In this document: in pieces, positions 1-60,319 of the stretch
How positions within the stretch are numbered: position 1 is the stretch's first letter
How the letters are laid out: each line of letters opens with the position of its first letter
NCBI RefSeq assembly: GCF_000685155.1
Contig: NZ_JMIY01000001.1
Location: forward strand, 542,402-602,720
DNA: 60,319 nt
Direction: 5' to 3'
Origin: Candidatus Methanoperedens nitratireducens
GTDB lineage: Archaea; Halobacteriota; Methanosarcinia; Methanosarcinales; Methanoperedenaceae
The notes under the pieces: model-generated
What the model was told of the DNA's origin: nothing
The model's database searches: none
The model's input: the letters and a program-made list of their open reading frames with translations, nothing else
Program-made: the position numbers and the translations under genes

Positions 1-131
1 ACTGGACGATAAATAAAATCATAAAATAGCATGCTGCAAAGTGGAAAAGTGCGGAAAATAGGTTATAATCCTGGTCATCCTGTTATCCTGTCTGAAAAAT
101 ATTGATCGATGATGAACTGACAACAAGGGCT
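1..131. other. Intergenic leading edge, nothing recognised
   Basis: AT-rich sequence downstream of ruvA, running to the window edge. I see no open frame, tRNA or convincing hairpin here. Confidence 0.5.
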
Positions 132-734
132 TTATCGCTCTTTTAATTTTAAAAGCGCTGCTTTAATTACCGCCTGAGCAGTAGGCTCTTTTAATCCAGA
201 GGATACAGCATCGACGGCCTCCCTGGCCTCGCGCTGTGAAAATCCAAGGGAAATGAGGGCATTAACCGCATCATAATTAATATTGTTAATATTGCCTGCG
301 CCTGCGCTGGCAGGTACAAGACCTTCCATTTTCTTTTTCATCTTATCCCTGATCTCAAGTATCAGTCTTTTGGCATTTTTGGGACCCACTCCAGGGATGC
401 GGGTCAGAACTCTCTCATCTTCATTGATTATCGCAGCAGCAAGCTCTTCTACCTTTACCTGGGAGAGAATATTCAACGCGATCTGAGGTCCTACCCTTGT
501 CACGCTAATGAGGAGCTTGAACATCTCAAGCTCGCTTCCATTCCTGAAGCCATAGAGTACCATTGCATCCTCCCTGACATGCAGGTATGTATATAATTTT
601 ACTTTCTCTTTTCTATCTCTGAGTTCCTGTAGTGTTGGCTGTGTGGTGTTGATCTGATATCCAAGGCCATTGACATCGATTACAACAGAACCTTCGCTAA
701 TGTGTGCTATCTCGCCGTATATGTGTGAAATCAT
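132..734 (-). CDS. ruvA: Holliday junction branch-migration protein RuvA
   Basis: RuvA binds four-way DNA junctions as a tetramer and in bacteria loads the RuvB motor. The 200-residue product has the family length and order: an N-terminal OB-fold (about 1-62, beginning MISHIYGEIAHI), a helix-hairpin-helix region (about 70-140, with TRVGPQIALNIL and TRIPGVGPKNAKRLILE), a short linker, and a C-terminal three-helix domain (about 155-200, LISLGFSQREAREAV) that contacts RuvB in bacteria. It follows ruvC by 4 bases on the same strand, so the two are probably co-transcribed. No ruvB is present in the window. RuvA is typical of bacteria; archaea normally resolve junctions with Hjc and Hel308/Hjm, so acquisition from bacteria is likely (inference). 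Confidence 0.93.
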   Translation of the reverse strand: MISHIYGEIAHISEGSVVIDVNGLGYQINTTQPTLQELRDRKEKVKLYTYLHVREDAMVLYGFRNGSELEMFKLLISVTRVGPQIALNILSQVKVEELAAAIINEDERVLTRIPGVGPKNAKRLILEIRDKMKKKMEGLVPASAGAGNINNINYDAVNALISLGFSQREAREAVDAVSSGLKEPTAQAVIKAALLKLKER

Positions 735-738
735 CGTA

Positions 739-1290
739 CTATCTCATTACATGTATATGACATAAAGCAATCGAAAGACCATCGGCAGCGTCATCCGGCT
801 GGGGCAGCTCGTTTAATTTCAACAACCTCTTAATCATTTCCTGCATCTGCTTCTTATTGGCCCTTCCAGAGCCTGTTATAGCCTGCTTTATCTGGTTCGG
901 GGTATATTCAAAGACAGATATATTCTTTTGCTGTGCTGCAAGAAGTATAACTCCCATTGCTTCGCTAACACTCATTGCATTTGTGACATTCTTTGTGAAA
1001 AAGAGTTTTTCGATTGCAACAGCCCCGGGTGCATATTTTTTAAAAAGTGAATTGATCTGTTTATAGATTTCCAGAAGCCGCTGTGGTGTTTGTTTCTCAG
1101 CAGAGGTACTTATACACCCGTAGCTTACAGGGATAATACTGCTTTCCTCTATCCGTATTATGCCAAAGCCGACTGTTGCAAGACCTGGATCAATCCCGAT
1201 AACGATCATACTATCTGTGGATTGACCAGTGTTTACGCACTTTTTTCTCACCTGCTTAATATTCGTATTTTTTCTAGTAGCAGATGCCAT
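739..1290 (-). CDS. ruvC: Crossover junction endodeoxyribonuclease RuvC
   Basis: RuvC is the dimeric RNase H-fold resolvase that cuts Holliday junctions with two metal ions. All four acidic residues expected from the E. coli enzyme are visible: D in VIGIDPGL, E in VAIEKLFF, and two D in the QPDDAADGLSIALCH helix. The product is 183 residues with a 27-residue, Lys/Arg-rich N-terminal extension ahead of the usual MIVIGIDPGL start. I keep the long start because an AGGAGG-type site lies 10 bases upstream of it (about 1301-1305), while the internal ATG at 1209 has none. It is the first gene of a ruvC-ruvA pair. Bacterial-type RuvC is rare in archaea. Confidence 0.92.
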   Translation of the reverse strand: MASATRKNTNIKQVRKKCVNTGQSTDSMIVIGIDPGLATVGFGIIRIEESSIIPVSYGCISTSAEKQTPQRLLEIYKQINSLFKKYAPGAVAIEKLFFTKNVTNAMSVSEAMGVILLAAQQKNISVFEYTPNQIKQAITGSGRANKKQMQEMIKRLLKLNELPQPDDAADGLSIALCHIHVMR

Positions 1291-1318
1291 AAATTGATAT
1301 CCTCCTGAATTGACCCGC

Positions 1319-2140
1319 TCAAGAAAGCTTGCTTCTTACTTTCTCATAAAAACCGTCCTTCCTCGTCATAACAAACCTTGCGGGCTTATCCGCTTTCGTA
1401 ATAAGTATCCTGTCATTCTCGCTTATCTTTCTTGTGTACTGTCCATCTATTACGATCACAGCTTCCTTCTTCGGGATGACCAGTTCTACCCTTATCTCGT
1501 TCTGTGCAGGAACAACCCACGGCCGTGCAGATAGTTTAAACGGTGCCAGGGGTACGATCACTGTACCATCCACCCTGGGATCAACGATAGGTCCTCCTGC
1601 GCTCATGGCATATGCGGTTGAGCCTGTGGGTGTGGCAAAGACCATACCATCAGCCCGCAGATCCTCAAGCTGATTTTTATCCACGAAGATCCTGTAGTGC
1701 AGTATCTTGGCAGGATTTGCCGTGATAATTACCACCTCGTTGGTGGCAGGAGGCGACTGTTCATCATTGACCATGACTGCAAGGCGGGAGCGCTCCTCCA
1801 CTTCAAAACCCGATAGTGCCTTATCGATAGCCATTAAAGCATCCTCAGGGTTCACATCCACAAGGAAGCCGAAAGTGCCCATATTAATGCCAAGCACGGG
1901 AAGCGGATCATCCATTTTCTGGATCCCGCGCAGCACGGTCCCATCGCCTCCAATGGATACTATGAATTCTGCACCTCTCTTTCTCATCTCTGCCATGGGA
2001 GTGCCTTTCTGATGGATTTTTTCAGCGGTTTTAAAATCGATCAGCACTTCGGCCCTGGATCTGAGGTGACTTACGATATCGTTTACAAGAGCTATCACAT
2101 CATCCCTATCGCATCTTGATATTATCCCTAGTTTTCTCAT
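1319..2140 (-). CDS. nadK: NAD kinase
   Basis: Phosphorylates NAD at the 2' position to make NADP in the cytoplasm, using ATP or polyphosphate. The 273-residue product has the diagnostic GGDGT motif (IVSIGGDGTVLRGIQ, about 63-77), followed by the LGINMGTFGFL stretch and the C-terminal beta-sandwich signature with PTGSTAYAMSAGGPIVDP (about 170-187). Length and motif order fit the NadK/PpnK family. It lies 28 bases upstream of ruvC and 9 bases downstream of the SelB-like gene on the same strand, so the four genes from 3190 to 132 may form one transcript. Confidence 0.95.
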   Translation of the reverse strand: MRKLGIISRCDRDDVIALVNDIVSHLRSRAEVLIDFKTAEKIHQKGTPMAEMRKRGAEFIVSIGGDGTVLRGIQKMDDPLPVLGINMGTFGFLVDVNPEDALMAIDKALSGFEVEERSRLAVMVNDEQSPPATNEVVIITANPAKILHYRIFVDKNQLEDLRADGMVFATPTGSTAYAMSAGGPIVDPRVDGTVIVPLAPFKLSARPWVVPAQNEIRVELVIPKKEAVIVIDGQYTRKISENDRILITKADKPARFVMTRKDGFYEKVRSKLS

Positions 2141-2149
2141 AAATCAATT

Positions 2150-3190
2150 CTACACTGCCGTACATCCGGCAACAAACCTCTGTTTTGGATTGTTAAGCCT
2201 GGCGATCAGGAAACGGTCGTTTTTACTGTATGCGATCTCCTTCTGCGTGGTAAGAACAACATTGCATTCAGAACCTGCAGGTGCCTGTGTTATATCTTTG
2301 CCATCTATTGAGATACCCCCGATTGTTGCAGGTATTGATTGAAGCCCGGCGAACAGGTGAACAGCATCGCCCACACCCAGTCCCTGCGTGAATTTTGTCA
2401 GGCGGCATTTGAGGTTGAATTTTGATGCTACCTCTTCTTTCTGTGATATGATATACCCGCGGTCGAATTCCTTTGATTGCACTCCTCTTAGAGCAAGCCC
2501 TACCCTCGTACCTGCTGGCGCTGTTTTCATATCCACATCGTTGCTCTGGATAGAACGTATCTGTGCTGGCCTGCCTATCGGAAAAACCGTAAGGTTATCA
2601 TGTACCTTGATAGTGCCCTGTGCTACAATGCCCAATACCACGCATCCTATGCCTGTAACATTGAAAAAATGATCAACCACCACACGCGGAGGAAGTTCCT
2701 CTCTGGCAGAGTTATCGCTTCTGGCCTCTTCTCCCAGTGCAAAGATCCTCTCCTTCAGGGTATCTATCCCTTCAAACGTTGTAGTGGAAACTGCAATCGA
2801 TTCCCATCTCTCAAGGCTAGTGCCTTTAGTGATTGCCTTTATTTTCTCTGATAACTCAGAGATCGCCATCGGGTTTGATCTATCGGACATTGTGATGACA
2901 AATAACCCGCGTTTGCTGGCAAGTAGATCAAGAGCAACAATGCATTCTCCGACCTGAGCATTGAGGCCGCTTGAGGGTACACAGACAAGAGCGATATCGC
3001 AGAGATCTATTGCATTAGTAAGTGGTTTCAATGATTCAGGATAGCCATTTGCATCTACAAAAGAATATATATTATTCCCCTTTACAAAATTATATAGTGT
3101 AATGTCAGACTCAGTTCCCTTCTTCCCAAGCTTTTCTGCTAAGCTTGTTCTTCCTGATTTCTCGCTTCCTATGATTGATACATTTGCCAT
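2150..3190 (-). CDS. SelB-like elongation-factor relative with degenerate G domain
   Basis: The 346-residue protein has the fold order of an EF-Tu/SelB-type factor: a G domain (about 1-165), then two beta-barrel domains (about 170-250 and 255-346) of the EF-Tu domain 2 type, ending at NNPKQRFVAGCTAV. The GTPase motifs are altered: the P-loop reads GSEKSGRTS with Arg in place of Lys, the switch-II DxxG position reads DANGYPE, and the NKxD site reads TMSDRS. This fits the archaeal SelB-like (aSelBL) family known for a decayed G domain, where GTP hydrolysis is doubtful. Its exact role is not known. It is first in the minus-strand block and starts divergently from the cytochrome cluster. Confidence 0.75.
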   Translation of the reverse strand: MANVSIIGSEKSGRTSLAEKLGKKGTESDITLYNFVKGNNIYSFVDANGYPESLKPLTNAIDLCDIALVCVPSSGLNAQVGECIVALDLLASKRGLFVITMSDRSNPMAISELSEKIKAITKGTSLERWESIAVSTTTFEGIDTLKERIFALGEEARSDNSAREELPPRVVVDHFFNVTGIGCVVLGIVAQGTIKVHDNLTVFPIGRPAQIRSIQSNDVDMKTAPAGTRVGLALRGVQSKEFDRGYIISQKEEVASKFNLKCRLTKFTQGLGVGDAVHLFAGLQSIPATIGGISIDGKDITQAPAGSECNVVLTTQKEIAYSKNDRFLIARLNNPKQRFVAGCTAV

Positions 3191-3273
3191 AATAAAAACT
3201 TACATGTTATAATAAGTTTTTTCATATATGAAATTGCCGTCTGGCATGCTATGCAGATTTAAAAACCAAAAGC

Positions 3274-3284
3274 TATATATAAAA
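3274..3284 (+). promoter_or_regulatory. Predicted TATA box of the cytochrome cluster
   Basis: The stretch TATATATAAAA is a good archaeal TATA element in the divergent spacer between the SelB-like gene and the first multiheme cytochrome. A start of transcription would be expected near 3308, leaving a leader of about 50 bases before the ATG at 3359. The prediction is from sequence alone. Confidence 0.5.
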
Positions 3285-3358
3285 TAATGAGTTAGAGTAG
3301 ATGATACAAACAAAAAACGCATTAGAGCTGACTGCTTAAGAAGGATAGGACGGAAAAA

Positions 3359-4324
3359 ATGCAAGTAAAATCAAGTATAATACTTCTCGCATTAACTGGA
3401 ATTGTTTTGTTTTTGATTCCACAAGTGAGCGCTTCTGAGAACTCATGTATTGATTGCCATAAGACATTGACTCCTTTTATTGAGGTTCAAAAACAGTTCA
3501 ACCAGATCAGAATCCAGCATCTTGAAAAAAACGTAGCCTGCTCTCTTCAATGCCATGAGGATAGGGTAAGACAGCTTGCGACCGCCAATTACCAGCAGTG
3601 GTCAGAATCGGTTCATGCTCTAAAAGGAGTTACATGTGAGGTCTGCCATGGGGGGGATCCAAAACAGGCTACCAAGGAGAGGGCACATACAGGTTTTAAG
3701 AACATAACAGACCCACAGAGCCCCCTATATTATACCAATGTACCTGAAACATGTGGTAACTGCCATCCCAAAGAGCTGGATAATTTTGAGGGCAGTAAAC
3801 ATTACCAGAAGCTTGAGGCATTGAAACTTGCCCCGACATGCACAACATGCCATGCGCCACATACGTTCAGGGTACTGAATCCTGAAGAATTTAGAAAATT
3901 CTGCGGCAATTGCCACTCTGTGTATACAAAGGTAGCACCTTATGATATCCCTGTAAGAGCCGAGTATATGCTTGAACAGGTGAATAAGTTGAAGTTCAGG
4001 ATAGATATGGCCAATCAGGATATTTTCTGGGCAAAGAAGAATGGAACTGATGTAACAGAGGCACAGGGGTATGTTGATAGCGCACTGAAAAAGCTTGGCA
4101 ACATGGCGATTCTGTGGCATGAATTCAATCTCACACATTTTGAGGATGAACTGGATTCAGCCAATAGGGAAGTAAAGAAAGCTGGAGATATTGTAGGACC
4201 TGATACTACCCCGGCTAAACCAGCTCCTGCCCAGGCACCAGGATTTACAGGTTTATCAGTGATGGTCTCATTGCTGGCTGTATTGTATATAATAAGAAAG
4301 AGATTAAGGATTGGAAGATTTTAA
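3359..4324 (+). CDS. Membrane-anchored multiheme cytochrome c (6 heme sites)
   Basis: Secreted electron-transfer protein of 321 residues. It begins with a signal peptide (about 1-25, ending near VSAS) and ends with a Pro/Ala-rich linker and a single transmembrane helix (about 298-314), so it is probably anchored outside the cell membrane. Five CxxCH motifs (CIDCH, CEVCH, CGNCH, CTTCH, CGNCH) and one CxxxCH (CSLQCH) can bind six c-type hemes. Between the last heme and the anchor lies a heme-free helical region (about 205-280), as in helical multiheme cytochromes of the NrfA/HAO class. No CxxCK active-site motif is present, so it is not a nitrite reductase of the NrfA type. It heads the operon and has a close paralogue at 6929. 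Confidence 0.85.
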   Translation: MQVKSSIILLALTGIVLFLIPQVSASENSCIDCHKTLTPFIEVQKQFNQIRIQHLEKNVACSLQCHEDRVRQLATANYQQWSESVHALKGVTCEVCHGGDPKQATKERAHTGFKNITDPQSPLYYTNVPETCGNCHPKELDNFEGSKHYQKLEALKLAPTCTTCHAPHTFRVLNPEEFRKFCGNCHSVYTKVAPYDIPVRAEYMLEQVNKLKFRIDMANQDIFWAKKNGTDVTEAQGYVDSALKKLGNMAILWHEFNLTHFEDELDSANREVKKAGDIVGPDTTPAKPAPAQAPGFTGLSVMVSLLAVLYIIRKRLRIGRF

Positions 4325-4341
4325 AAAGGTGAAAAGCAATA

Positions 4342-4791
4342 ATGCAGCCGCATATTAAAAGAGCATTCACATTACTGGCGATTGCGATAATTGTTTTTAT
4401 CGTTATTAGATCACTGGTTGTACCGGATTCATTCGGACAGTATGGCTGGTACAGGGGCGACTCTGTTGTTGATAATAGAAACTTTCCCGTAGAATATGCC
4501 GGGTCAGCGAGTTGTGGGGAGGAGAACTGCCATAAAACACTATATTCGATATGGGAAGATTCCAGACATAAAACTGTAAATTGTGAAACCTGTCATGGTC
4601 CTTCTGAGAAGCATGTCAGTAATGTCAGGATAATGCCGCAGCCTGCAAATGAATCAAGGGATTTCTGCGGTCTGTGCCATTTCAGACAGACAGCCAGACC
4701 TGAGGATTTTTCACAGATTGATCCAGAGACACATGGTCAAAATCTAAGATGCGCATACTGCCATAATCCCCACAAACCGTGGTTTGTATGA
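4342..4791 (+). CDS. Tetraheme cytochrome c with N-terminal membrane anchor
   Basis: A 149-residue cytochrome with one N-terminal hydrophobic helix (about 9-28) that probably stays as an anchor. It has three CxxCH motifs (CETCH, CGLCH, CAYCH) and one expanded site, CGEENCH, that could attach a fourth heme. Small NapC-like or quinol-linked cytochromes have similar layout. It lies 17 bases after the previous cytochrome and 14 bases before the ferredoxin start, so it is part of the same transcript and probably passes electrons between the iron-sulfur subunit and the larger cytochromes (inference). Confidence 0.8.
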   Translation: MQPHIKRAFTLLAIAIIVFIVIRSLVVPDSFGQYGWYRGDSVVDNRNFPVEYAGSASCGEENCHKTLYSIWEDSRHKTVNCETCHGPSEKHVSNVRIMPQPANESRDFCGLCHFRQTARPEDFSQIDPETHGQNLRCAYCHNPHKPWFV

Positions 4792-4805
4792 ACGGAGACC
4801 TTACT

Positions 4806-5609
4806 ATGAGCATATCAAGGCGAGAATTTACCAGGATCGGATGCAGGGTTATTATTGGAGCGGCAGCAGGCACTGCTATCATCGAATCCATTGTTAAAAA
4901 CAGCCTTGCATCTGAGGACAAAAAAGGGGAGTATGACTGGAATGAGCATTACTGGGGATTTGTGGTCGATACCACAAAATGCATAGGCTGCGGACGGTGT
5001 GCAAATGCCTGTAAGCTTGAGAACCATGTGCCATTTGATGAACACCTATATAGAACATGGGTCGAGAGATACAGGGTGCTAAAAAAGGAGGAGGTAAAAA
5101 TAGATTCACCCAATGGAGGTATCGATGGGTTTACTAATGATATCCCGAAAGAGGATATTAAAAAGGCTTTTTATGTTCCTAAATTATGCAACCACTGCGA
5201 TCATCCACCCTGCGTTCAGGTCTGTCCGGTAGGGGCTACATATCTTACAGAGGATGGGGTTGTTTTGATAGATTATGACTACTGCATTGGCTGTCGGTAC
5301 TGTATCCAGGGCTGCCCGTATGGGGCAAGATACTTCCTGGCAGAAGAGACCCCGCATCACAAACCGCATTCCGTCCTGGGTGGAGGCGTAGCCGATAAAT
5401 GCACATGGTGCTACCACAGGATTACAAAAGGTCTTTTGCCTGCATGCGTTCAGGCATGCCCTGCTGGAGCAAGGATATTCGGAGATCTTAAAGACCCTGA
5501 TAGTGCAGTTAATAAAATACTGGATAAAGAGAGAATCAATGTTCTAAAACCCGATCTGGGAACAAGGCCTAAAGCATATTATATTGGATTGGACAGGGAG
5601 GTACGATGA
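4806..5609 (+). CDS. Tat-exported four-cluster [4Fe-4S] ferredoxin subunit (NrfC/DmsB/HybA type)
   Basis: Electron-transfer subunit with sixteen cysteines in four ferredoxin motifs: CIGCGRCANACK, CNHCDHPPCVQVCP, CIGCRYCIQGCP and CTWCYHR...CVQACP. This is the arrangement of NrfC, DmsB and HybA, which bind four [4Fe-4S] clusters. The N-terminus carries a twin-arginine signal (SRREFTRIG followed by a hydrophobic stretch), so the folded protein should be exported. I start it at the ATG at 4806 because GGAG lies at 4794-4797 and because the earlier ATG at 4779 would overlap the upstream gene and push the RR motif inward. It overlaps the NrfD-like gene by 4 bases, indicating translational coupling and a two-subunit complex. 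Confidence 0.9.
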   Translation: MSISRREFTRIGCRVIIGAAAGTAIIESIVKNSLASEDKKGEYDWNEHYWGFVVDTTKCIGCGRCANACKLENHVPFDEHLYRTWVERYRVLKKEEVKIDSPNGGIDGFTNDIPKEDIKKAFYVPKLCNHCDHPPCVQVCPVGATYLTEDGVVLIDYDYCIGCRYCIQGCPYGARYFLAEETPHHKPHSVLGGGVADKCTWCYHRITKGLLPACVQACPAGARIFGDLKDPDSAVNKILDKERINVLKPDLGTRPKAYYIGLDREVR

Positions 5610-6775
5610 CAGAGGGTCTAATCTGGGGATATGTGTATCCCAATGAGGCTGAAGTTCAGTGGAGTATACTGATAGTACTGTATCCCTATATCACAGGACT
5701 TGTTGCCGGTGCCTTTATAGCATCATCGCTGTACCATGTTTTCGGAAAAAAAGAAATTAAACCTGTTGCCAGGTTTGCCCTTCTTACTGCTTTAGCTTTC
5801 CTGCTAGTAGCCACTATGCCTCTTGTTGCGCATCTCGGACATCCTGAAAGAGGTGTTCAGATCATGTTTACGCCCCATCTTACTTCTGCAATGTCGGGAT
5901 TTGGTTATATATATTCATTTTATCTTATTGTTGTTGTGCTTGAGATCTGGCTCTCTTTCAGGGAGGACATTGTTAAAAAGGCACTCAGTTCCAGGGGATT
6001 GAAAGAGCTATTATACTCAGGGCTTGCTCTTTTCTCATACGATATCTCTGAGCGAGCATTACATGAGGATGAGAAACTCGCAAGGAGACTTGCCATCATA
6101 GGTATTCCATCTGCCGCTTTCCTGCACGGGTATGTGGGTTTTATCTTTGGCGGAATTAAAGCCAATCCCTGGTGGTCCACACCACTTATGCCGATCATAT
6201 TCCTTATGTCCGCAATTGTATCAGGTATTGCGCTTTTGATCCTGCTCTATATTGTGGCCATGAAGATCAGAAGACATGCTATAGATCATAGCTGCCTTTA
6301 TTCGCTGGCCCAGTATCTATGGGTTTTCTTGATTTTTGATGTGGTGCTGGAACTTCTTGAGGTTGTCAGTATGAAGTATGAGTCGCTTGAAGAGATCGAA
6401 ATAATCAACATACTTCTATCAGAGAAAATAGCTACTACTTTCTACGGCGTGCAACTGACACTGGGTATCTTTGTTCCATTCGTGCTTCTCCTTCTTGTGG
6501 GTATTATGAAGAACCATGATACCCTGAAGACAATAATGATAGCAGTTTCTTCCACTCTGGTTGTGATAGGTGTGTTCGCCATGCGATGGAACGTGGTTAT
6601 AGGAGGACAGGAGATTTCAAAGAGTCTTAGCGGAACTCTTACATATGTACCGGTTTTCTTCGGTATGGAAGGAGTTTTGCCTGCGGTTGTGATATTTACA
6701 ATCCCATTCATTATCCTGCTGGTCTTAACCTATATCCTGCCGCCATGGAAAGATATGGAAGAAGCTACAGAGTAA
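5606..6775 (+). CDS. nrfD: NrfD/PsrC-type polytopic membrane subunit
   Basis: Integral membrane protein of 389 residues with about ten hydrophobic helices, matching the NrfD/PsrC family that exchanges electrons with the quinone pool and hands them to a four-cluster ferredoxin partner. The family hallmarks I can see are the hydrophobic pattern, the PLVAHLGHPERG stretch between helices 2 and 3, and the FLHGYVGFIFGGIKANPWW segment. The ATG overlaps the ferredoxin stop (ATGA). No molybdopterin subunit or NrfA is near; instead four multiheme cytochromes surround the pair. This suggests a menaquinol:cytochrome c oxidoreductase. The direction of electron flow is an inference. Confidence 0.88.
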   Translation: MTEGLIWGYVYPNEAEVQWSILIVLYPYITGLVAGAFIASSLYHVFGKKEIKPVARFALLTALAFLLVATMPLVAHLGHPERGVQIMFTPHLTSAMSGFGYIYSFYLIVVVLEIWLSFREDIVKKALSSRGLKELLYSGLALFSYDISERALHEDEKLARRLAIIGIPSAAFLHGYVGFIFGGIKANPWWSTPLMPIIFLMSAIVSGIALLILLYIVAMKIRRHAIDHSCLYSLAQYLWVFLIFDVVLELLEVVSMKYESLEEIEIINILLSEKIATTFYGVQLTLGIFVPFVLLLLVGIMKNHDTLKTIMIAVSSTLVVIGVFAMRWNVVIGGQEISKSLSGTLTYVPVFFGMEGVLPAVVIFTIPFIILLVLTYILPPWKDMEEATE

Positions 6776-6928
6776 TTTCGTAAGGTATTTATTGCATCGA
6801 GTTCATCAATATATTTTAACACGGCCGGACTAAAAATAGATACTAAGTCTTGGCAGCAGGATAGGATACCAGGATATTTAAAAATAAAAGGCGGGTAATT
6901 GGAAATAGAGTTATGACGGAGAACGAAC
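6776..6928. other. Spacer with possible internal promoter
   Basis: A 153-base gap between the NrfD-like gene and the second cytochrome pair. An A/T-rich element (TATTTAAAAATAAA, about 6877-6890) could be a TATA box giving separate transcription of the downstream cytochromes. No gene is visible. Confidence 0.35.
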
Positions 6929-7906
6929 ATGTTTTCAAGAACTAAAAAATTAAACTCGTATAATCGATATTTAATAACCGTATATATTTCTGTGATATTA
7001 TATTTTATTGCTATTATTGCTCCAGTGGGAGCGGTACATCTTGATGTTCTTAAGAATTCATGCGTAGACTGCCACACAACATTATCTCCTTTTACGGATG
7101 AGCAGAGACGGCTTAACGAAATAAGACTAAACCATACTGTGAGAGATATATCCTGCTCACTTGAATGCCATGAAGATGTCATCAGAAGGACAGCTTCTGA
7201 TAATTTCCAGCAGTGGTCGGATTCAGACCATTCAAAATATCATGTCACATGTGATGCATGCCATGGTGGGAACCCTGATGTAAAAACAGAAGCAGAGGCC
7301 CATGCTTCAATGAAGGATGTAAATGATCCAGACAGCACTATCTATTTCAAGAATATCCCTGATACCTGTGGAAAATGCCATGCTGAGGAGCTTGAGCATT
7401 TCAGGGATACCATGCATTATCAGAGATTAAGATCTACAGCCAGCGGTCCTTCATGTATTACATGCCACCAGCCTCACAGCTTCAAGGTGCTCAAGTCATC
7501 AGAACTAACTGCTCTGTGCAGTGTCTGCCATAATCCAAAAGATAAGATTGCAGTGGCAAGCGTTCCACAGGATGCAAAACGAGCCCTTGAGAAACAGAAA
7601 GAATTTCAGGAAGAACTCCTGAAAGCAAAAAATGCTGTCGCTGGAGTAAAAGCAGCAGGAAGGGATGTCTCTTCGGCCCAGATGGATCTGGATAGAGCGA
7701 TATCAGTAATGAATGATATTCCCTCTACATGGCATGGGTTTAATCTAAAGGACTTTGATGAGCAGATTCAAAATGGGATTGACTGGGCTAAAAAAGCCCA
7801 ATATAAGACATCTGATATCGAGCCGGCTGCACCGGCTGCGCCAGGCCCGGGGATAATCATGGCTTTCGCGATCCTTATAATGATTTACTTAATGAGAAAG
7901 CGGTGA
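6929..7906 (+). CDS. Membrane-anchored multiheme cytochrome c, paralogue of the gene at 3359
   Basis: A 325-residue cytochrome with the same plan as the gene at 3359: N-terminal signal helix (about 15-33), five CxxCH sites (CVDCH, CDACH, CGKCH, CITCH, CSVCH) plus one CxxxCH (CSLECH), a heme-free helical hairpin (about 205-285), a Pro/Ala linker and a C-terminal transmembrane helix (about 305-321). Shared stretches include the FQQW/YQQW segment and CHGG after the third heme. The two copies flank the ferredoxin/NrfD pair, so the cluster seems to have grown by gene duplication. The stop codon overlaps the next start by 4 bases. Confidence 0.85.
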   Translation: MFSRTKKLNSYNRYLITVYISVILYFIAIIAPVGAVHLDVLKNSCVDCHTTLSPFTDEQRRLNEIRLNHTVRDISCSLECHEDVIRRTASDNFQQWSDSDHSKYHVTCDACHGGNPDVKTEAEAHASMKDVNDPDSTIYFKNIPDTCGKCHAEELEHFRDTMHYQRLRSTASGPSCITCHQPHSFKVLKSSELTALCSVCHNPKDKIAVASVPQDAKRALEKQKEFQEELLKAKNAVAGVKAAGRDVSSAQMDLDRAISVMNDIPSTWHGFNLKDFDEQIQNGIDWAKKAQYKTSDIEPAAPAAPGPGIIMAFAILIMIYLMRKR

Positions 7907-9003
7907 GATATCAAATGGCACTTATAGGAATGATTAAGAATTTTGCTTCAACATATAAGCTACCGATTGCGGTTATATCGATCGTTCTATTCTCAACAGT
8001 ATTCGTAGTCTCTGAAAAGGCACTTGATATCACAGAGAACCCTTCATTTTGCGGAAAGAACTGTCACATTATGAGACCTTATTATGACTCCTGGCGAACT
8101 TCATCACATAACGATGTTGCATGTGTTGAGTGCCATTACGAGCCGGGATTGATAGGCCATGCTAAAGGTAAGATAAACGGGCTTATACAATTCTATAATT
8201 ACCAGACTACAGTTGAAGAATATTCAGGACGATTGTATGCAAAGGTCATGGATAAGAACTGTCTTACCTGTCATGAAAAGCGTATCTATTCTTCTGATAT
8301 TGGTTATATGGGTGTCAATTTCAGCCACAAAAATCATTTACTTCAGCCTAAAAGGGGGGTTGGAGTAACATGCACAAGCTGTCATTCCATGCTTGTGATC
8401 GGTATGAAGGAGCATCAATCTGTTACCGATCCATCATGTAACCAGTGTCATCCGAACATCGTCAATCAGGATGTCGGACATATAGTAGTGACCACATCAA
8501 GCTGTTTTACCTGTCATTTCAGGGATGTGTCGGGCAATACCTCTATATCAGGCTGTCCATCCTGTCACGGACCGCCTAAAGAAACACATAAGAATTATAC
8601 AAACTTTAACCATACAAGCCATGTTAACAAGGGGTATGAATGCGTGACATGCCACACCAATATATCAACAGGTGCAAATGATATCGTTCTCAAGAACAAG
8701 TGCTATTCATGTCATAGTAGCAGGGATAGGGTAGAGAGATATGATGACTTCAGTTTCCTGCATAAAAAACACGTCACGACTAATAAGATCGCATGTTACG
8801 AATGCCATTCAAATGTAAAGCATATCCCGACTATAAAAGAGAATCTATGCACCACCTGCCACAGTCAGGAACACCCCGGCGACTGGTTGACCACACATAA
8901 GAAAGAGGTTTTAATAGGTAAAGTATGTAGTAACTGCCATCAACCAAGATTCTGCTCAGACTGCCATGCCACAGGAGTAGCAAGCGGTAAGAAAGAAAAA
9001 TAG
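7903..9003 (+). CDS. NapC/NirT-like multiheme cytochrome c with 13 heme sites
   Basis: A 366-residue cytochrome with one N-terminal membrane helix (about 20-40) followed by a CGKNCH site and CVECH. This start resembles the NapC/NirT family, which takes electrons from quinol. Eleven further CxxCH motifs follow up to the C-terminus (CLTCH, CTSCH, CNQCH, CFTCH, CPSCH, CVTCH, CYSCH, CYECH, CTTCH, CSNCH, CSDCH), giving 13 possible hemes. GTG is the likely start, overlapping the previous stop as GTGA; an ATG at 7915 is the alternative. The product looks like a quinol-linked head fused to an electron wire that would carry charge away from the membrane (inference). Confidence 0.85.
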   Translation: MRYQMALIGMIKNFASTYKLPIAVISIVLFSTVFVVSEKALDITENPSFCGKNCHIMRPYYDSWRTSSHNDVACVECHYEPGLIGHAKGKINGLIQFYNYQTTVEEYSGRLYAKVMDKNCLTCHEKRIYSSDIGYMGVNFSHKNHLLQPKRGVGVTCTSCHSMLVIGMKEHQSVTDPSCNQCHPNIVNQDVGHIVVTTSSCFTCHFRDVSGNTSISGCPSCHGPPKETHKNYTNFNHTSHVNKGYECVTCHTNISTGANDIVLKNKCYSCHSSRDRVERYDDFSFLHKKHVTTNKIACYECHSNVKHIPTIKENLCTTCHSQEHPGDWLTTHKKEVLIGKVCSNCHQPRFCSDCHATGVASGKKEK

Positions 9004-9016
9004 TATTAAAATCTCA

Positions 9017-9598
9017 ATGAATATTAACTATAAAAATACCACTATCAAGACAAGGCCTTCGGTCTATGAGCCCTCAGAGGATTCTTTTCTCCTTGTAGAA
9101 TCTGCATTATCCGAGATAAAAGGTTGTGAGAAGATCCTGGAGGTCGGCTGCGGGAGCGGAATAGTATCAGCGGTTATAAAAGCAAATACAAAGGCAAGTA
9201 TAGTCGGGATTGATATCAACCCTCATGCAGCTAAATGTACAAAAGAAAACGGGATTGAGGTAATAAGAGGGGATTTATTAAGCTGTATTAAAGGGAAATT
9301 TGATATGATATTATTTAATCCTCCCTACCTCCCGACCACAGAGGAGGAAAGGATGGAGGGCTGGCTTAATGTCGCTCTTGACGGCGGGCATGACGGCAGG
9401 AGAATTATCTACAGATTTCTGGAGGATGCTGGCGATCATCTTGCTAAGAGCGGCAGGATCGTGATGCTGTTATCCTCGCTGACCGGGATAGAAGAGGTAA
9501 AATCAAAGATAGGATCTCTTGGCTATAATGTAGAGGATAAGAGAGAGGAGAGACTCATGTTTGAGCAGCTCATCGTCATAGTTGCTAAAAAGGAATAA
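9017..9598 (+). CDS. HemK/PrmC-like protein-glutamine methyltransferase (archaeal Mtq2 type)
   Basis: Class I SAM-dependent methyltransferase of 193 residues. The SAM site is the EVGCGSGIVSAVI segment (about 42-54), the acidic loop is GIDINPHA, and the catalytic NPPY motif is present in LFNPPYLPT (about 100-108). The short form without the N-terminal helical domain of bacterial PrmC matches archaeal and eukaryotic Mtq2/HemK2, which methylates the glutamine of the GGQ motif in release factor aRF1/eRF1. An aRF1 gene with GGQ is present at 30386. Other HemK-like targets cannot be excluded. It begins 13 bases after the cytochrome stop. Confidence 0.85.
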   Translation: MNINYKNTTIKTRPSVYEPSEDSFLLVESALSEIKGCEKILEVGCGSGIVSAVIKANTKASIVGIDINPHAAKCTKENGIEVIRGDLLSCIKGKFDMILFNPPYLPTTEEERMEGWLNVALDGGHDGRRIIYRFLEDAGDHLAKSGRIVMLLSSLTGIEEVKSKIGSLGYNVEDKREERLMFEQLIVIVAKKE

Positions 9599-9658
9599 CA
9601 GCAGATGCTTTTACCCATCGTTAATTATATAACTTGAAGATTCATATAGGCATGAGAA

Positions 9659-10276
9659 ATGATTAGAAAATGCCCGAATCACGGAGTTTTCAGGGGAACG
9701 GAATGTAGCAAATGCGGAGAGACTGGAAGTCTTATATTAGATAATGAGCAGACTGAAAGACTCGGCCGATTCATATCCGGAGCACTGCGGCACTTTCCGG
9801 ATGATCTTGGACTGGCCATGAACCAGCACGGATGGGTTGATCTGGATGTGCTATGCGATGCTATGAGAACACGCTACAAATGGGCTAATAAAGAAAAACT
9901 CTTTTCTATAATAGAGTCTGATGAGAAGAAAAGATATGAGATTCTGGGCAGAAAGATAAGGGCGAGATACGGTCACTCAGTGGATGTTGATCTTGACTAT
10001 ACTGAAAATGCGCTCCCTGAACTCTATTATGGAGCAAGCCGGGAAGAGGTGGATATTCTACTTGAGAAAGGGATTAAGCCTGTAAAGCAAAGATATGTCC
10101 ATACAAGTACATCTGTAGAGAAAGCGTTAGAGGTAGCAAGAATTCATACCGATGACCCAATACTGATTCACATAGACGCAGCAGAAGCCCAGAGAAACGG
10201 CATAAGAATGCTCTCTGCGACTGAATACATAGTTCTCTCAGAGTGGATACCTCCACAATATCTGAGATTACTTTAA
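9659..10276 (+). CDS. kptA: RNA 2'-phosphotransferase Tpt1/KptA
   Basis: Tpt1/KptA removes a 2'-phosphate from RNA using NAD, producing ADP-ribose 1'',2''-cyclic phosphate. The 205-residue protein carries a four-Cys/His zinc-ribbon-like N-terminus (CPNHGVFRGTECSKCG, about 5-20), usual for archaeal members. The KptA core follows: FISGALRHFPDDLGLAM with the LRH catalytic pair (about 37-54), GHSVDV (about 109), LYYGASREEVDILLEKGI (about 126-144) and YVHTSTSVEKALEVA (about 149-163). Residues expected for NAD contacts are therefore in place. Confidence 0.92.
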   Translation: MIRKCPNHGVFRGTECSKCGETGSLILDNEQTERLGRFISGALRHFPDDLGLAMNQHGWVDLDVLCDAMRTRYKWANKEKLFSIIESDEKKRYEILGRKIRARYGHSVDVDLDYTENALPELYYGASREEVDILLEKGIKPVKQRYVHTSTSVEKALEVARIHTDDPILIHIDAAEAQRNGIRMLSATEYIVLSEWIPPQYLRLL

Positions 10277-10313
10277 TTTTTAGAAAGACTGAGTGTTTAT
10301 CTTATAGGTGCAA

Positions 10314-11003
10314 TCAAATCAGTCTGGAAACAGATAAGGATAGCAATATAAGAGCAGTGATGGCCACTACAACATATACAGATTTGCTCCATGCCCAGAC
10401 TTTTCTCCCGTCAAATATGCCAAAAGGAATCAAGTTGAAGAGGGCTAATGCAATGTTTATAATTACCCCGAATCTCCCTATATCGTAAAGAATCCCTGAC
10501 TCGAACAGCAGCGGGAAAAATGCAAGTGCCAGTAGCAGGTTTGAGAGAGGTCCAGCAAGTGAGATGCGGCCGTTCTCGCGCTTTCCAATATTGCCGCCGT
10601 AGATCATAACCGCCCCGGGAGCAGCAAACAATAGCCCGAAATTATATACAAGAATAAGCATAAGTATCAGCATAAAGGGGTTCATCCTGAACTCAGCCCA
10701 TGCACCATACCTCTGCGCTATAACCTTGTGGCTCAATTCATGGATCAGGAATGAGATGCCCACAGTGGATAGGGATATGATGAAGGGATTGGCAATACCG
10801 TCGAATAATTCTTCAGTGAAAGGTCTTCTCCCAAGGCTTGCCCAGAGAATCAAAATAGCGAAGGCATAGGAGACCGCAAGCCATGCTATGACGATGTGAA
10901 TGATCTCTGTATTACTGGTGCGGATACGATGCAGGTTCCTGGTCTGAACTACTTCTGAGTGATATTTCTCGTAATCGAGTCTTCCCTTCTCAGGTATCTC
11001 CAT
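10314..11003 (-). CDS. Membrane zinc metalloprotease, M50 (site-2 protease) family
   Basis: A 229-residue integral membrane protein with about six helices. The zinc motif HExxH is seen as HELSH in FLIHELSHKVIAQRYG (about 104-119), and the second M50 element NxxPxxxxDG is seen as NLIPFGIFDG (about 189-198). These place it in the M50 site-2 protease group that cuts substrates inside the membrane. It is similar to the archaeal forms without PDZ or CBS domains. The substrate is unknown. It is convergent with kptA and 35 bases downstream of thrB. Confidence 0.9.
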   Translation of the reverse strand: MEIPEKGRLDYEKYHSEVVQTRNLHRIRTSNTEIIHIVIAWLAVSYAFAILILWASLGRRPFTEELFDGIANPFIISLSTVGISFLIHELSHKVIAQRYGAWAEFRMNPFMLILMLILVYNFGLLFAAPGAVMIYGGNIGKRENGRISLAGPLSNLLLALAFFPLLFESGILYDIGRFGVIINIALALFNLIPFGIFDGRKVWAWSKSVYVVVAITALILLSLSVSRLI

Positions 11004-11038
11004 ATATCTGAATTAGACCTTATCACATTTAACAGTTC

Positions 11039-11932
11039 TCAATACAATCTCTCTGCCCCTCTTCCAATCGTGGTGATAAAAGCCTCGCTTCTTGTGCTGT
11101 TCTCTGAAAAAGCTTGAGTCATGGCCTTTGCTATTCTCTCCCTCTCATCCATCCTGCAGACCGCGATCATCGTCGGACCTGAGCCGCTGATCGTAACCCC
11201 TGCAGCCCCTGCTTTAAGTGCATCTCTCCTGACCTGTGCATATCCTTTGATCAGTCTTGAGCGCCTGTCCTCTATCACCCTGTTCTCCATGCTTTCTCCT
11301 ATTAATCCTATATCACCCCTTATCATTCCAACAACCATGGATGATGCGCTTCCTATATTATAGGAGAGATCATCAAGTGATATTCTCCCGGGCAGGATAG
11401 CTCTGGCTTTTCGTGTGCTTACGATGATCTCAGGATGAACTGCAACGATTCCGATGTTCTCCGGCATAAGAGGAATTATTCTGTTCTTATGCACTATGAC
11501 AAAACCACCGTATATAGCAGGCGCCACATTATCTGCATGTACAGCTCCTGATGCGATCTTTTCTCCTTCGGCTGCGATCTGGACAAGCTCTTCGCGTGAG
11601 AGCCCGAGATCATACATCTCATTTAGCGCGAAGGCCACTCCTGCCGCAGGTGCAGCACTGCTTCCAAGCCCGCTTGAGAGAGGGATACCTCTATGTATTG
11701 TGATTTTCACCGGCTTATTAAGTTTTGAGGCAACAATCCCTGCGGTGTTCTTCTGTGGGTCTGCGGGTACGTATTCTGAATCTCTTCCTGTAACTTTTAT
11801 CTGCACTTTCCAGCTTTTTTTAACCTCTATTATATCGAAAGGATCCTCTAGAGCAATACCGAACACATCAAAACCTGCGCCAAGATTTGCAGAGGTCGCA
11901 GGGACCCTTATCCTGAGATGATCTATTCCCAT
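11039..11932 (-). CDS. thrB: Homoserine kinase
   Basis: GHMP-family kinase that phosphorylates homoserine in threonine synthesis. The N-terminus has the VPATSANLGAGFDVFGIAL signature, the ATP-binding GHMP motif is PLSSGLGSSAAPAAGVAFAL (about 87-106 in the longer form), and the C-terminal GHMP motif is AAGVTISGSGPTMIAV. I place the start at the ATG at 11932; a GTG four codons upstream (11944) is possible. The start overlaps the stop of an upstream 59-codon remnant of an adenosine-specific kinase, so thrB may depend on translation of that fragment for initiation (inference). Confidence 0.93.
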   Translation of the reverse strand: MGIDHLRIRVPATSANLGAGFDVFGIALEDPFDIIEVKKSWKVQIKVTGRDSEYVPADPQKNTAGIVASKLNKPVKITIHRGIPLSSGLGSSAAPAAGVAFALNEMYDLGLSREELVQIAAEGEKIASGAVHADNVAPAIYGGFVIVHKNRIIPLMPENIGIVAVHPEIIVSTRKARAILPGRISLDDLSYNIGSASSMVVGMIRGDIGLIGESMENRVIEDRRSRLIKGYAQVRRDALKAGAAGVTISGSGPTMIAVCRMDERERIAKAMTQAFSENSTRSEAFITTIGRGAERLY

Positions 11933-12102
11933 CTGATAAGACACTTTCCTGAAGCCTGGCAGAACGCCAATTCGAATTTTATTCCTGGGACAGATGTAAT
12001 GAGCGATTCATACAGGTCTTCGGCGGTTTTGATGAAATGCGTCTGGCCGAGTGCAATGTTTGAGTCTGGCGGCGCATCGATTTTTATAGAAATTAATTCC
12101 AT
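11923..12102 (-). pseudogene. N-terminal fragment of adenosine-specific kinase (PF04008), truncated at thrB
   Basis: A 59-codon frame that starts with a good site (GGGAG 6 bases before the ATG) and a TATA-like element upstream. Its translation matches the N-terminal third of the adenosine-specific kinase family: GQTHFIKTAEDLYESL, then VPGIKFELAFCQASGKCLIRW. In the family this continues with a GND-type segment for about another 100 residues, but here a TAG follows two codons later, within the first codons of thrB. The sequence therefore looks like a gene cut off by a deletion whose end point is the thrB start. It may still act as a leader peptide coupled to thrB. Confidence 0.75.
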
Positions 12103-12133
12103 ATGTTTCTCCCGTTTTTATAATAGGTCTGTT

Positions 12134-12146
12134 GGTATTTATATAC
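12134..12146 (-). promoter_or_regulatory. Predicted TATA box for the adk-like fragment/thrB
   Basis: On the minus strand this reads GTATATAAATACC, a strong archaeal TATA element. A transcription start is expected near 12111, just ahead of the ATG at 12102, so the promoter of the truncated gene seems intact and probably now drives thrB. Confidence 0.5.
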
Positions 12147-12243
12147 AACTACTCTTTTGGTTCGATGCGCAAAAGTCTGTTATATCAAGATGTACAAAAT
12201 TCAGCTACAAGATAGCAGATGCTTCATCTTACTAATATAAACA

Positions 12244-12310
12244 CCGAACTGGTACGAACTCGATACGAACTCGGGCTTATGAGTTCGTTTAAGTTCGTTT
12301 TGAGTTCGTT
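12244..12310. repeat. Inverted cluster of CGAACTC/GAGTTCG heptamers
   Basis: Three CGAACT(C) copies (12244, 12255, 12266) are followed by GAGTTCG/AAGTTCG/GAGTTCG copies (12281, 12291, 12302), giving an imperfect inverted repeat of about 67 bases that can fold into a long hairpin. It sits at the left border of the accessory island. It may be a terminator, a mobile-element end or a small repeat family. Confidence 0.6.
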
Positions 12311-12342
12311 GTTAATCGTCTTTTTTATTGACGGTATAGCCA

Positions 12343-12468
12343 TCATCGTTCCGCCCACAATTTGAGAGCCTGGTTCATTTCTTCAAAGCCCCGCCGCGTG
12401 TCCCTGTTCAGCCAGAACGCAAACAGGGGATCGAGAATGCCTGTAAAGATCTCGCGCACTTGAGGAAC
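12343..12468 (-). pseudogene. Coding remnant, C-terminal end of an unrecognised protein
   Basis: On the minus strand a 41-codon stretch reads like real protein (DPLFAFWLNRDTRRGFEE, ending KLWAER and a stop) with no start codon. GC content is higher than in the island beside it. It is cut off on its 5' side exactly where the ACGGAT repeat begins. I do not recognise the family. It is probably the tail of a disrupted gene. Confidence 0.4.
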
Positions 12469-12472
12469 AGAA

Positions 12473-12550
12473 CACGGATGACGCGGATTTGACGGATTTT
12501 CACGGATACGAAATCCGTGCGCATCCGTGTTATCCGTGCAATCCGTGTCC
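12473..12550. repeat. ACGGAT/ATCCGT palindromic repetitive element
   Basis: About 78 bases made of direct GGAT-type units on the left (ACACGGATG, GCGGATT, ACGGATT, ACGGATA) and the complementary units on the right (ATCCGTGCG, ATCCGTGTT, ATCCGTGCA, ATCCGTGTC). The whole folds into one long hairpin. Intergenic elements of this ACGGAT style recur in many archaeal and bacterial genomes. Here it lies between a coding remnant and the AT-rich island, marking a likely rearrangement border. Confidence 0.75.
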
Positions 12551-12611
12551 TATCGTCTATAATAAATTGTAGCTACTTCTATCCAACTTTAAAATTTGAT
12601 TAATATTTTGT

Positions 12612-13202
12612 TCATTTGTTAGTAGCTGAAATAAAAAGGATTAAAGATAATAGTAAAACTGCAAAAAACATTGGGATAATTGTTAGATTTAAGTATATTC
12701 CTACGGGAACATATATTAGAATAAATAAAACTGCAATATAAAATGCAATATTACTTATTTTATATCTGAGATTATTTTTATTAGATGAATCTAAAGTATA
12801 TTTTGTATATAGAGCAAACATCGAACAAACAATATAAAAAGCCAAAGTAGTAATTCTTTTGTTTTCTACACTGAGAATAATGCCAAAAACATTACCAAAT
12901 GCATAATAAATTAAAGTTACACTGATTAAGGTTAAAGACAACCCCCAATAGAATGATAATCTATATTTAGTTATTTTATAAAATGCAAATCCCAAATATG
13001 CAAAAAACAATGAGAGGCTCGCAAATAGTGCATATGTTCGAGAAATGCTATTCTTATCAAAAAAAGCTGCCAAGACCAATGACACTGAAATCAAAAAGGC
13101 TATGGGCTGTAATTTACCAATTATTTCAGTAAATAGAACATAATGTTCCTCATGCCTATCAAATTCTTTGATTATTTTGATGAACTTGTTAGAGAATGGC
13201 AT
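12612..13202 (-). CDS. Six-helix membrane protein of unknown function in accessory island
   Basis: I do not recognise the family. The 196-residue product begins with a charged stretch (about 1-28) followed by six hydrophobic helices, roughly at 33-48, 55-73, 82-100, 113-132, 148-166 and 172-192. It has no visible catalytic motif. Base composition is strongly AT-rich, like the two island genes that follow, and unlike the chromosome on either side. It is on the same strand as the radical-SAM gene and 119 bases downstream of it, so it could be the membrane arm of the same system (inference) or a passenger. Confidence 0.6.
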   Translation of the reverse strand: MPFSNKFIKIIKEFDRHEEHYVLFTEIIGKLQPIAFLISVSLVLAAFFDKNSISRTYALFASLSLFFAYLGFAFYKITKYRLSFYWGLSLTLISVTLIYYAFGNVFGIILSVENKRITTLAFYIVCSMFALYTKYTLDSSNKNNLRYKISNIAFYIAVLFILIYVPVGIYLNLTIIPMFFAVLLLSLILFISATNK

Positions 13203-13321
13203 ATTAATTCAATTATTAATTCTATCGTATTTAAAAATTTACCCTGTATAATTGAAAAGTTGCGTATAGTTTTTGTAATACGCATGTTTATCAGAATTTT
13301 ATTTTATAAGAAGCATGTAAA

Positions 13322-14026
13322 TTAGCCAAGGGTTGAGCATAGTCGAGTAAGATTGTTCTTTATTCTTACTTCTGTAATTTCCCTTAGAGATGATACCAAT
13401 TTTTTAACCTCATCTGAAGTTGGTTCAGGTATATTTTTATCAAAATTTTTACTATCTGCGCCAATCGAAACAAAGTTAGGATGAATATCTTCTATCCAAT
13501 TTGTTAATATTTGTAAATCAAATTTTAAAACTGGTTCGATTGAAACCATAATGGGCAGTTTAAGTTCTGATAAAATTTTAATCCCTTGATATCTTTCAAG
13601 CGGGGATGGAGCATTTGAAATTTTATAATCAACATTACTCTCTATTGTCGTACCTAAGATGTATTTGGGTGGAAAGAATGGAATATACTCTTTCATTCTC
13701 TTTGGATTCTTAGATTGAAATAAGTAATTATTCTTAGATTCTGATTTTGTCCACTTTAAAATTTTTATTATAAACTCGTTAGGTACTTCTGAAGCAAAAA
13801 GGTCATTCATTGAACAAATAAATATTGTACCGCCTTTTCCATCAATCCTTTTTTTCAGTACATTATTATCCAGTTCTATTTTACCTGAATACTTCGTTTC
13901 AATACTATGAAATTTTTGTACCATATGCGGAACATAGCAATATTTACATTTATGAGGACATTTTCCTCTAAGTGGATTAATGGTTTTTCCGCTTTTTCCA
14001 GAAGTCCAGGGATACATATTTCCCAT
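13322..14026 (-). CDS. Radical-SAM-like protein, DUF5131/phage Gp37-Gp68 family, TcmP-associated
   Basis: The 234-residue protein carries the canonical radical SAM motif CX3CX2C at C23, C27 and C30 (GKCPHKCKYCYV), inside the N-terminal signature of the DUF5131 (Gp37/Gp68) family. Further family-like segments are FICSMNDLFASEVP (about 69-82), a YLFQSKNPKRM stretch (about 100-110), LGTTIESN (about 123-130) and PIMVSIEPVLKFD (about 156-168). An AGGTGA site lies 8 bases before the ATG. Family members named three-Cys-motif proteins occur beside TcmP, as here, where TcmP is divergently transcribed. Substrate and reaction are unknown. Links with phages and accessory islands suggest defence or DNA/RNA modification. 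Confidence 0.85.
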   Translation of the reverse strand: MGNMYPWTSGKSGKTINPLRGKCPHKCKYCYVPHMVQKFHSIETKYSGKIELDNNVLKKRIDGKGGTIFICSMNDLFASEVPNEFIIKILKWTKSESKNNYLFQSKNPKRMKEYIPFFPPKYILGTTIESNVDYKISNAPSPLERYQGIKILSELKLPIMVSIEPVLKFDLQILTNWIEDIHPNFVSIGADSKNFDKNIPEPTSDEVKKLVSSLREITEVRIKNNLTRLCSTLG

Positions 14027-14162
14027 TATTTGTTCACCTATCTTTATGATGATAATGGTTCTTGTAGTATTTATTATTTTTAGTTTCTTTTTGTAATAAC
14101 CTGCAAATGTTTATAACATATGAAATTAATTATGCTTTCCATAAATTGGATGTGTGTTTGGT

Positions 14163-15107
14163 ATGCCACCTAAGGACGAAAGAAATGATTTTGAATGGCT
14201 TTCAGATAGAATTAAATATTTAGAGCCAGAAGAAGATATAATTTCATGCGATAAAACTTGCTATCATGTAGGGATGTGGTCGCCATTAAAAACAGTCCTA
14301 TTATCATATTATTATGCGATTTTTACTGATATTGCTTCAAAACATACAGATAATATGATTTATATTGATTTATTAGCTGGTTCAGGAATTGTAAATATAA
14401 ACGGAACGGATTCGAAAATCATTGGTTCTCCATTGGTAGCAGTATATTTTGCAAGGCATCCATTTAGTAAAATGTTTCTTGCAGAAAGCAATGAATCCTC
14501 AAGAGAAGCTTTAGAAAAAAGATTGCAGATAGTCATGCAGAAACAAGATTTAGATTATCAGAATATTGTTGGTAAAATTTATCCAAATGCTTTTACGGCT
14601 ACACAAGCTGCAATCAAATATATGAATGATAAGGTTCGTAATCATAATGGTGTTTTAAATTTATGCTTGGTAGATTATGAAGGTTTTAATGAGGTTCCCT
14701 TTGATCTGATTAAGAAAATTTCTAAATTTCATGGGGATACAATAATAAATTTCCAAACTCATCAAATAGCCAGAATTCTGACTAATAAAAACTCTGATCT
14801 TTTAACTTCGTTTTTGGGGACAGATGAATGGAAACACATCTCCTCGGATAATTATAGAGATACTTTACAATTATATCAAAATCAATTAAAGAAGGAGGAT
14901 CGCCCAATTTTTGAAGCCGTTGAAATTAATTCAGAAACCGCTTATTATTATCATTTAATATTTGCATGTAGAGCAACAGCAAAAGGTTCTCAATGGATGA
15001 AAGCGATTCGAAGGATAAAACCAAAAATAGAAAGTAGTAATGCACGAACAGTAAAGGAGATTTATAATATTATCAAAGGAAATCAAAGTCAATTAACTGA
15101 TTTCTAA
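14163..15107 (+). CDS. tcmP: Three-Cys-motif partner protein TcmP
   Basis: A 314-residue protein matching the TcmP family, named for its gene-neighbour relation with three-Cys-motif radical-SAM proteins. Near the N-terminus there is a CDKTCYHVG segment with two cysteines, then WSPLKTVLLSYYYAIF. The IYIDLLAGSGI segment looks like a Rossmann nucleotide or SAM-binding loop. A second conserved-looking stretch is LNLCLVDYEGFNEVPFDLI. I take the ATG at 14163; a GTG at 14154 would add three residues. The gene is AT-rich and diverges from the radical-SAM gene across 136 bases. Function is unknown; the Rossmann-like loop allows a methyltransferase-like role (inference). Confidence 0.85.
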   Translation: MPPKDERNDFEWLSDRIKYLEPEEDIISCDKTCYHVGMWSPLKTVLLSYYYAIFTDIASKHTDNMIYIDLLAGSGIVNINGTDSKIIGSPLVAVYFARHPFSKMFLAESNESSREALEKRLQIVMQKQDLDYQNIVGKIYPNAFTATQAAIKYMNDKVRNHNGVLNLCLVDYEGFNEVPFDLIKKISKFHGDTIINFQTHQIARILTNKNSDLLTSFLGTDEWKHISSDNYRDTLQLYQNQLKKEDRPIFEAVEINSETAYYYHLIFACRATAKGSQWMKAIRRIKPKIESSNARTVKEIYNIIKGNQSQLTDF

Positions 15108-15193
15108 TCCCTAACTCAGCAATTTTTAAGGAACAATTCTGAAAAATAAAATCCATCTCCCAATCCTGCCGATCAATTATCGTACATGCGCCA

Positions 15194-15424
15194 ATCCGCG
15201 AGCGCCCCGCCTCCAGGCGCGCGCTGCCAGAGGTGCAGGACAAGCCCGCATCCCATGATGGGGATGGCGCGCCCGGGCGCATTGTGGACAGTTTGAAAGG
15301 TAAAGGCGGTCACCTGATAGCGCCGCCGGAGGGCTTCATAGTAAAGGGTAATGAGGGGCCGCTGAAACAGGGAGAACTGGAGCGGGCTGCCCAGTTTTTA
15401 TTTGCTTATAATATTATCTATCTC
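15194..15424 (+). pseudogene. GC-rich coding-like remnant at right island border
   Basis: A GC-rich segment (about 15190-15395) interrupts the AT-rich surroundings. One plus frame reads as plausible protein, including GRIVDSLKGKGGHLIAPPEG and NEGPLKQGELERAAQF, but it has no good start and its last codons run into the 3' end of the oppositely oriented gene at 15398. I do not recognise the family. With the remnant at 12343 it brackets the island, so insertion or deletion events are likely on both sides. Confidence 0.35.
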
Positions 15425-15850
15425 TAATTCAAACGTTCCCTTTACATCATTGACAATCACATTATATACTCCTGCTTTTAATCCATAAACATCAAGCGAA
15501 ATTTTTTCCTCAAATGGCACAATGACCTGTGCACAGATCGCATCAGCAGGCCGAACCGTTGTAATGTTGACTAAAAATGTATTCCCGTCTTTTTCCTGTG
15601 TGATCTTATGGATCTCAGTGCAACTATCTGGTAAATAGCCTTTCACATTGACATTTACCTGAACAGGAAAGGATTCAAGAACCATTATTTCAATATCTTC
15701 AACAGTGGCGTTTCCGTAAATAAATTCGCCGGTGTCATTGTTCTGGTTATCTGGAGGACCTGAGTTTTTGCTTGACATAGCACCTACTATAATTCCAATA
15801 ATTACGATGCCCGCAATTACTGCAGTCAGGATGAGAATATTTTTATTCAT
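15398..15850 (-). CDS. Small anchored extracytoplasmic protein, function unknown
   Basis: A 150-residue protein with an N-terminal hydrophobic helix (about 5-24) followed by a Ser/Asn/Pro-rich linker, so it is probably tethered outside the membrane. The remaining domain (about 45-148) looks beta-rich, with the pattern ATVEDIEIMVLESFPVQVNV, then KGYLPDSCTEI and a C-terminal LDVYGLKAGVYNVIV strand pair. I have the impression that this domain recurs in secreted proteins of many bacteria and archaea, but I cannot name it. The two cysteines could form a disulfide. Confidence 0.65.
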   Translation of the reverse strand: MNKNILILTAVIAGIVIIGIIVGAMSSKNSGPPDNQNNDTGEFIYGNATVEDIEIMVLESFPVQVNVNVKGYLPDSCTEIHKITQEKDGNTFLVNITTVRPADAICAQVIVPFEEKISLDVYGLKAGVYNVIVNDVKGTFELEIDNIISK

Positions 15851-15999
15851 TTAGTTTTCTCCTACACGTATATCAATTTATGCTCCTACTTATAAAACAT
15901 TTTCTTAGATTTCAATCTGGTTCGTAGTTATAAGAGCAACAGATAATTATATCAGGCTAAAGCACCATGACGAGGAATTCATAATAACATGCTCTTACC

Positions 16000-16179
16000 A
16001 TGATCGACTTCAACACGCTCCCTCTGGTATCAAAAATCGTTCTTGTTGTAGGTTTCTCGATTGGAATTACATCCTTTATCTTATGTTTCCGCTACCCGAT
16101 AATATTGATACTGATGAAATACAATCCTGAGTACAGGGAATTCATAAGAAGATCAATAGCGCGGAAAAAACGGAAATAA
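16000..16179 (+). CDS. Small single-helix membrane protein (59 aa)
   Basis: A 59-codon frame starting MIDFNTLPLVSKIVLVVGFS, with one long hydrophobic helix (about 10-40) and a strongly basic tail (REFIRRSIARKKRK). The stop lies 6 bases before the rdgB start, so the two are probably co-transcribed. There is no clear Shine-Dalgarno site. Codon composition resembles the neighbours. The compact anchor-plus-basic-tail shape suggests a membrane adaptor; no function can be given. Confidence 0.5.
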   Translation: MIDFNTLPLVSKIVLVVGFSIGITSFILCFRYPIILILMKYNPEYREFIRRSIARKKRK

Positions 16180-16185
16180 CCCATC

Positions 16186-16764
16186 ATGAGAACGATAGTC
16201 TTTGTAACAGGTAATGCCCATAAGGTCAGGGAAGCAAATGATATCCTCTCACCTCTTGGCATAACCGTGGAGCAGAACAACTGTGGGTATCCTGAGCTAC
16301 AGGAAGATGACCTTGAAGCTATAGCCGTGTTCGGGGCGCAATGGGCTGCGAATAAATTGAATCAGGAGGTCATGGTGGATGATTCAGGATTATTCATAGA
16401 GGCGCTGGGTGGATTTCCCGGCCCTTACTCAGCGTATGTTTTTAATAAACTTGGAAACAAGAGGATACTTAAATTGATGGAAGATGAAACAAACAGGAGT
16501 GCCACTTTTAAGTGCGTGATCGGATATTGCCGTCCCGGTGAGGAAGCACATCTATTCTCCGGGGAAGTGGAAGGAGAGATAGCAAGGGATATCAGAGGAA
16601 GCGCGGGTTTCGGGTACGACCCTATATTTGAGGTGAATGGCGCAACCTTTGGAGAAATGAGGGAGGCTGAAAAAAATAGGTTATCCCACAGGTATCGGGC
16701 AATGGTCAGATTTGCTCAGTGGCTTGGGGGAAGAGATATAGTATCAGGCAGCAAAACACTATAG
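16186..16764 (+). CDS. rdgB: XTP/dITP diphosphatase (non-canonical purine NTP pyrophosphatase)
   Basis: RdgB/HAM1 hydrolyses ITP, dITP and XTP to monophosphates, keeping deaminated purines out of nucleic acids. The 192-residue protein has the N-terminal VFVTGNAHKVREAN signature (about 4-17), the MVDDSGLFIEALGGFPGPYSA substrate region (about 63-83), and the GSAGFGYDPIFEVNG segment (about 138-152), all family hallmarks. The C-terminal NRLSHRYRAM (about 165-174) supplies the conserved SHR motif. Length is normal. Confidence 0.95.
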   Translation: MRTIVFVTGNAHKVREANDILSPLGITVEQNNCGYPELQEDDLEAIAVFGAQWAANKLNQEVMVDDSGLFIEALGGFPGPYSAYVFNKLGNKRILKLMEDETNRSATFKCVIGYCRPGEEAHLFSGEVEGEIARDIRGSAGFGYDPIFEVNGATFGEMREAEKNRLSHRYRAMVRFAQWLGGRDIVSGSKTL

Positions 16765-16952
16765 CTACCTGGCTTCATAGCTTTAGCGTGAGGTAGTTCA
16801 CCCTCTAAGAAATGCCACCTCTATGGAGGAGATAAGAGAATTATTCAGGTCGTTTCGACCTTCTACTTTATATATAAGCTTTTCCTGCAGTTCTGCCAAA
16901 AAAGCAAAAGATTATACTCCACTATTCCAATTCTTGATAAAGGAAACATTAT
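16765..16952. other. Spacer between rdgB and nikR
   Basis: A 188-base gap. An A/T-rich element (TTTATATATAAG, about 16867-16878) is a likely TATA box for nikR. I see no gene. Confidence 0.4.
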
Positions 16953-17375
16953 ATGGAGCAAGACCTGTCAAGAATCGGCGTTTCTCTTCCTGAGAACCTG
17001 CTTGAAAAATTCGATGAAATCATAACAAAAAGAGGCTATTCGTCCCGTTCTGAGGGAATACGCGACGCAATAAGAGGCTATATCCGCTACTACGACTGGA
17101 TGAGCGGGGTCGAGGGCGAGAGAATTGGTATTTTATCCATGACCTATGATCATTCCCAGCGAGGGCTTGTTACCTCATTACTGGACTTGGAGCATGAGTT
17201 CTCCGTTATTACGAGGTCGGCTGTACACGTTCACATAAGCCACGATGAATGCATGGAAGTTCTCATACTACAAGGAGAGGGGAAGGATGTAAGAACGATA
17301 GCCGAAAGAGTCATGGCATTAAAAGGCGTAAAGAACGTGAAGCTGACTACGATAAAGCCCGGGCAGGAAATGTAA
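16953..17375 (+). CDS. nikR: Nickel-responsive transcriptional regulator NikR
   Basis: A 140-residue ribbon-helix-helix repressor. The N-terminal RHH domain (about 5-48) includes RIGVSLPENLLEKFDEI and the YSSRSEGIRDAIR helix. The C-terminal ACT-like domain holds the high-affinity nickel site: H81, H92, H94 and C100, with spacings of 11, 2 and 6 that match H76, H87, H89 and C95 of E. coli NikR. It lies directly upstream of the nikMNQO transporter, with a predicted NikR operator in between, so it probably represses nickel uptake when Ni(II) is plentiful. Nickel is needed for F430 and for CO dehydrogenase in methane-oxidising archaea. Confidence 0.95.
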   Translation: MEQDLSRIGVSLPENLLEKFDEIITKRGYSSRSEGIRDAIRGYIRYYDWMSGVEGERIGILSMTYDHSQRGLVTSLLDLEHEFSVITRSAVHVHISHDECMEVLILQGEGKDVRTIAERVMALKGVKNVKLTTIKPGQEM

Positions 17376-17416
17376 TTAACCGCAAGTTATTTAAACCTTA
17401 ATGATTATTCACACTT

Positions 17417-17444
17417 TTGCTACAAATGTTAATCTTCGTAGCAC
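17417..17444. promoter_or_regulatory. Predicted NikR operator
   Basis: The inverted repeat TGCTAC-N14-GTAGCA (arms 17418-17423 and 17438-17443) sits between nikR and nikM. It resembles the GTGTTAC-N13/14-GTAACAC type of NikR site described in delta-proteobacteria, and its half-site spacing of 20 bases centre to centre is close to the 22 of the E. coli nik operator. Position about 90-115 bases before the nikM start fits control of the transporter operon. Confidence 0.6.
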
Positions 17445-17531
17445 TAAAGTTATATAGTATTATAAAATTGTGATACCATATAATAAGTGCAACAGAAATC
17501 TTGGGAAATCGTATATTAGGAGGTAAAAAAC

Positions 17532-18248
17532 TTGCATATTCCGGATGGATATCTGGGACCGATAACATGGGGTGCCTTGTGGCTGGTGATGATACCGGTA
17601 TGGATTATTGCAGCACGCAAGCTCAAAAAAGATCTGAAAACAAAAAACGTTCCTCTGCTTGCAATGGGCGCAGCATTTTCATTTGTGATAATGATGTTTA
17701 ACATTCCTGTACTTGGAGGTTCAACAGGACATGCTGTCGGTGGCACACTTATAGCTATAGTTTTAGGACCATGGGCCGCCTTGATAGCGATCTCCATTGT
17801 ATTAATAATTCAGGCGTTCTTCTTCGGAGATGGCGGAATAACTGCAATAGCAGCGGAAAGTTTTGTTCTGGGGTTGATTCTGCCTTTTGTGGGATATTAT
17901 GTATATAGATTGATAAGCACCAATGCGGATATAAGTTCATCACGGCAGTGGATTGGCGCAGGCATTGGAAGCTATATAGGTATAAATACTGCGGCTGTAG
18001 TGGCTGGCATTCTTTTAGGACTGCAGCCCATTCTTCATCCCGCTGTGGAAGGAAAATTCCAGTATTTCATGTATCCCATAAGCATCTCGGTACCTGCGAT
18101 GGCTATAGAACATTTAGTATTATTCGGCTTTGTTGAGGCTATCGTAACTTTATCTGTCGTTAGATACCTTCAGCAGACAGACCCATCATTATTAAGAATA
18201 CAAACTAAAGCAGTTTCAATTGAAAAAGCAGGGGGGGTAAGCGCATGA
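17532..18248 (+). CDS. nikM: Nickel ECF transporter substrate-binding subunit NikM (CbiM family)
   Basis: Integral membrane S-component of 238 residues that binds Ni(II) (CbiM homologues bind Co(II)). The family requires an exact N-terminus, MHIPDGYLGP, in which the amino group and His2 bind metal; this fixes the start at the TTG codon at 17532, which has an AGGAGGT site 6 bases upstream. About seven helices follow, with FMYPISISVPAMAIEHLVLFG near the C-terminus. The neighbouring nikR and operator favour nickel over cobalt. It overlaps nikN by 4 bases. Confidence 0.93.
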   Translation: MHIPDGYLGPITWGALWLVMIPVWIIAARKLKKDLKTKNVPLLAMGAAFSFVIMMFNIPVLGGSTGHAVGGTLIAIVLGPWAALIAISIVLIIQAFFFGDGGITAIAAESFVLGLILPFVGYYVYRLISTNADISSSRQWIGAGIGSYIGINTAAVVAGILLGLQPILHPAVEGKFQYFMYPISISVPAMAIEHLVLFGFVEAIVTLSVVRYLQQTDPSLLRIQTKAVSIEKAGGVSA

Positions 18249-18589
18249 ACGGCAAAACAATGAAAAAACTGTGGATCGGAATTGCAATACTCATTGCGCT
18301 CACACCTCTTGGACTCTTAGCAAGCGGAATGGCATGGGGAGAGTGGAGCTCTGAGGAGCTTCAGGAAATGCTTGGCTATGTACCCGATGGTATAAATAAA
18401 GGCGAAAACCTCTGGCAATCTTTATTCCCTGGCTATAGTATCTCAGGTCTTGAGGACAGCTTTCTACAGTCAGGCATCGGCTACATACTATCTGCTGTAA
18501 TAGGAATCGGTTTGATTTATTTAGTGACGATTGCCCTTGGAAAATTCATAGCAAAAAGGGAAGAAGAGAAGGGAAATGAAAATTCCTGA
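18245..18589 (+). CDS. nikN: Nickel transporter accessory subunit NikN (PDGLE-domain type)
   Basis: A 114-residue membrane protein with an N-terminal helix (about 7-27), an extracytoplasmic segment containing PDGI (in LGYVPDGINKGE), close to the PDGLE motif of this family, and a C-terminal helix (about 80-102). NikN/CbiN proteins assist NikM in metal loading. A GGGGGT site lies a few bases upstream. It overlaps nikM by 4 bases and nikQ by 14 bases, so translation is coupled throughout. Confidence 0.88.
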   Translation: MNGKTMKKLWIGIAILIALTPLGLLASGMAWGEWSSEELQEMLGYVPDGINKGENLWQSLFPGYSISGLEDSFLQSGIGYILSAVIGIGLIYLVTIALGKFIAKREEEKGNENS

Positions 18590-19514
18590 CTGGCTTTCAG
18601 AGAGCGCTCCCTGCACATGCTGTACCATCAGCGTGGGCGGGAAGAAAAATTTTGTTGAGAAAACACTGGTGGAGATAGCATGTATGATGGAGCGTTCCAT
18701 ATTTTCAGAAAAATATGTCTCTGCCAAAGGTTTTCTTCAAAGTATTGATCCAAGGGTCAAATTAATAACAATACTGCTTTTAATAATAACAATCAGTTTT
18801 ATCCATAAAACGGAGATTATCCTTGGAATATACGCACTGACTCTGGTCTTTGCATACCTTTCAAAGGTAGAGCTATTCTTTTTTATAAAGAGGGTCTGGC
18901 TTTTTATCCCCATTTTTTCAGGGATGGTAGCTTTTCCAGCCATATTTAATATATTTACGCCCGGTGAGCCGCTTATCACACTCCTGCAGTTTAACAGGAC
19001 TATCCACTTCTGGATATTTGAATTCACAGAGATATCGATTACCAGAGCAGGTGTACTTGGAGCTTTATTGTTCATTTCAAGAGTAGCGACATCAGTTTCA
19101 TTAATAGTTTTATTGACACTCACAACCCGATGGACTGATGTCATGAAGTCACTGCGTACACTGGGAGTACCTCAGATATTTATCCTCGTACTCAGTATGA
19201 CATACCAGTACATCTTCCTCCTTATCAGAGTAGTCCAGGAAATGCACCTCGCTAAAAAGAGCAGGACAATTAGAACGAACAGGACAGGAGAAGGAATAGA
19301 GAAAGAGCAGAACTGGGTAGCTTCGCGGATAGGAACTGTTCTTATGAAATCATATAAAATGAGTGACGAAATTCATTCTGCAATGGTATCACGGGGTTTT
19401 CACGGCGAAATCAAATCCCATGGAACGTTCAAAATAAGAAACATCGACCGCGTCTGGACCATCTTCTCACTGGCATTTATCACAGGAGTTATCTGGCTGA
19501 ACTATCTTGTATGA
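18576..19514 (+). CDS. nikQ: Nickel ECF transporter T-component NikQ (CbiQ family)
   Basis: Energy-coupling membrane subunit of 312 residues. The N-terminal region is unusual, with a CTCC cluster (SAPCTCCTISVGG, about 10-22) before the normal CbiQ start; it might bind metal. The core has the SIDPRVKLI segment (about 56-64), five to six hydrophobic helices, and the cytoplasmic coupling helices with SRTIRTNR and AMVSRGFHGE (about 222-282), which contact the ATPase. It starts inside the end of nikN and ends 6 bases before nikO. Confidence 0.92.
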   Translation: MKIPDWLSESAPCTCCTISVGGKKNFVEKTLVEIACMMERSIFSEKYVSAKGFLQSIDPRVKLITILLLIITISFIHKTEIILGIYALTLVFAYLSKVELFFFIKRVWLFIPIFSGMVAFPAIFNIFTPGEPLITLLQFNRTIHFWIFEFTEISITRAGVLGALLFISRVATSVSLIVLLTLTTRWTDVMKSLRTLGVPQIFILVLSMTYQYIFLLIRVVQEMHLAKKSRTIRTNRTGEGIEKEQNWVASRIGTVLMKSYKMSDEIHSAMVSRGFHGEIKSHGTFKIRNIDRVWTIFSLAFITGVIWLNYLV

Positions 19515-19520
19515 GGAAAC

Positions 19521-20345
19521 ATGCCTGTATTTGAACTTAAAAATGTAAATTACCTGTATTTAAACAGTATACCTGCACTAAACGATATCAGTCTATCAAT
19601 AGAACAGGGAGAACAGGTAGCAGTACTCGGAGCTAACGGCTCAGGAAAATCCACCCTTTTAAAGCTGCTCGATGGCCTGATTTTTTCTTCTTCCGGAGTT
19701 GCAAAGGCATTTGGTAAAATCCTTACAGAGAATATGCTGGATGGAGATGGCGGAGATTTTCCTCAGTTTTTCAGGAAAAAAGTGGGATTGATATTCCAGA
19801 ACTCAGAGGCTCAGCTCTTCTGCCCGACTGTTTTAGATGAGATCAAATTCGGTCCACTGCAACTGGATATCTCAAAAGAGGATATTAATCAAAGGGTTAA
19901 TGATGTAATGGAGATGCTGAATATCGAAAATCTCAAAGACCGTGCCCCTTACACGCTTAGCGGTGGAGAGAAAAAGAAAGTAGCTATAGCATCGGTATTA
20001 TCCATAAATCCAGATATACTCCTGCTGGACGAACCTACCAACGGGCTTGATCCGAGAACTCAGCGATGGCTTGTGGAACTTTTAATTGAACTTAGAAAAA
20101 CCGGGAAGACTATTATAATAGCAACGCACGACCTGGATATCGTGGAAGAGGTCTCTGAGCGTGCTGTTGTTTTCAGTGAAGACCATAGAATAGTTGCAGA
20201 TGGCAAAGCACAGGCGATACTCAATGATACAGAACTGCTCTTAAAAGTGAATCTGATTCATGAACATTATCACAGGCACAAAGAAATATTACATAGACAC
20301 AGGCACGCACATTCTTCAGAACATAATCATAACCATTCAGACTAA
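19521..20345 (+). CDS. nikO: Nickel ECF transporter ATPase NikO (CbiO family)
   Basis: ABC ATPase of 274 residues powering the NikMNQ transporter. Visible motifs: Walker A GANGSGKSTLL (about 38-48), Q-loop LIFQNSEAQLF, ABC signature LSGGEKKKVAIA (about 148-159), Walker B ILLLDEPTNGLD (about 167-178) and the H-loop ATHDLD. The last 30 residues are exceptionally His-rich (HEHYHRHKEILHRHRHAHSS), which probably buffers or senses nickel in the cytoplasm. A GAGG site precedes the ATG. The stop overlaps the convergent PIN-ATPase gene by 4 bases. Confidence 0.95.
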   Translation: MPVFELKNVNYLYLNSIPALNDISLSIEQGEQVAVLGANGSGKSTLLKLLDGLIFSSSGVAKAFGKILTENMLDGDGGDFPQFFRKKVGLIFQNSEAQLFCPTVLDEIKFGPLQLDISKEDINQRVNDVMEMLNIENLKDRAPYTLSGGEKKKVAIASVLSINPDILLLDEPTNGLDPRTQRWLVELLIELRKTGKTIIIATHDLDIVEEVSERAVVFSEDHRIVADGKAQAILNDTELLLKVNLIHEHYHRHKEILHRHRHAHSSEHNHNHSD

Positions 20346-22198
20346 CCCATACCAGTGCTCAATCGTACTGTGACTATTGAAGGGTTCTCCATTATCCGAT
20401 AAGCAGCCTCTGTATCTTTTCCTATCTTCACATCCCCTTTACGTCCCACTGTCGCTGTGAAAAGGTAATCATCACCGCTATATACATCCACAGTTTCACC
20501 AGATAATTCTTTCACATTAAGAACCACATACTTCTTTGAGCGCTCAATAGCAGGAATAAAGCTTGATATCTCGATTTTTTCGATCTTTTTACCTTTTCCT
20601 TTATCTTTACCTTCCTGCCTCTCACGGATATCTAAATGGATACCCAGTTTTTTCTCGATCTGGTCGATATTTTTTCCACCTTTACCTATGACGCTCGGTA
20701 TGTCCTCCTCATCCATATACACTGTAGCGCTTGAATCTGAGACAACCTTTACATCCACAGGGCCCCGTGTATATTTTTGCATCTCTTTCTTCACGACCCC
20801 GGCGGCCAGACTCCACATACCAGGACGTTTCACCTCGATTCCACTGACGGGCATCACTACAACCTGTTCACCGTATGTGTACATCTCATACTCCACTTCC
20901 CCTGTCTCAAAATCCGCTACGGTTATAACAGGTCTTGCAAGGTCCTGCTCCAGCATCCCATGCGGCACTTTAACTGTGAATTCGATGTCGTACACCTTTG
21001 AAACTTCACCTTTCTCGATGAAAACAACAGTATCCACGACCTGAGGTATCACACCGAGTTCAACACGGCCTATAAGCCTCTGGATGGCGTCAACAGCTCT
21101 TGTGGCATGCACAACCCCGACCATTCCGACACCTGCAAGCCTCATATCAGCGAACACATGGAAATCCTTTGTCTTTCTGACCTCATCGTACACCGTATAA
21201 TCCGGCCTCACCATCAGCAGGATATCAGCAGTCTTTGCCATATCACGTTCTAACGGAGCATACTGGGTTATGGCATCAGGTACCTGCAGATCACGCGGTG
21301 ATTCCATTGTTTTCACAATAAAACCCTTCCCGTGCAGGAACTCAGCTACACCTGCAACGAATGTGGATTTCCCCGCACCAGGCGGACCTGCCACAAGGAT
21401 ACCCCGCTGCCTTTCTATTATCCTGGTTTTGAGTTCATTGCTGAGCCTGTAATCCTCAAGATGCACCATAGCAACTGGCCTCACCGCAGTAATCTCCCGC
21501 CCATCAGAGAAGGGAGGCTGGGCTGCAGCTATACGCATCGGACCGATCTGGAACACAGTCGCACCTGTATAATCCAGTTCAAGATACGAATCAGGATCGC
21601 GTTTTGCCCTTTCAATGAGTTCGCGTATAATATCATGAAGCTCGCTGTCTGTGCAGACCTCATCTCTGATTTTTACAAGCCTCTGCTTTCCGATAGTGCC
21701 TCTCTTTGCCATAGGGGGCACATTGACTTTGAGGTGAACCGATAGTGTATCTTTTGTGAAAAATTCCTCTATGTGAAGGGGCCTGAGCTCTTCTATCTTG
21801 GGATACAGGTATTCCACGTTCAATCCTTTGGCGCGGGCGACATCTGCCTGTACTCTATCACTTGTAATAAAAATTGCATTGTTCTCAACCGCAATTGCGC
21901 GTATCATGGAATCGATCTCACCTGCGGGTGCAAGTTTCACCTGCTCAGGCGATGGTCTTTTTCCCTGGTACTGAAGACTGATCTCCCCTCTTTTTGCCAT
22001 TTCATTGAGTTCTTTTAACTCCTCAAGCCCTTTGAAGCCTATCTCTCTTCCCCTGTTTGCCTGTGCCTCAAGTTCCGAGACAAGAGCCTCAGGTACTATT
22101 ATAATGGCCTGTTCGTATTCTCCAGCTTTTAACTTAGCTGTAATTCTTCCATCAATGATAACGCTGGTATCAGGAACCAATCGAAGCTCTTCACTCAT
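20342..22198 (-). CDS. PIN domain-ATPase-KH domain protein (archaeal COG1855 type)
   Basis: A 618-residue archaeal protein joining several domains. Residues about 1-135 form a PIN nuclease domain (VPDTSVIIDGRIT with acidic residues; TSDRVQAD later). Residues about 225-460 form a secretion/PilT-type ATPase with Walker A GPPGAGKSTF at about 271-280 and a conserved YDEVRKTKD segment. A KH RNA-binding domain (about 485-535) has the loop VIGKGGKNIDQIEKKLG. The C-terminal part after a Lys-rich linker (about 550-618) looks like a small beta domain. The family is widely conserved in archaea; a role in RNA processing or ribosome surveillance is plausible but unproven. Confidence 0.9.
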   Translation of the reverse strand: MSEELRLVPDTSVIIDGRITAKLKAGEYEQAIIIVPEALVSELEAQANRGREIGFKGLEELKELNEMAKRGEISLQYQGKRPSPEQVKLAPAGEIDSMIRAIAVENNAIFITSDRVQADVARAKGLNVEYLYPKIEELRPLHIEEFFTKDTLSVHLKVNVPPMAKRGTIGKQRLVKIRDEVCTDSELHDIIRELIERAKRDPDSYLELDYTGATVFQIGPMRIAAAQPPFSDGREITAVRPVAMVHLEDYRLSNELKTRIIERQRGILVAGPPGAGKSTFVAGVAEFLHGKGFIVKTMESPRDLQVPDAITQYAPLERDMAKTADILLMVRPDYTVYDEVRKTKDFHVFADMRLAGVGMVGVVHATRAVDAIQRLIGRVELGVIPQVVDTVVFIEKGEVSKVYDIEFTVKVPHGMLEQDLARPVITVADFETGEVEYEMYTYGEQVVVMPVSGIEVKRPGMWSLAAGVVKKEMQKYTRGPVDVKVVSDSSATVYMDEEDIPSVIGKGGKNIDQIEKKLGIHLDIRERQEGKDKGKGKKIEKIEISSFIPAIERSKKYVVLNVKELSGETVDVYSGDDYLFTATVGRKGDVKIGKDTEAAYRIMENPSIVTVRLSTGMG

Positions 22199-22317
22199 AT
22201 TAGTATAAATATATCTCCCTAAAGCTTAAAATGTTCTGCTATTGACACATCTTAAAAGGATATATGCCCTTGGGTATATCATAAAGAATAAGTAGTTTGG
22301 TTGCGATTTAAAGATGC

Positions 22318-22390
22318 AGTCCCGTAGGGTAGTGGTCAATCCTGCTGGCCTTTGGAGCCGGTGACGGCGGTTCGAATCCGCCCGGGACTA
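22318..22390 (+). tRNA. tRNA-Gln (anticodon UUG)
   Basis: A complete 73-base cloverleaf: acceptor AGTCCCG pairs with CGGGACT (22383-22389), discriminator A at 22390, T-arm GGCGG-TTCGAAT-CCGCC, and anticodon stem CTGGC/GCCGG around the loop CTTTGGA, giving anticodon TTG (UUG, glutamine). CCA is not encoded. No intron is visible. In archaea this tRNA is usually charged with Glu and converted to Gln by GatDE. Confidence 0.92.
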
Positions 22391-22437
22391 CTAAATTTTT
22401 TTATCCAAGGGGAATATGCCCTGTAAGTCAGAAAAAA

Positions 22438-24495
22438 TCATATTTTCAGACGCGCTATTAAGATGAAGGCAATACCACCAATGATCACCATAGCAACGAT
22501 AGCTATAGCCATATAAGATGGTACCAGGGCTGTTTGCTGGATCACCGTGTACCGTGGATTCTCAAATCCTGTTGTGTTGTATGAGAGATACCCTGATTCG
22601 TTTGAATTGATATAGAGATCCTGAAATAAAGTTCCGTTGCTCCAGTATACCTTCACTGAATATTTCGCGTTAGCCTTTATGTCACCTAATATATATCTCA
22701 CTTCATTTGAAGCGTTTGTAGATGATTCATTAAACTGGATCTTATAATCACCTGCTTTGTTCCATAAAGTTATGTCTACTGCAACAGGATCTGATGATGG
22801 GAGAACAGTAGCGTTGATTCCTGGATGTCCTGTTGCGGTTTTGCTGTAATCAACAGTTCCATCAGGATATACTGTATTAACTATTCTCCTTGTGGCTGTA
22901 CTGGCATAGATCCCTTTATAATCAAACGATGTGGTTTGCGCTTCCCGAATTGTAACCACCCTCAATTCGCCCTTTGACTCTATATACTGAGCCAGACTGG
23001 CGAGATCGTCTCCGGTCCATTCCTCTGCCATGGGGTTACTGTCCACTATTCTATGCAGGACCAGTATCAGCCAGGAATTATTGATAATTGCAGAATCAAC
23101 CCACTCCTTTACTTCCGATAGCGTTGTGGTGTTCTGGATATGTCTGGCATAAAGCGGGAATTCATCATAAGGTGGGGCTATCGGCCCGTCTGATACGATC
23201 CGGTCAGAATCGTAGTATCTCATCACATATGCTTCTGTGAGATAGTTGTACGCCCCGTATGGTGAAATGAAATTATAGACATCCAATCCTTTATCTGTAA
23301 GGGCAGTTTTTGAATCGCCAAGTTCAGATTCCAGCCTGGACTTATTAAGTGTCGACATATCTGCATGAGATGTAGTATGGCTCGCTATCTCCCAGCCATA
23401 GGTATTTTGAAGTTCCTGGATTTGAGTCCAGTTCATATAAGCCGGGCTTATATCTGGCATATCTGTAACTATTGCGCTTACTCCAGAGAACAGGGAATCG
23501 TTTAAAATATGGCTTGCATCAACGGTGCTCTTCCACCCATCATCAAAAACAAATGTGACCAGTGGAATGTATGAACCGTCCGGGTCCGTGGTAAAGCTAA
23601 GGAGAGGAGAATCAATTTTATAAGTATTGTCAATATAATTTGAGGCATATACCCTATAATAATACGTTGTATTCGGGGTTAATGATTTAAGTAGATTATA
23701 TGAGGTGTCTGATAAACTATCAGCATAGCTCCATAAGTTAAGATCAGAGCTATTTGTACCATAATTCACTATAACGTTGACTGTCGGAGTATCGGTTATT
23801 GTCCTGATTAATGCACTGGTTTTTCTCACACTGGCTGTTGTTACGTCTATGATATGCGGTGCTGCTGGGACTTCGTTCGTAACAACCATATACGGCTGAT
23901 TATAATACCATTCTTTAGAATAGCACTGGATGCCCCTAAATCCAGTTTCATCAGGTAGTGTCAGGGCGATATTGATTGTATCTCCCCACGATAGAGAATC
24001 CAGTCTATTGCTCGCATCAGGCCCTCTTAATACCCAGGTGTAAAACCCCTCTGAATCAACATGGATAGAATCCACAACAGTTGAATTCATTGATATTGGC
24101 GCTTCTGCACCCGTATTAGTCCAATCTGTTGAAGATTTTCTTTTGCTCCATGTAGCATTATATTGCTCGAAAGGCTCGTTAAGAACATGCAATTCTACTG
24201 GAGTTGCCGGAAAATTATCCCAATTCTGACAATACAGGGTAAGTGCAATCTCTGTAATATCCTCATCACCGCTCGGAAGTGTCCAGTTCATTATAGTGTT
24301 CATTTTTGCGCCGCTACCGTATATCCCTAATGCAGCATCACTGCCGTAATTAGTCGTATTCTGCCCTGAGCGCACATAGGTATCCGCGTTGTTAATGGCA
24401 TCTACATTAATGTAAGCAGACGCAGATGGTAAAACAGCCATACTCAAAACAACCATTATCCAGAATCTATTCTCATACATATACCTTAAAATCAA
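22438..24495 (-). CDS. Surface-anchored polysaccharide deacetylase with DNRLRE-like and fibronectin-like domains
   Basis: A 685-residue secreted protein. Order: signal peptide (about 8-28); a DNRLRE/carbohydrate-binding-like beta domain (about 30-205, starting with the NADTYVRSGQNTTNYGSDAAL pattern); a fibronectin III-like domain (about 215-300, with SPLLSFTTDPDG); a NodB-type deacetylase domain (about 308-500) with the metal-binding FVFDDGWKST and the ASHTTSHADM motif; a beta-sandwich (about 540-650); and one C-terminal membrane helix (about 658-680). The enzyme would remove acyl groups from a surface or extracellular polysaccharide, acting outside the cell. It begins 145 bases from the divergent membrane protein at 24641. 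Confidence 0.85.
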   Translation of the reverse strand: MILRYMYENRFWIMVVLSMAVLPSASAYINVDAINNADTYVRSGQNTTNYGSDAALGIYGSGAKMNTIMNWTLPSGDEDITEIALTLYCQNWDNFPATPVELHVLNEPFEQYNATWSKRKSSTDWTNTGAEAPISMNSTVVDSIHVDSEGFYTWVLRGPDASNRLDSLSWGDTINIALTLPDETGFRGIQCYSKEWYYNQPYMVVTNEVPAAPHIIDVTTASVRKTSALIRTITDTPTVNVIVNYGTNSSDLNLWSYADSLSDTSYNLLKSLTPNTTYYYRVYASNYIDNTYKIDSPLLSFTTDPDGSYIPLVTFVFDDGWKSTVDASHILNDSLFSGVSAIVTDMPDISPAYMNWTQIQELQNTYGWEIASHTTSHADMSTLNKSRLESELGDSKTALTDKGLDVYNFISPYGAYNYLTEAYVMRYYDSDRIVSDGPIAPPYDEFPLYARHIQNTTTLSEVKEWVDSAIINNSWLILVLHRIVDSNPMAEEWTGDDLASLAQYIESKGELRVVTIREAQTTSFDYKGIYASTATRRIVNTVYPDGTVDYSKTATGHPGINATVLPSSDPVAVDITLWNKAGDYKIQFNESSTNASNEVRYILGDIKANAKYSVKVYWSNGTLFQDLYINSNESGYLSYNTTGFENPRYTVIQQTALVPSYMAIAIVAMVIIGGIAFILIARLKI

Positions 24496-24640
24496 GTTAC
24501 CAATCGTTGGAAATAATATATATTTTGCCTCTCTCTAGGGATCCGTACATATTATATGCCATATAAATAACGAAAATAGGAAGTATTAATACTATTAATA
24601 CTCTTTAATGGCGAAGGTATTGAAATAGGAATTACTGTAT

Positions 24641-24904
24641 TTGGTGAAAGACATGGTATACCTTATCATTGATGTTATTCATTTTATCGTGAGTTCTATT
24701 CTTCTTACCATGGCCATAAGGTCTTTTTTGAAGACAAGAATTACTGCCATGTTATACCTCACTATGGGTTTTGCTTTTATTACATTCGGACATCTGTTTT
24801 CTGATATTTATTTTATTGATAATGTGTATATGGACAAGTTATATTCTGAGATATTTGACATAATCGGGTTGATATTACTGATAATAGCGGTGAAAAAAAG
24901 CTAA
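24641..24904 (+). CDS. Small three-helix membrane protein (DUF7521-like)
   Basis: An 87-residue protein with three hydrophobic helices (about 5-22, 33-55 and 65-83). TTG (24641), GTG (24644) and ATG (24653) are all possible starts. Small proteins of this shape next to a winged-helix regulator are common in haloarchaea and methanogens, where they are grouped as DUF7521; I assign that on shape and context only. The regulator follows after 30 bases. Confidence 0.6.
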   Translation: MVKDMVYLIIDVIHFIVSSILLTMAIRSFLKTRITAMLYLTMGFAFITFGHLFSDIYFIDNVYMDKLYSEIFDIIGLILLIIAVKKS

Positions 24905-24934
24905 TTGTAAATATTAATTAGATGAAATCGAAAA

Positions 24935-25282
24935 ATGGATAATGGAAAAGTGTTCATTGAATTGTTAGCAGATAAATACTCCAGCGCAATAATGGCCCTG
25001 ACCTCACAGAAGGAATGCTCAGCTTTACAGTTAAACCAGGAACTTAATATACCTCTTTCAACTGTGTACAGAAAGTTGAAACTTCTGGAGAATGCTAACC
25101 TTATACAGAATGTCAAGACGATTACAGATCTGTCTGGTAATGTGGAGAAATATTATCGCTGTACAATCCATGAAGCTAGAGTTGGGTTCCATGATGGAAA
25201 GGTTTCTATCAGCCTCGATACTCTGGACTATAAAGATAAATTTGTAAGGATCTGGAAAAGGCTTTCCAAGCCAGAAGGTTAA
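24935..25282 (+). CDS. Winged-helix transcriptional regulator (ArsR/TrmB-like)
   Basis: A 115-residue DNA-binding protein. A winged helix-turn-helix spans about 12-80, with LTSQKECSALQLNQELNIPLSTVYRKLKLLENANL showing the helix-turn-helix and recognition helix; a short basic C-terminus follows. Partnered with the small membrane protein upstream, and only 245 bases upstream of the giant cytochrome gene, it is a candidate regulator of one or both. Confidence 0.8.
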   Translation: MDNGKVFIELLADKYSSAIMALTSQKECSALQLNQELNIPLSTVYRKLKLLENANLIQNVKTITDLSGNVEKYYRCTIHEARVGFHDGKVSISLDTLDYKDKFVRIWKRLSKPEG

Positions 25283-25475
25283 ATATTGAGCATCAAAAAA
25301 AAGTTTGCAACTAAAGGCTCCCCCTTGATAAAAATTGTTTATTTTATCTTGATTATTTAATCGTCGTGCCAGGCATTAGATATCATGATGCTCATTATAA
25401 GGATTTCCAATTTATGGTAATCATTGTTATTGTTTATAATTCAAAGGGTTGTGACTAATATTTTGATAAGGGTAG

Positions 25476-25503
25476 TATGTAGAAGGTACAACATTTCTAC
25501 ATA
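25476..25503. promoter_or_regulatory. Inverted repeat upstream of the giant cytochrome gene
   Basis: TATGTAGAA (25476-25484) and TTCTACATA (25495-25503) form a perfect 9-bp inverted repeat with a 10-base spacer, ending 24 bases before the ATG. It may be an operator near the transcription start or a 5' leader hairpin. The rest of the 25283-25527 spacer is AT-rich with no gene. Confidence 0.5.
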
Positions 25504-25527
25504 TACTATTGTAAAGAGGTTGGATTA

Positions 25528-28500
25528 ATGAGTAGGATAGGAAGTATTATAAAATCGTATAGCAGCAAGAACTATTTAATACATATATTTTTAATTTTTG
25601 CATTGTTTGCATCGTTAATTTTTATAACCATAGTTCCAGTAGAGGCTACACCAGGTAATTACACCGGTGACTCTTCAACTTGTAAGACATGCCATTCTGC
25701 CCAGTATGCATTATGGGCAAATAGCACGCATACCAGTAAACTGATTACACGCGATGATGCTATTGCAAGAGGTTATCCCAATCCGCCTGGTGGCTATAGC
25801 TGGGAAAATGTGAGCTTAGTGATAGGCAGCAAATGGAAGATACGTTATGTGAACGATACTGGTTATATCATCACGACAGGCGGCAAGAACCAGTTCAATG
25901 TAGATGATCAAATATGGACTGACTACAATAAGGACGCAATCAAGAAATACAACTGCGGTCACTGCCATGGCACTGGTTATCTCAGTAACGTTGCCGATAC
26001 GGTCAAAGAACCATTCAGGACATTGAGAAATCAGGGCCAGATCCCGGATGGTGTGTATGACAACAGTTCGACACCAGGCTTTAAGGGATACTGGGCTGAG
26101 AACAGTGTGGGTTGTGAAGCCTGCCATGGACCTGGAGAAGAGCATGTAAACAGTCCATCCACATTGAACATCAGGAATGCCTCGGTAGTCAGGAATACTC
26201 CGCAGATCTGCGGTGACTGTCACAGCAGGCCTCTTGCCAGTAAATACGGTGAATATGATGATTTCAAACCGTACCCTTATGGTGTCAACGATTCTCTTCT
26301 GATTGAAACCCTGACCGATAATAGCCCGATGCCAACTGTAAATTACTCCCTAACCGGTGGGCATCATGAACAATGGGAAGACTTGAAAGCCAGCGGTCAT
26401 GCTGCCAATGCTGTAAATTGTGCTAATTGCCATGGCGGACATGCTATTTCAGATCAGGCGTATGCAGGTGGACCAACTGGTAAGATAAAGTTCAACAATG
26501 GTACTGTTTATCCAGCAGCCGTAAAACAGAGCTGTACTGATTGTCATGCATCAGAATTACCAAAACATGGGTTATACAATGACAATTCTAAGTGTATAAG
26601 CTGCCACATGCCGCAAAACAGGAAATCATCAAATAAGATCGATCTGCGGTCGCACTGGTTCGATATAACAGCGTTGAGGGATAACAAGAACGCTGGAGTG
26701 CACGCGGCAAATTTGCCCGCATTAGAGAGTTTTGCACCGCAGTCATGCAATACATGTCACAAAGCCACACCAGGTAATTTCACAGGTGACTCATCGACCT
26801 GTAAGGTATGCCATAAAGATGAGTATGCTCTCTGGGCCAATACCACGCATACCAGTAAATTGATTACACGGGATGATGCCATGGCACGAGGATATCCCAA
26901 TCCACCGGGTGGCTATTCCTGGGAAAATGTAAGCTTTGTTATCGGCAGCAAGTGGAAGATCAGATATGTTAACGATACTGGTTATATCGTCACGACAGGC
27001 GGCAAGAACCAGTTCAATATAGATGATCAAATATGGACAGACTACAATAAGGATACGATCAAGAAATACAACTGCGGTCACTGCCATGGCACTGGGTATC
27101 TCAGTAACGTTACCGATACGATCAAAGAACCATTCAGGACATTGAGAAATCAGGGCCAGATCCCGGATGGTGTGTATGACAACAGTTTGACACCAGGCTT
27201 TAAGGGATACTGGGCTGAGAACAGTGTGGGTTGTGAAGCCTGTCATGGAAATGGAGGAGATCACGTACTCAGTCCATCCACATTGAACATCAGGAATGCC
27301 TCGGTAGTCAGGAATACTCCGCAAATCTGCGGTGACTGTCACAGCAGGCCTCTTGCCAGTAAATACGGTGAATATGATGATTTCAAACCGTACCCTTATG
27401 GTGTCAACGATTCTCTTCTGAGTGAAACCCTGACCGATGATAGCCCGATGCCAACTGTAGATTACTCCAAAACTGGTGGACATCATGAACAATGGGAAGA
27501 TTTGAAAGCCAGCGGTCATGCTGCCAATGCTGTAAGTTGTGCTAATTGCCATGGCGGACATGCTATTTCAGATCAGGCGTATGCAGGTGGACCAACTGGT
27601 AAGATAAAGTTCAACAATGGTACTGTTTATCCAGCAGCTGTCAGCCAGACATGTACGATCTGTCATGCACTTGAACTGCCAAAACATGGCTATTACACTG
27701 TTAATTCTGAGTGTATAAGCTGCCACATGCCGCAAAACAGGAAATCATCAAATAAGATCGATCTGCGGTCACACTGGTTCGATGCAAATGCGATGAAAAA
27801 TAATAAGAACACCGGAGTACATGCGCTCAGCTTCGCAACATTACAGAATATTGATGAATCTTGTGTTAACTGTCACAGTTCAGCCAATCTCAGCAAGCCA
27901 ATAGACACAGCAAGTGCAGGCGTACATAAAGACATCAATAAATCAGAAGGTATTGGCCTCCTGAAAAGCTCAGACTGCAAATCATGTCATTATGGTGCTT
28001 CAACCAGCAGTATTCTCAGCCGTAACTGCGATGCATGTCATGTAGACCAAGTAATAACGTCTCCGAAAGTGGACGAGCACACAGACAGAAGCAAGGACGT
28101 AGCAGTTACAGCGAGCTGTGCACTGTGCCACAACAACAGTATCAATAAATTCAAGTATAGTAATAATGCAAGCGTAAGCCATTACGGTACTGCTAATTCT
28201 CTAATTAATACCTCAAACTGTATCGACTGTCATAACGGTGCTTATACCGGGAATGCAAGCTGGGGCTCACCAGTAAATATCTCGACGAGCAGTAAGAGAC
28301 AGCATACTGAAACACAGACCAATCAGTGCGACTCATGCCACAAAGATTCAAGTGTTCCGACATTAGCTGCCGTAACTTTCCACAACTCAAGTGTGAAAAC
28401 CGCATCTCCACCGCCAGTGAATCAGAATTTGGGTTTGTACGATACCCGTATAGCATTTGTACCAAGTGAAACATGCAAAGGTTGTCATGTACAACCTCAA

Positions 28501-29853
28501 AACACACATCACTTGATGTTAGGCCCTAACGGAAATACAAACCTGGGTTGTTTGGATTGTCACCCAACACAGGGTACTTATCCCAGCCAATATCAGTATA
28601 TTGAAAGGAGTTGTCAGAACTGTCACAACGGTACAGCATTCTGGGCAAATCCTGCTGTCAACCTGGCACAAATTAGACCACCTGGCAGACCACATCATAA
28701 CACGACAAAGAACTCTGCATCAAATCTGGCGGTACAGGCTGCATATTGGGCAATAGATAGACAGTGCAATAAGTGTCACGGCAGTAGTATACTGGCAAAC
28801 TATAATGATGGACATTACTATCCATCATACGATACATCTCTTGTAACTCCCCTTGCTGATTACAAGGTGAAAAACGCAACCACTGGAAAAGAATGGGGCG
28901 GCTGTAGAGCGTGCCATAATAGTGGACCAGATAACATTCTCAACAACCGTGACACGCATCATAACGCAACAAGCGGTATGCAAGGCAGAAAATGTACCTA
29001 TTGCCACGTTGGCAATCCTTCATCACCAAGAACTGATGGAAGTGCAAGCCCGCTGAGAATTTACCTGACCGATGAATACGGCCTTGGATGGGACACCACT
29101 AATCTGCATATGGAACTCAGAAATTCAACAATATTGAATGCTGGCGATGCGGTTAATGGCACAGGATGTCAACAGTGTCATAGTGTAGTATCGCTTCACA
29201 ACATCCAGTATAACTATGTACAAGGCGGCGGACCTGCTGGTTATGGTCACATAAACAATAACGCAGATTGCAATGTTTGCCATGCGTTCTGGGATGCAGG
29301 CATGGATAATCCGTTCTTAGGATCTGTTGCTCCAGGTATGTCCAGCGTGACTCCAGATACATTGACTCCAGGTGTAGCCTCAGAAGTGACCATCACAGGC
29401 ACCAACTTTGTGCAGGAAGGATACACGACTAATGTGTTGGTAGACGGGAATGCTATGGCTGTAGTATCTGTTACAGATACACAAATAGAGGTGACTATTC
29501 CAGCATTGAGTGCAGGCGTTCACAGTATCCAGCTTGAGAAAGGCGGCGTGACGAGCAAATTGTCTTCACTGGCAGTTATAGAACCAGTAGATGTTGTAAC
29601 AGCGAAGCTGGCCTCAGGAAAGATAACTGTTACCGGTACAGGGTTCAGTGTTCAGCCTGATCCAGCATTCAGCGATCTTGGCGTATTCGTTACGAAGAAG
29701 GGTCAAGAAACTACATTCAAGGCTGAGGTCATCAGCTGGTCTGATACTGAGATTGTAGTCTCTGGCTCTGGAGCAAGCACAGGAAACCTGCTGGAAGTCA
29801 AAGCATTGAATGGTGAAGACTCAACATCAATATCGGGTGGAGGCAAAAAATAA
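25528..29853 (+). CDS. Giant secreted multiheme cytochrome c, 29 heme sites, with C-terminal TIG/IPT-like domains
   Basis: A 1,441-residue extracellular cytochrome. It begins with a signal peptide (hydrophobic about 18-38, ending VEATPG). Two tandem octaheme modules follow (about 42-414 and 415-785), each with eight CxxCH sites in the same order (for example CGHCHGTGY, CEACHG, CGDCHSRPLASKY, CANCHGGH, CISCHMPQNR). A third region (about 786-1265) has thirteen more CxxCH. The total is 29 sites by my count. The end (about 1268-1441) is heme-free, with TIG/IPT-type immunoglobulin-like strands (ITGTNF, IEVTIPALSAGVHSIQLE). No C-terminal anchor or S-layer domain is seen, so it is probably released or bound to other surface proteins. 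Its role is probably long-range electron transfer to an outside acceptor or partner (inference). Confidence 0.9.
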   Translation: MSRIGSIIKSYSSKNYLIHIFLIFALFASLIFITIVPVEATPGNYTGDSSTCKTCHSAQYALWANSTHTSKLITRDDAIARGYPNPPGGYSWENVSLVIGSKWKIRYVNDTGYIITTGGKNQFNVDDQIWTDYNKDAIKKYNCGHCHGTGYLSNVADTVKEPFRTLRNQGQIPDGVYDNSSTPGFKGYWAENSVGCEACHGPGEEHVNSPSTLNIRNASVVRNTPQICGDCHSRPLASKYGEYDDFKPYPYGVNDSLLIETLTDNSPMPTVNYSLTGGHHEQWEDLKASGHAANAVNCANCHGGHAISDQAYAGGPTGKIKFNNGTVYPAAVKQSCTDCHASELPKHGLYNDNSKCISCHMPQNRKSSNKIDLRSHWFDITALRDNKNAGVHAANLPALESFAPQSCNTCHKATPGNFTGDSSTCKVCHKDEYALWANTTHTSKLITRDDAMARGYPNPPGGYSWENVSFVIGSKWKIRYVNDTGYIVTTGGKNQFNIDDQIWTDYNKDTIKKYNCGHCHGTGYLSNVTDTIKEPFRTLRNQGQIPDGVYDNSLTPGFKGYWAENSVGCEACHGNGGDHVLSPSTLNIRNASVVRNTPQICGDCHSRPLASKYGEYDDFKPYPYGVNDSLLSETLTDDSPMPTVDYSKTGGHHEQWEDLKASGHAANAVSCANCHGGHAISDQAYAGGPTGKIKFNNGTVYPAAVSQTCTICHALELPKHGYYTVNSECISCHMPQNRKSSNKIDLRSHWFDANAMKNNKNTGVHALSFATLQNIDESCVNCHSSANLSKPIDTASAGVHKDINKSEGIGLLKSSDCKSCHYGASTSSILSRNCDACHVDQVITSPKVDEHTDRSKDVAVTASCALCHNNSINKFKYSNNASVSHYGTANSLINTSNCIDCHNGAYTGNASWGSPVNISTSSKRQHTETQTNQCDSCHKDSSVPTLAAVTFHNSSVKTASPPPVNQNLGLYDTRIAFVPSETCKGCHVQPQNTHHLMLGPNGNTNLGCLDCHPTQGTYPSQYQYIERSCQNCHNGTAFWANPAVNLAQIRPPGRPHHNTTKNSASNLAVQAAYWAIDRQCNKCHGSSILANYNDGHYYPSYDTSLVTPLADYKVKNATTGKEWGGCRACHNSGPDNILNNRDTHHNATSGMQGRKCTYCHVGNPSSPRTDGSASPLRIYLTDEYGLGWDTTNLHMELRNSTILNAGDAVNGTGCQQCHSVVSLHNIQYNYVQGGGPAGYGHINNNADCNVCHAFWDAGMDNPFLGSVAPGMSSVTPDTLTPGVASEVTITGTNFVQEGYTTNVLVDGNAMAVVSVTDTQIEVTIPALSAGVHSIQLEKGGVTSKLSSLAVIEPVDVVTAKLASGKITVTGTGFSVQPDPAFSDLGVFVTKKGQETTFKAEVISWSDTEIVVSGSGASTGNLLEVKALNGEDSTSISGGGKK
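25651..27888 (+). repeat. Tandem duplication of the octaheme module, period 1,119 bp
   Basis: The same positions repeat at a constant distance of 1,119 bases (373 codons), for example CCAGGTAATT at 25651 and 26770, and AACTGCGGTC at 25951 and 27070. Long stretches are identical at the nucleotide level, including silent positions, for instance around 25951-26080 and 27070-27200. This points to a recent duplication or continuing gene conversion. Confidence 0.9.
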
Positions 29854-29876
29854 ATAAGCCAAAATATATATGTGGG

Positions 29877-29914
29877 AAAAGAAGAGATTAATAACTCTTC
29901 TTTTCATTTTTTTT
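29877..29914 (+). terminator. Hairpin terminator after the giant cytochrome gene
   Basis: AAAAGAAGAG and CTCTTCTTTT form a 10-bp stem around an 8-base A/T loop (29887-29894), followed by a run of T (TTTTCATTTTTTTTT). It begins 24 bases after the stop codon. Confidence 0.75.
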
Positions 29915-30126
29915 TGATTCTCTGAAAATATGCAAGAGAATAAATTAAAAGGTGCTATTATCATCACCTGTGATCGTAATATTACGGATTATTTCAATAA
30001 CAAAGCCTGATGCAGTATATTTGTAAAGGTGCAACGTAATGAAGGGAGGGACTAATTAATGGATGGGCTTCTCTCTCCAGAGAGAAAGTGATAATGTATT
30101 TCTTTTAAAAAAACAATTTGACTTAA
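29915..30126. other. Intergenic region with a possible 10-codon frame
   Basis: The only items of note are a GGGAGG site followed by an ATG at 30060 opening just ten codons (MDGLLSPERK), and a short CTCTCT/AGAGAG hairpin inside it. This may be a leader or a decayed start. I see nothing else. Confidence 0.3.
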
Positions 30127-30321
30127 ATGAGTTCAATCTACATAGAAACAAATAATGAAAACCATCTTACGGTTGAGGAATATGTCCGCTATATCAGGAT
30201 AAAAGAGAACATTCAGCAGCTCTTAGATAGTACGAGTATACAGGAGGCATTGCGCAATTCTGAGTATTCCATCAGAGGCCTTACCATTGATCTGGTAGTA
30301 AAGTTCTCTATCAATAAGTGA
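30127..30321 (+). CDS. Small hypothetical protein (64 aa)
   Basis: I do not recognise it. The 64-residue product is acidic in its first half and mostly helical by appearance (YVRYIRIKENIQQLLD), with no membrane helix and no cysteine. No strong ribosome-binding site is visible before the ATG. It lies convergent to the release-factor gene. Reading-frame length and ordinary composition make it plausible but uncertain. Confidence 0.4.
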   Translation: MSSIYIETNNENHLTVEEYVRYIRIKENIQQLLDSTSIQEALRNSEYSIRGLTIDLVVKFSINK

Positions 30322-30385
30322 TGTTAATATTTTCTGTGCTTACATTTGTCTTAATTGCTAAAAGGGCTACAATAAACTTTCTCAA

Positions 30386-31633
30386 TTATATCCCGGTCTT
30401 GTATCTCAGGATTGCACCTATTCCACCAAACGCTGTCAGGAGCTGGTTTCCCTCTTCAAAATCACTTGAAACGAAAACAACGTTCGTACCCATCTGATCT
30501 GCAAGAGTAGAGAGCTCATCCACGATATCCACTGATTCTGCAACCTTTAGGCTTGAACCGCACTTTGGGCAGTTTCCTGGCTGGTATTCCTCCTCACCTG
30601 GTTTTTTCGTAACGGTTCTCTTATCCTCAAAATCAGAGTTATTGCATTTTATCGTGAGGCGAGCCTTTCTGAGTTCATCAGATAGCAGAAGTGTTTCCAC
30701 AGAACCCATCTGGAGGTTCTTCCTGACCTGCTCATCTCCATACGAGGCAAGACCGGTATCGCTTACAAGCTCTTTCAGGAAGCGTTCCATGTGTTTTTTC
30801 TCCTTCACCACCTCAACATCCTGCAAAGCCTCACCCAGTTTATCGAAAAGCTCATACAGGCCTGATTCATCTGTATATGCCACATCGTAGAGCCCGAGTA
30901 TCTTTTTCTGTATTTCATGATGAAAGTATTCGCCGCTCTCGAATTCTTCTTTCGTGGGTGATGGGCCGCCTATGAAAATGCCCTCAAAGTCCTTCGGGTC
31001 AACCGCAACAAAGACCTCACTTGCAACCTCGCCTATGCGGGTATAAAACTCATTGATTGCGATAAGACGCAGTTGCTGGAACCTGTGTGAACTCTGACCG
31101 CCTTTTCTCTGTTTGCCAGGGACACTGGAGGTGAGATGCGCCATAGGCTCGATATGTTTCCCGCGTAAAAGACCTACGGTTGCCTCGCGCCTGTCAAGAA
31201 CAATGAGACCATAGGTCTTTTTCTCATGGAGCATATCCTCAAGCGGTGTAAGAAGGAATGATGAGTCACAATGGTATTTGTATGATTTGATAGGCTCAGG
31301 CGGCTCGATTATGTATGTCTGCATCTCTGTCTTGTTCGCACCTATATCAACCGCGCCGCAAAAGATGACAACACCATTCTCAGGCGCCTTTGGGATCAGT
31401 TTAAGTCTTGAGAGTAGCGACTCAATGGCTCCCTGCACGTTCTGTCTTGTCACTCTTGATTTGATGTTCGATGCCTGGCCGAATTCTTCCCTGAGCTGGC
31501 TTGTGATATCTGATATTTGCTTATCATGCGGGATATACAGTGAGATGAGTTCCGTGCCTCTGCCATGCTTACTGCGAAGTGCTTCAAGTGTTCTTTTGAA
31601 TTCGTATTTCTTATGAGCTTCTGATTCTATCAT
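30386..31633 (-). CDS. prf1: Peptide chain release factor aRF1
   Basis: Archaeal class I release factor that recognises all three stop codons and releases the peptide. The 415-residue product has the N-terminal stop-codon domain with NIKS (GQASNIKSRVTRQ, about 55-67), the GGQ catalytic loop (KGGQSSHRFQQLR, about 178-190), and the C-terminal aRF3-binding domain containing a CPKCGSSL mini-domain. I start at the ATG at 31633; TTG and GTG codons just upstream (31648, 31645) would add five residues or four. The HemK-like gene at 9017 may methylate its GGQ glutamine. Confidence 0.96.
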   Translation of the reverse strand: MIESEAHKKYEFKRTLEALRSKHGRGTELISLYIPHDKQISDITSQLREEFGQASNIKSRVTRQNVQGAIESLLSRLKLIPKAPENGVVIFCGAVDIGANKTEMQTYIIEPPEPIKSYKYHCDSSFLLTPLEDMLHEKKTYGLIVLDRREATVGLLRGKHIEPMAHLTSSVPGKQRKGGQSSHRFQQLRLIAINEFYTRIGEVASEVFVAVDPKDFEGIFIGGPSPTKEEFESGEYFHHEIQKKILGLYDVAYTDESGLYELFDKLGEALQDVEVVKEKKHMERFLKELVSDTGLASYGDEQVRKNLQMGSVETLLLSDELRKARLTIKCNNSDFEDKRTVTKKPGEEEYQPGNCPKCGSSLKVAESVDIVDELSTLADQMGTNVVFVSSDFEEGNQLLTAFGGIGAILRYKTGI

Positions 31634-31728
31634 TGGATTAAGCACCAACCAGAATATAGGAGATTTAGTTCAATATGTCTGCTAATATAGATAAATGTTG
31701 AGTGATTCTGAGATATTGATGAGAATAC

Positions 31729-32622
31729 TCATCGTCCCGACCTCATACTGAAAAACCGGAGAACCGGTTGAATCCAGTCTTCTGATGTAGATATTTCAAT
31801 CATGTCAACTTCAAGATGTTTCATCACCTCAGATAGCTCTCTGTTTCTCAATTCGATGTTTTCTCTGTACTTTTTCCTGAATCCGGCATCCCCTGTATCT
31901 ACAAGTATCTGCTCTCCTGTCTCTACATCCTCAAGCTCGATCAATCCTATATCAGGAAGTACATGCTCTCTTATATCGAAGAGTTTGACGGCTATTAAAT
32001 CATGCCTGTTCTTAAGGATCTGAAGCGGCTTTTTAAAACGCTGGATATCATCCTGAAAGTCTGATATCACGAATATAATGCTTCTTTTTTTAAGTATCTT
32101 TGAAAGCTGAGCCAGAGGTACTGAAAGGTCGGTATTATTGTGCAATGGTTCGTGAGAAATGGTTTCTCTTATTATCCGAAACGCCTGTTTTTTCCCTTTC
32201 ATGGGTGGAAGATATTTTTCTACCCTGTCTGTGGCAAGCATCAGCCCGACTCTGTCATTATTTCTCATGGCAGACATCGCAAGGGATGCACACAGTTCTA
32301 TACCTGTATCTTTCTTAATTGAACGTGCGGTGCCGAATTCGGATGAACGTGAGATATCGAACATTATCATTAAAGTGAGGTCGCGTTCTTCTATGAACTC
32401 TTTTACATACGGATGGTTCATCCTTGCGGTTACATTCCAGTCAATCGTCCTGGGATCATCGCCGATATTGTATTCACGCACATCTCCGAATTCGATACCA
32501 GTGCCTTTAAAAGCTGAAAGATACGCACCGCTGATGATCCCCTCCACGAGGCGGTTCGTCTTGATATCTATCTGTCTGACTTTAGAAATTATTTCTTTAG
32601 TATCAGGGCGCTGCAAAGACAT
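31729..32622 (-). CDS. DUF58 domain protein (MoxR-associated)
   Basis: A 297-residue soluble protein of the DUF58 family, whose members accompany MoxR ATPases and carry a von Willebrand A-like fold. Visible family traits: VEGIISGAYLSAFKGTGIEF, then VREYNIGDDPRTIDWNVTAR (the DUF58 core, about 46-65), and the LMIMFDISRSSEFG segment, a MIDAS-like DxSxS. The ATG at 32622 or the TTG at 32637 could be the start; the latter overlaps moxR by 4 bases. Function is presumed to be metal-dependent protein assembly with MoxR. Confidence 0.9.
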   Translation of the reverse strand: MSLQRPDTKEIISKVRQIDIKTNRLVEGIISGAYLSAFKGTGIEFGDVREYNIGDDPRTIDWNVTARMNHPYVKEFIEERDLTLMIMFDISRSSEFGTARSIKKDTGIELCASLAMSAMRNNDRVGLMLATDRVEKYLPPMKGKKQAFRIIRETISHEPLHNNTDLSVPLAQLSKILKKRSIIFVISDFQDDIQRFKKPLQILKNRHDLIAVKLFDIREHVLPDIGLIELEDVETGEQILVDTGDAGFRKKYRENIELRNRELSEVMKHLEVDMIEISTSEDWIQPVLRFFSMRSGR

Positions 32623-32633
32623 CCCTCCATTCC

Positions 32634-33620
32634 TCAAGGAACTGGAACTCTCTCCAGGATTGAAGTGATTATTCTGTCTGATGTTACATCCTCAGCCATC
32701 GCTTCATAAGTCAGGATAATCCTGTGTCTTAGCACGTCTTTTGCTATCGCTTTAATATCCTCGGGTATTACGTAACCTCTGCCTGCAAGCATTGCATGTG
32801 CTTTACCGCCCAGAGCAAGGTATATTGAGGCACGGGGCGATGCCCCGTACTCGATAAAGTCTTTAATATCAAGCCCGTACTCTTCAGGTTTCCTTGTCGT
32901 CTGCACGATATCCGTTATGTATTTCGATATTTTCTCATCCATATAGATGCTGTGATTAAATTTCTGAATCTTTATTATTCTTGATGGAGCTATTATTTTT
33001 CGGATATGAGGAATGCTGCCGCCTGCCACCATCCTGATTATCTCCTGCTCCTGTTTCTGTGTGGGATAGTCAAGCAGTATCTTGAACATGAACCTGTCTA
33101 CCTGAGCCTCAGGCAATTCATAAGTTCCCTGCGTCTCGACAGGATTCTGGGTAGCCATTACAAGGAACGGCCCTTCAAGCACATAGCTCTCGTCTGAAAT
33201 CGTCACCTGCCGCTCCTGCATTGCTTCAAGGAGAGCGCTCTGGACCTTCGGCGGCGCTCTGTTTATTTCATCTGCAAGAATGAAATTTGCAAAGATCGGA
33301 CCCTTCTTTGTAGTGAACTGGCAGGTATGCTGGTTGTACATCCTCGTTCCAGTAATATCCGCAGGTAACAGATCGGGGGTGAACTGTATTCGCTTGAATG
33401 ACGCTTCAATAGTATCTGATAGCGTCTTTATCATCAGCGTTTTCGCCAGGCCCGGCATACCTTCAAGCAGCACATGTCCATCGGCTACAAGCGCAAGGAT
33501 AAGTTTTTCAAGCACATCTTCCTGACCTACAATCACTCTGTGCATCTCATCGGTTATCTCGTTAAGTTCCTGCGAGTATAATTGAGCGTGCTTGTTGAGC
33601 GATGAGATATCTTCATCCAT
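32634..33620 (-). CDS. moxR: MoxR family AAA+ ATPase
   Basis: A 328-residue chaperone-like ATPase. Walker A is GMPGLAKT (about 54-61), Walker B is FILADEINRAPPK (about 112-124), and sensor 1 lies in VMATQNPVETQGTYELPEAQVDRF (the typical MoxR segment). The ASPRASIYLALGGKAHAML stretch carries the sensor-2 arginine. It precedes the DUF58 gene; the pair usually acts in maturation of protein complexes or cell-envelope components. Transglutaminase or vWA partners often found with it are not present here. Confidence 0.94.
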   Translation of the reverse strand: MDEDISSLNKHAQLYSQELNEITDEMHRVIVGQEDVLEKLILALVADGHVLLEGMPGLAKTLMIKTLSDTIEASFKRIQFTPDLLPADITGTRMYNQHTCQFTTKKGPIFANFILADEINRAPPKVQSALLEAMQERQVTISDESYVLEGPFLVMATQNPVETQGTYELPEAQVDRFMFKILLDYPTQKQEQEIIRMVAGGSIPHIRKIIAPSRIIKIQKFNHSIYMDEKISKYITDIVQTTRKPEEYGLDIKDFIEYGASPRASIYLALGGKAHAMLAGRGYVIPEDIKAIAKDVLRHRIILTYEAMAEDVTSDRIITSILERVPVP

Positions 33621-33855
33621 TTTATCACCTCGATTCTAATGCCTGACATCAGCGATAGATTTCGTTAATAAGAGCCTTTTTCTTGATATAAATTTTGCTC
33701 CCTCCAGAAACCCATCCAATAATCCCGGCATCTAAACGGCTGGAGCATAAATGAACATGAAAAAGCGTCGGTAGTATTTCTAAGGATTGTTTGAGTGAAT
33801 TAGTGGATAACTCTACGACATAGAAATCTTTATATCCAGGTAACACCAAGTACCG

Positions 33856-33876
33856 TATGTAAGAAAAACTTACATA
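33856..33876. promoter_or_regulatory. Perfect palindrome upstream of the Met/Gly-rich protein gene
   Basis: TATGTAAG (33856-33863) and CTTACATA (33869-33876) are perfectly complementary with a 5-base spacer, a typical operator shape for a dimeric winged-helix protein. It ends 29 bases before the ATG at 33906, close to where transcription should start. The winged-helix gene at 34799 is the obvious candidate binder (inference). Confidence 0.6.
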
Positions 33877-33905
33877 TGAAATAATGAATATGAGGTGAAA
33901 GTAAT

Positions 33906-34733
33906 ATGGACATAAAAGCAATTGTGGCAATAGCAGTAATCCTTGCTGTGCTTGGAGCAGGTTACGCTGTAGCAAGACCCACAAACGATGGCCTCCGGAG
34001 CAGCATGATGGGCAACTATGGCGGCATGATGGGCAACTACGGTGACAACTACGGTAACATGATGAAGAACTATGGAGGAGGGCTCTGGAATGACATGATG
34101 GGTAGCTACGGTGGCATGATGGGTATGATGAGAGACTATGGAGGAGGGCTCTGGAATGACATGATGGGTCCGAACATGATGGGCGGCTATGGTAATGGTA
34201 GCGGACACTGCGGTGGCTATGGAACTCCTGGCAGCGGTTATGTGGCAAACGCCACCCCCATAACCATTGAGAAGGCAGGCGAAGCTGTAGAGCAGTATCT
34301 TGCCTCAACTGGAAATGAGGATTTGAAGCTTACAGAGATCATGGAGTTTGATAACCACTTCTATGCAGAGATCAAAGAGAAAAGTACTGGCATACATGCG
34401 TTCGAATTGCTGATCAACAGATATACAGGCGCAATAACCCCTGAGATGGGTCCCAACATGATGTGGAACGCCAGGTACGGGCATATGAACTGGAATACAC
34501 CTGCACAGGGTACTGTAACCGAAGAACAGGCACTTGAGAACGCACAGAAGTATCTTGATAAAGCACTGCCCGGAACAAGAGCAGATGAAGTAGATGCATT
34601 CTATGGCTACTACACAATACACGTTCTAAAGGACGGCAAGATCTATGGAATGCTCAGTGTCAACAGCAACACCGGTGCTGTGTGGTACCATAACTGGCAT
34701 GGGGCGTTTATAAAAATGATGGAAGTTGAGTAA
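33906..34733 (+). CDS. Secreted Met/Gly/Tyr-rich protein with PepSY-like domains
   Basis: A 275-residue exported protein. A signal peptide (about 1-22) is followed by a low-complexity segment (about 30-115) with many MMGNYGG, MMGSYGGMMG and GGGLWNDMMG units plus a GHCGGYG, rich in methionines suited to soft metals such as Cu(I). Two PepSY-like units follow (about 118-180 and 195-270; for example ENAQKYLDKALPG and YGMLSVNSNTGAVWYHNWHG). Repeats are visible at the DNA level, with an almost identical stretch at about 34070 and 34136. A role in metal binding or envelope protection is inferred. A palindrome and adjacent regulator suggest regulated expression. Confidence 0.75.
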   Translation: MDIKAIVAIAVILAVLGAGYAVARPTNDGLRSSMMGNYGGMMGNYGDNYGNMMKNYGGGLWNDMMGSYGGMMGMMRDYGGGLWNDMMGPNMMGGYGNGSGHCGGYGTPGSGYVANATPITIEKAGEAVEQYLASTGNEDLKLTEIMEFDNHFYAEIKEKSTGIHAFELLINRYTGAITPEMGPNMMWNARYGHMNWNTPAQGTVTEEQALENAQKYLDKALPGTRADEVDAFYGYYTIHVLKDGKIYGMLSVNSNTGAVWYHNWHGAFIKMMEVE

Positions 34734-34798
34734 ACTTACATTGCAAACTTCCTTTTATTTTAAATATATTCAGCACCTTTTAGTAATATGGTGAAAAG

Positions 34799-35086
34799 GT
34801 GGATAAGAAACTCCTGGCAGCGATATTAAACGCACTTGGCAACGAGCACAGCCTTACCATCATGGGAGTTCTTGCAAGAGGTGAACATTATGGCTCTGAA
34901 CTGGCTAAAGAAGCAGGGATTTCCCGTCCGCTTCTCTACCTGCACCTTAAAAAACTTGAAAATGCAGGTCTTGTGGAGAGCGAAATAAGACATTTTGAAG
35001 AACCGCCTTATACGAAGAAATTTTATAGAGCAAAGAACTTTGAATTAATACTATCATTGAGTAAAATTAAAGAGATTATAAAATAG
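34799..35086 (+). CDS. Winged-helix transcriptional regulator (ArsR/PadR-like)
   Basis: A 95-residue DNA-binding protein that is almost entirely one winged helix-turn-helix domain: ILNALGNEHSLTIMGVLARG, then GSELAKEAGISRPLLYLHLKKLENAGLVESE and a wing. GTG is the start at 34799; no in-frame ATG is nearby. It has no cysteines, so direct thiol-based metal sensing is unlikely. It leads a short operon with a small membrane protein and a thioredoxin-fold protein, and lies 65 bases after the Met/Gly-rich gene. Confidence 0.85.
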   Translation: MDKKLLAAILNALGNEHSLTIMGVLARGEHYGSELAKEAGISRPLLYLHLKKLENAGLVESEIRHFEEPPYTKKFYRAKNFELILSLSKIKEIIK

Positions 35087-35097
35087 GAGGAAGATTT

Positions 35098-35277
35098 ATG
35101 CAGATGATGGACTGGATGTTCGGCTCAACATCACAGTGGCCGATATATACCCTTATAATAGTGGTAGTTATTCTTGGTCTTATATCCATTTATTTAACCT
35201 GTATGACTCTGGCAGAGTTGAGACAAATGAGATCGGTCTTTGAGAGAGTTGAAAAACTTCTTCAATCAATAGAGTGA
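35098..35277 (+). CDS. Small membrane protein in regulator/oxidoreductase operon (59 aa)
   Basis: A 59-codon gene with a strong AGGAGG site (about 35086-35091) before its ATG. The product has one hydrophobic helix (about 16-38, IYTLIIVVVILGLISIYL) and a charged amphipathic tail (ELRQMRSVFERVEKLLQSIE) that looks like a coiled coil. It lies between the regulator and the thioredoxin-fold gene, with its stop codon touching the next gene. Function unknown. Confidence 0.7.
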   Translation: MQMMDWMFGSTSQWPIYTLIIVVVILGLISIYLTCMTLAELRQMRSVFERVEKLLQSIE

Positions 35278-35282
35278 GATCT

Positions 35283-35945
35283 ATGGCTGTTCTTGATACC
35301 GAGAGAAATCACTTGAGGAAAAAGTTTGAATCACTTACAGGAGATGTGGAACTCATTGTTTTCACGCAGGAGCTTGAATGCATGTTCTGCAAGGAGACGC
35401 GCGAGCTAATACTTGGATTAGGAGCTCTATCTCCCAGATTAAAAATTAAAGTTTATGATTTTGTTAAAGATAACGAAGAAGCGAAAAAATACAATATCAA
35501 AAGAATTCCAGCAATTGCCATAGTTGGGGAATCGGATTATGGTATAAGGTACTACGGGATTCCTGCTGGTTATGAGTTTCCTGCTCTTGTAGATGATATC
35601 CTGGATGTATCAAAGGGCACCACATCCTTACCAGACAATATCAAGAAGAAACTGGCAGAAATAACAAAGCCCGTCCATATACAGGTATTTGTAACACCCA
35701 CGTGTCCTTTCTGCCCAAAAGCAGCGCGTCTGGCGCATCAATTCGCCATAGAGAACGAGTTCATACGAGCGGATGTTATTGAGATGACCGAATTTCCCTA
35801 TCTTGCGCAGAGATACAGCGTGATGAGCGCTCCTCTCATCGTGATTAATGAGGACACATCATTCACAGGGGCCCAGCCGCCTGAGGTATTTATTGAGCAG
35901 ATAACTATGGCACTGCGATCAAGCTTTAACCCCATGTACTCTTAA
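35283..35945 (+). CDS. Protein disulfide oxidoreductase with two thioredoxin folds (PDO/glutaredoxin-like)
   Basis: A 220-residue protein of the archaeal PDO type: two thioredoxin-like units, each with a CxxC site. The first is CMFC (in ELECMFCKET, about 32-35) and the second is CPFC (in VTPTCPFCPKAAR, about 138-141), with the cis-Pro segments IKRIPAIAI and MSAPLIVIN. Such proteins make, break or shuffle disulfides in the cytoplasm. A GTG at 35274 overlapping the previous stop is an alternative start. Linked to a metal-rich secreted protein and regulator, it may help thiol or metal homeostasis (inference). Confidence 0.88.
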   Translation: MAVLDTERNHLRKKFESLTGDVELIVFTQELECMFCKETRELILGLGALSPRLKIKVYDFVKDNEEAKKYNIKRIPAIAIVGESDYGIRYYGIPAGYEFPALVDDILDVSKGTTSLPDNIKKKLAEITKPVHIQVFVTPTCPFCPKAARLAHQFAIENEFIRADVIEMTEFPYLAQRYSVMSAPLIVINEDTSFTGAQPPEVFIEQITMALRSSFNPMYS

Positions 35946-36568
35946 GCCTTTATGGCTTTGATAATGAATTCATCTGCAAAAAGATTTTTCCACAGCGTGG
36001 CCATGCCGTACCACAGGAAATTCAGATCCTCCTTGAAAAGATAGATGCTGGGTGTAACATCAAGCCAGGTAACCCTGTACCCTGCATCATGGGCGATCTT
36101 CTTTGCAGAATTAAGGTTATAGAACCGCAGGTGGGTCTTATCAAAAACACCGCTCTCAGCGTATTCAAATCTCCCAGAAAAAATAGTCAACCTTGAATGC
36201 CAGTTGACAATATTCGGAACTGAGTATATTAAAAAACCGTCCCGGGATAGATATATGCCAAGATCGGCCAGTATCTTTGAGGGCTCTCTCATGTGTTCAA
36301 GGACATTTCCAAGGATTATACTATCAAAAAATCCAGCCTCATAAGGCAGCTTTGATTCTTCGATATCAATATTCAGCACTTCTACGCATTTATTCCTTGC
36401 AATGCCTGCCATTGCAGGATCTTTATCCACACAATAGACCTGGCAGTTTTTCTTTAGTGATAAAATGTTAGCAAGTCTTCCCGATCCACAGCCGATCTCA
36501 AGCACTTTTGAGCCGCGGGGTATCTGCCTGAATATTTTACAGCGTGAAGTATAAGTATCGATATACAT
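35942..36568 (-). CDS. Class I SAM-dependent methyltransferase (Methyltransf_11/23 type)
   Basis: A 208-residue methyltransferase. The SAM-binding loop is KVLEIGCGSGRLAN (about 20-33), the second acidic site is YCVDKDPAM, and motif post-II/III is seen in FDSIILGNVLEHMREPSKIL (about 83-102). The substrate is unknown. It resembles enzymes that act on cell-surface sugars or quinone precursors, but nothing in the neighbourhood decides this. It is 4 bases after the flavin-binding gene on the same strand. Confidence 0.85.
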   Translation of the reverse strand: MYIDTYTSRCKIFRQIPRGSKVLEIGCGSGRLANILSLKKNCQVYCVDKDPAMAGIARNKCVEVLNIDIEESKLPYEAGFFDSIILGNVLEHMREPSKILADLGIYLSRDGFLIYSVPNIVNWHSRLTIFSGRFEYAESGVFDKTHLRFYNLNSAKKIAHDAGYRVTWLDVTPSIYLFKEDLNFLWYGMATLWKNLFADEFIIKAIKA

Positions 36569-36571
36569 AGC

Positions 36572-37057
36572 CTATGTTATCTCACCGTCTCTGCTTATTC
36601 TCACAGATTTAAAGTGCGGCCCTCTCCAGTAGACCATTTTCCTGATGTTGATCTGGACAATAATATCATTCTCTCCAAGCGGTTTATTCTCTATTACTGA
36701 CTGGTATTTACTCTTGAACTCCATATAGATATCACGATAAAGCTGAAGCGTTTCCTCAGGAAGGAAATAAATAGGTTCTTTCTCTGTTATAATGGCCGTG
36801 CCCTGAACCATTACTCCTTCATTGTTAAATGGATTCAGCGGATCCCTTATATCAACGGTTATACTCACGTTAGGGTTCTCTAATATGTTCTTGATCTTCT
36901 TTGATTTATCATTGCTGATAAAGAATATTTTCTGCGATTGCTCATCGTATATGAAAAACACCGGTACAACATGCGGCTGATCTATTCTGTCACTTGTACA
37001 GATATACCCGAAATAATTTCCATATAATATATTTAGCATCTCATCAGGGATTCTCAT
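36572..37057 (-). CDS. FMN-binding split-barrel protein (pyridoxamine 5'-phosphate oxidase-like)
   Basis: A 161-residue protein with the split-barrel fold: an N-terminal strand set with GNYFGYICTSDRIDQPHVVPVFFIYD (about 13-38), then SNDKSKKIKNILENPNVSITVDI, and a C-terminal VYWRGPHFKSV. Members bind FMN, F420 or heme; the cofactor cannot be told here. The domain is paralogous to the C-terminal half of the next gene upstream (37064), with the shared ending YWRG. Confidence 0.82.
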   Translation of the reverse strand: MRIPDEMLNILYGNYFGYICTSDRIDQPHVVPVFFIYDEQSQKIFFISNDKSKKIKNILENPNVSITVDIRDPLNPFNNEGVMVQGTAIITEKEPIYFLPEETLQLYRDIYMEFKSKYQSVIENKPLGENDIIVQINIRKMVYWRGPHFKSVRISRDGEIT

Positions 37058-37063
37058 GGTCGA

Positions 37064-38287
37064 TCATACCGGGACACTGATCTGTTTTGCCCCTCTCCAG
37101 TATATGATTTTGGTAGGTTTTACTTCAATGAGTATTCTTGCTATAAGCGGAGTTAGCTGCCAGACCCTGGGCAATTGAGAAGTTGAATATTTTCTGGTAT
37201 ACTCAGGGTATTTTCTCATGAAAAGCCTGCGCGCCTGCAGCATCCGGCTAAACAGAAGAGGAATATCCAGCAGTCCATAGATCTTTACTTCACCTGTAAA
37301 TAGAACAGCTTTGTTCTCATATATGTTGCTCATATCCCGCTTATCGATCAAAAATGCGATTTTATTGTTGTTACGTAATATTTTCAATTTTTTTGCCTCT
37401 TTTGAGGTATTAAAAAAGACACTCTGCCCATCAAAGACATAGACTACAGGGGTTGTATGAGGAATCCCTCGAAAGGAGGTTCCTACATAAGCAAAACTGG
37501 CTTCTTTTACAAGATTGTATATATCTGGAGGCAGCCAGGGAACCTTTGAGATAATATCGGCTGAAACCACCGATGACAGGATTATAAAAACTGTGAATAA
37601 GATTATTATCGCGACAAGAAATTGATCCTGCTGTAATAATGGTATTAGAAGAAGCGAAATTATTCCGAAGAAAACGTTATTAATATCCAGTCTTCGCAAG
37701 GATCTCAGTTCGGTGTAGGGCGTATGCTCAAGTTCGGTTCTTTCCTCTGCAATGCTATTAAGCTCAACAGATCTCCATAGAGCAAGAATAGAGGTCCATA
37801 TCCCGAGTCCCATCCGGTAACATAGATCCCAGATGAGAAGACTGATAAACAGCAATAGTATAGAGCTTGGGTTCTCTCCAAGCCATTCTTCTAATAGATC
37901 CGATCCATAATAGAAAAGGTATATCATAAAAAGAATAAAAATAGCAATCCCTGGTATTATTTCATAATGATTCCTGTGAAACAGTATTTCTTTGTATCGC
38001 TCAAGTAATCTATTCTCATCTTTACTCAATGGCGCCCTGAATCTTCGAAGAGTTGGCCCAAGTTGCAGGATCAGCAGGCTCCACAGTACTGCGACAAGAA
38101 CTGCGGTTGAACCATATAACAGGGAGATTGTTTTGAGATTAAATATGAATCCAAGAGTGATACCGAGAATGAGGAGAAAAAATAACTGCAAGAGGATGCT
38201 GTACTTGTATGAGAGAAGAGAAAAAGGTGGAATCCTGCCTACGATCTCTTCGTAGATCCACTTCATCTCTTTTTTATCGTTATGCAT
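37064..38287 (-). CDS. Multi-helix membrane protein fused to FMN-binding split-barrel domain
   Basis: A 407-residue protein with a membrane part (about 25-245; roughly six helices in pairs) and a soluble C-terminal split-barrel domain (about 255-405; YVGTSFRGIPHTTPVVYVFD, then SKEAKKLKILRNNNKIAFLID, ending KIIYWRGAK). The soluble part is a paralogue of the neighbouring 161-residue protein. The fusion places a flavin- or F420-type domain at the membrane face, which suggests a membrane-linked redox step (inference). It is divergent from the lipoprotein gene at 38359. Confidence 0.75.
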   Translation of the reverse strand: MHNDKKEMKWIYEEIVGRIPPFSLLSYKYSILLQLFFLLILGITLGFIFNLKTISLLYGSTAVLVAVLWSLLILQLGPTLRRFRAPLSKDENRLLERYKEILFHRNHYEIIPGIAIFILFMIYLFYYGSDLLEEWLGENPSSILLLFISLLIWDLCYRMGLGIWTSILALWRSVELNSIAEERTELEHTPYTELRSLRRLDINNVFFGIISLLLIPLLQQDQFLVAIIILFTVFIILSSVVSADIISKVPWLPPDIYNLVKEASFAYVGTSFRGIPHTTPVVYVFDGQSVFFNTSKEAKKLKILRNNNKIAFLIDKRDMSNIYENKAVLFTGEVKIYGLLDIPLLFSRMLQARRLFMRKYPEYTRKYSTSQLPRVWQLTPLIARILIEVKPTKIIYWRGAKQISVPV

Positions 38288-38358
38288 ACGAAGGTCTGAT
38301 ATGGGGCATCAATAATAAATCCCTTCCCAATTATCACAGAAAATCGATAAGGTTATTT

Positions 38359-38904
38359 ATGAACAATATTATTATTAAACCTGGTAAAGGTATGACTAAT
38401 ATTAAATTTATTCCAATAATTTTTATTATCACTCTATCAGCTTTCTTTCTGGGGTGCGTTGAGTCGCCGGATGGTACGCCCACAGCAACACCAAGCCCAA
38501 CAGCCACAATAGAGCCCACAATTACTCCTACTTATACGCCCACACCAGCGCCGACACCTGAGCCTGTCCCTGAGGCGGCTGTCACGTATATAGTCTGGAT
38601 AGATAGTGATCGAGGTTTTTACAAAGCAAGAGCAATTGAAGATACTACTTATCTCGAACTGCCGGCTGATTTTAATATCCTTAATTTTACTATAAATGTC
38701 GGGGATAAAGTCAGATGGGTAAATGATGATATCTATGATTTTCCGGTTACTGTTGCTAGCAATGAGGATCTCTGGACGAACCGAACAGGATACCTGCGCT
38801 GGAGGGAAGATAAATTTGAATATATATTTAATAATACCGGTATCTATACTTTTTATATTCAAGAGTATCCACGCCGCCCACAGCAGAAAATTACTGTCAG
38901 ATAA
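38359..38904 (+). CDS. Lipoprotein with Thr/Pro-rich linker and cupredoxin-like domain
   Basis: A 181-residue exported protein. The signal sequence ends in a lipobox (SAFFLGC) after which a (TPTP)-rich linker (about 42-75) leads to a beta domain (about 80-181) with the cupredoxin-like strand pattern INVGDKVRWVNDDIYDFPVTV and a final KITV strand. The usual His/Cys/Met copper ligands are absent, so copper binding is doubtful. ATG at 38359 has an AGG seven bases upstream; ATG at 38392 is an alternative. It probably sits at the outer face of the membrane. Confidence 0.7.
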   Translation: MNNIIIKPGKGMTNIKFIPIIFIITLSAFFLGCVESPDGTPTATPSPTATIEPTITPTYTPTPAPTPEPVPEAAVTYIVWIDSDRGFYKARAIEDTTYLELPADFNILNFTINVGDKVRWVNDDIYDFPVTVASNEDLWTNRTGYLRWREDKFEYIFNNTGIYTFYIQEYPRRPQQKITVR

Positions 38905-39077
38905 TAGAATATTGGTTTTAAGATTATAATGAAGAATCATTTAAATTAAATCGTAAACTTTAAGTTTATAAAGTAGGAAGGCCGCTTCCGTGCAAACGGT
39001 TTTAGTATTTGATAAATCTCAAATGAGATTGCTGTACCCGTAATAAACAGTAAGACATATAGTTAGGAGGCGGTTAT
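38905..39077. promoter_or_regulatory. Promoter region of UPF0058 gene with two palindromes
   Basis: TAAACTT-T-AAGTTTA (38954-38968) is a perfect 15-base palindrome, and AATCTC-AAAT-GAGATT (39015-39030) is a second inverted repeat. A strong AGGAGG lies at about 39065-39070. These could be operators or leader hairpins for the UPF0058 gene. Confidence 0.45.
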
Positions 39078-39353
39078 ATACACAAGGAAGAATTGATTCA
39101 GATTCACACCCTGATGGTGCAGATGAAGAAATTTTTTGAGCAAAGCGGGAAAGGAGAGTTTTCCCAGTACTATTCTCTGCAAATAAGCCCTATACACGTG
39201 CACCGTAGCAAAGCTGAACATAAACACGCCATCTTCATACTTGGCAAAGAGATTGCATCAATAATGGCCCATGATGAATTCTCCGGAGCCGGAAGAACAT
39301 CAGTGCGAATGCAGGAGCTTGCAAGCCGCGCTATGGATGAGATGGTAAAATAA
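39078..39353 (+). CDS. UPF0058 family protein, apparently started at AUA
   Basis: UPF0058 proteins are small archaeal proteins of about 90 residues with unknown function. Family members begin MHKEELIxxH; here the frame reads (ATA)HKEELIQIHTLMVQMKKFF, so the position of the initiator Met is an ATA codon at 39078. AGGAGG ends 7 bases before it, which is ideal spacing. The only other candidate, TTG at 39093, lies 22 bases from that site and would remove conserved residues. There is no ATG, GTG or TTG between the upstream in-frame stop and 39093. The His-rich segment HVHRSKAEHKHAIF could bind metal. A T-rich stretch after the stop (39359-39382) is a likely terminator. Confidence 0.8.
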   Translation: MHKEELIQIHTLMVQMKKFFEQSGKGEFSQYYSLQISPIHVHRSKAEHKHAIFILGKEIASIMAHDEFSGAGRTSVRMQELASRAMDEMVK

Positions 39354-39495
39354 AAACGCGCTTTTTTATTTTTTATTTTTACTTCAAAACATTTCGAAGC
39401 ATATATTAGGTAATACAGTAAAGAACTGAGCTTGTTTGATGAGCCTGCCTGAAAAGGATGAGTATTTCCAGGTTCATCAAAGCGAGGGATATACA

Positions 39496-40389
39496 ATGGA
39501 ACTCAATGGAGTAGAGATAGAAGATACGTTTGCGGAAGCTTTTCCAATAAAGATTGCACGTGTATTGATTACAGGGGCGACCAAGAAATGGGCATTAGTA
39601 GCTGCCCAGGAGGCAACAGGATTTGGAACGTCTGTTATAATGTGTCCGGCAGAGGCAGGTATAGAAAAAATCGTCAAAAATGAGACGCCTGATGGCAGGC
39701 CTGGTGTATATATACAGATATGCACGTTTGGTTTCAAAGCCCTGGAGGAGCAGCTCCTGAAACGCCTCGGTCAGTGCGTCCTGACAGCGCCTACGGCTGC
39801 AATGTGGAACGGCCTCCCAAAAGCCGAAAAACAGTTCGATACAGGGTTTAAGCTCAAGTTCTTTGGTGATGGGTTCGAATCAGAGGCAAGTATAGGTGGA
39901 AGAAAGGCGTACAGGATACCCATGATGCAGGGCGATTTCATTGCCGAGCACAGTATAGGAGCGCAGGATGGCATAGCAGGCGGGAATTTCTTTATAATGG
40001 CGGATAACCAGATGGCTGCACTGGCTGCGGCTGAGAATGCTGTGGATACGATAGCCCAGATCGAGGGAACGATAACTCCTTTTCCCGGCGGCATAGTTGC
40101 AAGCGGCTCAAAGGTGGGTTCCATAAATTATGCAAAATTCATGAAGGCGACCACAAACGAGAAATACAGTCCCTCAATTAAGGACAGAATAAAGGATACC
40201 AATGTCCCGGCTGATGTGAATGCCATATACGAGATCGTAATTAACGGCCTGAGCACAGAGGCTATAAGCAAATCCATGAGAGCAGGGATAGAGGCTGCTG
40301 TGAAAATACCTGGTGTTAAGAAGATAAGCGCAGGGAACTACGGAGGCACGCTGGGTCCATACAAATTTAATCTTAAGGAGCTTTTTTAA
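39496..40389 (+). CDS. ftr: Formylmethanofuran:tetrahydromethanopterin formyltransferase
   Basis: Cytoplasmic enzyme that moves a formyl group between methanofuran and H4MPT; in methane oxidation it works in the oxidative direction near the end of reverse methanogenesis. The 297-residue protein closely follows known Ftr: NGVEIEDTFAEAFPIKIARV, then EATGFGTSVIMCPAEAG, TPDGRPGVYIQICTFG, GIAGGNFFIMADNQ, and the C-terminal ISAGNYGGTLGPYKF. I use the ATG at 39496 because the family begins MELNGVEIEDTF-like and a GAGGGAT site lies just upstream; an earlier ATG at 39436 would add 20 non-family residues. Confidence 0.96.
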   Translation: MELNGVEIEDTFAEAFPIKIARVLITGATKKWALVAAQEATGFGTSVIMCPAEAGIEKIVKNETPDGRPGVYIQICTFGFKALEEQLLKRLGQCVLTAPTAAMWNGLPKAEKQFDTGFKLKFFGDGFESEASIGGRKAYRIPMMQGDFIAEHSIGAQDGIAGGNFFIMADNQMAALAAAENAVDTIAQIEGTITPFPGGIVASGSKVGSINYAKFMKATTNEKYSPSIKDRIKDTNVPADVNAIYEIVINGLSTEAISKSMRAGIEAAVKIPGVKKISAGNYGGTLGPYKFNLKELF

Positions 40390-40402
40390 TGTTTATTGCA
40401 TT

Positions 40403-41170
40403 ATGCAGTGTATGATCAGGGTCTCGGATCTCACACTGTACCTTAAGTGTCCCAGAACGTGTTATTTTACAAATAGGGGGCATAATCTGATAAAAGATGC
40501 CACTCCACAATACCTGGAGCGCATAATATTTAAAGAACTTGCTCTGGTATATGGATCTGCTTTCAATAGAGAGGATAGATTAACTATCCTGAGCGATGAC
40601 CTTAACCGGATATCAAACGAGATCCGTATCATTTATCGGGCAGAGCTGGCTGGAATAGATGACGATACTCTGGCAGGTTCTGTATCAAATGTCCGCTCCT
40701 GCCTTGGGGATATATGTTCTAATCTTCCTTCAAATGATAATTTTTATGCCAGTGAACCAGTTGAGATCGAGCCTCTGCTGCATTCTGAGAAATCTGGATT
40801 GGCCGGCAGCCCTGATAAGCTTGTAAAAATAGGCGATATGCTCACTCCCTCGATAATAAAAACAGGCAGCATGCCTGAGAATGGTGTATGGCAGAGCGAC
40901 AGGCTCCAGCTGACCGCTTACGCCATGCTTGTTGAGGAGAAGTATAACACTGTAGTTGAGCATGGTTTTGTCGAATACGCAAGATGGGGCAAGGTAAGAG
41001 AGATCACAATAAAGCGGCACGAGCGCAGGAAAGTCCTGCAGATAAGGGATAAGATAAAAAAGATCCAGAATGGCTCCATGCCTGAGAGACCGGAAGATGC
41101 GCCATGTGAGTACTGCGGGTTTAAAGGGATGTGTGAAGTAAAATCTACCCTGGCATCCAGGTTCTTTTAA
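40403..41170 (+). CDS. Cas4-like PD-(D/E)XK/[4Fe-4S] protein, catalytic motif altered
   Basis: A 255-residue Cas4/DUF83-type protein. An N-terminal C16 (LKCPRTC) and a C-terminal trio C235, C238 and C244 (CEYCGFKGMC) match the four-cysteine iron-sulfur site. The nuclease core keeps the Asp in GSPDKLV and the QLTAY (QxxxY) motif, but the E-x-K element reads IIKTG with Ile replacing the acidic residue, so nuclease activity may be weak or lost. No CRISPR array or other cas gene is visible in the window, so it is probably a stand-alone Cas4-like protein in DNA repair (inference). It starts 13 bases after ftr. Confidence 0.8.
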   Translation: MQCMIRVSDLTLYLKCPRTCYFTNRGHNLIKDATPQYLERIIFKELALVYGSAFNREDRLTILSDDLNRISNEIRIIYRAELAGIDDDTLAGSVSNVRSCLGDICSNLPSNDNFYASEPVEIEPLLHSEKSGLAGSPDKLVKIGDMLTPSIIKTGSMPENGVWQSDRLQLTAYAMLVEEKYNTVVEHGFVEYARWGKVREITIKRHERRKVLQIRDKIKKIQNGSMPERPEDAPCEYCGFKGMCEVKSTLASRFF

Positions 41171-41177
41171 CCTTTAA

Positions 41178-41411
41178 CTAAAATTTCGCCCCTGTCAGGG
41201 TTTTTGTTTCAGTTACTCCTTTTAAAGCCCTTATCTTATTAACCACGATATCGCTCAGTGCCTCAAAATCAGGCGCCTGTATTTTGGCAATAAGATCATA
41301 ATCACCGAACAGCGGATATAGCTCCTGTATCTCATCCCATTTTATCATGGTATCAAAAACCTTCTTCTCAGAGCCGGGTGAAACATTTATTAATACAAAA
41401 CCAATTGCCAT
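41178..41411 (-). CDS. Stand-alone Lrp/AsnC ligand-binding (RAM) domain protein
   Basis: A 77-residue protein made only of the Lrp/AsnC effector domain: FVLINVSPGSEKKVFDTM, DEIQELYPLFGDYDLIAKI, then IRALKGVTETKTLTG. There is no DNA-binding part. Such single-domain proteins form ring-like oligomers, bind amino acids or related effectors, and may modulate full-length Lrp proteins. It is convergent with the Cas4-like gene. Confidence 0.9.
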   Translation of the reverse strand: MAIGFVLINVSPGSEKKVFDTMIKWDEIQELYPLFGDYDLIAKIQAPDFEALSDIVVNKIRALKGVTETKTLTGAKF

Positions 41412-41481
41412 TATTCTACCATATAGATACTAAATAATATAATCTTTTCTAATGAATAAACATTATATTCCAGTCACGGAC

Positions 41482-41493
41482 AAGTATAAATAC
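41482..41493 (+). promoter_or_regulatory. Strong TATA box of an unassigned transcript
   Basis: AAGTATAAATAC is a near-ideal archaeal TATA element on the plus strand. No plus-strand protein gene begins after it within the next kilobase except a doubtful 41-codon frame, so it may drive a non-coding RNA starting near 41513. Confidence 0.55.
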
Positions 41494-41512
41494 TGGCAGT
41501 TACAGAATTAGA

Positions 41513-41662
41513 ATCGTCTATTTTTAGTCCAGTCATACGAAAAATAGACCTATGGATGGTTGGGAGGCACAGAAAGCAGGTAGAGCAAAAAGATGCGTGG
41601 TGAACAAGGGTGGAGGTCCAACTGGGGAGTGGGATAGTGGGAGGACGAATATTTGTTCCTCC
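41513..41662 (+). ncRNA. Possible structured non-coding RNA
   Basis: The region starts about 26 bases after a strong TATA box. Its first part is a perfect 10-bp stem, GTCTATTTTT (41516-41525) with AAAAATAGAC (41540-41549), around a 14-base loop. A long-range pairing GTTGG (41559-41563) with CCAAC (41618-41622) follows, and the end has a GGAGGA/TCCTCC hairpin (41640-41645 with 41657-41662). The G-rich composition differs from its surroundings. It also contains a 41-codon frame (ATG at 41553), which could be coding instead. I cannot match it to a known RNA family. Confidence 0.4.
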
Positions 41663-41682
41663 TTCGCCTCCAATTAACTATA

Positions 41683-42534
41683 TCAGATATACAGCCCTCC
41701 GTTCATATCTATAACCTGGCCTGTTATGTAATCAGCATCCTCTGAGGCAAGATACGCCACTGCCCCTGCAACCTCTGACGGCTTACCAAGCCTTCCAACA
41801 GGTATTTTCTCCAGGATTTTTTTCACTACTTCATCAGGAACCGATCTCACCATATCGGTTTCTATAAACCCTGGCGCTATTGCATTTACAGTTATACCCT
41901 TTCCAGCGAATTCCTTTGCCAGCGTCTGGGTGAGGCCTATTATTCCTGCCTTTGAAGCTGCATAGTTCGCCTGTCCGAAATTGCCCATTCTCCCGATAAC
42001 AGAGGATATATTCACGATCCTGCCATACTTCCTCTCAAGCATACCATCTATAACCGCTTTAGTGCAGTGGAAGGTGCCATCCAGGTTCACAGATAGTACT
42101 TCTGACCACATCTGTGGAGTCATTTTGATAAAAGATTTATCCCTGGTTATTCCTGCATTATTAACCAGTATATCGATTTTACCAAACTGCCTGATCACCT
42201 CATCCCGCATCCTGTACACCTGCTCAATATCACTTACGTTCGCCTGACAGATGAAGGAATGCCTGCCCATAGATCCTATCAGCTTTGATACTTCCTTTGC
42301 ATGCTCTTTAGTATCCATCTGATCTATCATCTGGGATATTTTAATAATCTCCTCTGTCGTGCCTATCTGGTCTATCAGCTTTGATACCTCCTCAGCATGC
42401 TCTTTAGTGTACTGGTAATTAATGGCAACATCTGCGCCCTCCTCTGCCAGTCTTAAAGCAATCGCCCTTCCGATTCCCCTTGAGCCCCCTGTAACCAGGG
42501 CGACTTTACCTTCCAAATGTGCTCTCTTCCCCAT
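41683..42534 (-). CDS. phaB: Acetoacetyl-CoA reductase/3-oxoacyl reductase (PhaB/FabG type) with internal duplication
   Basis: Short-chain dehydrogenase that reduces acetoacetyl-CoA to 3-hydroxybutyryl-CoA for PHA synthesis. Seen: the NAD(P) site TGGSRGIG (about 15-22), NNAG, and the Ser-Tyr-Lys triad in NISSVIGRMGNFGQANYAASKAG, with the C-terminal IDMNGGLYI. From ATG 42534 (GAGGT upstream) the protein is 283 residues, about 35 longer than usual. The excess comes from an internal repeat: KEHAEEVSKLIDQIG recurs as KEHAKEVSKLIGSMG 32 residues later, matching a 96-base offset in the DNA. This lies in a surface helix after the third strand. It is the last gene of the PHA operon. Confidence 0.88.
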   Translation of the reverse strand: MGKRAHLEGKVALVTGGSRGIGRAIALRLAEEGADVAINYQYTKEHAEEVSKLIDQIGTTEEIIKISQMIDQMDTKEHAKEVSKLIGSMGRHSFICQANVSDIEQVYRMRDEVIRQFGKIDILVNNAGITRDKSFIKMTPQMWSEVLSVNLDGTFHCTKAVIDGMLERKYGRIVNISSVIGRMGNFGQANYAASKAGIIGLTQTLAKEFAGKGITVNAIAPGFIETDMVRSVPDEVVKKILEKIPVGRLGKPSEVAGAVAYLASEDADYITGQVIDMNGGLYI

Positions 42535-42539
42535 ACTAC

Positions 42540-43718
42540 CTACCTCTTTACTACCACGGCAATACCCATACCCCCGCCAATGCACATGGTTGCAAGGCCG
42601 TACGTACCGTCCCTTCTTCTTAACTCATACAGAAGTGTGGCCAGTATCCTTGAACCTGTGGCCCCTATTGGGTGTCCGAGGGCGATAGAGCCGCCGTTAA
42701 CATTAGCTATATTTACATCCCAGCCCAGTTCCCTATCGACCGCAATTGACTGGGCTGCAAATGCCTCATTCTCCTCTACCAGATCGATATCATCCATGGT
42801 TAAACCCGCGCGCTTAAGGGCTACTCTGGTTGCACAAACAGGCCCCATACCCATTATCTCAGGAGGTATGCCACAGTACCCGTAGCCTATGATAGTTGCC
42901 ATGGGTTCAAGTCCTTTTTCTTTTGCTTTCTGTTCAGACATCAAAAGAACAGCAGCAGATCCATCATTGACACCTGATGAATTGCCAGCAGTTACTGTAC
43001 CGTTCTTTTTAAATGCTGGTTTCAGTCTTGATAGAATACCTGCAGTCGTGCCGAACCTGGGAAACTCATCTGTATCAAAGACTATCGGTTCGCCCTTTGG
43101 CTGTGGAACTGTTACCGGAACAATCTCCTCTTTGAACTTACCTGCCTTGATCGCAGCTTCTGCTTTACTCTGGCTTTTTGCAGAGAATTCATCCTGCTCT
43201 TCCCTGGAAATGCTGTACCTCTCTGCTATATTCTCTGCCGTTATTCCCATATGGACATTCTTGAAGATATCCCATAACCCATCGTATACCATCGTGTCTG
43301 TAACTTCATCATTCCCCATCCTTATTCCCCAGCGGGCTTTCTTGAGCGCATACACTGATGTTGACATGGACTCTACCCCGCCAGCAAGGACAATATCCTG
43401 ATCACCAAGCATTATGGACTGGGCACCAAGGACAACAGATTTCAAACCAGAGCCGCATACTTTGTTCACAGCATAGGCAGGTACCTTATCCGGGATCCCT
43501 GCCCAGATCGAGGATTGTCTTGCTACATTCATGCCCTGGCCGCCTGCGATCACATTCCCCATGATGACTTCATCCACTTCACCAGGATCAAGGTCTACCC
43601 GTTTCAGGGCATCCTTCAATACCACTGAACCGAGCTGTCCAGCCGGCATGTCTTTAAGAGTTCCTCCAAATTTTCCTACTGCGGTTCTTGTTGCAGATAC
43701 AATAACTACTTTATTCAT
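42540..43718 (-). CDS. phaA: Acetyl-CoA C-acetyltransferase (thiolase)
   Basis: Condenses two acetyl-CoA into acetoacetyl-CoA, the first step of PHB synthesis. The 392-residue enzyme has all catalytic residues of the biosynthetic thiolases: nucleophile C88 (NKVCGSGLKSV), H349 (GGSIALGHPIGATG) and C379 (TMCIGGGMG). Length equals that of PhaA. It lies between two reductases of the phaB type in the same orientation, within the operon that runs from 47414 to 41683. Confidence 0.94.
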   Translation of the reverse strand: MNKVVIVSATRTAVGKFGGTLKDMPAGQLGSVVLKDALKRVDLDPGEVDEVIMGNVIAGGQGMNVARQSSIWAGIPDKVPAYAVNKVCGSGLKSVVLGAQSIMLGDQDIVLAGGVESMSTSVYALKKARWGIRMGNDEVTDTMVYDGLWDIFKNVHMGITAENIAERYSISREEQDEFSAKSQSKAEAAIKAGKFKEEIVPVTVPQPKGEPIVFDTDEFPRFGTTAGILSRLKPAFKKNGTVTAGNSSGVNDGSAAVLLMSEQKAKEKGLEPMATIIGYGYCGIPPEIMGMGPVCATRVALKRAGLTMDDIDLVEENEAFAAQSIAVDRELGWDVNIANVNGGSIALGHPIGATGSRILATLLYELRRRDGTYGLATMCIGGGMGIAVVVKR

Positions 43719-43775
43719 TTTATTCCCACCTACTTTAACATATCAGATATAATGTCCAGCACAATGACCGTTGCA

Positions 43776-44516
43776 TTATATGACCAGTCCACCATCCACG
43801 CCGAGCACTGCCCCATTGACAAACCCCGCCTCATCCGAGGCAAGATACAGGTATGCATACGCAACATCAATAGGTTCTCCCAGCCTGCGGAGGGGTGTTT
43901 TTTCAATCGTCATTTTAATAAATTTTTCAGGCACCTTTCCGGTCATAGGAGTCTCTACAAATCCAGGGGCTACTGCATTGGTCCTTATGCCTTTCCTTCC
44001 AAGTTCTTTTGCCAGGGTCTTTGTCAGTCCAATCAACCCGGCCTTGGCTGAGGTATAATTTACCTGCCCGATATTGCCATATATTCCTGTAATAGAGGAC
44101 GCATTGATAATTACGCCACTCCCCTGATTGATCATGATATCAACTACTGCCTGGATGCAATTGAAAGCCCCTTTAAGATCTACATTGATAACGCTGTCCC
44201 ACTGCTTCTCAGTCATTTTTGTGACCAGAGCATCCTGGTTAATACCTGCATTATTTATCAGAATATCAATTCTCCCGAATCTATTGATAACCTCATTAAC
44301 AAATCTCCTCAGGTCTTCTCTACTTGTGACATCCCCTCTAACACAGATTGCCCTTCCTCCACTCTCATTTATTTCATTGCAAACTTTTTCTATCGTCTCC
44401 AGTGTCCTTCCAATTGTAGCTATACTCGCTCCTTCCCTGGCGAACAGCAGTGCAGTCTCTTTGCCAATACCGCTTCCTGCCCCTGTAATGATTGCAACTT
44501 TGTCTTTAAGTCTTAT
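43776..44516 (-). CDS. phaB: Acetoacetyl-CoA reductase (PhaB/FabG type), apparently started at AUA
   Basis: A 246-residue short-chain dehydrogenase of exactly the usual FabG/PhaB length. The frame reads (ATA)RLKDKVAIITGAGSGIGKE at the N-terminus, then INNAGINQD, the SSITGIYGNIGQVNYTSAKAG active-site segment and VDGGLVI at the end. No ATG, GTG or TTG occurs between the upstream in-frame stop and an internal ATG at 44216, which would remove the whole cofactor site. The ATA at 44514-44516 lies where the family's initiator Met is expected, 6 bases after a GGGGGAG site, and overlaps the phaC stop as ATAA. There is no frameshift: the reading frame is continuous. This is the second reductase of the operon. 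Confidence 0.88.
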   Translation of the reverse strand: MRLKDKVAIITGAGSGIGKETALLFAREGASIATIGRTLETIEKVCNEINESGGRAICVRGDVTSREDLRRFVNEVINRFGRIDILINNAGINQDALVTKMTEKQWDSVINVDLKGAFNCIQAVVDIMINQGSGVIINASSITGIYGNIGQVNYTSAKAGLIGLTKTLAKELGRKGIRTNAVAPGFVETPMTGKVPEKFIKMTIEKTPLRRLGEPIDVAYAYLYLASDEAGFVNGAVLGVDGGLVI

Positions 44517-45688
44517 CCTGTTCTCCCCCTTGATTTTCCCCTTGCTCTTTTACCTTTCTCCTGTGCTCCTTCAGGAAGAGATCTGGGTTTTAGCCACTCT
44601 GCGATCCTGGGAACGACCTCTTTTTGGGATCTGGAGCCAACAAAGATACCTATGTGTCCGGTCGGGAAGACAAGCGTCTCTTTGTCCTCACTCGATACAG
44701 CATCAGCCAGCGGTAGACTTGCCTCATTTGGAACCAGATGATCGGTTTCGGCCATGACATTAAGCAGTGGCATGGTTATCTTTCTCAGATCGATCCTCTT
44801 CCCATCGAGCATCATCTCGTTCTTGATGAGGAGGTTCTTCTGATATAGATCCTTCATGAACTGCCTGTATGCTTCTCCTGCCTGTCCAGGGCTATCGAAT
44901 ATCCATTTCTCCATTCTAAGAAAATTCTTGATGATCTCTTCATTCCTGCGCTGACATTCTTTATCATCAGTTTTGCATTCAAGTCGCTCAAACATGCCTA
45001 CATATTTGTCAATCAGAAGCCTGAACGGGTCTGTTAACAGGAACCCTATGTTCAACAGGTCCCCCGGCACTATGCCATAGAAATCCACGACCCTGTCCAC
45101 ATCAAGTGCTTTTGCCCAGATATGAAGAAGTCCTTTATCGGTATCAAAGTTTATAGGTGTCACTAAAGTGACCAGGTTCTTCACCTTTTCAGGATGCAGT
45201 GTGGCGTACATAACAGAAATTGTCCCTCCCTGGCATACGCCAAAGAGCGTAACCTTATCAGATCCTGACAGTTCTCTGATCTTGTCCACGGCATTGTTTA
45301 CGTAGCCCTCCACATAATCGTTAAGCGTGAGGTATCGATCAGAGCCTGATGGGTATCCCCAGTCAATAATATAGACATCAAGACCCTCATCAAGCAGCTT
45401 CCTTACAACGCTTTTCTCAGGCTGCAGGTCAAGGATATAGTAGCGGTTCACACATGCATATATTATGAATACCGGAACTGGAGATGTTCTCTCTACCGTG
45501 GGGATATAATGCATAAGTTTCATCTTATCTTCTGTGTAGACTACCTCATGAGGCGTTGTTGCCACGGTGATCTCCTCGGGATGCTCCAGCAATATCTCCA
45601 TTCCTTTTACGAATCTTCTGGTATCTTCTATTAAGTCAGTTGCGTACGTGTACGCAGGTGTTACAGGTGCAGGCGCAGGTGTGCTCAT
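44513..45688 (-). CDS. phaC: Class III poly(3-hydroxyalkanoate) synthase subunit PhaC
   Basis: Polymerises 3-hydroxyacyl-CoA into PHA granules. The 391-residue product has the alpha/beta-hydrolase fold with the lipase-like box GVCQGG containing nucleophile C152, the Asp D316 (AETDHLVPN) and His H345 (PTGHIGIFV), corresponding to C149, D302 and H331 of the Allochromatium class III enzyme. The length (about 355-390) fits class III, which requires PhaE; phaE lies directly upstream with a 4-base overlap. The C-terminus has an extra basic tail (KGKRARGKSRGR). Confidence 0.96.
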   Translation of the reverse strand: MSTPAPAPVTPAYTYATDLIEDTRRFVKGMEILLEHPEEITVATTPHEVVYTEDKMKLMHYIPTVERTSPVPVFIIYACVNRYYILDLQPEKSVVRKLLDEGLDVYIIDWGYPSGSDRYLTLNDYVEGYVNNAVDKIRELSGSDKVTLFGVCQGGTISVMYATLHPEKVKNLVTLVTPINFDTDKGLLHIWAKALDVDRVVDFYGIVPGDLLNIGFLLTDPFRLLIDKYVGMFERLECKTDDKECQRRNEEIIKNFLRMEKWIFDSPGQAGEAYRQFMKDLYQKNLLIKNEMMLDGKRIDLRKITMPLLNVMAETDHLVPNEASLPLADAVSSEDKETLVFPTGHIGIFVGSRSQKEVVPRIAEWLKPRSLPEGAQEKGKRARGKSRGRTG

Positions 45689-46344
45689 TTCCCTCCCCCC
45701 CCGGTTCTCCTGATTAAATCATCCACTGCTCTCCTGAGGGATTGCAGCTCCTGGTTTATACTATCGATATCAGCCTTTGTAGGAAGATCCCTTGTACTCT
45801 CTGAGAGCTTTTTGACCTGGCTGGCTAAATCCTTCTCTGTCTTCTTAAGAGAATACACTTCATAATTTATATCATCGATCTCACTTTTTGTAGGGATAAA
45901 GTTCAATGGCTTAAGATAATTCTCCTCAAGCATTTCCCGATTATTTTTCATGAATTCCATGTAATACGATATGAACGTTCCCATATCTGAAGAGAAATGA
46001 CTTGTTTTAAAGAATTCTTTGAACGTTTCACTGTATGTTTCAATCCAGATACTATAAAAATCTTTATATTGATCGGGAATGATCTCTCCCTTCGCCCCTA
46101 CCAGCATCTTCTCACCCATCCTGCGCATGGCCTCCATGAACACATTCTGGAAATTGATGACAGATTCCATCCATGCTGAATAGAGGTTAACAGAGACAGA
46201 GGCATTCTTCGCCAGTTTTTCGATTCTCTCACGTGCAGGCCCCACGGCAGGTATCTCAAGTAACCTGCCAGTAGTAGCTTCGTATGTCTTTAACCACAGA
46301 TCAAAAACTTCATGTGTGTATTCAAAGCTTGATCTATCATCCAT
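45685..46344 (-). CDS. phaE: Class III PHA synthase subunit PhaE
   Basis: Partner of PhaC. The product (219 residues from the ATG at 46344; 233 from a GTG at 46386) is helical and rich in aromatic and acidic residues, with FEYTHEVFDLWLKTYEATTGR near the N-terminus and YKDFYSIWIETYSETFKEFF in the middle, both PhaE-like. Its last 60 residues form a coiled coil (SLKKTEKDLASQVKKL, then SINQELQSLRRAVDDLI). I favour 46344 because it lies just after the stop of the previous gene, whereas 46386 would overlap that gene by 40 bases; neither has a strong ribosome-binding site. The stop overlaps the phaC start by 4 bases. Confidence 0.88.
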   Translation of the reverse strand: MDDRSSFEYTHEVFDLWLKTYEATTGRLLEIPAVGPARERIEKLAKNASVSVNLYSAWMESVINFQNVFMEAMRRMGEKMLVGAKGEIIPDQYKDFYSIWIETYSETFKEFFKTSHFSSDMGTFISYYMEFMKNNREMLEENYLKPLNFIPTKSEIDDINYEVYSLKKTEKDLASQVKKLSESTRDLPTKADIDSINQELQSLRRAVDDLIRRTGGGGK

Positions 46345-46346
46345 AT

Positions 46347-47414
46347 CTAGACCCGGCTTGCTGGACTGGGGGGTGGCCTCATCCACATGTTTGCCATGGT
46401 GGCAAACGTATCTGCATATATCCTGGCTGAATTCTTTACAGGCTCCATCATCTGTCTCATCGGACCCATCATGGGCATATTCTTGAAGAAATCATCAAAA
46501 GCCCTCTCGTACATCTTCGTCCATGTACTGTAGAATTCTCGAACCGCCTCTGGATCAGCGGTGCGCCTTGATAGATCCATAGTCCTCTCTGACATCTTCT
46601 CAAGTGCAGTCATCCAGGATTTATACATGTTCAGATAGATATCTGTACTCTGCAAGAAATTATCAAGCATCTCCCTTGAGGGTCTCATGGCCTGAACATT
46701 AAATAACCCGCTGTAGGTCTCCCTGTACATATCCATCCATTGATTATAAAATTCCCTGTAGGCCTCAGGGCTTGCGCCTCCTCTTGAGATCTCTGTCATT
46801 CGCCCGGTAAGCCTCATCATGGAATCAACCATCGGCCAGTATATATTTCTATAAGTATCTCTCCAGAGTTTTGATACCTGCGCGAAATTTCTTAAGTAGA
46901 TATTCGGCATGCCTGTGTAACTCTCAAATATCTCCCTTGTACTTTCCCTGGCTGGCATTGCAAGGAAATCATCGAGTATTTTTCCATATGACCTGGTCCA
47001 CGTCTCGTAGGACATCCTGTATTTCTCAGGATCAGGCTCACCCATGAGCATCTCCTGGGTCTTTTTGGTGTTCTCCTCAAGCTCGTTAGCCCATGATCTG
47101 AAGAGGTTACCCAGATCCTCTGCACTGGCCACGAATCTCTCAAGCGCCTCTCTATCGGGTACCCTGGTCGGGATCGGATATAATCTACCAAAGGTATTCT
47201 GGTACATCCTCATCCATTCATCATAAAATTCCCTGTACCCCTCAGGTTTAGTCTCTTTTGGGAGTTCAGCAGCCTTCTCAATCAGTTCCCCTGTAGATTC
47301 AATCCACGGTTTATACAGATTTACATATGTATCCTCCCACATTTTTGCAACAGTTGTATAGCTATCAGCCCATACATCAAAAATACCTTTTCTCACTTCG
47401 CCTGTTTTCATCAT
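46347..47414 (-). CDS. PhaE-like/phasin-like protein with four internal repeats
   Basis: First gene of the PHA operon, 355 residues. The protein is helical, without a signal or membrane helix, and rich in Met, Tyr, Trp and Glu. A motif of the form YREFYxxWxxMYxxxFxxLF recurs about every 85-100 residues: YREFYDEWMRMYQNTFGRLY, then YRMSYETWTRSYGKILDDFL, YREFYNQWMDMYRETYSGLF and VREFYSTWTKMYERAFDDFF. The same signature occurs once or twice in PhaE, so this looks like a multiplied PhaE/phasin relative. It probably coats granules or supports PhaC-PhaE (inference). An AGGAGGAG site lies 9 bases before the ATG. Confidence 0.75.
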   Translation of the reverse strand: MMKTGEVRKGIFDVWADSYTTVAKMWEDTYVNLYKPWIESTGELIEKAAELPKETKPEGYREFYDEWMRMYQNTFGRLYPIPTRVPDREALERFVASAEDLGNLFRSWANELEENTKKTQEMLMGEPDPEKYRMSYETWTRSYGKILDDFLAMPARESTREIFESYTGMPNIYLRNFAQVSKLWRDTYRNIYWPMVDSMMRLTGRMTEISRGGASPEAYREFYNQWMDMYRETYSGLFNVQAMRPSREMLDNFLQSTDIYLNMYKSWMTALEKMSERTMDLSRRTADPEAVREFYSTWTKMYERAFDDFFKNMPMMGPMRQMMEPVKNSARIYADTFATMANMWMRPPPSPASRV

Positions 47415-47473
47415 ACTAACTAACTCCTCCTATTTTAGAGACGTTCTTTATTTAATATAAAGATATTTGATTG
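47415..47473 (-). promoter_or_regulatory. Promoter region of the PHA operon
   Basis: Reading on the minus strand, an A/T-rich TATA-like element (CTTTATATTAAATAAAG, about 47445-47461) lies 30-45 bases before the first gene, followed by AGGAGGAG (about 47423-47430). The inverted repeat at 47474-47513 sits immediately upstream. Confidence 0.45.
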
Positions 47474-47513
47474 GTGTAAATTTATAATCTAATGGTTTAT
47501 TATAAATTTACAC
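47474..47513. promoter_or_regulatory. Perfect 14-bp inverted repeat upstream of the PHA operon
   Basis: GTGTAAATTTATAA (47474-47487) and TTATAAATTTACAC (47500-47513) are exact reverse complements separated by 12 bases. Each arm also holds TAAATTTA, itself a palindrome. It lies 60-99 bases before the PHA start codon, just upstream of the TATA-like element. It is likely to be the binding site of a dimeric or tetrameric regulator. Confidence 0.65.
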
Positions 47514-47760
47514 ATTAATTTGCAATTATATGTTCCTGACAATACTTGCAAACCCACATCTCTACACTTAAAATGTCATTCTCTGATATAAGACTTTTTT
47601 TGCTTTATTAATCATTATATATATGAAGCCATGGTAGCGGCGGTAGCCCGCCGCCACTCTCTTTTACGGAATCGTCTTGCTGCGGCAGGGTCGATACTTG
47701 CCCCAGCTTTTTTACAGTAAATATATTTATATAAATTCAAGGCGAATTATGATGCCACGG
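47514..47760. other. Intergenic region with a strong GC hairpin
   Basis: The only structure is the hairpin GCGGCGG-TAGC-CCGCCGC (47637-47654) in otherwise AT-rich sequence between the PHA promoter and the end of the beta-propeller gene. It lacks an adjacent T run on either strand, but could end transcription or be a small repeat. Confidence 0.5.
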
Positions 47761-49650
47761 CTAAATGGTAGTATTTCTCACTGTGATGTAGTCGTATGCC
47801 GTATCGTATCCTCTATTGCCAAGAGCACCCGAAGCCAGAGTGACCATATATATTCCTTCCTCAGGTAATGTTACTTCTGCCTCATATATCCCGCTTCCTA
47901 TGTATTTTGAGGAAAACCGTTTTGTCCAGGTTCCTTTACCTGTCGACGGTTTGATAATAATGAATATCAGGTCTGTCAGGTTCTCTTCTGGCAGCCCTGT
48001 TCTTCTATCTGCTATGCGATATTGCAGGACTGAGGTGCTTCCTGGTATGAATGTCCTGTTGAATAGTGCTGTAGTCTTAAGCCCTGTCATCTGGTCAGGC
48101 AGAACATCTATTCTGAATGTGGCATTAATTCTCTGGGTTCTAAATACTATATCATAGGCGCCATCTCTATCGAGTTTGATGTACTGCTGGTATGTACCAG
48201 GTACTGTCTCATGTATTTTATTCTCGACTATGGCTGCAGTATCTGAACCATAATCTACGGCCGCTGATGTCATGACCATTGGCTGGCCGTACATCTTATG
48301 CATGAAGTATATTCTGTTATCTCCCGGGCTTGTTATCACTGCCTCATCACCGTAGGGATTGGTTATAATGCTGTGCTTTTTTCCATAAAAAGGAGGCTGA
48401 CCTCCAACAAGCTCATTATTAGATATCTCAGGGTCGATCATGCTGATGTAGGTCACATCGTTGCTGTAGGTGTTGCGTATCAGAGCGTATTCCTCCATAA
48501 ATACAACAGAGTCTGGTGCTTCTCCTGTTTTCACGGTCTTGATAAGGCTGCCCGTTTCAGCATCGATTATGTAGGCTGAGTCTTCGTATCTGTTGAGCAC
48601 CACCCCGCGGCGCCCATCAGGCGAGAACCTGATAGTCTCTATACCAGGGCTCAGCTGAATAAGTTTTTTGATATTATGGGTTTTTGGGTCTATCACAGTG
48701 ACTGTACCTGAGTGCCTGTTTGTGACATAAACCTCATTACTTGCATTTGAGTAGTCGATCCCGTAGGGTTCCCCATCCACTCTTGTGTACCCTGTCTTTG
48801 TGAGATCGTTGAGCCTGATCACCGAAACTGTATCACTCTGGTTATTTGTTACATAGGCGTTCTCCTGAGAGAAGGCTATCTCATGGTAGCCCTTTCCTGT
48901 TGCGATTGTTTTTACCAGGGTGTTATTTTCGGTATCGATTATACTGACACTGCTTCCGCCCTCGTTGCTTACCCATAGGTACCTGCTCCGTGGCTGGAGG
49001 AACATCAGGCCAGGCATGGCGTCCACGTCGATATATTTTATCACCTCGTGGCTTATGGTGTTGACTACCGCTACCTGATTCTCGTTGGGTACCGTTGCAT
49101 AGAGGAAATCCCCGTATCTTCCTGCCACCATATCCCCTATCTTCTGTCCGGGTGAGCCCCTGAGCGCTATGAGCTTTGAGGTCATGAGCCCCATGTTCTG
49201 TATCGGCCGGGGCCTTGAGTCGTGGCTACCGAAGGTATCAAGCACCTCTATTGTGCCCCGCTCACTGTTAAGGACAAAGAGCTGGAGCTTTGCCAGATTC
49301 AGCTCTCTGTCACAATCATCTAAGTGTCTGTGCTCGCTATCATCATCTTCACCTGGTACATAGAAGCTGATCTCAGGTGTGAGGCCTGAGATGGGTTCCC
49401 CTGTCTTATTGTTTTTGAGCCGGAATATAAGCAGCGCTTCTTTTCCTGCCGAAAGGTTGTTCTGATGGTTCTCTTCCAGTGCGCTGTTATTATTATCAAG
49501 TACCCGGGTTGTGAACTCGATTGCTATCCCATCCCGGGACTCTTCCCCGCTGATGATGAATATCAGCGCAGAGATGGCGGTGAGAATGCTAATTGAGATG
49601 ATAATGGCTATTTTTATGCGCTGCTTATATTCAACCATGTTCTTCACCAT
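47761..49650 (-). CDS. Membrane-anchored YVTN/YncE-type beta-propeller protein
   Basis: A 629-residue protein with an N-terminal membrane helix (about 12-33), an acidic beta domain (about 45-115) with His-rich GEDDDSEHRHLDDCD, and a seven-blade-like propeller (about 120-440). Blade repeats are visible: RYLWVSNEGGSSVSIIDT, ENAYVTNNQSDTVSVI, NEVYVTNRHSGTVTVIDP, as in YVTN/YncE families. A C-terminal beta-sandwich (about 450-625) follows. It lies 56 bases after the multicopper oxidase gene on the same strand and is probably co-transcribed, so the two may form an extracellular complex (inference). An ATG at 49638 is an alternative start. Confidence 0.82.
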   Translation of the reverse strand: MVKNMVEYKQRIKIAIIISISILTAISALIFIISGEESRDGIAIEFTTRVLDNNNSALEENHQNNLSAGKEALLIFRLKNNKTGEPISGLTPEISFYVPGEDDDSEHRHLDDCDRELNLAKLQLFVLNSERGTIEVLDTFGSHDSRPRPIQNMGLMTSKLIALRGSPGQKIGDMVAGRYGDFLYATVPNENQVAVVNTISHEVIKYIDVDAMPGLMFLQPRSRYLWVSNEGGSSVSIIDTENNTLVKTIATGKGYHEIAFSQENAYVTNNQSDTVSVIRLNDLTKTGYTRVDGEPYGIDYSNASNEVYVTNRHSGTVTVIDPKTHNIKKLIQLSPGIETIRFSPDGRRGVVLNRYEDSAYIIDAETGSLIKTVKTGEAPDSVVFMEEYALIRNTYSNDVTYISMIDPEISNNELVGGQPPFYGKKHSIITNPYGDEAVITSPGDNRIYFMHKMYGQPMVMTSAAVDYGSDTAAIVENKIHETVPGTYQQYIKLDRDGAYDIVFRTQRINATFRIDVLPDQMTGLKTTALFNRTFIPGSTSVLQYRIADRRTGLPEENLTDLIFIIIKPSTGKGTWTKRFSSKYIGSGIYEAEVTLPEEGIYMVTLASGALGNRGYDTAYDYITVRNTTI

Positions 49651-49705
49651 TTACCAGCCAAAAAGTTTTAAGTGCAGCCTGATCGGGCCGCACTCATGCA
49701 CACGG

Positions 49706-52700
49706 CTATGGCGTCACGCGCAGGATGCCCCACTGTCCTCCATCAAATGCGAATGAGGCCTGGTTCCTGTAGAGGTAGTCACCCGTGACATTGAAAGCGC
49801 CTCCCGCCCCATTCTTCAGGACGATATCGAAGTGATCAGACGGCCCATGGCCTTCCTGGGCCCCTATCCACTGTGAAAGCGGATTGTCTCCGATCTTCGT
49901 GGAGTTATTTGTGTAGGGCTCGCGCTCCCAGATATGGCCGTGTACCTGGAAGACATGGTTGCGTGCATGTCCGCCCGGCTCAAGTATGCGGAATCTGACC
50001 TGGGTTCCAGCCCTGGCCGTGAACACAGGGGTTACAGGATCGCCGCCAACCTGCGCATTTGAGAGCGCATTGCTAAAGTCAAAGGTGCGTGTGAATTCCA
50101 GATCGGCATCCGGCGCAAAACCCATGCGCTTCCATATCGGCTCGGTGCGGTAGTTGAGTGCTTTCTGGCCTGAGTCTTCAGGGTCTTCCTCCTCTGCCAG
50201 ATTCGGGACAGCATCTCCGGCAGCGAACATACGGCTAATAGTCTTGCTGAAAGGCAGTGTCACGTCCGATCCGAAGCGCAGGTTCACATCGTCCTGGAAG
50301 AGCAGGACAAACTCGCGGAAACCCGTGCCGTCGGGCAGTGTAACGGTTGCAGACGCGCGGGAGTCTGCATCTTCAGTCCAGTTCGAGCCCTGTGGCTCTA
50401 TGATCAGAGCCCCGATAGCGCCCTTGCTGCTGTGCTTGATCGGATCTGATGAGATCAGGTTGGTTGCGCCGAACTCCACGGGTGTGGCGACGCGGGTGCC
50501 GTCAGGATTCACTGTGATCTTGCCTGCATACCATCGATACTTGGCAACACCTCCGGGTCCAACGGTCTGAACATCATTGAAGCCCGCGTTGGCGCCGTCA
50601 CTCGATGTTATATCATACTCGAGCAGTTGCGGGTGCAGTCCCACCTGGTTAGAAGGAGCAACCTGATTGGCATTGAAGTTCTCCACGATCATGGGCAGGG
50701 TGCTGAAGCCTGCCAGGTCAGGAAGTGTTTCCGGCAGATTATTGGTCAGCGTAACATCAATGCAGTCTCCTGCATTTGCACGCAGGATAAGCGGCTCGAC
50801 GGGCACGCCAGGCTTCAGTTTTCCTGTCTTCTTATCAATGTCTCTCGTATTGATGTACAGGATAGCAGTGGGATCGTTGAGAGCCCCCCCGTTCTCTGTA
50901 CGGTTGTTGTACACAAGCGTGCCCCCGGGCAGGACCTGCTGTGCTGTAACTGCTGTGATGCTTAATTTCCTGCTGGGTGCGTTCCTCGGACAAACGCCAC
51001 TGAAGTCTCTTGGATTTCTATTCGGAGGCGCCTTGCCGCCGGGATTACTGGGCAGGGTCAGCAGATCTGGTTGCAGACCAGTGCCGCCGTTGTATGCGCG
51101 CATAATTCCCCACAGGCCGTTCCACAGGTCATCCGATGCTGAACCCGTCTGGTACATGTAGTCTGCAAAGGGAGTGTTGCCTTTCACGGCTGAAAGCGGG
51201 GGCACCACGAATTCGAAGTGATCGTCAATCCCCATCGCCTGCGAGTTGCGGTAACCTGAATTTGGATCTGATGGTTCCTGCAGCCACCTGATTCCATGTA
51301 TATTGGTGTTGTGTCCCTCCTCGTGGGCACCAACCTGTATACGGATCTGGACACTGTCATTCTCGTATGCACGTAAAATCGGCGTGAACGGGTCGCCAGG
51401 TTGCACTCCTGCGGTCAGCGGCGGGTACGGGGTATCCCCGAACTGCGTGTTGAGCTGGGGTATGGCTCTGTCTGTTCTTGACTGGAAGGCAAACGACAGA
51501 TCCCCGGCAGGGCCGGAAGCCTGCGTACTGGTTGCTGCATTAAGCACGCGCAGCGCCACAGGCTCATTCCGGTAGTTCACGGTCATCGTGCCGATATCAT
51601 CAGCAGATATGGCCTCCGGACAGGGCAGAGGAACACCGCCAGGGCATTTATCTGGCCTGGCAAGCAGGAAGGGCAAACCGACTTCCTCTCTTGCAGGCGG
51701 GTTGATCACATTTTCCGGGTCAGGTATGGGGTTGCCATTCTCATCTAAACCGCCGCCAGCCTTATATGCAGGCTGGAAGTCGGCGAACTGGAACGCGAAC
51801 TCACGGTAGCTGTTTTTCTTGTCCTTTGTAAGAATATCAGCCCTCCAGCTTGTAGGCCCTCCGTCGAAGCGCGTGCCGAGGATCTCACCCGTCTCAGAGT
51901 TGCGCCATGTGGATTTTTCAGGTTCTACCAGAAGGCTTGCGTAGAGCCCTGTCTGCTGGGCAGTGGAGGGACTGAAGTGGTCGTGCGAGAAAGCGGTGCG
52001 CAGCGTCCTGTCCTCCCCTCTGTTATTCAGGACATTATCTGCATACCAGCGCTGGATAGTTGTCTGGGCTCCGAGTGCGCTTAGTCCTCCGATACTTTCA
52101 CCAAAGAAGGGATGCGGCCTTGGCTCCAGATCCTCTCTATTTGGCCCTCCTTGAACAGGTATCCAGCTTCCACCGGCTGCCTTGATGGCATCGATACGCT
52201 CAATCACTTCACCCGGGCTGAAGGTGCCATCTTCGTAATTCCACCCATTGGCTGATCCATCAGATGAAGTGACATCGAACTTCACCAGGTGGATGTGCTG
52301 TCCGATAATGTCTGTGGGCGTCCTCACCTGGTAATCGTCCAGTTCGTATTCTTTGGGAACAAGGTTGGTGTGGTTGAAGTTGATGCAGTCGTTGGTGTTG
52401 GCTCGGAAAAAGAACGGCTCAGGCGGCCTTGTCCCGTTCAATGTAGCGTTAACATCACCCCACAGCGTGATGATGCGGGACTGCGGAAAGTGCCAGCCCA
52501 CCTTGTTCATTACGAGGTCAAGCTGGATGACCGCTGCCGAATAGTTGCGGGGAGCGCCAGCGGCCTTTCCATAGTCATCAACACATGGGTCTGCATATGG
52601 CGCGCCCGGCACAGGCGGCCGGCCGTTGGTGAAGAAATAGGCCGGGGTACCATCAGTCCTGAAGCTTTGATGTGTACGATTGGAGTGGTACGCCATGGCA

Positions 52701-54763
52701 GCCAGCTCAGCCGGCGTTCCCTCTTCAGGGAGAGCTATTGCTGTGGCTTTGCGAAGTTCCTTGCTGAAGTCCAGCCGGTTCTGGACTGAATCAGCCTCGC
52801 CGCTAACGATTATATGGCGCGGCAGCCCGCCGTCATCCAGGGTATCGAGCGGAGGCTTTGGCGGGCGGTGGCCGGCCAGGCCTGGAATGAAGAACGGATA
52901 GCCCGGATTTCCGATCTCACCCTTGTCAGGCAGGGGGGTTATATTGATCTGTCCATTGATAATCTGCACCTGTGCTCCAGGCATGGGCGCCATGGGCCTG
53001 CCAGGGATTGGCACAGTCGCAGGAATAGGGGTGCCGTTTTTTATCTCAGCATCGGGATAAGCGCGTGAACCCGGCGTGGGATTCCCATCTTCATCAAGAG
53101 CAGTCCCGGATTCAAACACATCCTGAATGCGCCAGAGTGCCCACATTCCCTGTGCAAAATGCGGATAGAAGTGGCAATGGAAAATGGCATCTCCAACCTG
53201 CTTGTTACGGTTGCCAGCGCCGTTGTATGCGATCTCGTACGTGTATCCGCTTCCCGGACCTACCATCTGTCCATCCAGGTAGGTTGAGTTATCGCTGTCA
53301 GGTGTAAAGAGCCACTGCTGGGCATGGAGGTGGAAGAGGTGATGCTCTTTCGGTCCTGCATGCAGGTTCCTTATTTTAACATGGTCGCCGATATAGCTTG
53401 GAAATACATTGGATGGGTCATCAGGGTAAAGAGTCCTGGTTGCCTTTGGTCCCGGGATCAGTTTTCCTGATTTATCCACCGCATTGGCAGGAATATCCAC
53501 TACCATTGCAGGGTCACCCACAGCCCATGAGGTGAGGAAGAACTCCTCGTACTTGCATTCAACACAATCAAACATAGGCCCGACGCCAAGGCGGTTGGCG
53601 AGAATCTCAGCACCTGCACCGCCTGCGCCGTAATTGATTGCAAATCCATCCCTGACACCGTGTAACGTATGCTCCAATACAGGGTCCTGGAACTGCGGGA
53701 ATGCCTGAAGCGCGAAGATCTCATCATGGAATATCACCGTGAATTCACGGAAGGGCTCATTCCGGCTTCGCTTCTCATCAGATTTTAAAGGCACATTCAC
53801 AGGATTGGGTAGATAAGTCCCTTTGGGGAAATTATCCCTGTTCGGTCCTGTGATGATGGCATTGATATCCGAGTGCACGATCTCCTCGATTCCGCCCACG
53901 TCTCTTGTCATCCTGATAATAGGCAGCCCGGCTTTCCCTTCGCTTTTAAAAGGTTCGGTGTTCGGGTACACTGAATCATAATTTATAATCGGTTGTCCGT
54001 CAGGTGTTGTCCCGGTTGTTGCAAGCTGCAGTTCAGCCGCTGTCAATTGACTGCGGTACCACTCAGCTCCCCTGGGCTCGACATTGATGGCCCCAAAGAG
54101 TCCGAACGCCAGTGAACCGCCATCTCCCTCCCCGCCAGTTGTTGCACCTGTGCTGTAGAGCAGGTATGTATTCTCACGCTCTGCAAAGATGGTGTATTTT
54201 GCATTACCGCCGGGAGCAACAAGGCTGTCAGGATTGGTGCCGACGTTTGAGCCATCATCACTTATATTATTCACAAGCTGCATCCCCAGAACATGGATTG
54301 AGGCATTTCGGGTGGCTGGCTGGTCACCGATCGGGTCCGGGGCAAGAAGATTTGTGAAATTGATCTCCAGACAATCGCCCACGTTCATTCGCAGCACGAT
54401 GGGGCGCGGGCGTTTATCAGGGCGTAGTGAAACAGCACCGGGTACTGCAGCGCCACCATCTGTCAGGGGCACGCCGCTGGCATCCACCACGTCCCGCCTG
54501 AGAGCATAGATCATCCCTGCAGGATTCCATGCTCCAAGACGGTTGTAGAAAAACGGCTGGTCTAAAGCAACAACATCCGCGGTAATCGTTCGCTCACACT
54601 GTGCTAAAGCCCCTGCCCCGGAAATAGAAAGAGGCAGCATTGATATCACAATAATAGAAAACGATAAAAATCTTGCAAATTTTTTTATTCTAGTTTCTGC
54701 AGGTAATCTACCTGCCGTCTTTTCCCCCTCATTTGATTTAGAGATTACATTCTCCGTTTTCAT
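49706..54763 (-). CDS. Giant multicopper oxidase of the MofA/MnxG type
   Basis: An exported protein of about 1,685 residues, close in size to Leptothrix MofA (about 1,660), a presumed Mn(II) oxidase. A signal peptide follows a charged N-terminus (hydrophobic about 28-52, ending near GALAQC). Many cupredoxin units follow. Copper motifs seen: HxxHxH in KEHHLFHLHAQQW, HCHxxxHxxxxM in FHCHFYPHFAQGMW (the type 1/type 3 motif with axial Met), HIH in IGQHIHLVKF, HDHFSPSTAQQTGL, and HGH in VFQVHGHIWERE. These give a complete set for a trinuclear cluster plus type 1 site. I start at ATG 54763 (GAGG upstream) rather than 54784. Its codon usage is GC-richer than its neighbours, which suggests transfer from bacteria (inference). 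Confidence 0.88.
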   Translation of the reverse strand: MKTENVISKSNEGEKTAGRLPAETRIKKFARFLSFSIIVISMLPLSISGAGALAQCERTITADVVALDQPFFYNRLGAWNPAGMIYALRRDVVDASGVPLTDGGAAVPGAVSLRPDKRPRPIVLRMNVGDCLEINFTNLLAPDPIGDQPATRNASIHVLGMQLVNNISDDGSNVGTNPDSLVAPGGNAKYTIFAERENTYLLYSTGATTGGEGDGGSLAFGLFGAINVEPRGAEWYRSQLTAAELQLATTGTTPDGQPIINYDSVYPNTEPFKSEGKAGLPIIRMTRDVGGIEEIVHSDINAIITGPNRDNFPKGTYLPNPVNVPLKSDEKRSRNEPFREFTVIFHDEIFALQAFPQFQDPVLEHTLHGVRDGFAINYGAGGAGAEILANRLGVGPMFDCVECKYEEFFLTSWAVGDPAMVVDIPANAVDKSGKLIPGPKATRTLYPDDPSNVFPSYIGDHVKIRNLHAGPKEHHLFHLHAQQWLFTPDSDNSTYLDGQMVGPGSGYTYEIAYNGAGNRNKQVGDAIFHCHFYPHFAQGMWALWRIQDVFESGTALDEDGNPTPGSRAYPDAEIKNGTPIPATVPIPGRPMAPMPGAQVQIINGQINITPLPDKGEIGNPGYPFFIPGLAGHRPPKPPLDTLDDGGLPRHIIVSGEADSVQNRLDFSKELRKATAIALPEEGTPAELAAMAYHSNRTHQSFRTDGTPAYFFTNGRPPVPGAPYADPCVDDYGKAAGAPRNYSAAVIQLDLVMNKVGWHFPQSRIITLWGDVNATLNGTRPPEPFFFRANTNDCINFNHTNLVPKEYELDDYQVRTPTDIIGQHIHLVKFDVTSSDGSANGWNYEDGTFSPGEVIERIDAIKAAGGSWIPVQGGPNREDLEPRPHPFFGESIGGLSALGAQTTIQRWYADNVLNNRGEDRTLRTAFSHDHFSPSTAQQTGLYASLLVEPEKSTWRNSETGEILGTRFDGGPTSWRADILTKDKKNSYREFAFQFADFQPAYKAGGGLDENGNPIPDPENVINPPAREEVGLPFLLARPDKCPGGVPLPCPEAISADDIGTMTVNYRNEPVALRVLNAATSTQASGPAGDLSFAFQSRTDRAIPQLNTQFGDTPYPPLTAGVQPGDPFTPILRAYENDSVQIRIQVGAHEEGHNTNIHGIRWLQEPSDPNSGYRNSQAMGIDDHFEFVVPPLSAVKGNTPFADYMYQTGSASDDLWNGLWGIMRAYNGGTGLQPDLLTLPSNPGGKAPPNRNPRDFSGVCPRNAPSRKLSITAVTAQQVLPGGTLVYNNRTENGGALNDPTAILYINTRDIDKKTGKLKPGVPVEPLILRANAGDCIDVTLTNNLPETLPDLAGFSTLPMIVENFNANQVAPSNQVGLHPQLLEYDITSSDGANAGFNDVQTVGPGGVAKYRWYAGKITVNPDGTRVATPVEFGATNLISSDPIKHSSKGAIGALIIEPQGSNWTEDADSRASATVTLPDGTGFREFVLLFQDDVNLRFGSDVTLPFSKTISRMFAAGDAVPNLAEEEDPEDSGQKALNYRTEPIWKRMGFAPDADLEFTRTFDFSNALSNAQVGGDPVTPVFTARAGTQVRFRILEPGGHARNHVFQVHGHIWEREPYTNNSTKIGDNPLSQWIGAQEGHGPSDHFDIVLKNGAGGAFNVTGDYLYRNQASFAFDGGQWGILRVTP

Positions 54764-54784
54764 ACTCCCATCCTCTTTAAACAT

Positions 54785-55057
54785 ATTTTTATTTATATAC
54801 TGATATTAAAATAGGGCTTAGCCTGGAAAAGAACTGAAGCAATATCTTTCTTTTTATCCAACCTGTCCAGCCCCATTTTTATACTACGGATATCGAACCT
54901 ATCCAGCGTTTTGCCAGATTGTGGGCTCCATATCCTGATTAACTTAGAGGCTCCAAATATACATTTTTAATGGTATTTAAGATTTTAAGCCGATGAAAAT
55001 GTTTTAATGCCTTTGAAATATTGCAAAGCGCCTGGAATATACTGGATTCAGATTCTG
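54785..55057. other. Promoter-side spacer of the multicopper oxidase gene
   Basis: A TATA-like GTATATAAATA (minus strand, about 54789-54800) lies 26-37 bases upstream of the ATG at 54763, so the transcript may start close to that ATG with a very short leader. No gene is visible in the remaining spacer. Confidence 0.4.
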
Positions 55058-55870
55058 CTAAATTCTCCTGGAGCGCCTCTCATAGTAACTGAATAAATCC
55101 TCCCCCCATCTGATTGCAGATATATCAAAGCTCAGGATATTCTGGTGGAAATCGTATGTACCATCCTTTAGAAAGAGCCTCATCGAGAGGAAAAAGTCAG
55201 TCACAGCAAAGGTAACATCAATTCTTTCATCACAGACCATTATGCTGACATTATCATGACATAAGCCTATTTCCAGTTCTTCACTGTATTCCTCCTCTAT
55301 CTTCTCCAGCAATTCTCTTGTTACTATGATAGAAACAGGTATGCCTCTCTGCGCCAGATCAATAACGTATTCAGGGTATCCTGGATACAGCACAGAGGAT
55401 ACTCCTTTCATCCATCTTGCATTCAGGAGGTTCTTCATGTATTCCCTGTGGGGTTTCAGGATATCTATTGGTGTACTCTTTAGTATCTCATATTTCCCAA
55501 GCTCATGAAGCCTCATATGAAACTCCTCCGGGATTCCTGAGATCTTATGCTCGCTCCAGAATTTCCAATCTTCCCCCAGGATTCTCATGATCTCTTTAAA
55601 CTGATAGAAATATTCAGCCAGTATTTTTCCAATCTCTGTCAGGGCATACTCCCTGTTTTTCTGGTAAATCAGTTTCTTCTCTTCCATTTTGCGAATCTGA
55701 GGGATAATACCTGAAGATGTAACCAGAAGAGATTCCCTGATCTCACCCAGTGTCTTCGGACCCTCACGCAGCAGGAGGAGTAGATTCTTCCTTTTCTCGG
55801 AAAGAACCAGGAGGTTAAGCAAAACCCCGTTATCTTCGGTCTTCTCTGGAACAGATATTCCACCACTCAT
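55058..55870 (-). CDS. Winged-helix regulator with FilR1/DUF1724-type domain
   Basis: A 270-residue transcription factor. A winged helix occupies about 20-90 (KRKNLLLLLREGPKTLGEI, then VTSSGIIPQIRKMEEKKLIYQ). The larger C-terminal part (about 110-265) matches the DUF1724 domain of the methanogenic filament regulator FilR1, with LKPHREYMKNLLNA, then VLYPGYPEYVIDLAQRGIPVSIIV and LSMRLFLKDGTYD. Multiple members of this family are typical of Methanosarcinales. It is divergent from the TIM-barrel gene, and near-palindromes in that spacer may be its operators. Confidence 0.88.
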   Translation of the reverse strand: MSGGISVPEKTEDNGVLLNLLVLSEKRKNLLLLLREGPKTLGEIRESLLVTSSGIIPQIRKMEEKKLIYQKNREYALTEIGKILAEYFYQFKEIMRILGEDWKFWSEHKISGIPEEFHMRLHELGKYEILKSTPIDILKPHREYMKNLLNARWMKGVSSVLYPGYPEYVIDLAQRGIPVSIIVTRELLEKIEEEYSEELEIGLCHDNVSIMVCDERIDVTFAVTDFFLSMRLFLKDGTYDFHQNILSFDISAIRWGEDLFSYYERRSRRI

Positions 55871-55921
55871 TTGTCCTCCCCATTCCCCTATTGGTCTGTG
55901 ATATATACATATCCACTATCT

Positions 55922-55965
55922 ATCAAACTACTGATTAGCCAGTTAACTATATCAAACTTTTGATT
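55922..55965. promoter_or_regulatory. Tandem half-palindromic sites in divergent spacer
   Basis: ATCAAACTACTGATT (55922-55936) and ATCAAACTTTTGATT (55951-55965) are two similar elements 29 bases apart; the second contains the palindrome ATCAAA-CT-TTTGAT. They lie between the FilR1-like gene and the TIM-barrel gene, so they could be the regulator's own binding sites. Confidence 0.45.
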
Positions 55966-56070
55966 TCAACCGGATCATCCGGCACAACAATAGCTATTAT
56001 TTTTTAACAACGATAAATTTATATTATATAATGTTATTTACTTAGTTAGACTGAGAGTACAGGTGGTATA

Positions 56071-57684
56071 ATAATTAGATATAGAGTTTGCAGAGGGCGT
56101 GCCCTCAGAATTGCAGCTATGGCCATGATTATAATTTTGGTCAGCGCACAGACAGTATATGCGATTACAGCGATCCAGAATACAGCCCCATCGGCTTCCA
56201 GGTATGATCCAAACAGCAGCAGCTTAACCCTGGCTGCCGGTCAGGCCAGGACATTTATTGTGAAGGGAACAGACCCTGATGGAAATTTAAGAGGGACTGA
56301 GTGGTACCTGAGTGGAAAACATCAGTCCAGTCGTTTTGCCCTCTCTGGTCCAGGTGGTACGGATAGCTGGAGCTACACTTTCAATACCTCGGGTATGTAT
56401 GCAATCGAAGCACTGGTTTTTGATACTCAAAATGCATACAGTTCTCCTGCATTGTGGACTGTACAGGTCGATTCAGCCTCAATAGCTTCCTTTAATCCAC
56501 CCACTGGCACAAAGTATCCCGGGAATACCTTATCCTCATCGGTTACTGTTAAAAACACAGGGAGAAACACGAGATCCTACTGGGTTGGTCTCAGCTATAG
56601 GAAACCTGATGGGACGCTGTATAATATCCCGGCCAAACAGACGAATACTCTATCCCCGAACAGCCAGCAGACATTAAACTTCAGCTGGAATCTACCTCCC
56701 GATGCCCCATACGGCAGTTATAATGCAATAACCAGTATATGGAATGGCTATAACTCTAATACAAGCCTGATGAAATCACCTAAATATGGATCCAAAAATA
56801 TTAAGGATGCTTTTACTGTGGTATCCGGTAACCCCAAACAGATGCGTGCCCTCTTTATATGGGGTGCAGCAAGTACAGTACTGGATAGATCGCAAGAAGC
56901 CGATTCACTGATTCAATATTCAAAGGAGCATGGTATCAATACGCTGTTCTTCTACACAGATATTTCAAGACTCTCTAACAGCCCCTCACAGTTTAAGAGC
57001 TTCATTGCCAGGGCTCACAGCAACAACATATCCGTTCATGCGCTAAACGGTGAGCCTGCATGGACAACCGACCATCAAACCGCTACTAACTATGTCAAAG
57101 CCGTAATAAACTACAACAAGAACTCAAGAACCAATGAGAGATTTGATGGTGTCTGTCTGGATGTTGAGTCATACGTCTTAAAATCATGGGAAAAAGATTC
57201 TAATGGGGATAGCCTGCCACTGGCTAAGAGTTCTGTCAATAGCAACCTGGCAGCCCAGTATCTAAAGCTACTTTCAGGCATAAAAAACACTATCTCATCA
57301 AGCGGAACGGCTGTAACATTCGGTGTGGATATACCCTTCTGGTTCGATGGCAACGGATTTGAGCTCACTTACAATAAGAGTAATAGATTGCTCAGTTCCC
57401 ATGTTCAGGATATTACAGATATTACTACGATAATGGATTACACAGATAATTATAACAATGCAATCGCCTGGGCGAGATATGAAATAGATTACGCCACCAG
57501 AATCAACAAATCCGCTGTGATAGCATTTGAGACACAGAAACTGGATAATCCTGGTTCTACTTTCTATGAGGAAGGGGCGGCAGCTCTGGAGAATGCTATT
57601 AAGCAAGTTAATAGTTCTTTTTCATCAAAACAAGGCTTCAGGGGGGTTGCGATACACAGCTACGAGAGTTATAAATATGAATAA
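56071..57684 (+). CDS. Secreted TIM-barrel (glycosidase-like) protein with Ig-like domains
   Basis: An exported protein of 521 residues from the ATG at 56119, or about 537 if it starts at an ATA near 56071. The hydrophobic signal core (MAMIIILVSAQTVYA) starts at 56119 without a basic n-region; in the same frame upstream an Arg-rich stretch (RYRVCRGRALR) would supply one, but only ATA codons could start it. Two beta-sandwich domains follow (about 20-125 and 130-230), then a TIM-barrel-like domain (about 242-521) with RALFIWG, FDGVCLDVESYV and FGVDIPFWFDG, where acidic residues at strand ends resemble glycosidases. The exact family is not recognised. Confidence 0.65.
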   Translation: MIRYRVCRGRALRIAAMAMIIILVSAQTVYAITAIQNTAPSASRYDPNSSSLTLAAGQARTFIVKGTDPDGNLRGTEWYLSGKHQSSRFALSGPGGTDSWSYTFNTSGMYAIEALVFDTQNAYSSPALWTVQVDSASIASFNPPTGTKYPGNTLSSSVTVKNTGRNTRSYWVGLSYRKPDGTLYNIPAKQTNTLSPNSQQTLNFSWNLPPDAPYGSYNAITSIWNGYNSNTSLMKSPKYGSKNIKDAFTVVSGNPKQMRALFIWGAASTVLDRSQEADSLIQYSKEHGINTLFFYTDISRLSNSPSQFKSFIARAHSNNISVHALNGEPAWTTDHQTATNYVKAVINYNKNSRTNERFDGVCLDVESYVLKSWEKDSNGDSLPLAKSSVNSNLAAQYLKLLSGIKNTISSSGTAVTFGVDIPFWFDGNGFELTYNKSNRLLSSHVQDITDITTIMDYTDNYNNAIAWARYEIDYATRINKSAVIAFETQKLDNPGSTFYEEGAAALENAIKQVNSSFSSKQGFRGVAIHSYESYKYE

Positions 57685-57755
57685 CCTTGCCAACAAACAA
57701 AAGTCTGTGCAGTATTAAATATCATTAGCCACAATAAAATAAATGAGGTGTGTGT

Positions 57756-58274
57756 ATGGAATGCTTGGAAGCCATTAGAGAGAGACGATCTATCAGAAGA
57801 TTTAAAGATAGCGCTGTTGGAAAAGATGTAATCGAAGAGCTATTGAATGCTGCGCAGATGGCACCATCGGCAGGCAACCTTCAGGCCAGGGATTTTATTG
57901 TTATTTCAGATAGAATAATTAAACGAAAATTAACAGAAGCAGCATTAAACCAGCCCTTCATTGAAGAGGCCCCAATCGTGATTGTAGGCGTTGCGAATAT
58001 CGAGCGCTCGGCGCGTAAATACAGGTCGCGGGGAGAACTCTATGCAATACAGGATATCACAGCGGCATTAATGAACCTGCTTCTTGCCGCACATTCAAGA
58101 GGGCTTGCCACATGCTGGGTCGGGGCCTTTGATGGGTATGCTGTGAGTGAGCTGCTCCGCCTTCCTGATAAAGCCAGGCCGGTAGCGATTATACCTTTAG
58201 GATATGCCGATGAGAAGCCCACAGCGCCGCCCAGGATGGGATTAGATAAAGTTGTCCACTGGGAGGCATGGTGA
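57756..58274 (+). CDS. Nitroreductase family FMN oxidoreductase
   Basis: A 172-residue FMN enzyme. The N-terminus has the classic IRERRSIRRFKDSAVGKDVIEELLNAAQMAPSAGNLQ pattern (FMN phosphate-binding Arg and Ser), with a later GLATCWVGAFD and IPLGYADEKP near the C-terminus. Family members use NAD(P)H to reduce nitro compounds, quinones or flavins; the substrate is not known. ATG at 57756 follows GAGGTG by five to six bases, while a GTG at 57750 would lie inside that site. Confidence 0.92.
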   Translation: MECLEAIRERRSIRRFKDSAVGKDVIEELLNAAQMAPSAGNLQARDFIVISDRIIKRKLTEAALNQPFIEEAPIVIVGVANIERSARKYRSRGELYAIQDITAALMNLLLAAHSRGLATCWVGAFDGYAVSELLRLPDKARPVAIIPLGYADEKPTAPPRMGLDKVVHWEAW

Positions 58275-58401
58275 TAAAAAATCCTGTTGGGACAACTCAA
58301 AACAAGTTCTCAGATCGTTATCAGACAAATACTTATTTATTATTTGCGAACGTTCTTTTGTAGGGATTACCATTTCAATAGATCGGGTTGGTGTGTAGAT
58401 T

Positions 58402-59169
58402 ATGTCGCAGAGAACATCTAATAGTAAACTGTATATGCTCTTATTTATCCTTTCGATAGCTGTGCTGGTAATAGCCGCAGAATCCTATGTTTTTGCTGCG
58501 GCCGGTGGGGTAGATGCAAATCCTGCTGAGCAGAATTCTGAACAGAAGTGGCTTTCTGTATCTGGGTCAGCATCTGTGCCTGTAGTACCTGATACGGCAT
58601 CTATAAGTCTTGGTGTTATTACCCAGGCAACGACAGCTAAAGAAGCCTCAGAAAAAAATGCTGCCTCGATGAATGCTGTTATAAGTGCACTCAAAGATCT
58701 GGGCCTTCAGGACAGGGATATTCAAACATCCCTCCTATCTATCCAGCCTGTATACAGCACGGAGGAAGGCGATATACCAACAATAATCGGTTACTCGGCT
58801 TCCAATAGCGTACAGGTGACTACTAAAATGCTTGATAAGCTAAGCGATATCATAGATAGGTCTGTAGCCGCAGGTGCTAATCAGGTTAGCGGCATATCCT
58901 TCATTGTATCAGAAGAGATGCAGAAGCAAGTTCGGGATGGACTGATAACAGATGCGGTAGAGGATGCTGAAGATAAGGCTAATAAACTTGCTGAGAGCCT
59001 GAAGGTCAGGATAGTAGGTGTGAAAACATCGTCGATTAGTGAGGGTGATCTCCTGCAGCCATTTATCTCAGCGCCAGTAGCTCTAGAAAGAATCGCCACA
59101 CCCATTCTGCCTGGCGAGTCCAGGATTACACTATCCGTGCAGGTGACATATATAATCGAGGATGAATAA
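58402..59169 (+). CDS. SIMPL domain (DUF541) exported protein
   Basis: A 255-residue protein with an N-terminal signal or anchor helix (about 10-31) and one SIMPL/DUF541 domain (about 48-253): WLSVSGSASVPVVPDTASISLGV, then LGLQDRDIQTSLLSIQPVY and IIGYSASNSVQVTTK. SIMPL proteins form ring-like oligomers outside the membrane in bacteria; their role is obscure, with links to stress. Length and order are normal. Confidence 0.9.
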   Translation: MSQRTSNSKLYMLLFILSIAVLVIAAESYVFAAAGGVDANPAEQNSEQKWLSVSGSASVPVVPDTASISLGVITQATTAKEASEKNAASMNAVISALKDLGLQDRDIQTSLLSIQPVYSTEEGDIPTIIGYSASNSVQVTTKMLDKLSDIIDRSVAAGANQVSGISFIVSEEMQKQVRDGLITDAVEDAEDKANKLAESLKVRIVGVKTSSISEGDLLQPFISAPVALERIATPILPGESRITLSVQVTYIIEDE

Positions 59170-59201
59170 GGTATTTGATTATATAGTGTAATCTTTTACG
59201 C

Positions 59202-59810
59202 ATGGCAGGTGATGAAACAACTTTCAGGCTGGTCTTTTCAGTTTTAATCCTGCTGCTATCCATAATCAGAGCCTACTATTTCCTGAAAGTAAGGAGTACA
59301 GGAAGGAAAGTCTTCTGGGACAGGGAATCAATAAGATTGGAGGGCAGGATAACGGCATTATCGATACAGTTTGCAGGATTTGTATTTTTTGTGATCTTTG
59401 TACTCTACGCAGTTTTTCCAGATTGGATCTCAGGCTTTGCACTCGCTCTTCCTGACTGGCTTCGCTGGCTGGGAGCACTGCTGAGCTTTTTATCCCTGCT
59501 TTTGTTTGCATGGACACATCAGGCGCTTGGAGCATCCTGGGCTCTTCATATCCAGCCCGGGAATCAGGGCAGGCTTGTTACCACCGGCCCTTACAGCAGG
59601 GTGAGGCACCCTATGTATTCTGCAATTTTTTTATTTCTTATCGGTATTTCACTTGTTTCTTCCAATCTTCTGATAGTGCTTCTGTGCGCAGCATCTATCA
59701 TATTGATATATCTGAGGATAAAAAGAGAGGAAGAGCTGCTGATAATGCAGTTTGGCGGGGAATATACTGAATATATGAAGCGCACAGGTAAGCTTCTACC
59801 GAAATTTTAG
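59202..59810 (+). CDS. Isoprenylcysteine carboxyl methyltransferase-like membrane protein
   Basis: A 202-residue membrane protein of the ICMT/PEMT methyltransferase group. About five helices are seen, with the SAM-binding C-terminal signature: GPYSRVRHPMYSA (about 131-143), and RIKREEELLIMQFGGEYTEYMKRT (about 170-193), where the R-H-P and E-E pairs are conserved. Substrates in archaea are unknown; lipids or small thiols are possible. It lies 32 bases after the SIMPL gene. Confidence 0.88.
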   Translation: MAGDETTFRLVFSVLILLLSIIRAYYFLKVRSTGRKVFWDRESIRLEGRITALSIQFAGFVFFVIFVLYAVFPDWISGFALALPDWLRWLGALLSFLSLLLFAWTHQALGASWALHIQPGNQGRLVTTGPYSRVRHPMYSAIFLFLIGISLVSSNLLIVLLCAASIILIYLRIKREEELLIMQFGGEYTEYMKRTGKLLPKF

Positions 59811-59813
59811 GTT

Positions 59814-59918
59814 CTACAGTTGTTGAGATTTTTGCTCAGATATAGAAATACCTGCTAACTCAGCAGCTTTTGCCAGCGATAGACCGCCCTTTTTAAGCTT
59901 TTGAATTAGCGGACGGTC
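59814..59918 (-). pseudogene. C-terminal remnant of a UPF0175-like helix-turn-helix protein
   Basis: On the minus strand a 34-codon stretch without start codon reads LIQKLKKGGLSLAKAAELAG, followed by ISISEQ and a stop. The pattern of a basic helix then GLSLAKAAELAGIS matches the HTH core of UPF0175-type antitoxin-like proteins. It is preceded by an in-frame stop. Part of it overlaps an AGACCG/CGGTCT inverted repeat. It is probably a decayed gene fragment. Confidence 0.45.
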
Positions 59919-59982
59919 TCAGTTGTGTGGGAAAGCTTATTATGATAGAATATCAATATCATGCCGGGGAGGTTAGAAGATA

Positions 59983-60246
59983 ATGCTGTTTATGGATATA
60001 TGGACCTGGGAACCAGATAAAAGAGACGAGGTTATAAAGAGGGCAACCGGGTTAAAAAGTCCTGAGGGGATGAAAGTACTTGGCGAATGGCTTGATCTAA
60101 CAGGAAACCGTATTTTCCTTCTCTATGAGGTGGATGACCCCAGAGTTATCCTGGAAGCCAGCTATATATGGACTGATATCGCTAAGGTTGATTCTGTCCC
60201 TGTAATGGATGCTAAAATAGCAATGGAACTCATGCCGAAGGTATAA
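59983..60246 (+). CDS. DUF3303 family protein
   Basis: An 87-residue protein with a ferredoxin-like fold expected from the DUF3303 family: MLFMDIWTWEPDKRDEVIKR, then the GMKVLGEWLDLTGNRIFLLYEVDD core and a final VPVMDAKIAMELM. Such proteins may act as small dimeric alpha/beta-barrel proteins; no reaction is known. It has a GAGG site before the start (about 59969-59972). Confidence 0.85.
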   Translation: MLFMDIWTWEPDKRDEVIKRATGLKSPEGMKVLGEWLDLTGNRIFLLYEVDDPRVILEASYIWTDIAKVDSVPVMDAKIAMELMPKV

Positions 60247-60319
60247 AAATAGGTATTTACTCAGGTTTTTTTAGATCCGTTTAGCTCCTAATATTTTGCC
60301 TCATTACTAAGTTTTAATT

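Follow-up and report, generated by a model that had tools for sequence, protein, structure and literature searches.

The filament-forming extracellular cytochrome OmcZ of Geobacter sulfurreducens is cleaved after FGNSS (PMC11208441, PMC9473688). As far as described in the available part of PMC9473688, OmcZ heme 1 is positioned at the N-terminal subunit interface of the filament, and two C-terminal domains are missing from the filament structure after cleavage by OzpA. Some of the Borg OmcZ proteins are reported to have a canonical CxxCH at heme 1 (PMC11208441). In archaea, 37- and 15-heme proteins of OmcZ clusters are described in the sections available of PMC10874420, and for the surface cytochrome OcwA of Thermincola potens a role of a His-His pair at active-site heme 2 has been reported (PMC6703420, excerpts).

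We analysed a 60,319-nucleotide stretch of Methanoperedenaceae (ANME-2d) DNA, hereafter the window, which contains an ORF at 25528-29853 (+) with an ATG start, 1,441 codons for amino acids and no internal stop. The original prediction of 29 CxxCH motifs in one intact ORF was confirmed by ORF check and motif count. All 58 cysteines lie inside motifs, no CXnCH with n=3-15 was found by motif scan of the protein, and 2,000 residue shuffles yielded a mean of 0.11 and a maximum of 2 CxxCH by chance. A hydrophobic stretch at about residues 17-40, judged by eye, fits the predicted signal peptide, which would span residues 1-40 (25528..25647, +) and end with VEA before TPGN. The C-terminus is hydrophilic and lacks a hydrophobic segment, in agreement with the predicted absence of a membrane anchor, and Pfam gave no match to an S-layer domain. 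The gene looks monocistronic, since the two nearest neighbours tested encode an ArsR-type HTH protein and aRF1 and a terminator-like hairpin with a T run lies 3′ of it (29876..29905, +; a weak signal, with 4 hairpins in the region against 4.0 expected in shuffles).

Modules of the fusion protein

The C-terminal third of the protein (about residues 957-1441), comprising 8 hemes and two TIG/Ig domains, is a full-length OmcZ homologue, as indicated by phmmer against the PDB (8d9m, E 4.2e-39; 7lq5, E 1.4e-12). This homology supports the earlier proposal of a secreted extracellular conductive element. The fusion point of the 8-heme OmcZ core (residues 957-1262; 28396..29313, +) coincides with the mature OmcZ N-terminus; there the fusion reads TASPPPVNQNLGLYD and the standalone protein VVPPPPVNQNLGLYD, and DNA identity between the fusion and the standalone OmcZ gene begins about at this join and stops past the stop codon. 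The last heme motif of the protein is at residue 1248. Nine non-motif His are invariant in 18/18 OmcZ rows, a number that would suffice for 8 bis-His hemes. Comparison with OmcS/OmcE-type filaments and archaeal ECNs, suggested along with the original prediction, returned matches to OmcZ entries only (phmmer against the PDB, E 0.01), a result at the level of sequence that is compatible with a distant relation.

Alignment position identified NPFLGSVAPGM (29308..29340, +) as the counterpart of the Geobacter OzpA cleavage site, at which the fusion may likewise be cleaved. The remainder, identified by Pfam, AlphaFold and alignment, consists of the two tandem TIG/Ig domains of the OmcZ tail (residues 1263-1441; 29314..29850, +). 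This tail is free of hemes, matches Pfam TIG (E 8e-10) and is modelled as two beta-sandwich domains (AlphaFold pLDDT 87.9), with structural matches to the CAMTA1 TIG domain (Z 11.3) and the plexin IPT tandem (Z 12.4); Foldseek and VIA-align rows contained common beta-sandwich proteins only. The predicted heme-free Ig-like C-terminus is thus real. A docking role for these domains, also proposed, was rejected as first choice because OmcZ itself ends in the same two domains. An AlphaFold model of M2-L5-OmcZ (alignment of 7 rows; see below for modules) reached a pLDDT of 26.7 and was discarded.

The N-terminal part begins with the two octaheme modules anticipated from the sequence, which proved near-identical: M1 (residues 41-412; 25648..26763, +) and M2 (residues 413-783; 26764..27876, +), each with 8 CxxCH. 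M2 is about 87% identical to M1 (318/370 aa and 984/1113 bp identical), with a dS of 0.29 and a dN/dS of 0.30. A profile of the M-module family matched OcwA (6i5b, E 8.3e-30) and 6qvm (E 1.2e-23), a 681-aa entry which, from its length and name, is probably OmhA of Carboxydothermus ferrireducens. The His-His pair 279/280 of M1 (26362..26367, +) and its counterpart 652/653 of M2 (27481-27486, +) align with a His-His pair of OcwA, HH281/282 as calculated from the positions, which lies over active-site heme 2; the first His is invariant in 13/13 family rows and the second in 11/13. Since each module holds 8 hemes and not the nine, two of them five-coordinate at the active site, that mark OcwA, we refer to them as OcwA-like. 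Membrane anchoring by PGF-CTERM was also considered and rejected, this tail being present in standalone M relatives (four scanned, one above the Pfam cut-off and three just under) and absent from the fusion.

Between M2 and the OmcZ core lies L5 (residues 784-955; 27877..28392, +), a pentaheme module of a type known from giant Methanoperedens cytochromes. Its five other His are invariant in 6/6 rows, enough for five hemes in the rows compared. The '13-heme region' of the original prediction does hold 13 hemes but is not one unit, five belonging to L5 (motifs at residues 817-938) and eight to the OmcZ domain (983-1252). L5-related modules were detected in 26/34 family genomes. One contig (G030:C75) carries an OmcZ gene, then a gene for a 36-heme protein ending in L5, plus one for a 15-heme protein. 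The best-scoring L5 kin of the fusion (G008:C234, G030:C15) differ from the L5 kin adjoining OmcZ genes. Use of L5 as a Rosetta stone for a giant cytochrome feeding OmcZ is weakened both by this difference and by the presence of L5-type modules in genomes without OmcZ.

Distribution and evolution of the fusion

The same module order was found in two other Methanoperedens assemblies, METP1 and Mnv1, with one octaheme module each. The METP1 fusion is cut at a contig end, and that of Mnv1 is split by a frame change. No description of an M-L5-OmcZ fusion was found in the literature searched. As to the suggestion that the architecture may be new, each module is known on its own, and the order is also carried by these two public assemblies. 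An OmcZ core was present in 23/185 genomes of an order-level census and in 4/392 of a phylum-wide sample. Fifteen of the genomes in the census lie outside the family; the frames at their 17 OmcZ loci span 355-523 aa, and none is extended. Three scans of viral contigs yielded no relative.

The genome from which the window derives also encodes a standalone OmcZ, about 50 kb from the fusion and adjoining a subtilase in the OzpA layout. The window itself yielded no homologue of OzpA, and neither did the loci of three other multiheme fusions, two of which are on short contigs. Because the OzpA subtilase adjoins standalone OmcZ and not the fusion, we speak of an OmcZ-domain fusion, not of an OmcZ operon.

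Between the three fusions, M modules are 75-84% and L5 90% identical, and OmcZ parts 37-49%. Measured against the standalone OmcZ encoded in the respective genome, the fused domain is 81-87% identical in the window (pair 84%), 77-81% in METP1 and 44-52% in Mnv1. Between METP1 and Mnv1, DNA identity drops at the module border. In a tree of 24 OmcZ domains, 5/7 N-terminally extended proteins were sisters of their own-genome standalone OmcZ with starred support, the other two (1312 aa in genome G016 and 1505 aa in Mnv1) having no such partner in the tree. A single clade of the three M-L5-OmcZ fusions was rejected (p-AU 2.7e-12). A caution against a functional reading is that paralogues may undergo gene conversion neutrally: the two standalone OmcZ of genome G004 are own-genome sisters too.

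The fact that OmcZ domains match the standalone protein of their own genome while arms match across species suggests, from sequence comparison, co-assembly of the fused domain with the filament of the resident OmcZ. Such matching within a genome is a sign of possible co-assembly that can be computed.

Possible roles of the fusion

We see an even chance that the fusion is a heterotypic OmcZ, a nanowire subunit with an N-terminal 21-heme arm that joins resident filaments and links one end electrically elsewhere. After export and heme attachment, the Ig tail would probably be cut off, as happens in OmcZ, and the remaining OmcZ domain would enter filaments that the cell builds from its standalone OmcZ. 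The armed subunit would most likely occupy one filament end, since the arm attaches at the N-terminal interface, where OmcZ heme 1 is found. There, the arm could wire the filament either to cell-surface cytochromes, as a base connector, or, as a reductase head, to an acceptor that takes up electrons from the octaheme modules. The gene, the identity of its modules, the location of the join, the conserved architecture and the agreement between the fused and the resident OmcZ are established by the analysis, whereas tail cleavage, entry into filaments, location at an end, electron-flow direction and an unbroken heme chain are inferred. We also consider, tentatively, a dedicated nanowire end-piece that would cap one OmcZ filament end only, its 21-heme arm leading to the cell surface or a reductase and its OmcZ domain being repeatedly replaced for compatibility.

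It is possible, with a probability well short of even, that the protein acts outside filaments as a large secreted cytochrome, its OmcZ domain serving as a handy octaheme conductor in a monomeric surface or matrix reductase or charge store. Giant multiheme cytochromes that share modules are common in the Methanoperedens genomes examined, the tail might remain and block polymerisation, and the fusion gene has no adjoining OzpA. However, the fused OmcZ domain follows the resident filament subunit and not its own arm, and the tail and cleavage region are retained here and in the remaining extended OmcZ proteins, of which two (813 and 1505 aa) are encoded beside an OzpA homologue.

An arm that fits anywhere along the filament, with OcwA-like modules letting electrons leave along the wire, appears rather unlikely: heme 1 at the N-terminal interface (PMC9473688) suggests that the arm would hinder the next subunit, although M modules do match a cell-surface terminal reductase, aligned His-His pair included, and other extended OmcZ proteins bear Ig-like or Pro/Thr stalks at the arm position, as expected of decorations. 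That the gene is a decaying or assembly-born chimera without function is very improbable. The Mnv1 copy is indeed broken, into 731- and 393-aa frames, but that of the window is intact and lies within a 721-kb contig, the module order is repeated in independent assemblies, and dN/dS is 0.11-0.39 across the 8 pairs computed.

To our knowledge, it is still an open question how cytochrome nanowires begin, terminate and are linked to the cell envelope. By covalently joining a filament subunit to other heme modules, the fusion would allow these points to be tested in a single protein, and in methane oxidisers that rely on extracellular electron transfer.

Comparison with described systems

The fusion shares the 8-heme core, the two Ig domains and the invariant His with OmcZ of Geobacter sulfurreducens (7lq5, 8d9m) and with Methanoperedens and Borg homologues, and differs from them in bearing a 21-heme N-terminal arm. 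Heme 1 has a canonical CxxCH in the fusion and CX14CH in Geobacter OmcZ. OmcS/OmcE-type filaments are likewise polymeric multiheme cytochromes, with another fold than OmcZ and heme ligation across subunits (PMC9473688, available part). With OcwA (6i5b) and 6qvm, the M modules have in common a profile match across most of their length and the aligned His-His; unlike OcwA, they have one heme fewer and form a tandem pair within a fusion, and the OcwA chain past about residue 348 is unmatched save for a weak second stretch. L5-type pentaheme modules are shared with the giant ANME multiheme cytochromes MHC-A/B/C (PMC9012536, excerpts). In the accessible portions of PMC9012536 and PMC10874420, OmcZ and giant cytochromes are encoded by separate genes.

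An OmcZ joined to three upstream cytochrome modules

The fusion gene (25528-29853, + strand) lies in a 3.2-Mb, 99.8% complete genome (contig 1, window at 542402-602720), in a neighbourhood including aRF1 and class III PhaC. Its named relatives come from Candidatus Methanoperedens nitroreducens Mnv1, Methanosarcinales archaeon METP1 and Candidatus Methanoperedens MnB_21, which points to a Methanoperedenaceae host. It is an uninterrupted ORF of 1,441 aa with 29 CxxCH motifs, confirming the counts of the original prediction; all cysteines fall within these motifs, and residue shuffling yielded at most 2 CxxCH per sequence (2,000 trials) versus the real 29. A signal peptide assigned by eye (residues 1-40) precedes the octaheme modules M1 (41-412) and M2 (413-783), the five-heme module L5 (784-955), an eight-heme OmcZ core (957-1262) and a C-terminal tail of two Ig domains (1263-1441). 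The tail model (pLDDT 87.9) matched TIG/IPT domains structurally.

A PDB sequence search with the fusion protein matched solely OmcZ chains, spanning residues 946-1438 (8d9m, E 4.2e-39; 7lq5, E 1.4e-12). We take 8d9m, whose chain includes the same sequence as 7lq5, to be an OmcZ entry too. Entry 7lq5 is OmcZ according to passages of PMC11208441, which also place the Geobacter cut by the subtilase OzpA after FGNSS; the OmcZ tail removed by OzpA is missing from the filament (PMC9473688, in part). The fusion region aligned with this site reads NPFLGSVAPGM, where the tail would presumably be cleaved. Two standalone OmcZ (626 aa, L042:6003-7880; 638 aa, L046:7705-9618) carry ~100 additional residues past the Ig pair, and additional beta domains are noted for the Black Borg OmcZ precursor in passages of PMC11208441.

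M1 and M2 share 87% identity and represent a duplication absent from the METP1 and Mnv1 fusions, which have one M each. A4, a profile of 13 M relatives, matched OcwA (6i5b, E 8.3e-30) and entry 6qvm (E 1.2e-23), as well as MccA and NrfA-type enzymes. In 6i5b, described as OcwA in passages of PMC6703420, a His-His pair sits above active-site heme 2. HH279/280 of M1 aligned with an OcwA HH pair, which by position arithmetic would be HH281/282. Standalone M relatives are octahemes of ~414-487 aa; a PGF-CTERM-like tail was present in all four scanned, passing the Pfam cut-off in one. In L5, the five hemes and five other His were invariant across six rows. Of the 34 family genomes, 26 carried related modules, many of these modules lying within giant cytochromes. 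Very large open frames with L5-type heme modules reached 5,615 aa (G006:C49) and 5,323 aa (G005:C24).

Most fused OmcZ domains group with an OmcZ of their own genome

The window genome encodes a standalone OmcZ of 503 aa (L039:8564-10075) with a subtilase gene following it, and the fused domain is 84% identical to this OmcZ. Adjoining the OmcZ/OzpA pair is a 1,562-aa protein with five N-terminal hemes and many Ig-like repeats (L039:1881-6569). Fused domains were 81-87% (window), 77-81% (METP1) and 44-52% (Mnv1) identical to their own-genome standalone OmcZ; between the three fusions, identity was 75-84% for M, 90% for L5 and 37-49% for the OmcZ parts. At the DNA level the METP1 and Mnv1 fusions were 81-93% identical across L5, dropping to 40-65% in OmcZ, and the last ~350 comparable bases of the METP1 fusion were 97-100% identical to the METP1 standalone gene.

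Synonymous divergence (dS) was 0.26 between the window fusion OmcZ and its own standalone OmcZ; between the window and METP1 fusions it was 1.53 for OmcZ, 1.33-1.37 for M and 0.28 for L5. L5 therefore has a different, more recent interspecies history than M. These unequal dS values within the same genes (L5 at window 27877-28392) form a three-part mosaic.

A 24-row OmcZ-domain tree paired each of five fused domains (window, METP1, the C-terminal piece of Mnv1, the 1511-aa G004 protein and the 813-aa G016 protein) with a sister standalone OmcZ from its own genome, at starred support; the domains of the G016 1312-aa and Mnv1 1505-aa proteins had no such sister in this tree. A single clade of the three M-L5-OmcZ fusions was rejected (p-AU 2.7e-12), with groups fixed ahead of the tree yet later than the identity table. 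Since two G004 standalone OmcZ were also own-genome sisters, conversion is not special to fusions.

Extended OmcZ are joined near one position

At a threshold of E 1e-20, counting the split Mnv1 gene once, OmcZ cores were found at 24 loci in 8 of 34 family genomes. Seven loci carried an N-terminal extension (frame >700 aa), all joined close to one shared position at the mature OmcZ N-terminus (Mnv1 split gene judged by pairwise match). Four extensions were multiheme arms (total hemes: window 29, G004 28, METP1 21 at a contig cut, Mnv1 17+4, split); three were Ig-like or Pro/Thr stalks with at most one extra heme. No extended OmcZ was detected at 17 loci in 15 genomes outside the family.

The Mnv1 fusion (L008:2956-6253) comprises overlapping 731- and 393-aa frames, for which frameshift, decay or sequencing error are all possible. 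OmcZ paralogue arrays with OzpA homologues occur at L042 (G016:C33) and L045 (G004:C21). At L042, one OzpA homologue is immediately followed by an OmcZ of 813 aa, which has a Pro/Thr-rich stalk and shares 90.6% identity with a standalone OmcZ in the cluster. A 1,505-aa OmcZ preceded by ~1,080 aa of Ig-like repeats adjoins another OzpA homologue (L044:5725-10239).

Proposed role and known systems

We give about an even chance to the fusion being a filament-compatible OmcZ that bears a 21-heme arm (M1, M2 and L5), most likely an end-piece. The sequences establish its modules, their join, their conservation and the own-genome match; tail cleavage, co-assembly with the resident OmcZ filament, the place taken there and the direction in which electrons run are inferred. 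OmcZ heme 1 sits at the N-terminal interface, according to passages of PMC9473688.

Searches of open-access main texts turned up no description of an OmcZ fusion with other cytochrome modules; an earlier mention in supplements, subscription papers or preprints is possible. OmcZ in ANME archaea and Borgs is already published, as passages of PMC9012536, PMC10542353, PMC12246660 and PMC11208441 indicate. Window 3359-9003 holds a cluster of 5-, 3-, 5- and 12-heme cytochromes that also includes a 4Fe-4S protein and a membrane protein of the NrfD type; as a lead only, it resembles a set of cytochromes with 5, 5 and 12 hemes whose expression rises on electrodes (PMC10542353, in part). Contig C75 of genome G030 has a standalone OmcZ and, after it, an OzpA homologue, a 36-heme protein with a C-terminal L5 module and a 15-heme protein. 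This looks like the arrangement in passages of PMC10874420, which report upregulation on electrodes of a cluster encoding OmcZ together with proteins of 37 and 15 hemes.

Follow-up and report, generated by a model that had tools for sequence, protein, structure and literature searches.

Translation of phaB2, a gene for a FabG/PhaB-type short-chain dehydrogenase/reductase in a Candidatus Methanoperedens species, very likely begins at an AUA codon, and we read it as a working acetoacetyl-CoA/3-oxoacyl reductase gene of a Methanoperedens PHA operon; initiation at AUA is inferred here, and translation has not been measured. The larger finding, which is inferred from conserved start columns and likewise made without measurement of translation, is that AUA, AUU and AUC starts (hereafter AUH) recur and are conserved in Methanoperedens. 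A preliminary description, made from the sequence alone, had handled phaB2 as an isolated case, and this did not hold, as it turned out to be one of several AUA/AUU/AUC starts in the genus. The gene lies in a stretch of 60,319 nucleotides, referred to as the window, which sits in a 3.2-Mb genome that is 99.8% complete.

Proposed start site and reading frame of phaB2

On the minus strand, the phaC frame ends with ...AGG GGG AGA ACA GGA TAA and the phaB2 frame begins with ATA AGA CTT AAA GAC AAA GTT, so that the ATA and the phaC stop codon share bases as ATAA (Table 1). The preliminary description had placed this ATA exactly at the family start and in overlap with the phaC stop, had noted GGGGGAG 6 bases ahead of it and had given a length of 246 residues from it, all of which held. 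Its statement that no ATG, GTG or TTG occurs before residue 147 failed in the number: the first such codon in frame is the ATG of residue 101, from which 146 aa remain. A product made from that ATG would lack both TGxxxGIG (here TGAGSGIG) and NNAG. Above the ATA the phaB2 frame is open for just 11 codons, and the other AUH codon in this short stretch, an ATC 6 codons above the ATA, is AGC in the second species that carries the ATA (see below), therefore the ATA is the sole AUH codon common to both in the open stretch. Downstream, the next AUH codons are ATC/ATT at codons 9-10, within the first beta strand.

Table 1. Features of the phaB2 region, in window positions
Feature	Position	Strand	Evidence
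Proposed phaB2 start codon ATA	44514..44516	-	sequence; same ATA in second species
phaB2, FabG/PhaB-type short-chain dehydrogenase/reductase, 246 aa from ATA	43776..44516	-	translation, profiles, structure matches
phaC stop TAA, overlapping ATA (ATAA; ATGA in many relatives)	44513..44515	-	
First in-frame canonical start ATG, residue 101	44214..44216	-	ORF list
GGGGGAG, Shine-Dalgarno-like, 6 nt before ATA	44523..44529	-	predicted 16S pairing
G GGA AAA, possible -1 slippery heptamer in phaC frame	44534..44540	-	reading by eye
phaC, class III PHA synthase subunit PhaC, 391 aa	44513..45688	-	TIGR01836, above cut-off
PhaE-like subunit, 4-base overlap with phaC	45685..46386	-	ORF list, profiles
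355-aa PhaE-like repeat protein	46347..47414	-	PF09712, weak
phaA, acetyl-CoA acetyltransferase, 392 aa	42540..43718	-	ORF list, profiles
phaB1, FabG/PhaB family with repeat-containing insertion	41683..42585	-	ORF list, profiles

The protein itself points to the same position. The motif TGAGSGIG occupies residues 11-18, and the expectation of a cofactor motif near the N-terminus is met only with a start at or near the ATA; NNAG, SS and YTSAK are present in the translation and satisfy the expectation of a Ser-Tyr-Lys active site with NNAG. In profile searches the full frame matches FabG/SDR models over the full extent of the models, family profiles are matched from residues 1-6, and solved FabG structures align from residue 1 or 2. 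The 20 nt upstream of the ATA are predicted to pair with the genome's own 16S tail (GGAUCACCUCCU) at -9.8 kcal/mol, which ranks 13-14 among the 62 homologues considered below (median -8.3 kcal/mol).

Taken as a candidate for a non-AUG (AUH) start, phaB2 has no canonical start able to yield the conserved protein, carries a near-cognate codon where relatives have AUG, and shows selection as protein on the region ahead of its first canonical start. The ATA is likely to be the initiating codon and is the best candidate for it, an inference made without protein or ribosome data. By inference too, the first residue would be methionine (protein MRLKDK...), the ATA being read by the initiator tRNA-Met.

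Homologues and the inferred origin of the ATA codon

An alignment of related genomes, which the preliminary description had called for, comprised 62 distinct phaB2 homologues from the genus and its family. The start column holds ATG in 60/62 and ATA in 2/62, and the support for the AUA reading is limited in that just two species carry the codon. The second, isolate BE2012_43_12 of Candidatus Methanoperedens nitroreducens, comes from an African mine; its DNA is 94% identical over the region, it retains the whole operon, its ATA stands at the same place and its phaC again ends with TAA. By parsimony, since both species carry ATA, their ancestor had it as well. In about half of the 62 homologues the junction is an ATGA overlap, in which phaC stops at a TGA that begins with the second base of the start codon; this canonical form of the same overlap supports the earlier suggestion of coupled-start geometry. 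Because the ATGA overlap is common in relatives, a single G-to-A change (ATGA to ATAA) suffices to give AUA with the phaC stop kept, and we infer that the AUA arose in this way, AUG becoming AUA and UGA becoming UAA, with PhaC unchanged.

Selection on the N-terminal half

Between the window and BE2012_43_12, residues 1-100 of phaB2 show 18 synonymous and 0 nonsynonymous changes, and residues 101-246 show 15 synonymous and 9 nonsynonymous ones; the two parts differ (Fisher p=0.005). With about 76% of sites nonsynonymous, the absence of any nonsynonymous change among 18 would have a chance of about 1e-11 without selection. These counts lie before any standard start, therefore residues 1-100 are translated and selected; as both species and their ancestor have ATA, the part ahead of the standard starts has been under selection ever since. 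Overall dN/dS of phaB2 is 0.077, similar to or below that of its operon neighbours. The last 20 codons of phaC, an Arg/Lys-rich and fast-changing tail, have 4 nonsynonymous and 0 synonymous changes in the same comparison. A truncated or broken gene, which according to the preliminary description automated callers would report here, is thus rejected by strong purifying selection on the N-terminal half, and the proposal of AUA as the phaB2 start made in that description is supported, with initiation itself remaining an inference.

Alternative explanations

The main rival, which we consider very unlikely, is that a -1 frameshift at the G_GGA_AAA heptamer, close to where phaC ends, takes some ribosomes beyond the phaC stop and into the phaB2 frame, which would produce a PhaC-PhaB2 fusion and make the ATA an ordinary Ile codon. 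Under it, too, the N-terminal half would be translated, without AUA initiation. The heptamer is correctly phased within phaC, the phaB2 frame becomes open immediately upstream of it, and the heptamer is kept in the second ATA species and missing (as judged by eye) from the junctions of the ATG relatives inspected. However, the heptamer lies in the fast-changing Arg/Lys-rich tail, where A/G runs arise easily, the predicted downstream structure is weak (-4.6 kcal/mol over 70 nt), and a frameshift here would leave unexplained the AUH starts described below for truD, hxlA-rraA, cofH and the TrkA-N/DHH gene, none of which requires a gene upstream.

Initiation at another non-standard codon close to the ATA also seems very improbable. 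The window does offer the ATC 6 codons upstream and the ATC/ATT at codons 9-10, but the former is not conserved in the second species, the latter fall inside the first beta strand, and it is in the column of the ATA that 60 homologues have ATG. That phaB2 is decaying, or that the base is a sequencing error, can be all but excluded. ATG-started paralogues are present and the finding rests on a single base, yet the same ATA occurs in a second species whose genome was assembled separately, and the low overall dN/dS and the lack of nonsynonymous changes in residues 1-100 are not those of a pseudogene; on these grounds both pseudogene and sequencing error were ruled out. Translation from the AUA remains the preferred reading.

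Probable AUH starts in other Methanoperedens genes

A coding-signal scan was run over 1.57 Mb of the same genome on ORFs with at least 40 codons before the first standard start (n=1603); the upstream coding signal of phaB2 ranked 5th, and other well-known genes also surfaced. A Shine-Dalgarno-based scan of 1.97 Mb of the genome added more candidates, and homologues of the candidates were collected in the genus and their start columns tallied. In truD (PF01142; C1:690412-691737, + strand, in the source genome) the 26 Methanoperedens genomes have 14 AUU, 8 AUC, 3 AUA and 1 CUC, with zero AUG; the sister-genus genome G033 has AUC, and the start is ATG in 13/13 further genomes surveyed from the order and family. 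A gene for a TrkA-N/DHH phosphoesterase (C7:82979-84457, +) has 18 AUA, 5 AUC and 3 AUG (n=26) behind a near-invariant GGAGGC, with GGA at codon -4 in 25 genomes and GGC at codon -3 in 23, and in several genomes a stop codon lies just 5-6 codons upstream. The hexulose-6-phosphate synthase/RraA gene (hxlA-rraA, NF005442) shows 6 AUC, 3 AUA and 1 AUU (n=10), with GGTGAT ahead in 9. In cofH (TIGR03551), AUA follows GGTGGT in 8/8 in-register genomes, including the sister genus; in two more genomes this motif and the AUA both stand six codons further upstream, and an ATG lies nearby in the outgroup G034. For a DUF5611 protein the start is an ATT that coincides exactly with the first profile position, and the start of a patatin-like protein offers nothing but AUH codons in two species.

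Throughout these start columns A and U are nearly invariant and the third base varies, while the upstream neighbours are much more variable, which is the appearance expected of near-cognate starts. At some of the loci a standard start lies within a few codons, and an individual genome is not always conclusive by itself. A genome-wide count of Shine-Dalgarno sequences adjoining ATA gave a noisy signal without significant enrichment (11/152, p=0.16). We lean, if only slightly, towards a bolder reading, namely that the start rule is relaxed in Methanoperedens and at least one sister genus, AUA, AUU and AUC being regular and stable starts, some of them (truD) never AUG, possibly by way of a change in loop 1 of the initiation factor aIF1 from RRYGK to RKYKK.

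Two candidates were set aside. A ValRS gene on contig C2 was rejected as an ATT start, a plausible ATG being available 21 codons further on. An isopropylmalate-synthase-like ORF (C2:493125-494645, +) was not accepted as an AUH case, being ambiguous: close to its N-terminus the frame lacks a standard start, an ATG preceded by a good Shine-Dalgarno sequence stands one base out of frame, and a one-base indel would restore that ATG. Possible readings are an indel, a short leader ORF and a further AUA start.

Proposed mechanism

We propose that ribosomes finishing phaC would start at the overlapping AUA of phaB2, re-initiation after phaC being inferred, that GGGGGAG possibly recruits further ribosomes to it, and that the ordinary initiator tRNA-Met (CAU) would read AUA with a third-position mismatch. 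In Haloferax, termination-reinitiation coupling has been found to depend on an overlap or a very short distance between genes (PMC10666635). Having come from the ATGA overlap by one presumed substitution, the AUA may persist because Methanoperedens generally tolerates AUA/AUU/AUC starts (truD, the TrkA-N/DHH gene, hxlA-rraA, cofH). The yield is inferred to be lower than from AUG. In E. coli, output from an ATA start does not exceed about 1% of that from ATG (Hecht et al. 2017, quoted in PMC12864459), although an E. coli rpoS ATA mutant loses up to 5-fold, keeping a fifth or more of the protein (PMC12864459). Since the same genome has two phaB paralogues with ATG, a low yield of phaB2 could be tolerated.

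With respect to the cause, a special initiator tRNA was ruled out by the finding of an initiator with anticodon CAU, and the UAU anticodon was absent among the 30 tRNA loci examined (14 further tRNAs were left out). A changed anti-Shine-Dalgarno sequence was also ruled out, that of the genome being normal. The basic loop 1 of aIF1 reads RKYKK in four Methanoperedens genomes, RKYRK in G033 and RRYGK in the genome G032 and six outgroups; truD starts with ATG in G032 and these six outgroups and with AUH in G033 and the four Methanoperedens genomes. In Pyrococcus abyssi, residues R31, Y32 and K34 of aIF1 loop 1 have been shown to be important when the factor binds the 30S or 30S:mRNA complex (PMC6237735). 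It is possible that the altered loop causes the AUH starts, but this is an untested idea only, and the correlation with truD is weak because it represents one evolutionary event. The aIF1 gene was ruled out as having an unusual start of its own, as it starts with ATG.

Relation to known systems

In a review of archaeal initiation the start codons listed are AUG, GUG and UUG alone (PMC7531240), and we found no report of AUA/AUU starts in archaea or of unusual Methanoperedens starts in the open-access literature searched. E. coli infC (and pcnB) is known to start with AUU. Like phaB2, these are functional genes with a near-cognate AUH start that differs from AUG in the third base only; they are, however, bacterial and IF3-regulated, whereas the present case is archaeal, involves AUA and extends to several unrelated genes in one genus. 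The ATG>ATA mutant of rpoS in E. coli O104:H4 (PMC12864459) shares with phaB2 an ATA start that still yields protein, but it is a laboratory mutation, while in phaB2 the ATA has been retained in two species, under purifying selection. Archaeal ATGA overlaps with termination-reinitiation (PMC10666635) have the same 4-base stop/start overlap and differ in that here the start is AUA and the stop UAA (ATAA); in that study non-canonical ATT is mentioned only as a possible explanation of odd overlaps.

Standard gene finders would shorten proteins with AUH starts. If our reading is true, many Methanoperedens annotations would contain truncated or missing genes, with AUH starts conserved in core genes, and the genus would provide a natural system for studying the part that aIF1 and Shine-Dalgarno pairing play in start-codon fidelity, and for asking if expression is tuned by weak starts.

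The phaB2 protein and its operon

The phaB2 protein does not meet the cut-off of TIGR01829 (acetoacetyl-CoA reductase PhaB; 232 bits vs 302) and narrowly misses that of TIGR01830 (FabG; 289 vs 298), therefore PhaB is an operon-based name. The operon resembles the class III PHA synthase operon phaEC with phaA/phaB in its PhaC, PhaE-like, PhaA and two PhaB/FabG proteins; it differs in being archaeal and in having an extra PhaE-like repeat protein. This 355-aa protein, whose gene overlaps that of the PhaE-like subunit, contains several REFYxxWxxMY repeats and has zero NCBIfam matches. In phaB1, a segment of about 50 residues that contains an internal repeat (TKEHAEEVSKLI / TKEHAKEVSKLI) is inserted into the N-terminal half; this insertion is kept in the second ATA species, and a related one is present in a second operon on contig C4.

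Follow-up and report, generated by a model that had tools for sequence, protein, structure and literature searches.

A putative two-gene MnxG-type oxidase unit in Candidatus Methanoperedens nitratireducens, with signs of oxidase exchange over a resident beta-propeller partner

The 60,319-nucleotide stretch of contig NZ_JMIY01000001.1 analyzed in this work (hereafter, the window) carries the gene of a giant multicopper oxidase followed by that of a membrane-anchored YVTN beta-propeller protein. Judged from sequence, the two genes make up a genuine, reduced MnxG-type oxidase unit that was not expected in such a host, and the pair clearly bears the mark of an exchange of the oxidase alongside a partner that stayed resident. 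We somewhat favor the reading that it constitutes a reduced mnxG-type unit whose product would be a secreted, O2-consuming metal oxidase, acting most likely on Mn(II) and used under micro-oxic conditions, the oxidase having been exchanged while the partner was kept. No report linking MnxG to Methanoperedens was found among the papers searched, a set that leaves most subscription journals outside its scope; one review mentions that ANME-2d have multicopper oxidase domains, but does not elaborate (PMC5244752).

The features of the unit are located in Table 1, where the length of the oxidase is counted from the first ATG. The size of about 1,685 residues given by the initial annotation corresponds to a start at the in-frame ATG of codon 8, seven codons inside the 1,692-codon ORF, the upper coordinate of this minus-strand gene then being 54763. 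The same annotation described the gene as GC-rich compared with its surroundings, and indeed its GC content is 54.6% and its GC3 of 0.58 is the highest among 48 window ORFs (mean 0.43, s.d. 0.07); elsewhere in the window, a low-GC island (positions 12000-15500, GC about 0.30-0.36) deviates in the opposite direction. The oxidase is present as a single copy in a genome of 3.20 Mb (10 contigs, 99.8% complete). Contamination as the source of the gene was ruled out by the 721-kb length of its contig, the completeness of the genome, and the synteny of the oxidase with a polyhydroxyalkanoate (PHA) operon, which is conserved in a second species. Furthermore, the oxidase is under purifying selection, with a dN/dS of 0.18 between the window species and isolate BE2012_43_12, and this ratio together with the complete set of ligands argues for a working enzyme.

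Table 1. Position of the oxidase, its copper motifs and its partner in the window.
Feature	Position	Strand	Basis
MnxG-type multicopper oxidase, 1,692 aa	49706..54784	-	ORF; NF041487 1,625 bits; 9bxa E 8e-120
Oxidase N-terminal region, residues 1-62, signal-peptide-like hydrophobic segment	54599..54784	-	sequence reading
HxxHxH: H482 (type 1), H485, H487 (type 2/3)	53324..53341	-	invariant in 54 sequences
HCHxxxHxxxxM: H536, C537, H538, H542, M547 (type 1 + type 3; axial Met)	53144..53179	-	conserved throughout 54 sequences, but for the axial Met of two
HxH: H830, H832 (type 2/3)	52289..52297	-	invariant in 54 sequences
HxH: H934, H936 (type 3)	51977..51985	-	invariant in 54 sequences
Partner: membrane-anchored YVTN beta-propeller, then YtkA-like Ig-type domain, 629 aa	47761..49650	-	Pfam/NCBIfam; predicted model

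When aligned with 53 bacterial and archaeal homologues, the window oxidase retains all eight histidines of the trinuclear centre and the four type-1 ligands, in agreement with the full motif set initially claimed. The twelve positions are identical across the homologues, with the exception of the axial methionine, which is replaced by Leu in the oxidase of Methanoperedens isolate Mnv1 and by Phe in that of Rubrobacter. The initial annotation had named two outcomes as fatal to its assignment, namely missing type 2/3 ligands and grouping with unrelated structural cupredoxins; none of these ligands is missing in the alignment of 54 sequences, and no such grouping occurred in the trees. In this set of 54, the protein also displays the plan of giant MnxG/MofA-type oxidases, with four copper motifs in order and more than 1,200 residues. 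Pfam recognized only two short multicopper oxidase domains, and the NCBIfam MnxG model NF041487 (1,894 positions) matched from 1 to 1894, in three stretches, at 1,625 bits, short of the curated threshold of 3,100 bits, so that the protein is not filed as an MnxG equivalog. This match, like that to Bacillus MnxG in the PDB (9bxa, E 8e-120), nevertheless exceeds by far what chance would produce. Other members of the window clade scored 1,836 (L026), 1,603 (L018), 1,498 (L016) and 1,410 bits (L010), and more distant oxidases scored 739 (Leptothrix), 699 (Nitrosomonas), 333 (Bacillus-type) and 241 bits (Mnv1). By profile score and operon, rather than by tree position (the trees comprise no verified P. 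putida MnxG sequence), the window clade comes closest to P. putida-type MnxG. Thus, the original match to the MofA/MnxG group stands as regards the giant multicopper oxidase plan, and is refined in that the profile lies nearer to P. putida-type MnxG than to MofA or Bacillus MnxG.

The only solved structure recovered by sequence search at E values up to 0.1 was 9bxa (Bacillus MnxG). For a model predicted for residues 62-1000 (pLDDT 79.6, pTM 0.86), the top-ranking PDB entry was again 9bxa (E 1e-38, TM 0.55 by query); a fold like that of Bacillus MnxG is therefore predicted for this part, and residues 1001-1692 align to 9bxa by sequence. AlphaFold input excluded three plasmid-derived rows. The alanine found in 9bxa at the position of H542, a type-1 histidine, was rejected as a family difference, this structure being that of an engineered H340A mutant.

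The gene assignment of the initial annotation was correct for the oxidase and overlooked the partner, which starts 55 nt downstream. Sequence and domain annotation places a membrane helix at the N-terminus of the partner, and its predicted model (pLDDT 78) has as top PDB match 1l0q, an archaeal YVTN surface-layer propeller. A YVTN beta-propeller gene downstream of the oxidase is a trait of P. putida-type MnxG loci. Full-length orthologues of the partner were found in exactly the three Methanoperedens genomes harboring the oxidase, always adjoining the oxidase gene, and homologues lie closely 3' of the oxidase gene in 16 bacterial loci, often with a SCO gene next; the identity between the partner and its bacterial counterparts is only 19-30%. 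In the window, phaE, phaE and phaC come downstream in place of SCO chaperone and cytochrome c genes: no cytochrome c gene adjoins the oxidase pair, and a search of the three oxidase-bearing Methanoperedens genomes revealed no SCO1-SenC protein. The pha genes belong to a class III PHA synthase operon (42540-47414, minus strand; two PhaE-like genes, PhaC, SDR and thiolase) situated directly after the pair, and divergent PhaE copies are numerous across the genus. A similar PHA operon occurs in further Methanoperedens, where it is not accompanied by the oxidase-partner pair; in Mnv1, the two genes of the pair are located elsewhere. Directly upstream of the oxidase, on the same strand, lies a gene for a FilR1-like winged-helix regulator (55058-55870, minus strand), absent from that place in the BE2012_43_12 locus; no ORF of at least 80 aa separates it from the oxidase.

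The host was initially recognized as an anaerobic methanotroph of the Methanoperedens type, consistent with the presence of mcrA in its genome and with its named congeners, which are Candidatus Methanoperedens. The oxidase-partner pair occurs in 3 of 31 Methanoperedens genomes; among 60 relatives (30 of the same genus), the oxidase was found in two, namely BE2012_43_12 (G024, locus L008), an isolate from African mines whose oxidase is 80% identical to that of the window, and Mnv1 (G009, loci L009 and L055), with 33-37% identity. Across 393 genomes of the phylum, the MnxG model matched only this genome and four distant ones, the latter each weakly. The viral contig and phage collections searched contained no relatives, and thus no viral or Borg-type vehicle was seen there. 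Neither cytochrome bd nor a full-length heme-copper oxidase was found in the host genome, and so the window oxidase may be among the few O2-consuming enzymes of this archaeon. The window also encodes a 1,441-aa MtrC/MtrF-like cytochrome with 29 CxxCH motifs (25528-29853, plus strand), and other multiheme cytochromes lie at 3359-4791 and 6929-9003. Members of the genus respire Mn(IV) (PMC8280799, PMC10386581) and handle Fe (PMC8280799).

The oxidases of the window and BE2012_43_12 grouped with each other (100/100) in trees built from 49, 30 and 19 sequences, and this group was nested within bacteria, in a clade (100/100) comprising Acidobacteriota (Pyrinomonadaceae), Chloroflexota and the alphaproteobacterium Indioceanicola. 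This placement and the high GC3 both fit an acquisition of the oxidase from bacteria, as the initial annotation had hinted; a high GC content was not by itself taken to demonstrate transfer, and it is the trees that support a bacterial origin. The Mnv1 oxidase branched far off, near Bacillus and Rubrobacter, and a single clade of all three archaeal oxidases was rejected (p-AU 2e-9, Mnv1 being a long branch). The three Methanoperedens partners, in turn, formed one clade (100/100). By these phylogenies, the partner represents an old Methanoperedens lineage and the oxidase falls inside a bacterial clade.

The two proteins diverge together in bacteria, where the identities of oxidase and partner are correlated (120 pairs, r = 0.93), and do not in Methanoperedens, which leads to the proposal of oxidase exchange over a retained partner. 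Between the window and Mnv1, identity is 33% for the oxidase and 66% for the partner, 11 s.d. above the bacterial line, and between the window and Pyrinomonadaceae (Acidobacteriota) it is 67% for the oxidase and 28% for the partner, 5 s.d. below that line, these s.d. figures being descriptive since the pairs are non-independent. A joint origin of oxidase and partner from one bacterial donor was rejected on the basis of this mismatch in divergence. Between the window and BE2012_43_12, dS reaches 0.75 for the oxidase, compared with 0.25 for its partner and 0.17-0.19 for the flanking pha genes, and the identity of the two oxidases falls in residues 1126-1575, where the window oxidase is in parts closer to Acidobacteriota than to BE2012_43_12. 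In the signal-peptide region, the BE2012_43_12 and Mnv1 oxidases are alike (0 of 2,000 shuffles), although the mature proteins differ; the signal region of the window oxidase displays no clear resemblance to that of Mnv1. On the simplest reading, the oxidase would have been exchanged, wholly or partly, on more than one occasion while the partner was kept. The direction of exchange is one that we infer.

The trinuclear copper site of multicopper oxidases is where O2 is reduced, and its presence implies that the window oxidase would carry out this reaction. In the proposed mechanism, the giant oxidase would be exported and kept at the surface by its membrane-anchored partner. At this extracellular site, its type-1 copper would accept single electrons from a reduced metal, Mn(II) most likely and Fe(II) possibly, and pass them to the trinuclear centre, where O2 would be reduced to water. 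Mn(II) is probably the substrate, given that both of the nearest characterized models are Mn oxidases. During micro-oxic exposure, O2 would thus be removed and Mn(III/IV) oxide deposited on the cell surface, and one may speculate that the nearby multiheme cytochromes could later reduce the oxide formed. The oxidase would have been taken from bacteria and swapped over a partner kept by the lineage. Against the MnxG-type assignment, the profile score is about half of that expected for equivalogs, and both the SCO genes and the adjoining cytochrome c of the P. putida operon are missing; against the use of O2, the lack of the two respiratory oxidases named above leaves it not otherwise indicated in this genome. 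A bolder version, which we regard as doubtful, is that the archaeon oxidizes Mn(II) with trace O2 and later respires its own Mn oxide, thereby covering both halves of the Mn cycle with a surface store of oxidant, the oxidase being repeatedly exchanged and the beta-propeller remaining as a resident partner for docking or maturation.

Alternatively, the protein could be a multicopper oxidase of general use in scavenging or detoxifying O2, laccase-like or cuprous/ferroxidase-like, that protects the oxygen-sensitive methane metabolism and for which Mn is incidental. This is a reasonable possibility that we hold at less than even, as it suits both an organism treated as an anaerobe, without other complete O2-reducing oxidases of the kinds sought, and the fact that many homologues belong to organisms not known for Mn oxidation, such as Sorangium and Chloroflexota MAGs; however, the whole-length profile of the family is that of MnxG, neither laccase nor CueO, and the propeller partner of MnxG operons has been retained. 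The type-1 copper of some multicopper oxidases oxidizes Fe(II). An Fe(II) oxidase working at redox interfaces, with electrons passed to O2, would suit a genus with the Fe handling cited above, but appears unlikely given that the nearest characterized models are Mn oxidases, and that no ferroxidase family match was found in Pfam or NCBIfam beyond the multicopper oxidase domains.

The initial annotation suggested that the enzyme may run in reverse with a metal oxide. This reading, widened here to a transfer of electrons to metal oxide in the course of Mn(IV) respiration, would suit the respiratory habits of the genus and the cytochrome with 29 CxxCH motifs in the window. It did not hold up and we consider it highly improbable: the full O2-reducing trinuclear site is kept and nothing indicates a reductase, the gene is restricted to so few genomes of a genus whose metal respiration is attributed to multiheme cytochromes, and no heme or quinone partner adjoins it. 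Finally, a patchy distribution and a high GC3 could also point to a recently acquired, functionless passenger gene, which is very unlikely in view of its intact state in two species under the selection described, the retention of all ligands, and the presence of the partner in all three genomes.

MnxG-family enzymes are investigated as bacterial, aerobic Mn(II) oxidases, and the presence in an anaerobic methanotroph of an intact member subject to purifying selection would imply that these archaea meet and use O2. With this oxidase, a possible coupling of Mn cycling to methane oxidation inside one cell can be put to a direct molecular test. Furthermore, the keeping of the partner while the oxidase was exchanged suggests that this uncharacterized YVTN protein is a functional part of MnxG systems generally.

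In comparison with known systems, the window oxidase shares with Leptothrix discophora MofA the giant multicopper oxidase family, the twelve ligands and 40% identity in the best segment, whereas the two belong to separate clades and the window locus has neither mofB (Mip-type) nor mofC (cytochrome c), the companions of mofA in the Leptothrix mof operon (PMC8218464). The MnxG of Bacillus sp. PL-12 (9bxa, Mnx complex) is the nearest solved structure both by sequence and by predicted fold, but has 1,227 aa and falls far outside in the tree. Bacillus-type giant oxidases also extend to a family of anaerobes, one with all copper ligands being present in the Peptococcaceae MAG BRH_c8a (L053); some Chloroflexota oxidases (L018, L019, L024, L050) reach about 2,650 aa, with tandem-95 repeats after the oxidase part in L018. 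Bacillus MnxG works with MnxE/MnxF subunits, and no small MnxE/MnxF-like genes were seen beside the window oxidase. The Mnv1 oxidase comes from the same genus, has a similar length (1,691 aa) and is paired with a partner about 66-67% identical to that of the window, in contrast to its low oxidase identity and its axial Leu. Just upstream of it, two additional multicopper oxidase ORFs of 475 and 570 aa are found (L009, 6739-9891), and the same locus encodes a secreted protein (17219-18607) of a family with no Pfam match and a motif like NGLxLQLCxDPxLCFFDP; members of this family are encoded close to the giant oxidases of Mnv1, Chloroflexota and Leptothrix (L009, L018, L019, L024 and L027), and none was found in the genome of the window.

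The P. putida GB-1 operon comprises mnxG, a "40-residue YVTN beta-propeller" protein, two SCO1/SenC proteins, a cytochrome-c/ABC-binding protein and SurA (PMC11409713 Table 4; PMC8218464 Fig. 2). The window unit differs from it in its archaeal host, in an oxidase with roughly half the curated score, and in a locus without SCO, cytochrome c and SurA genes, whereas the whole-length profile match, the ligand plan and the order of the first two genes are alike in both.
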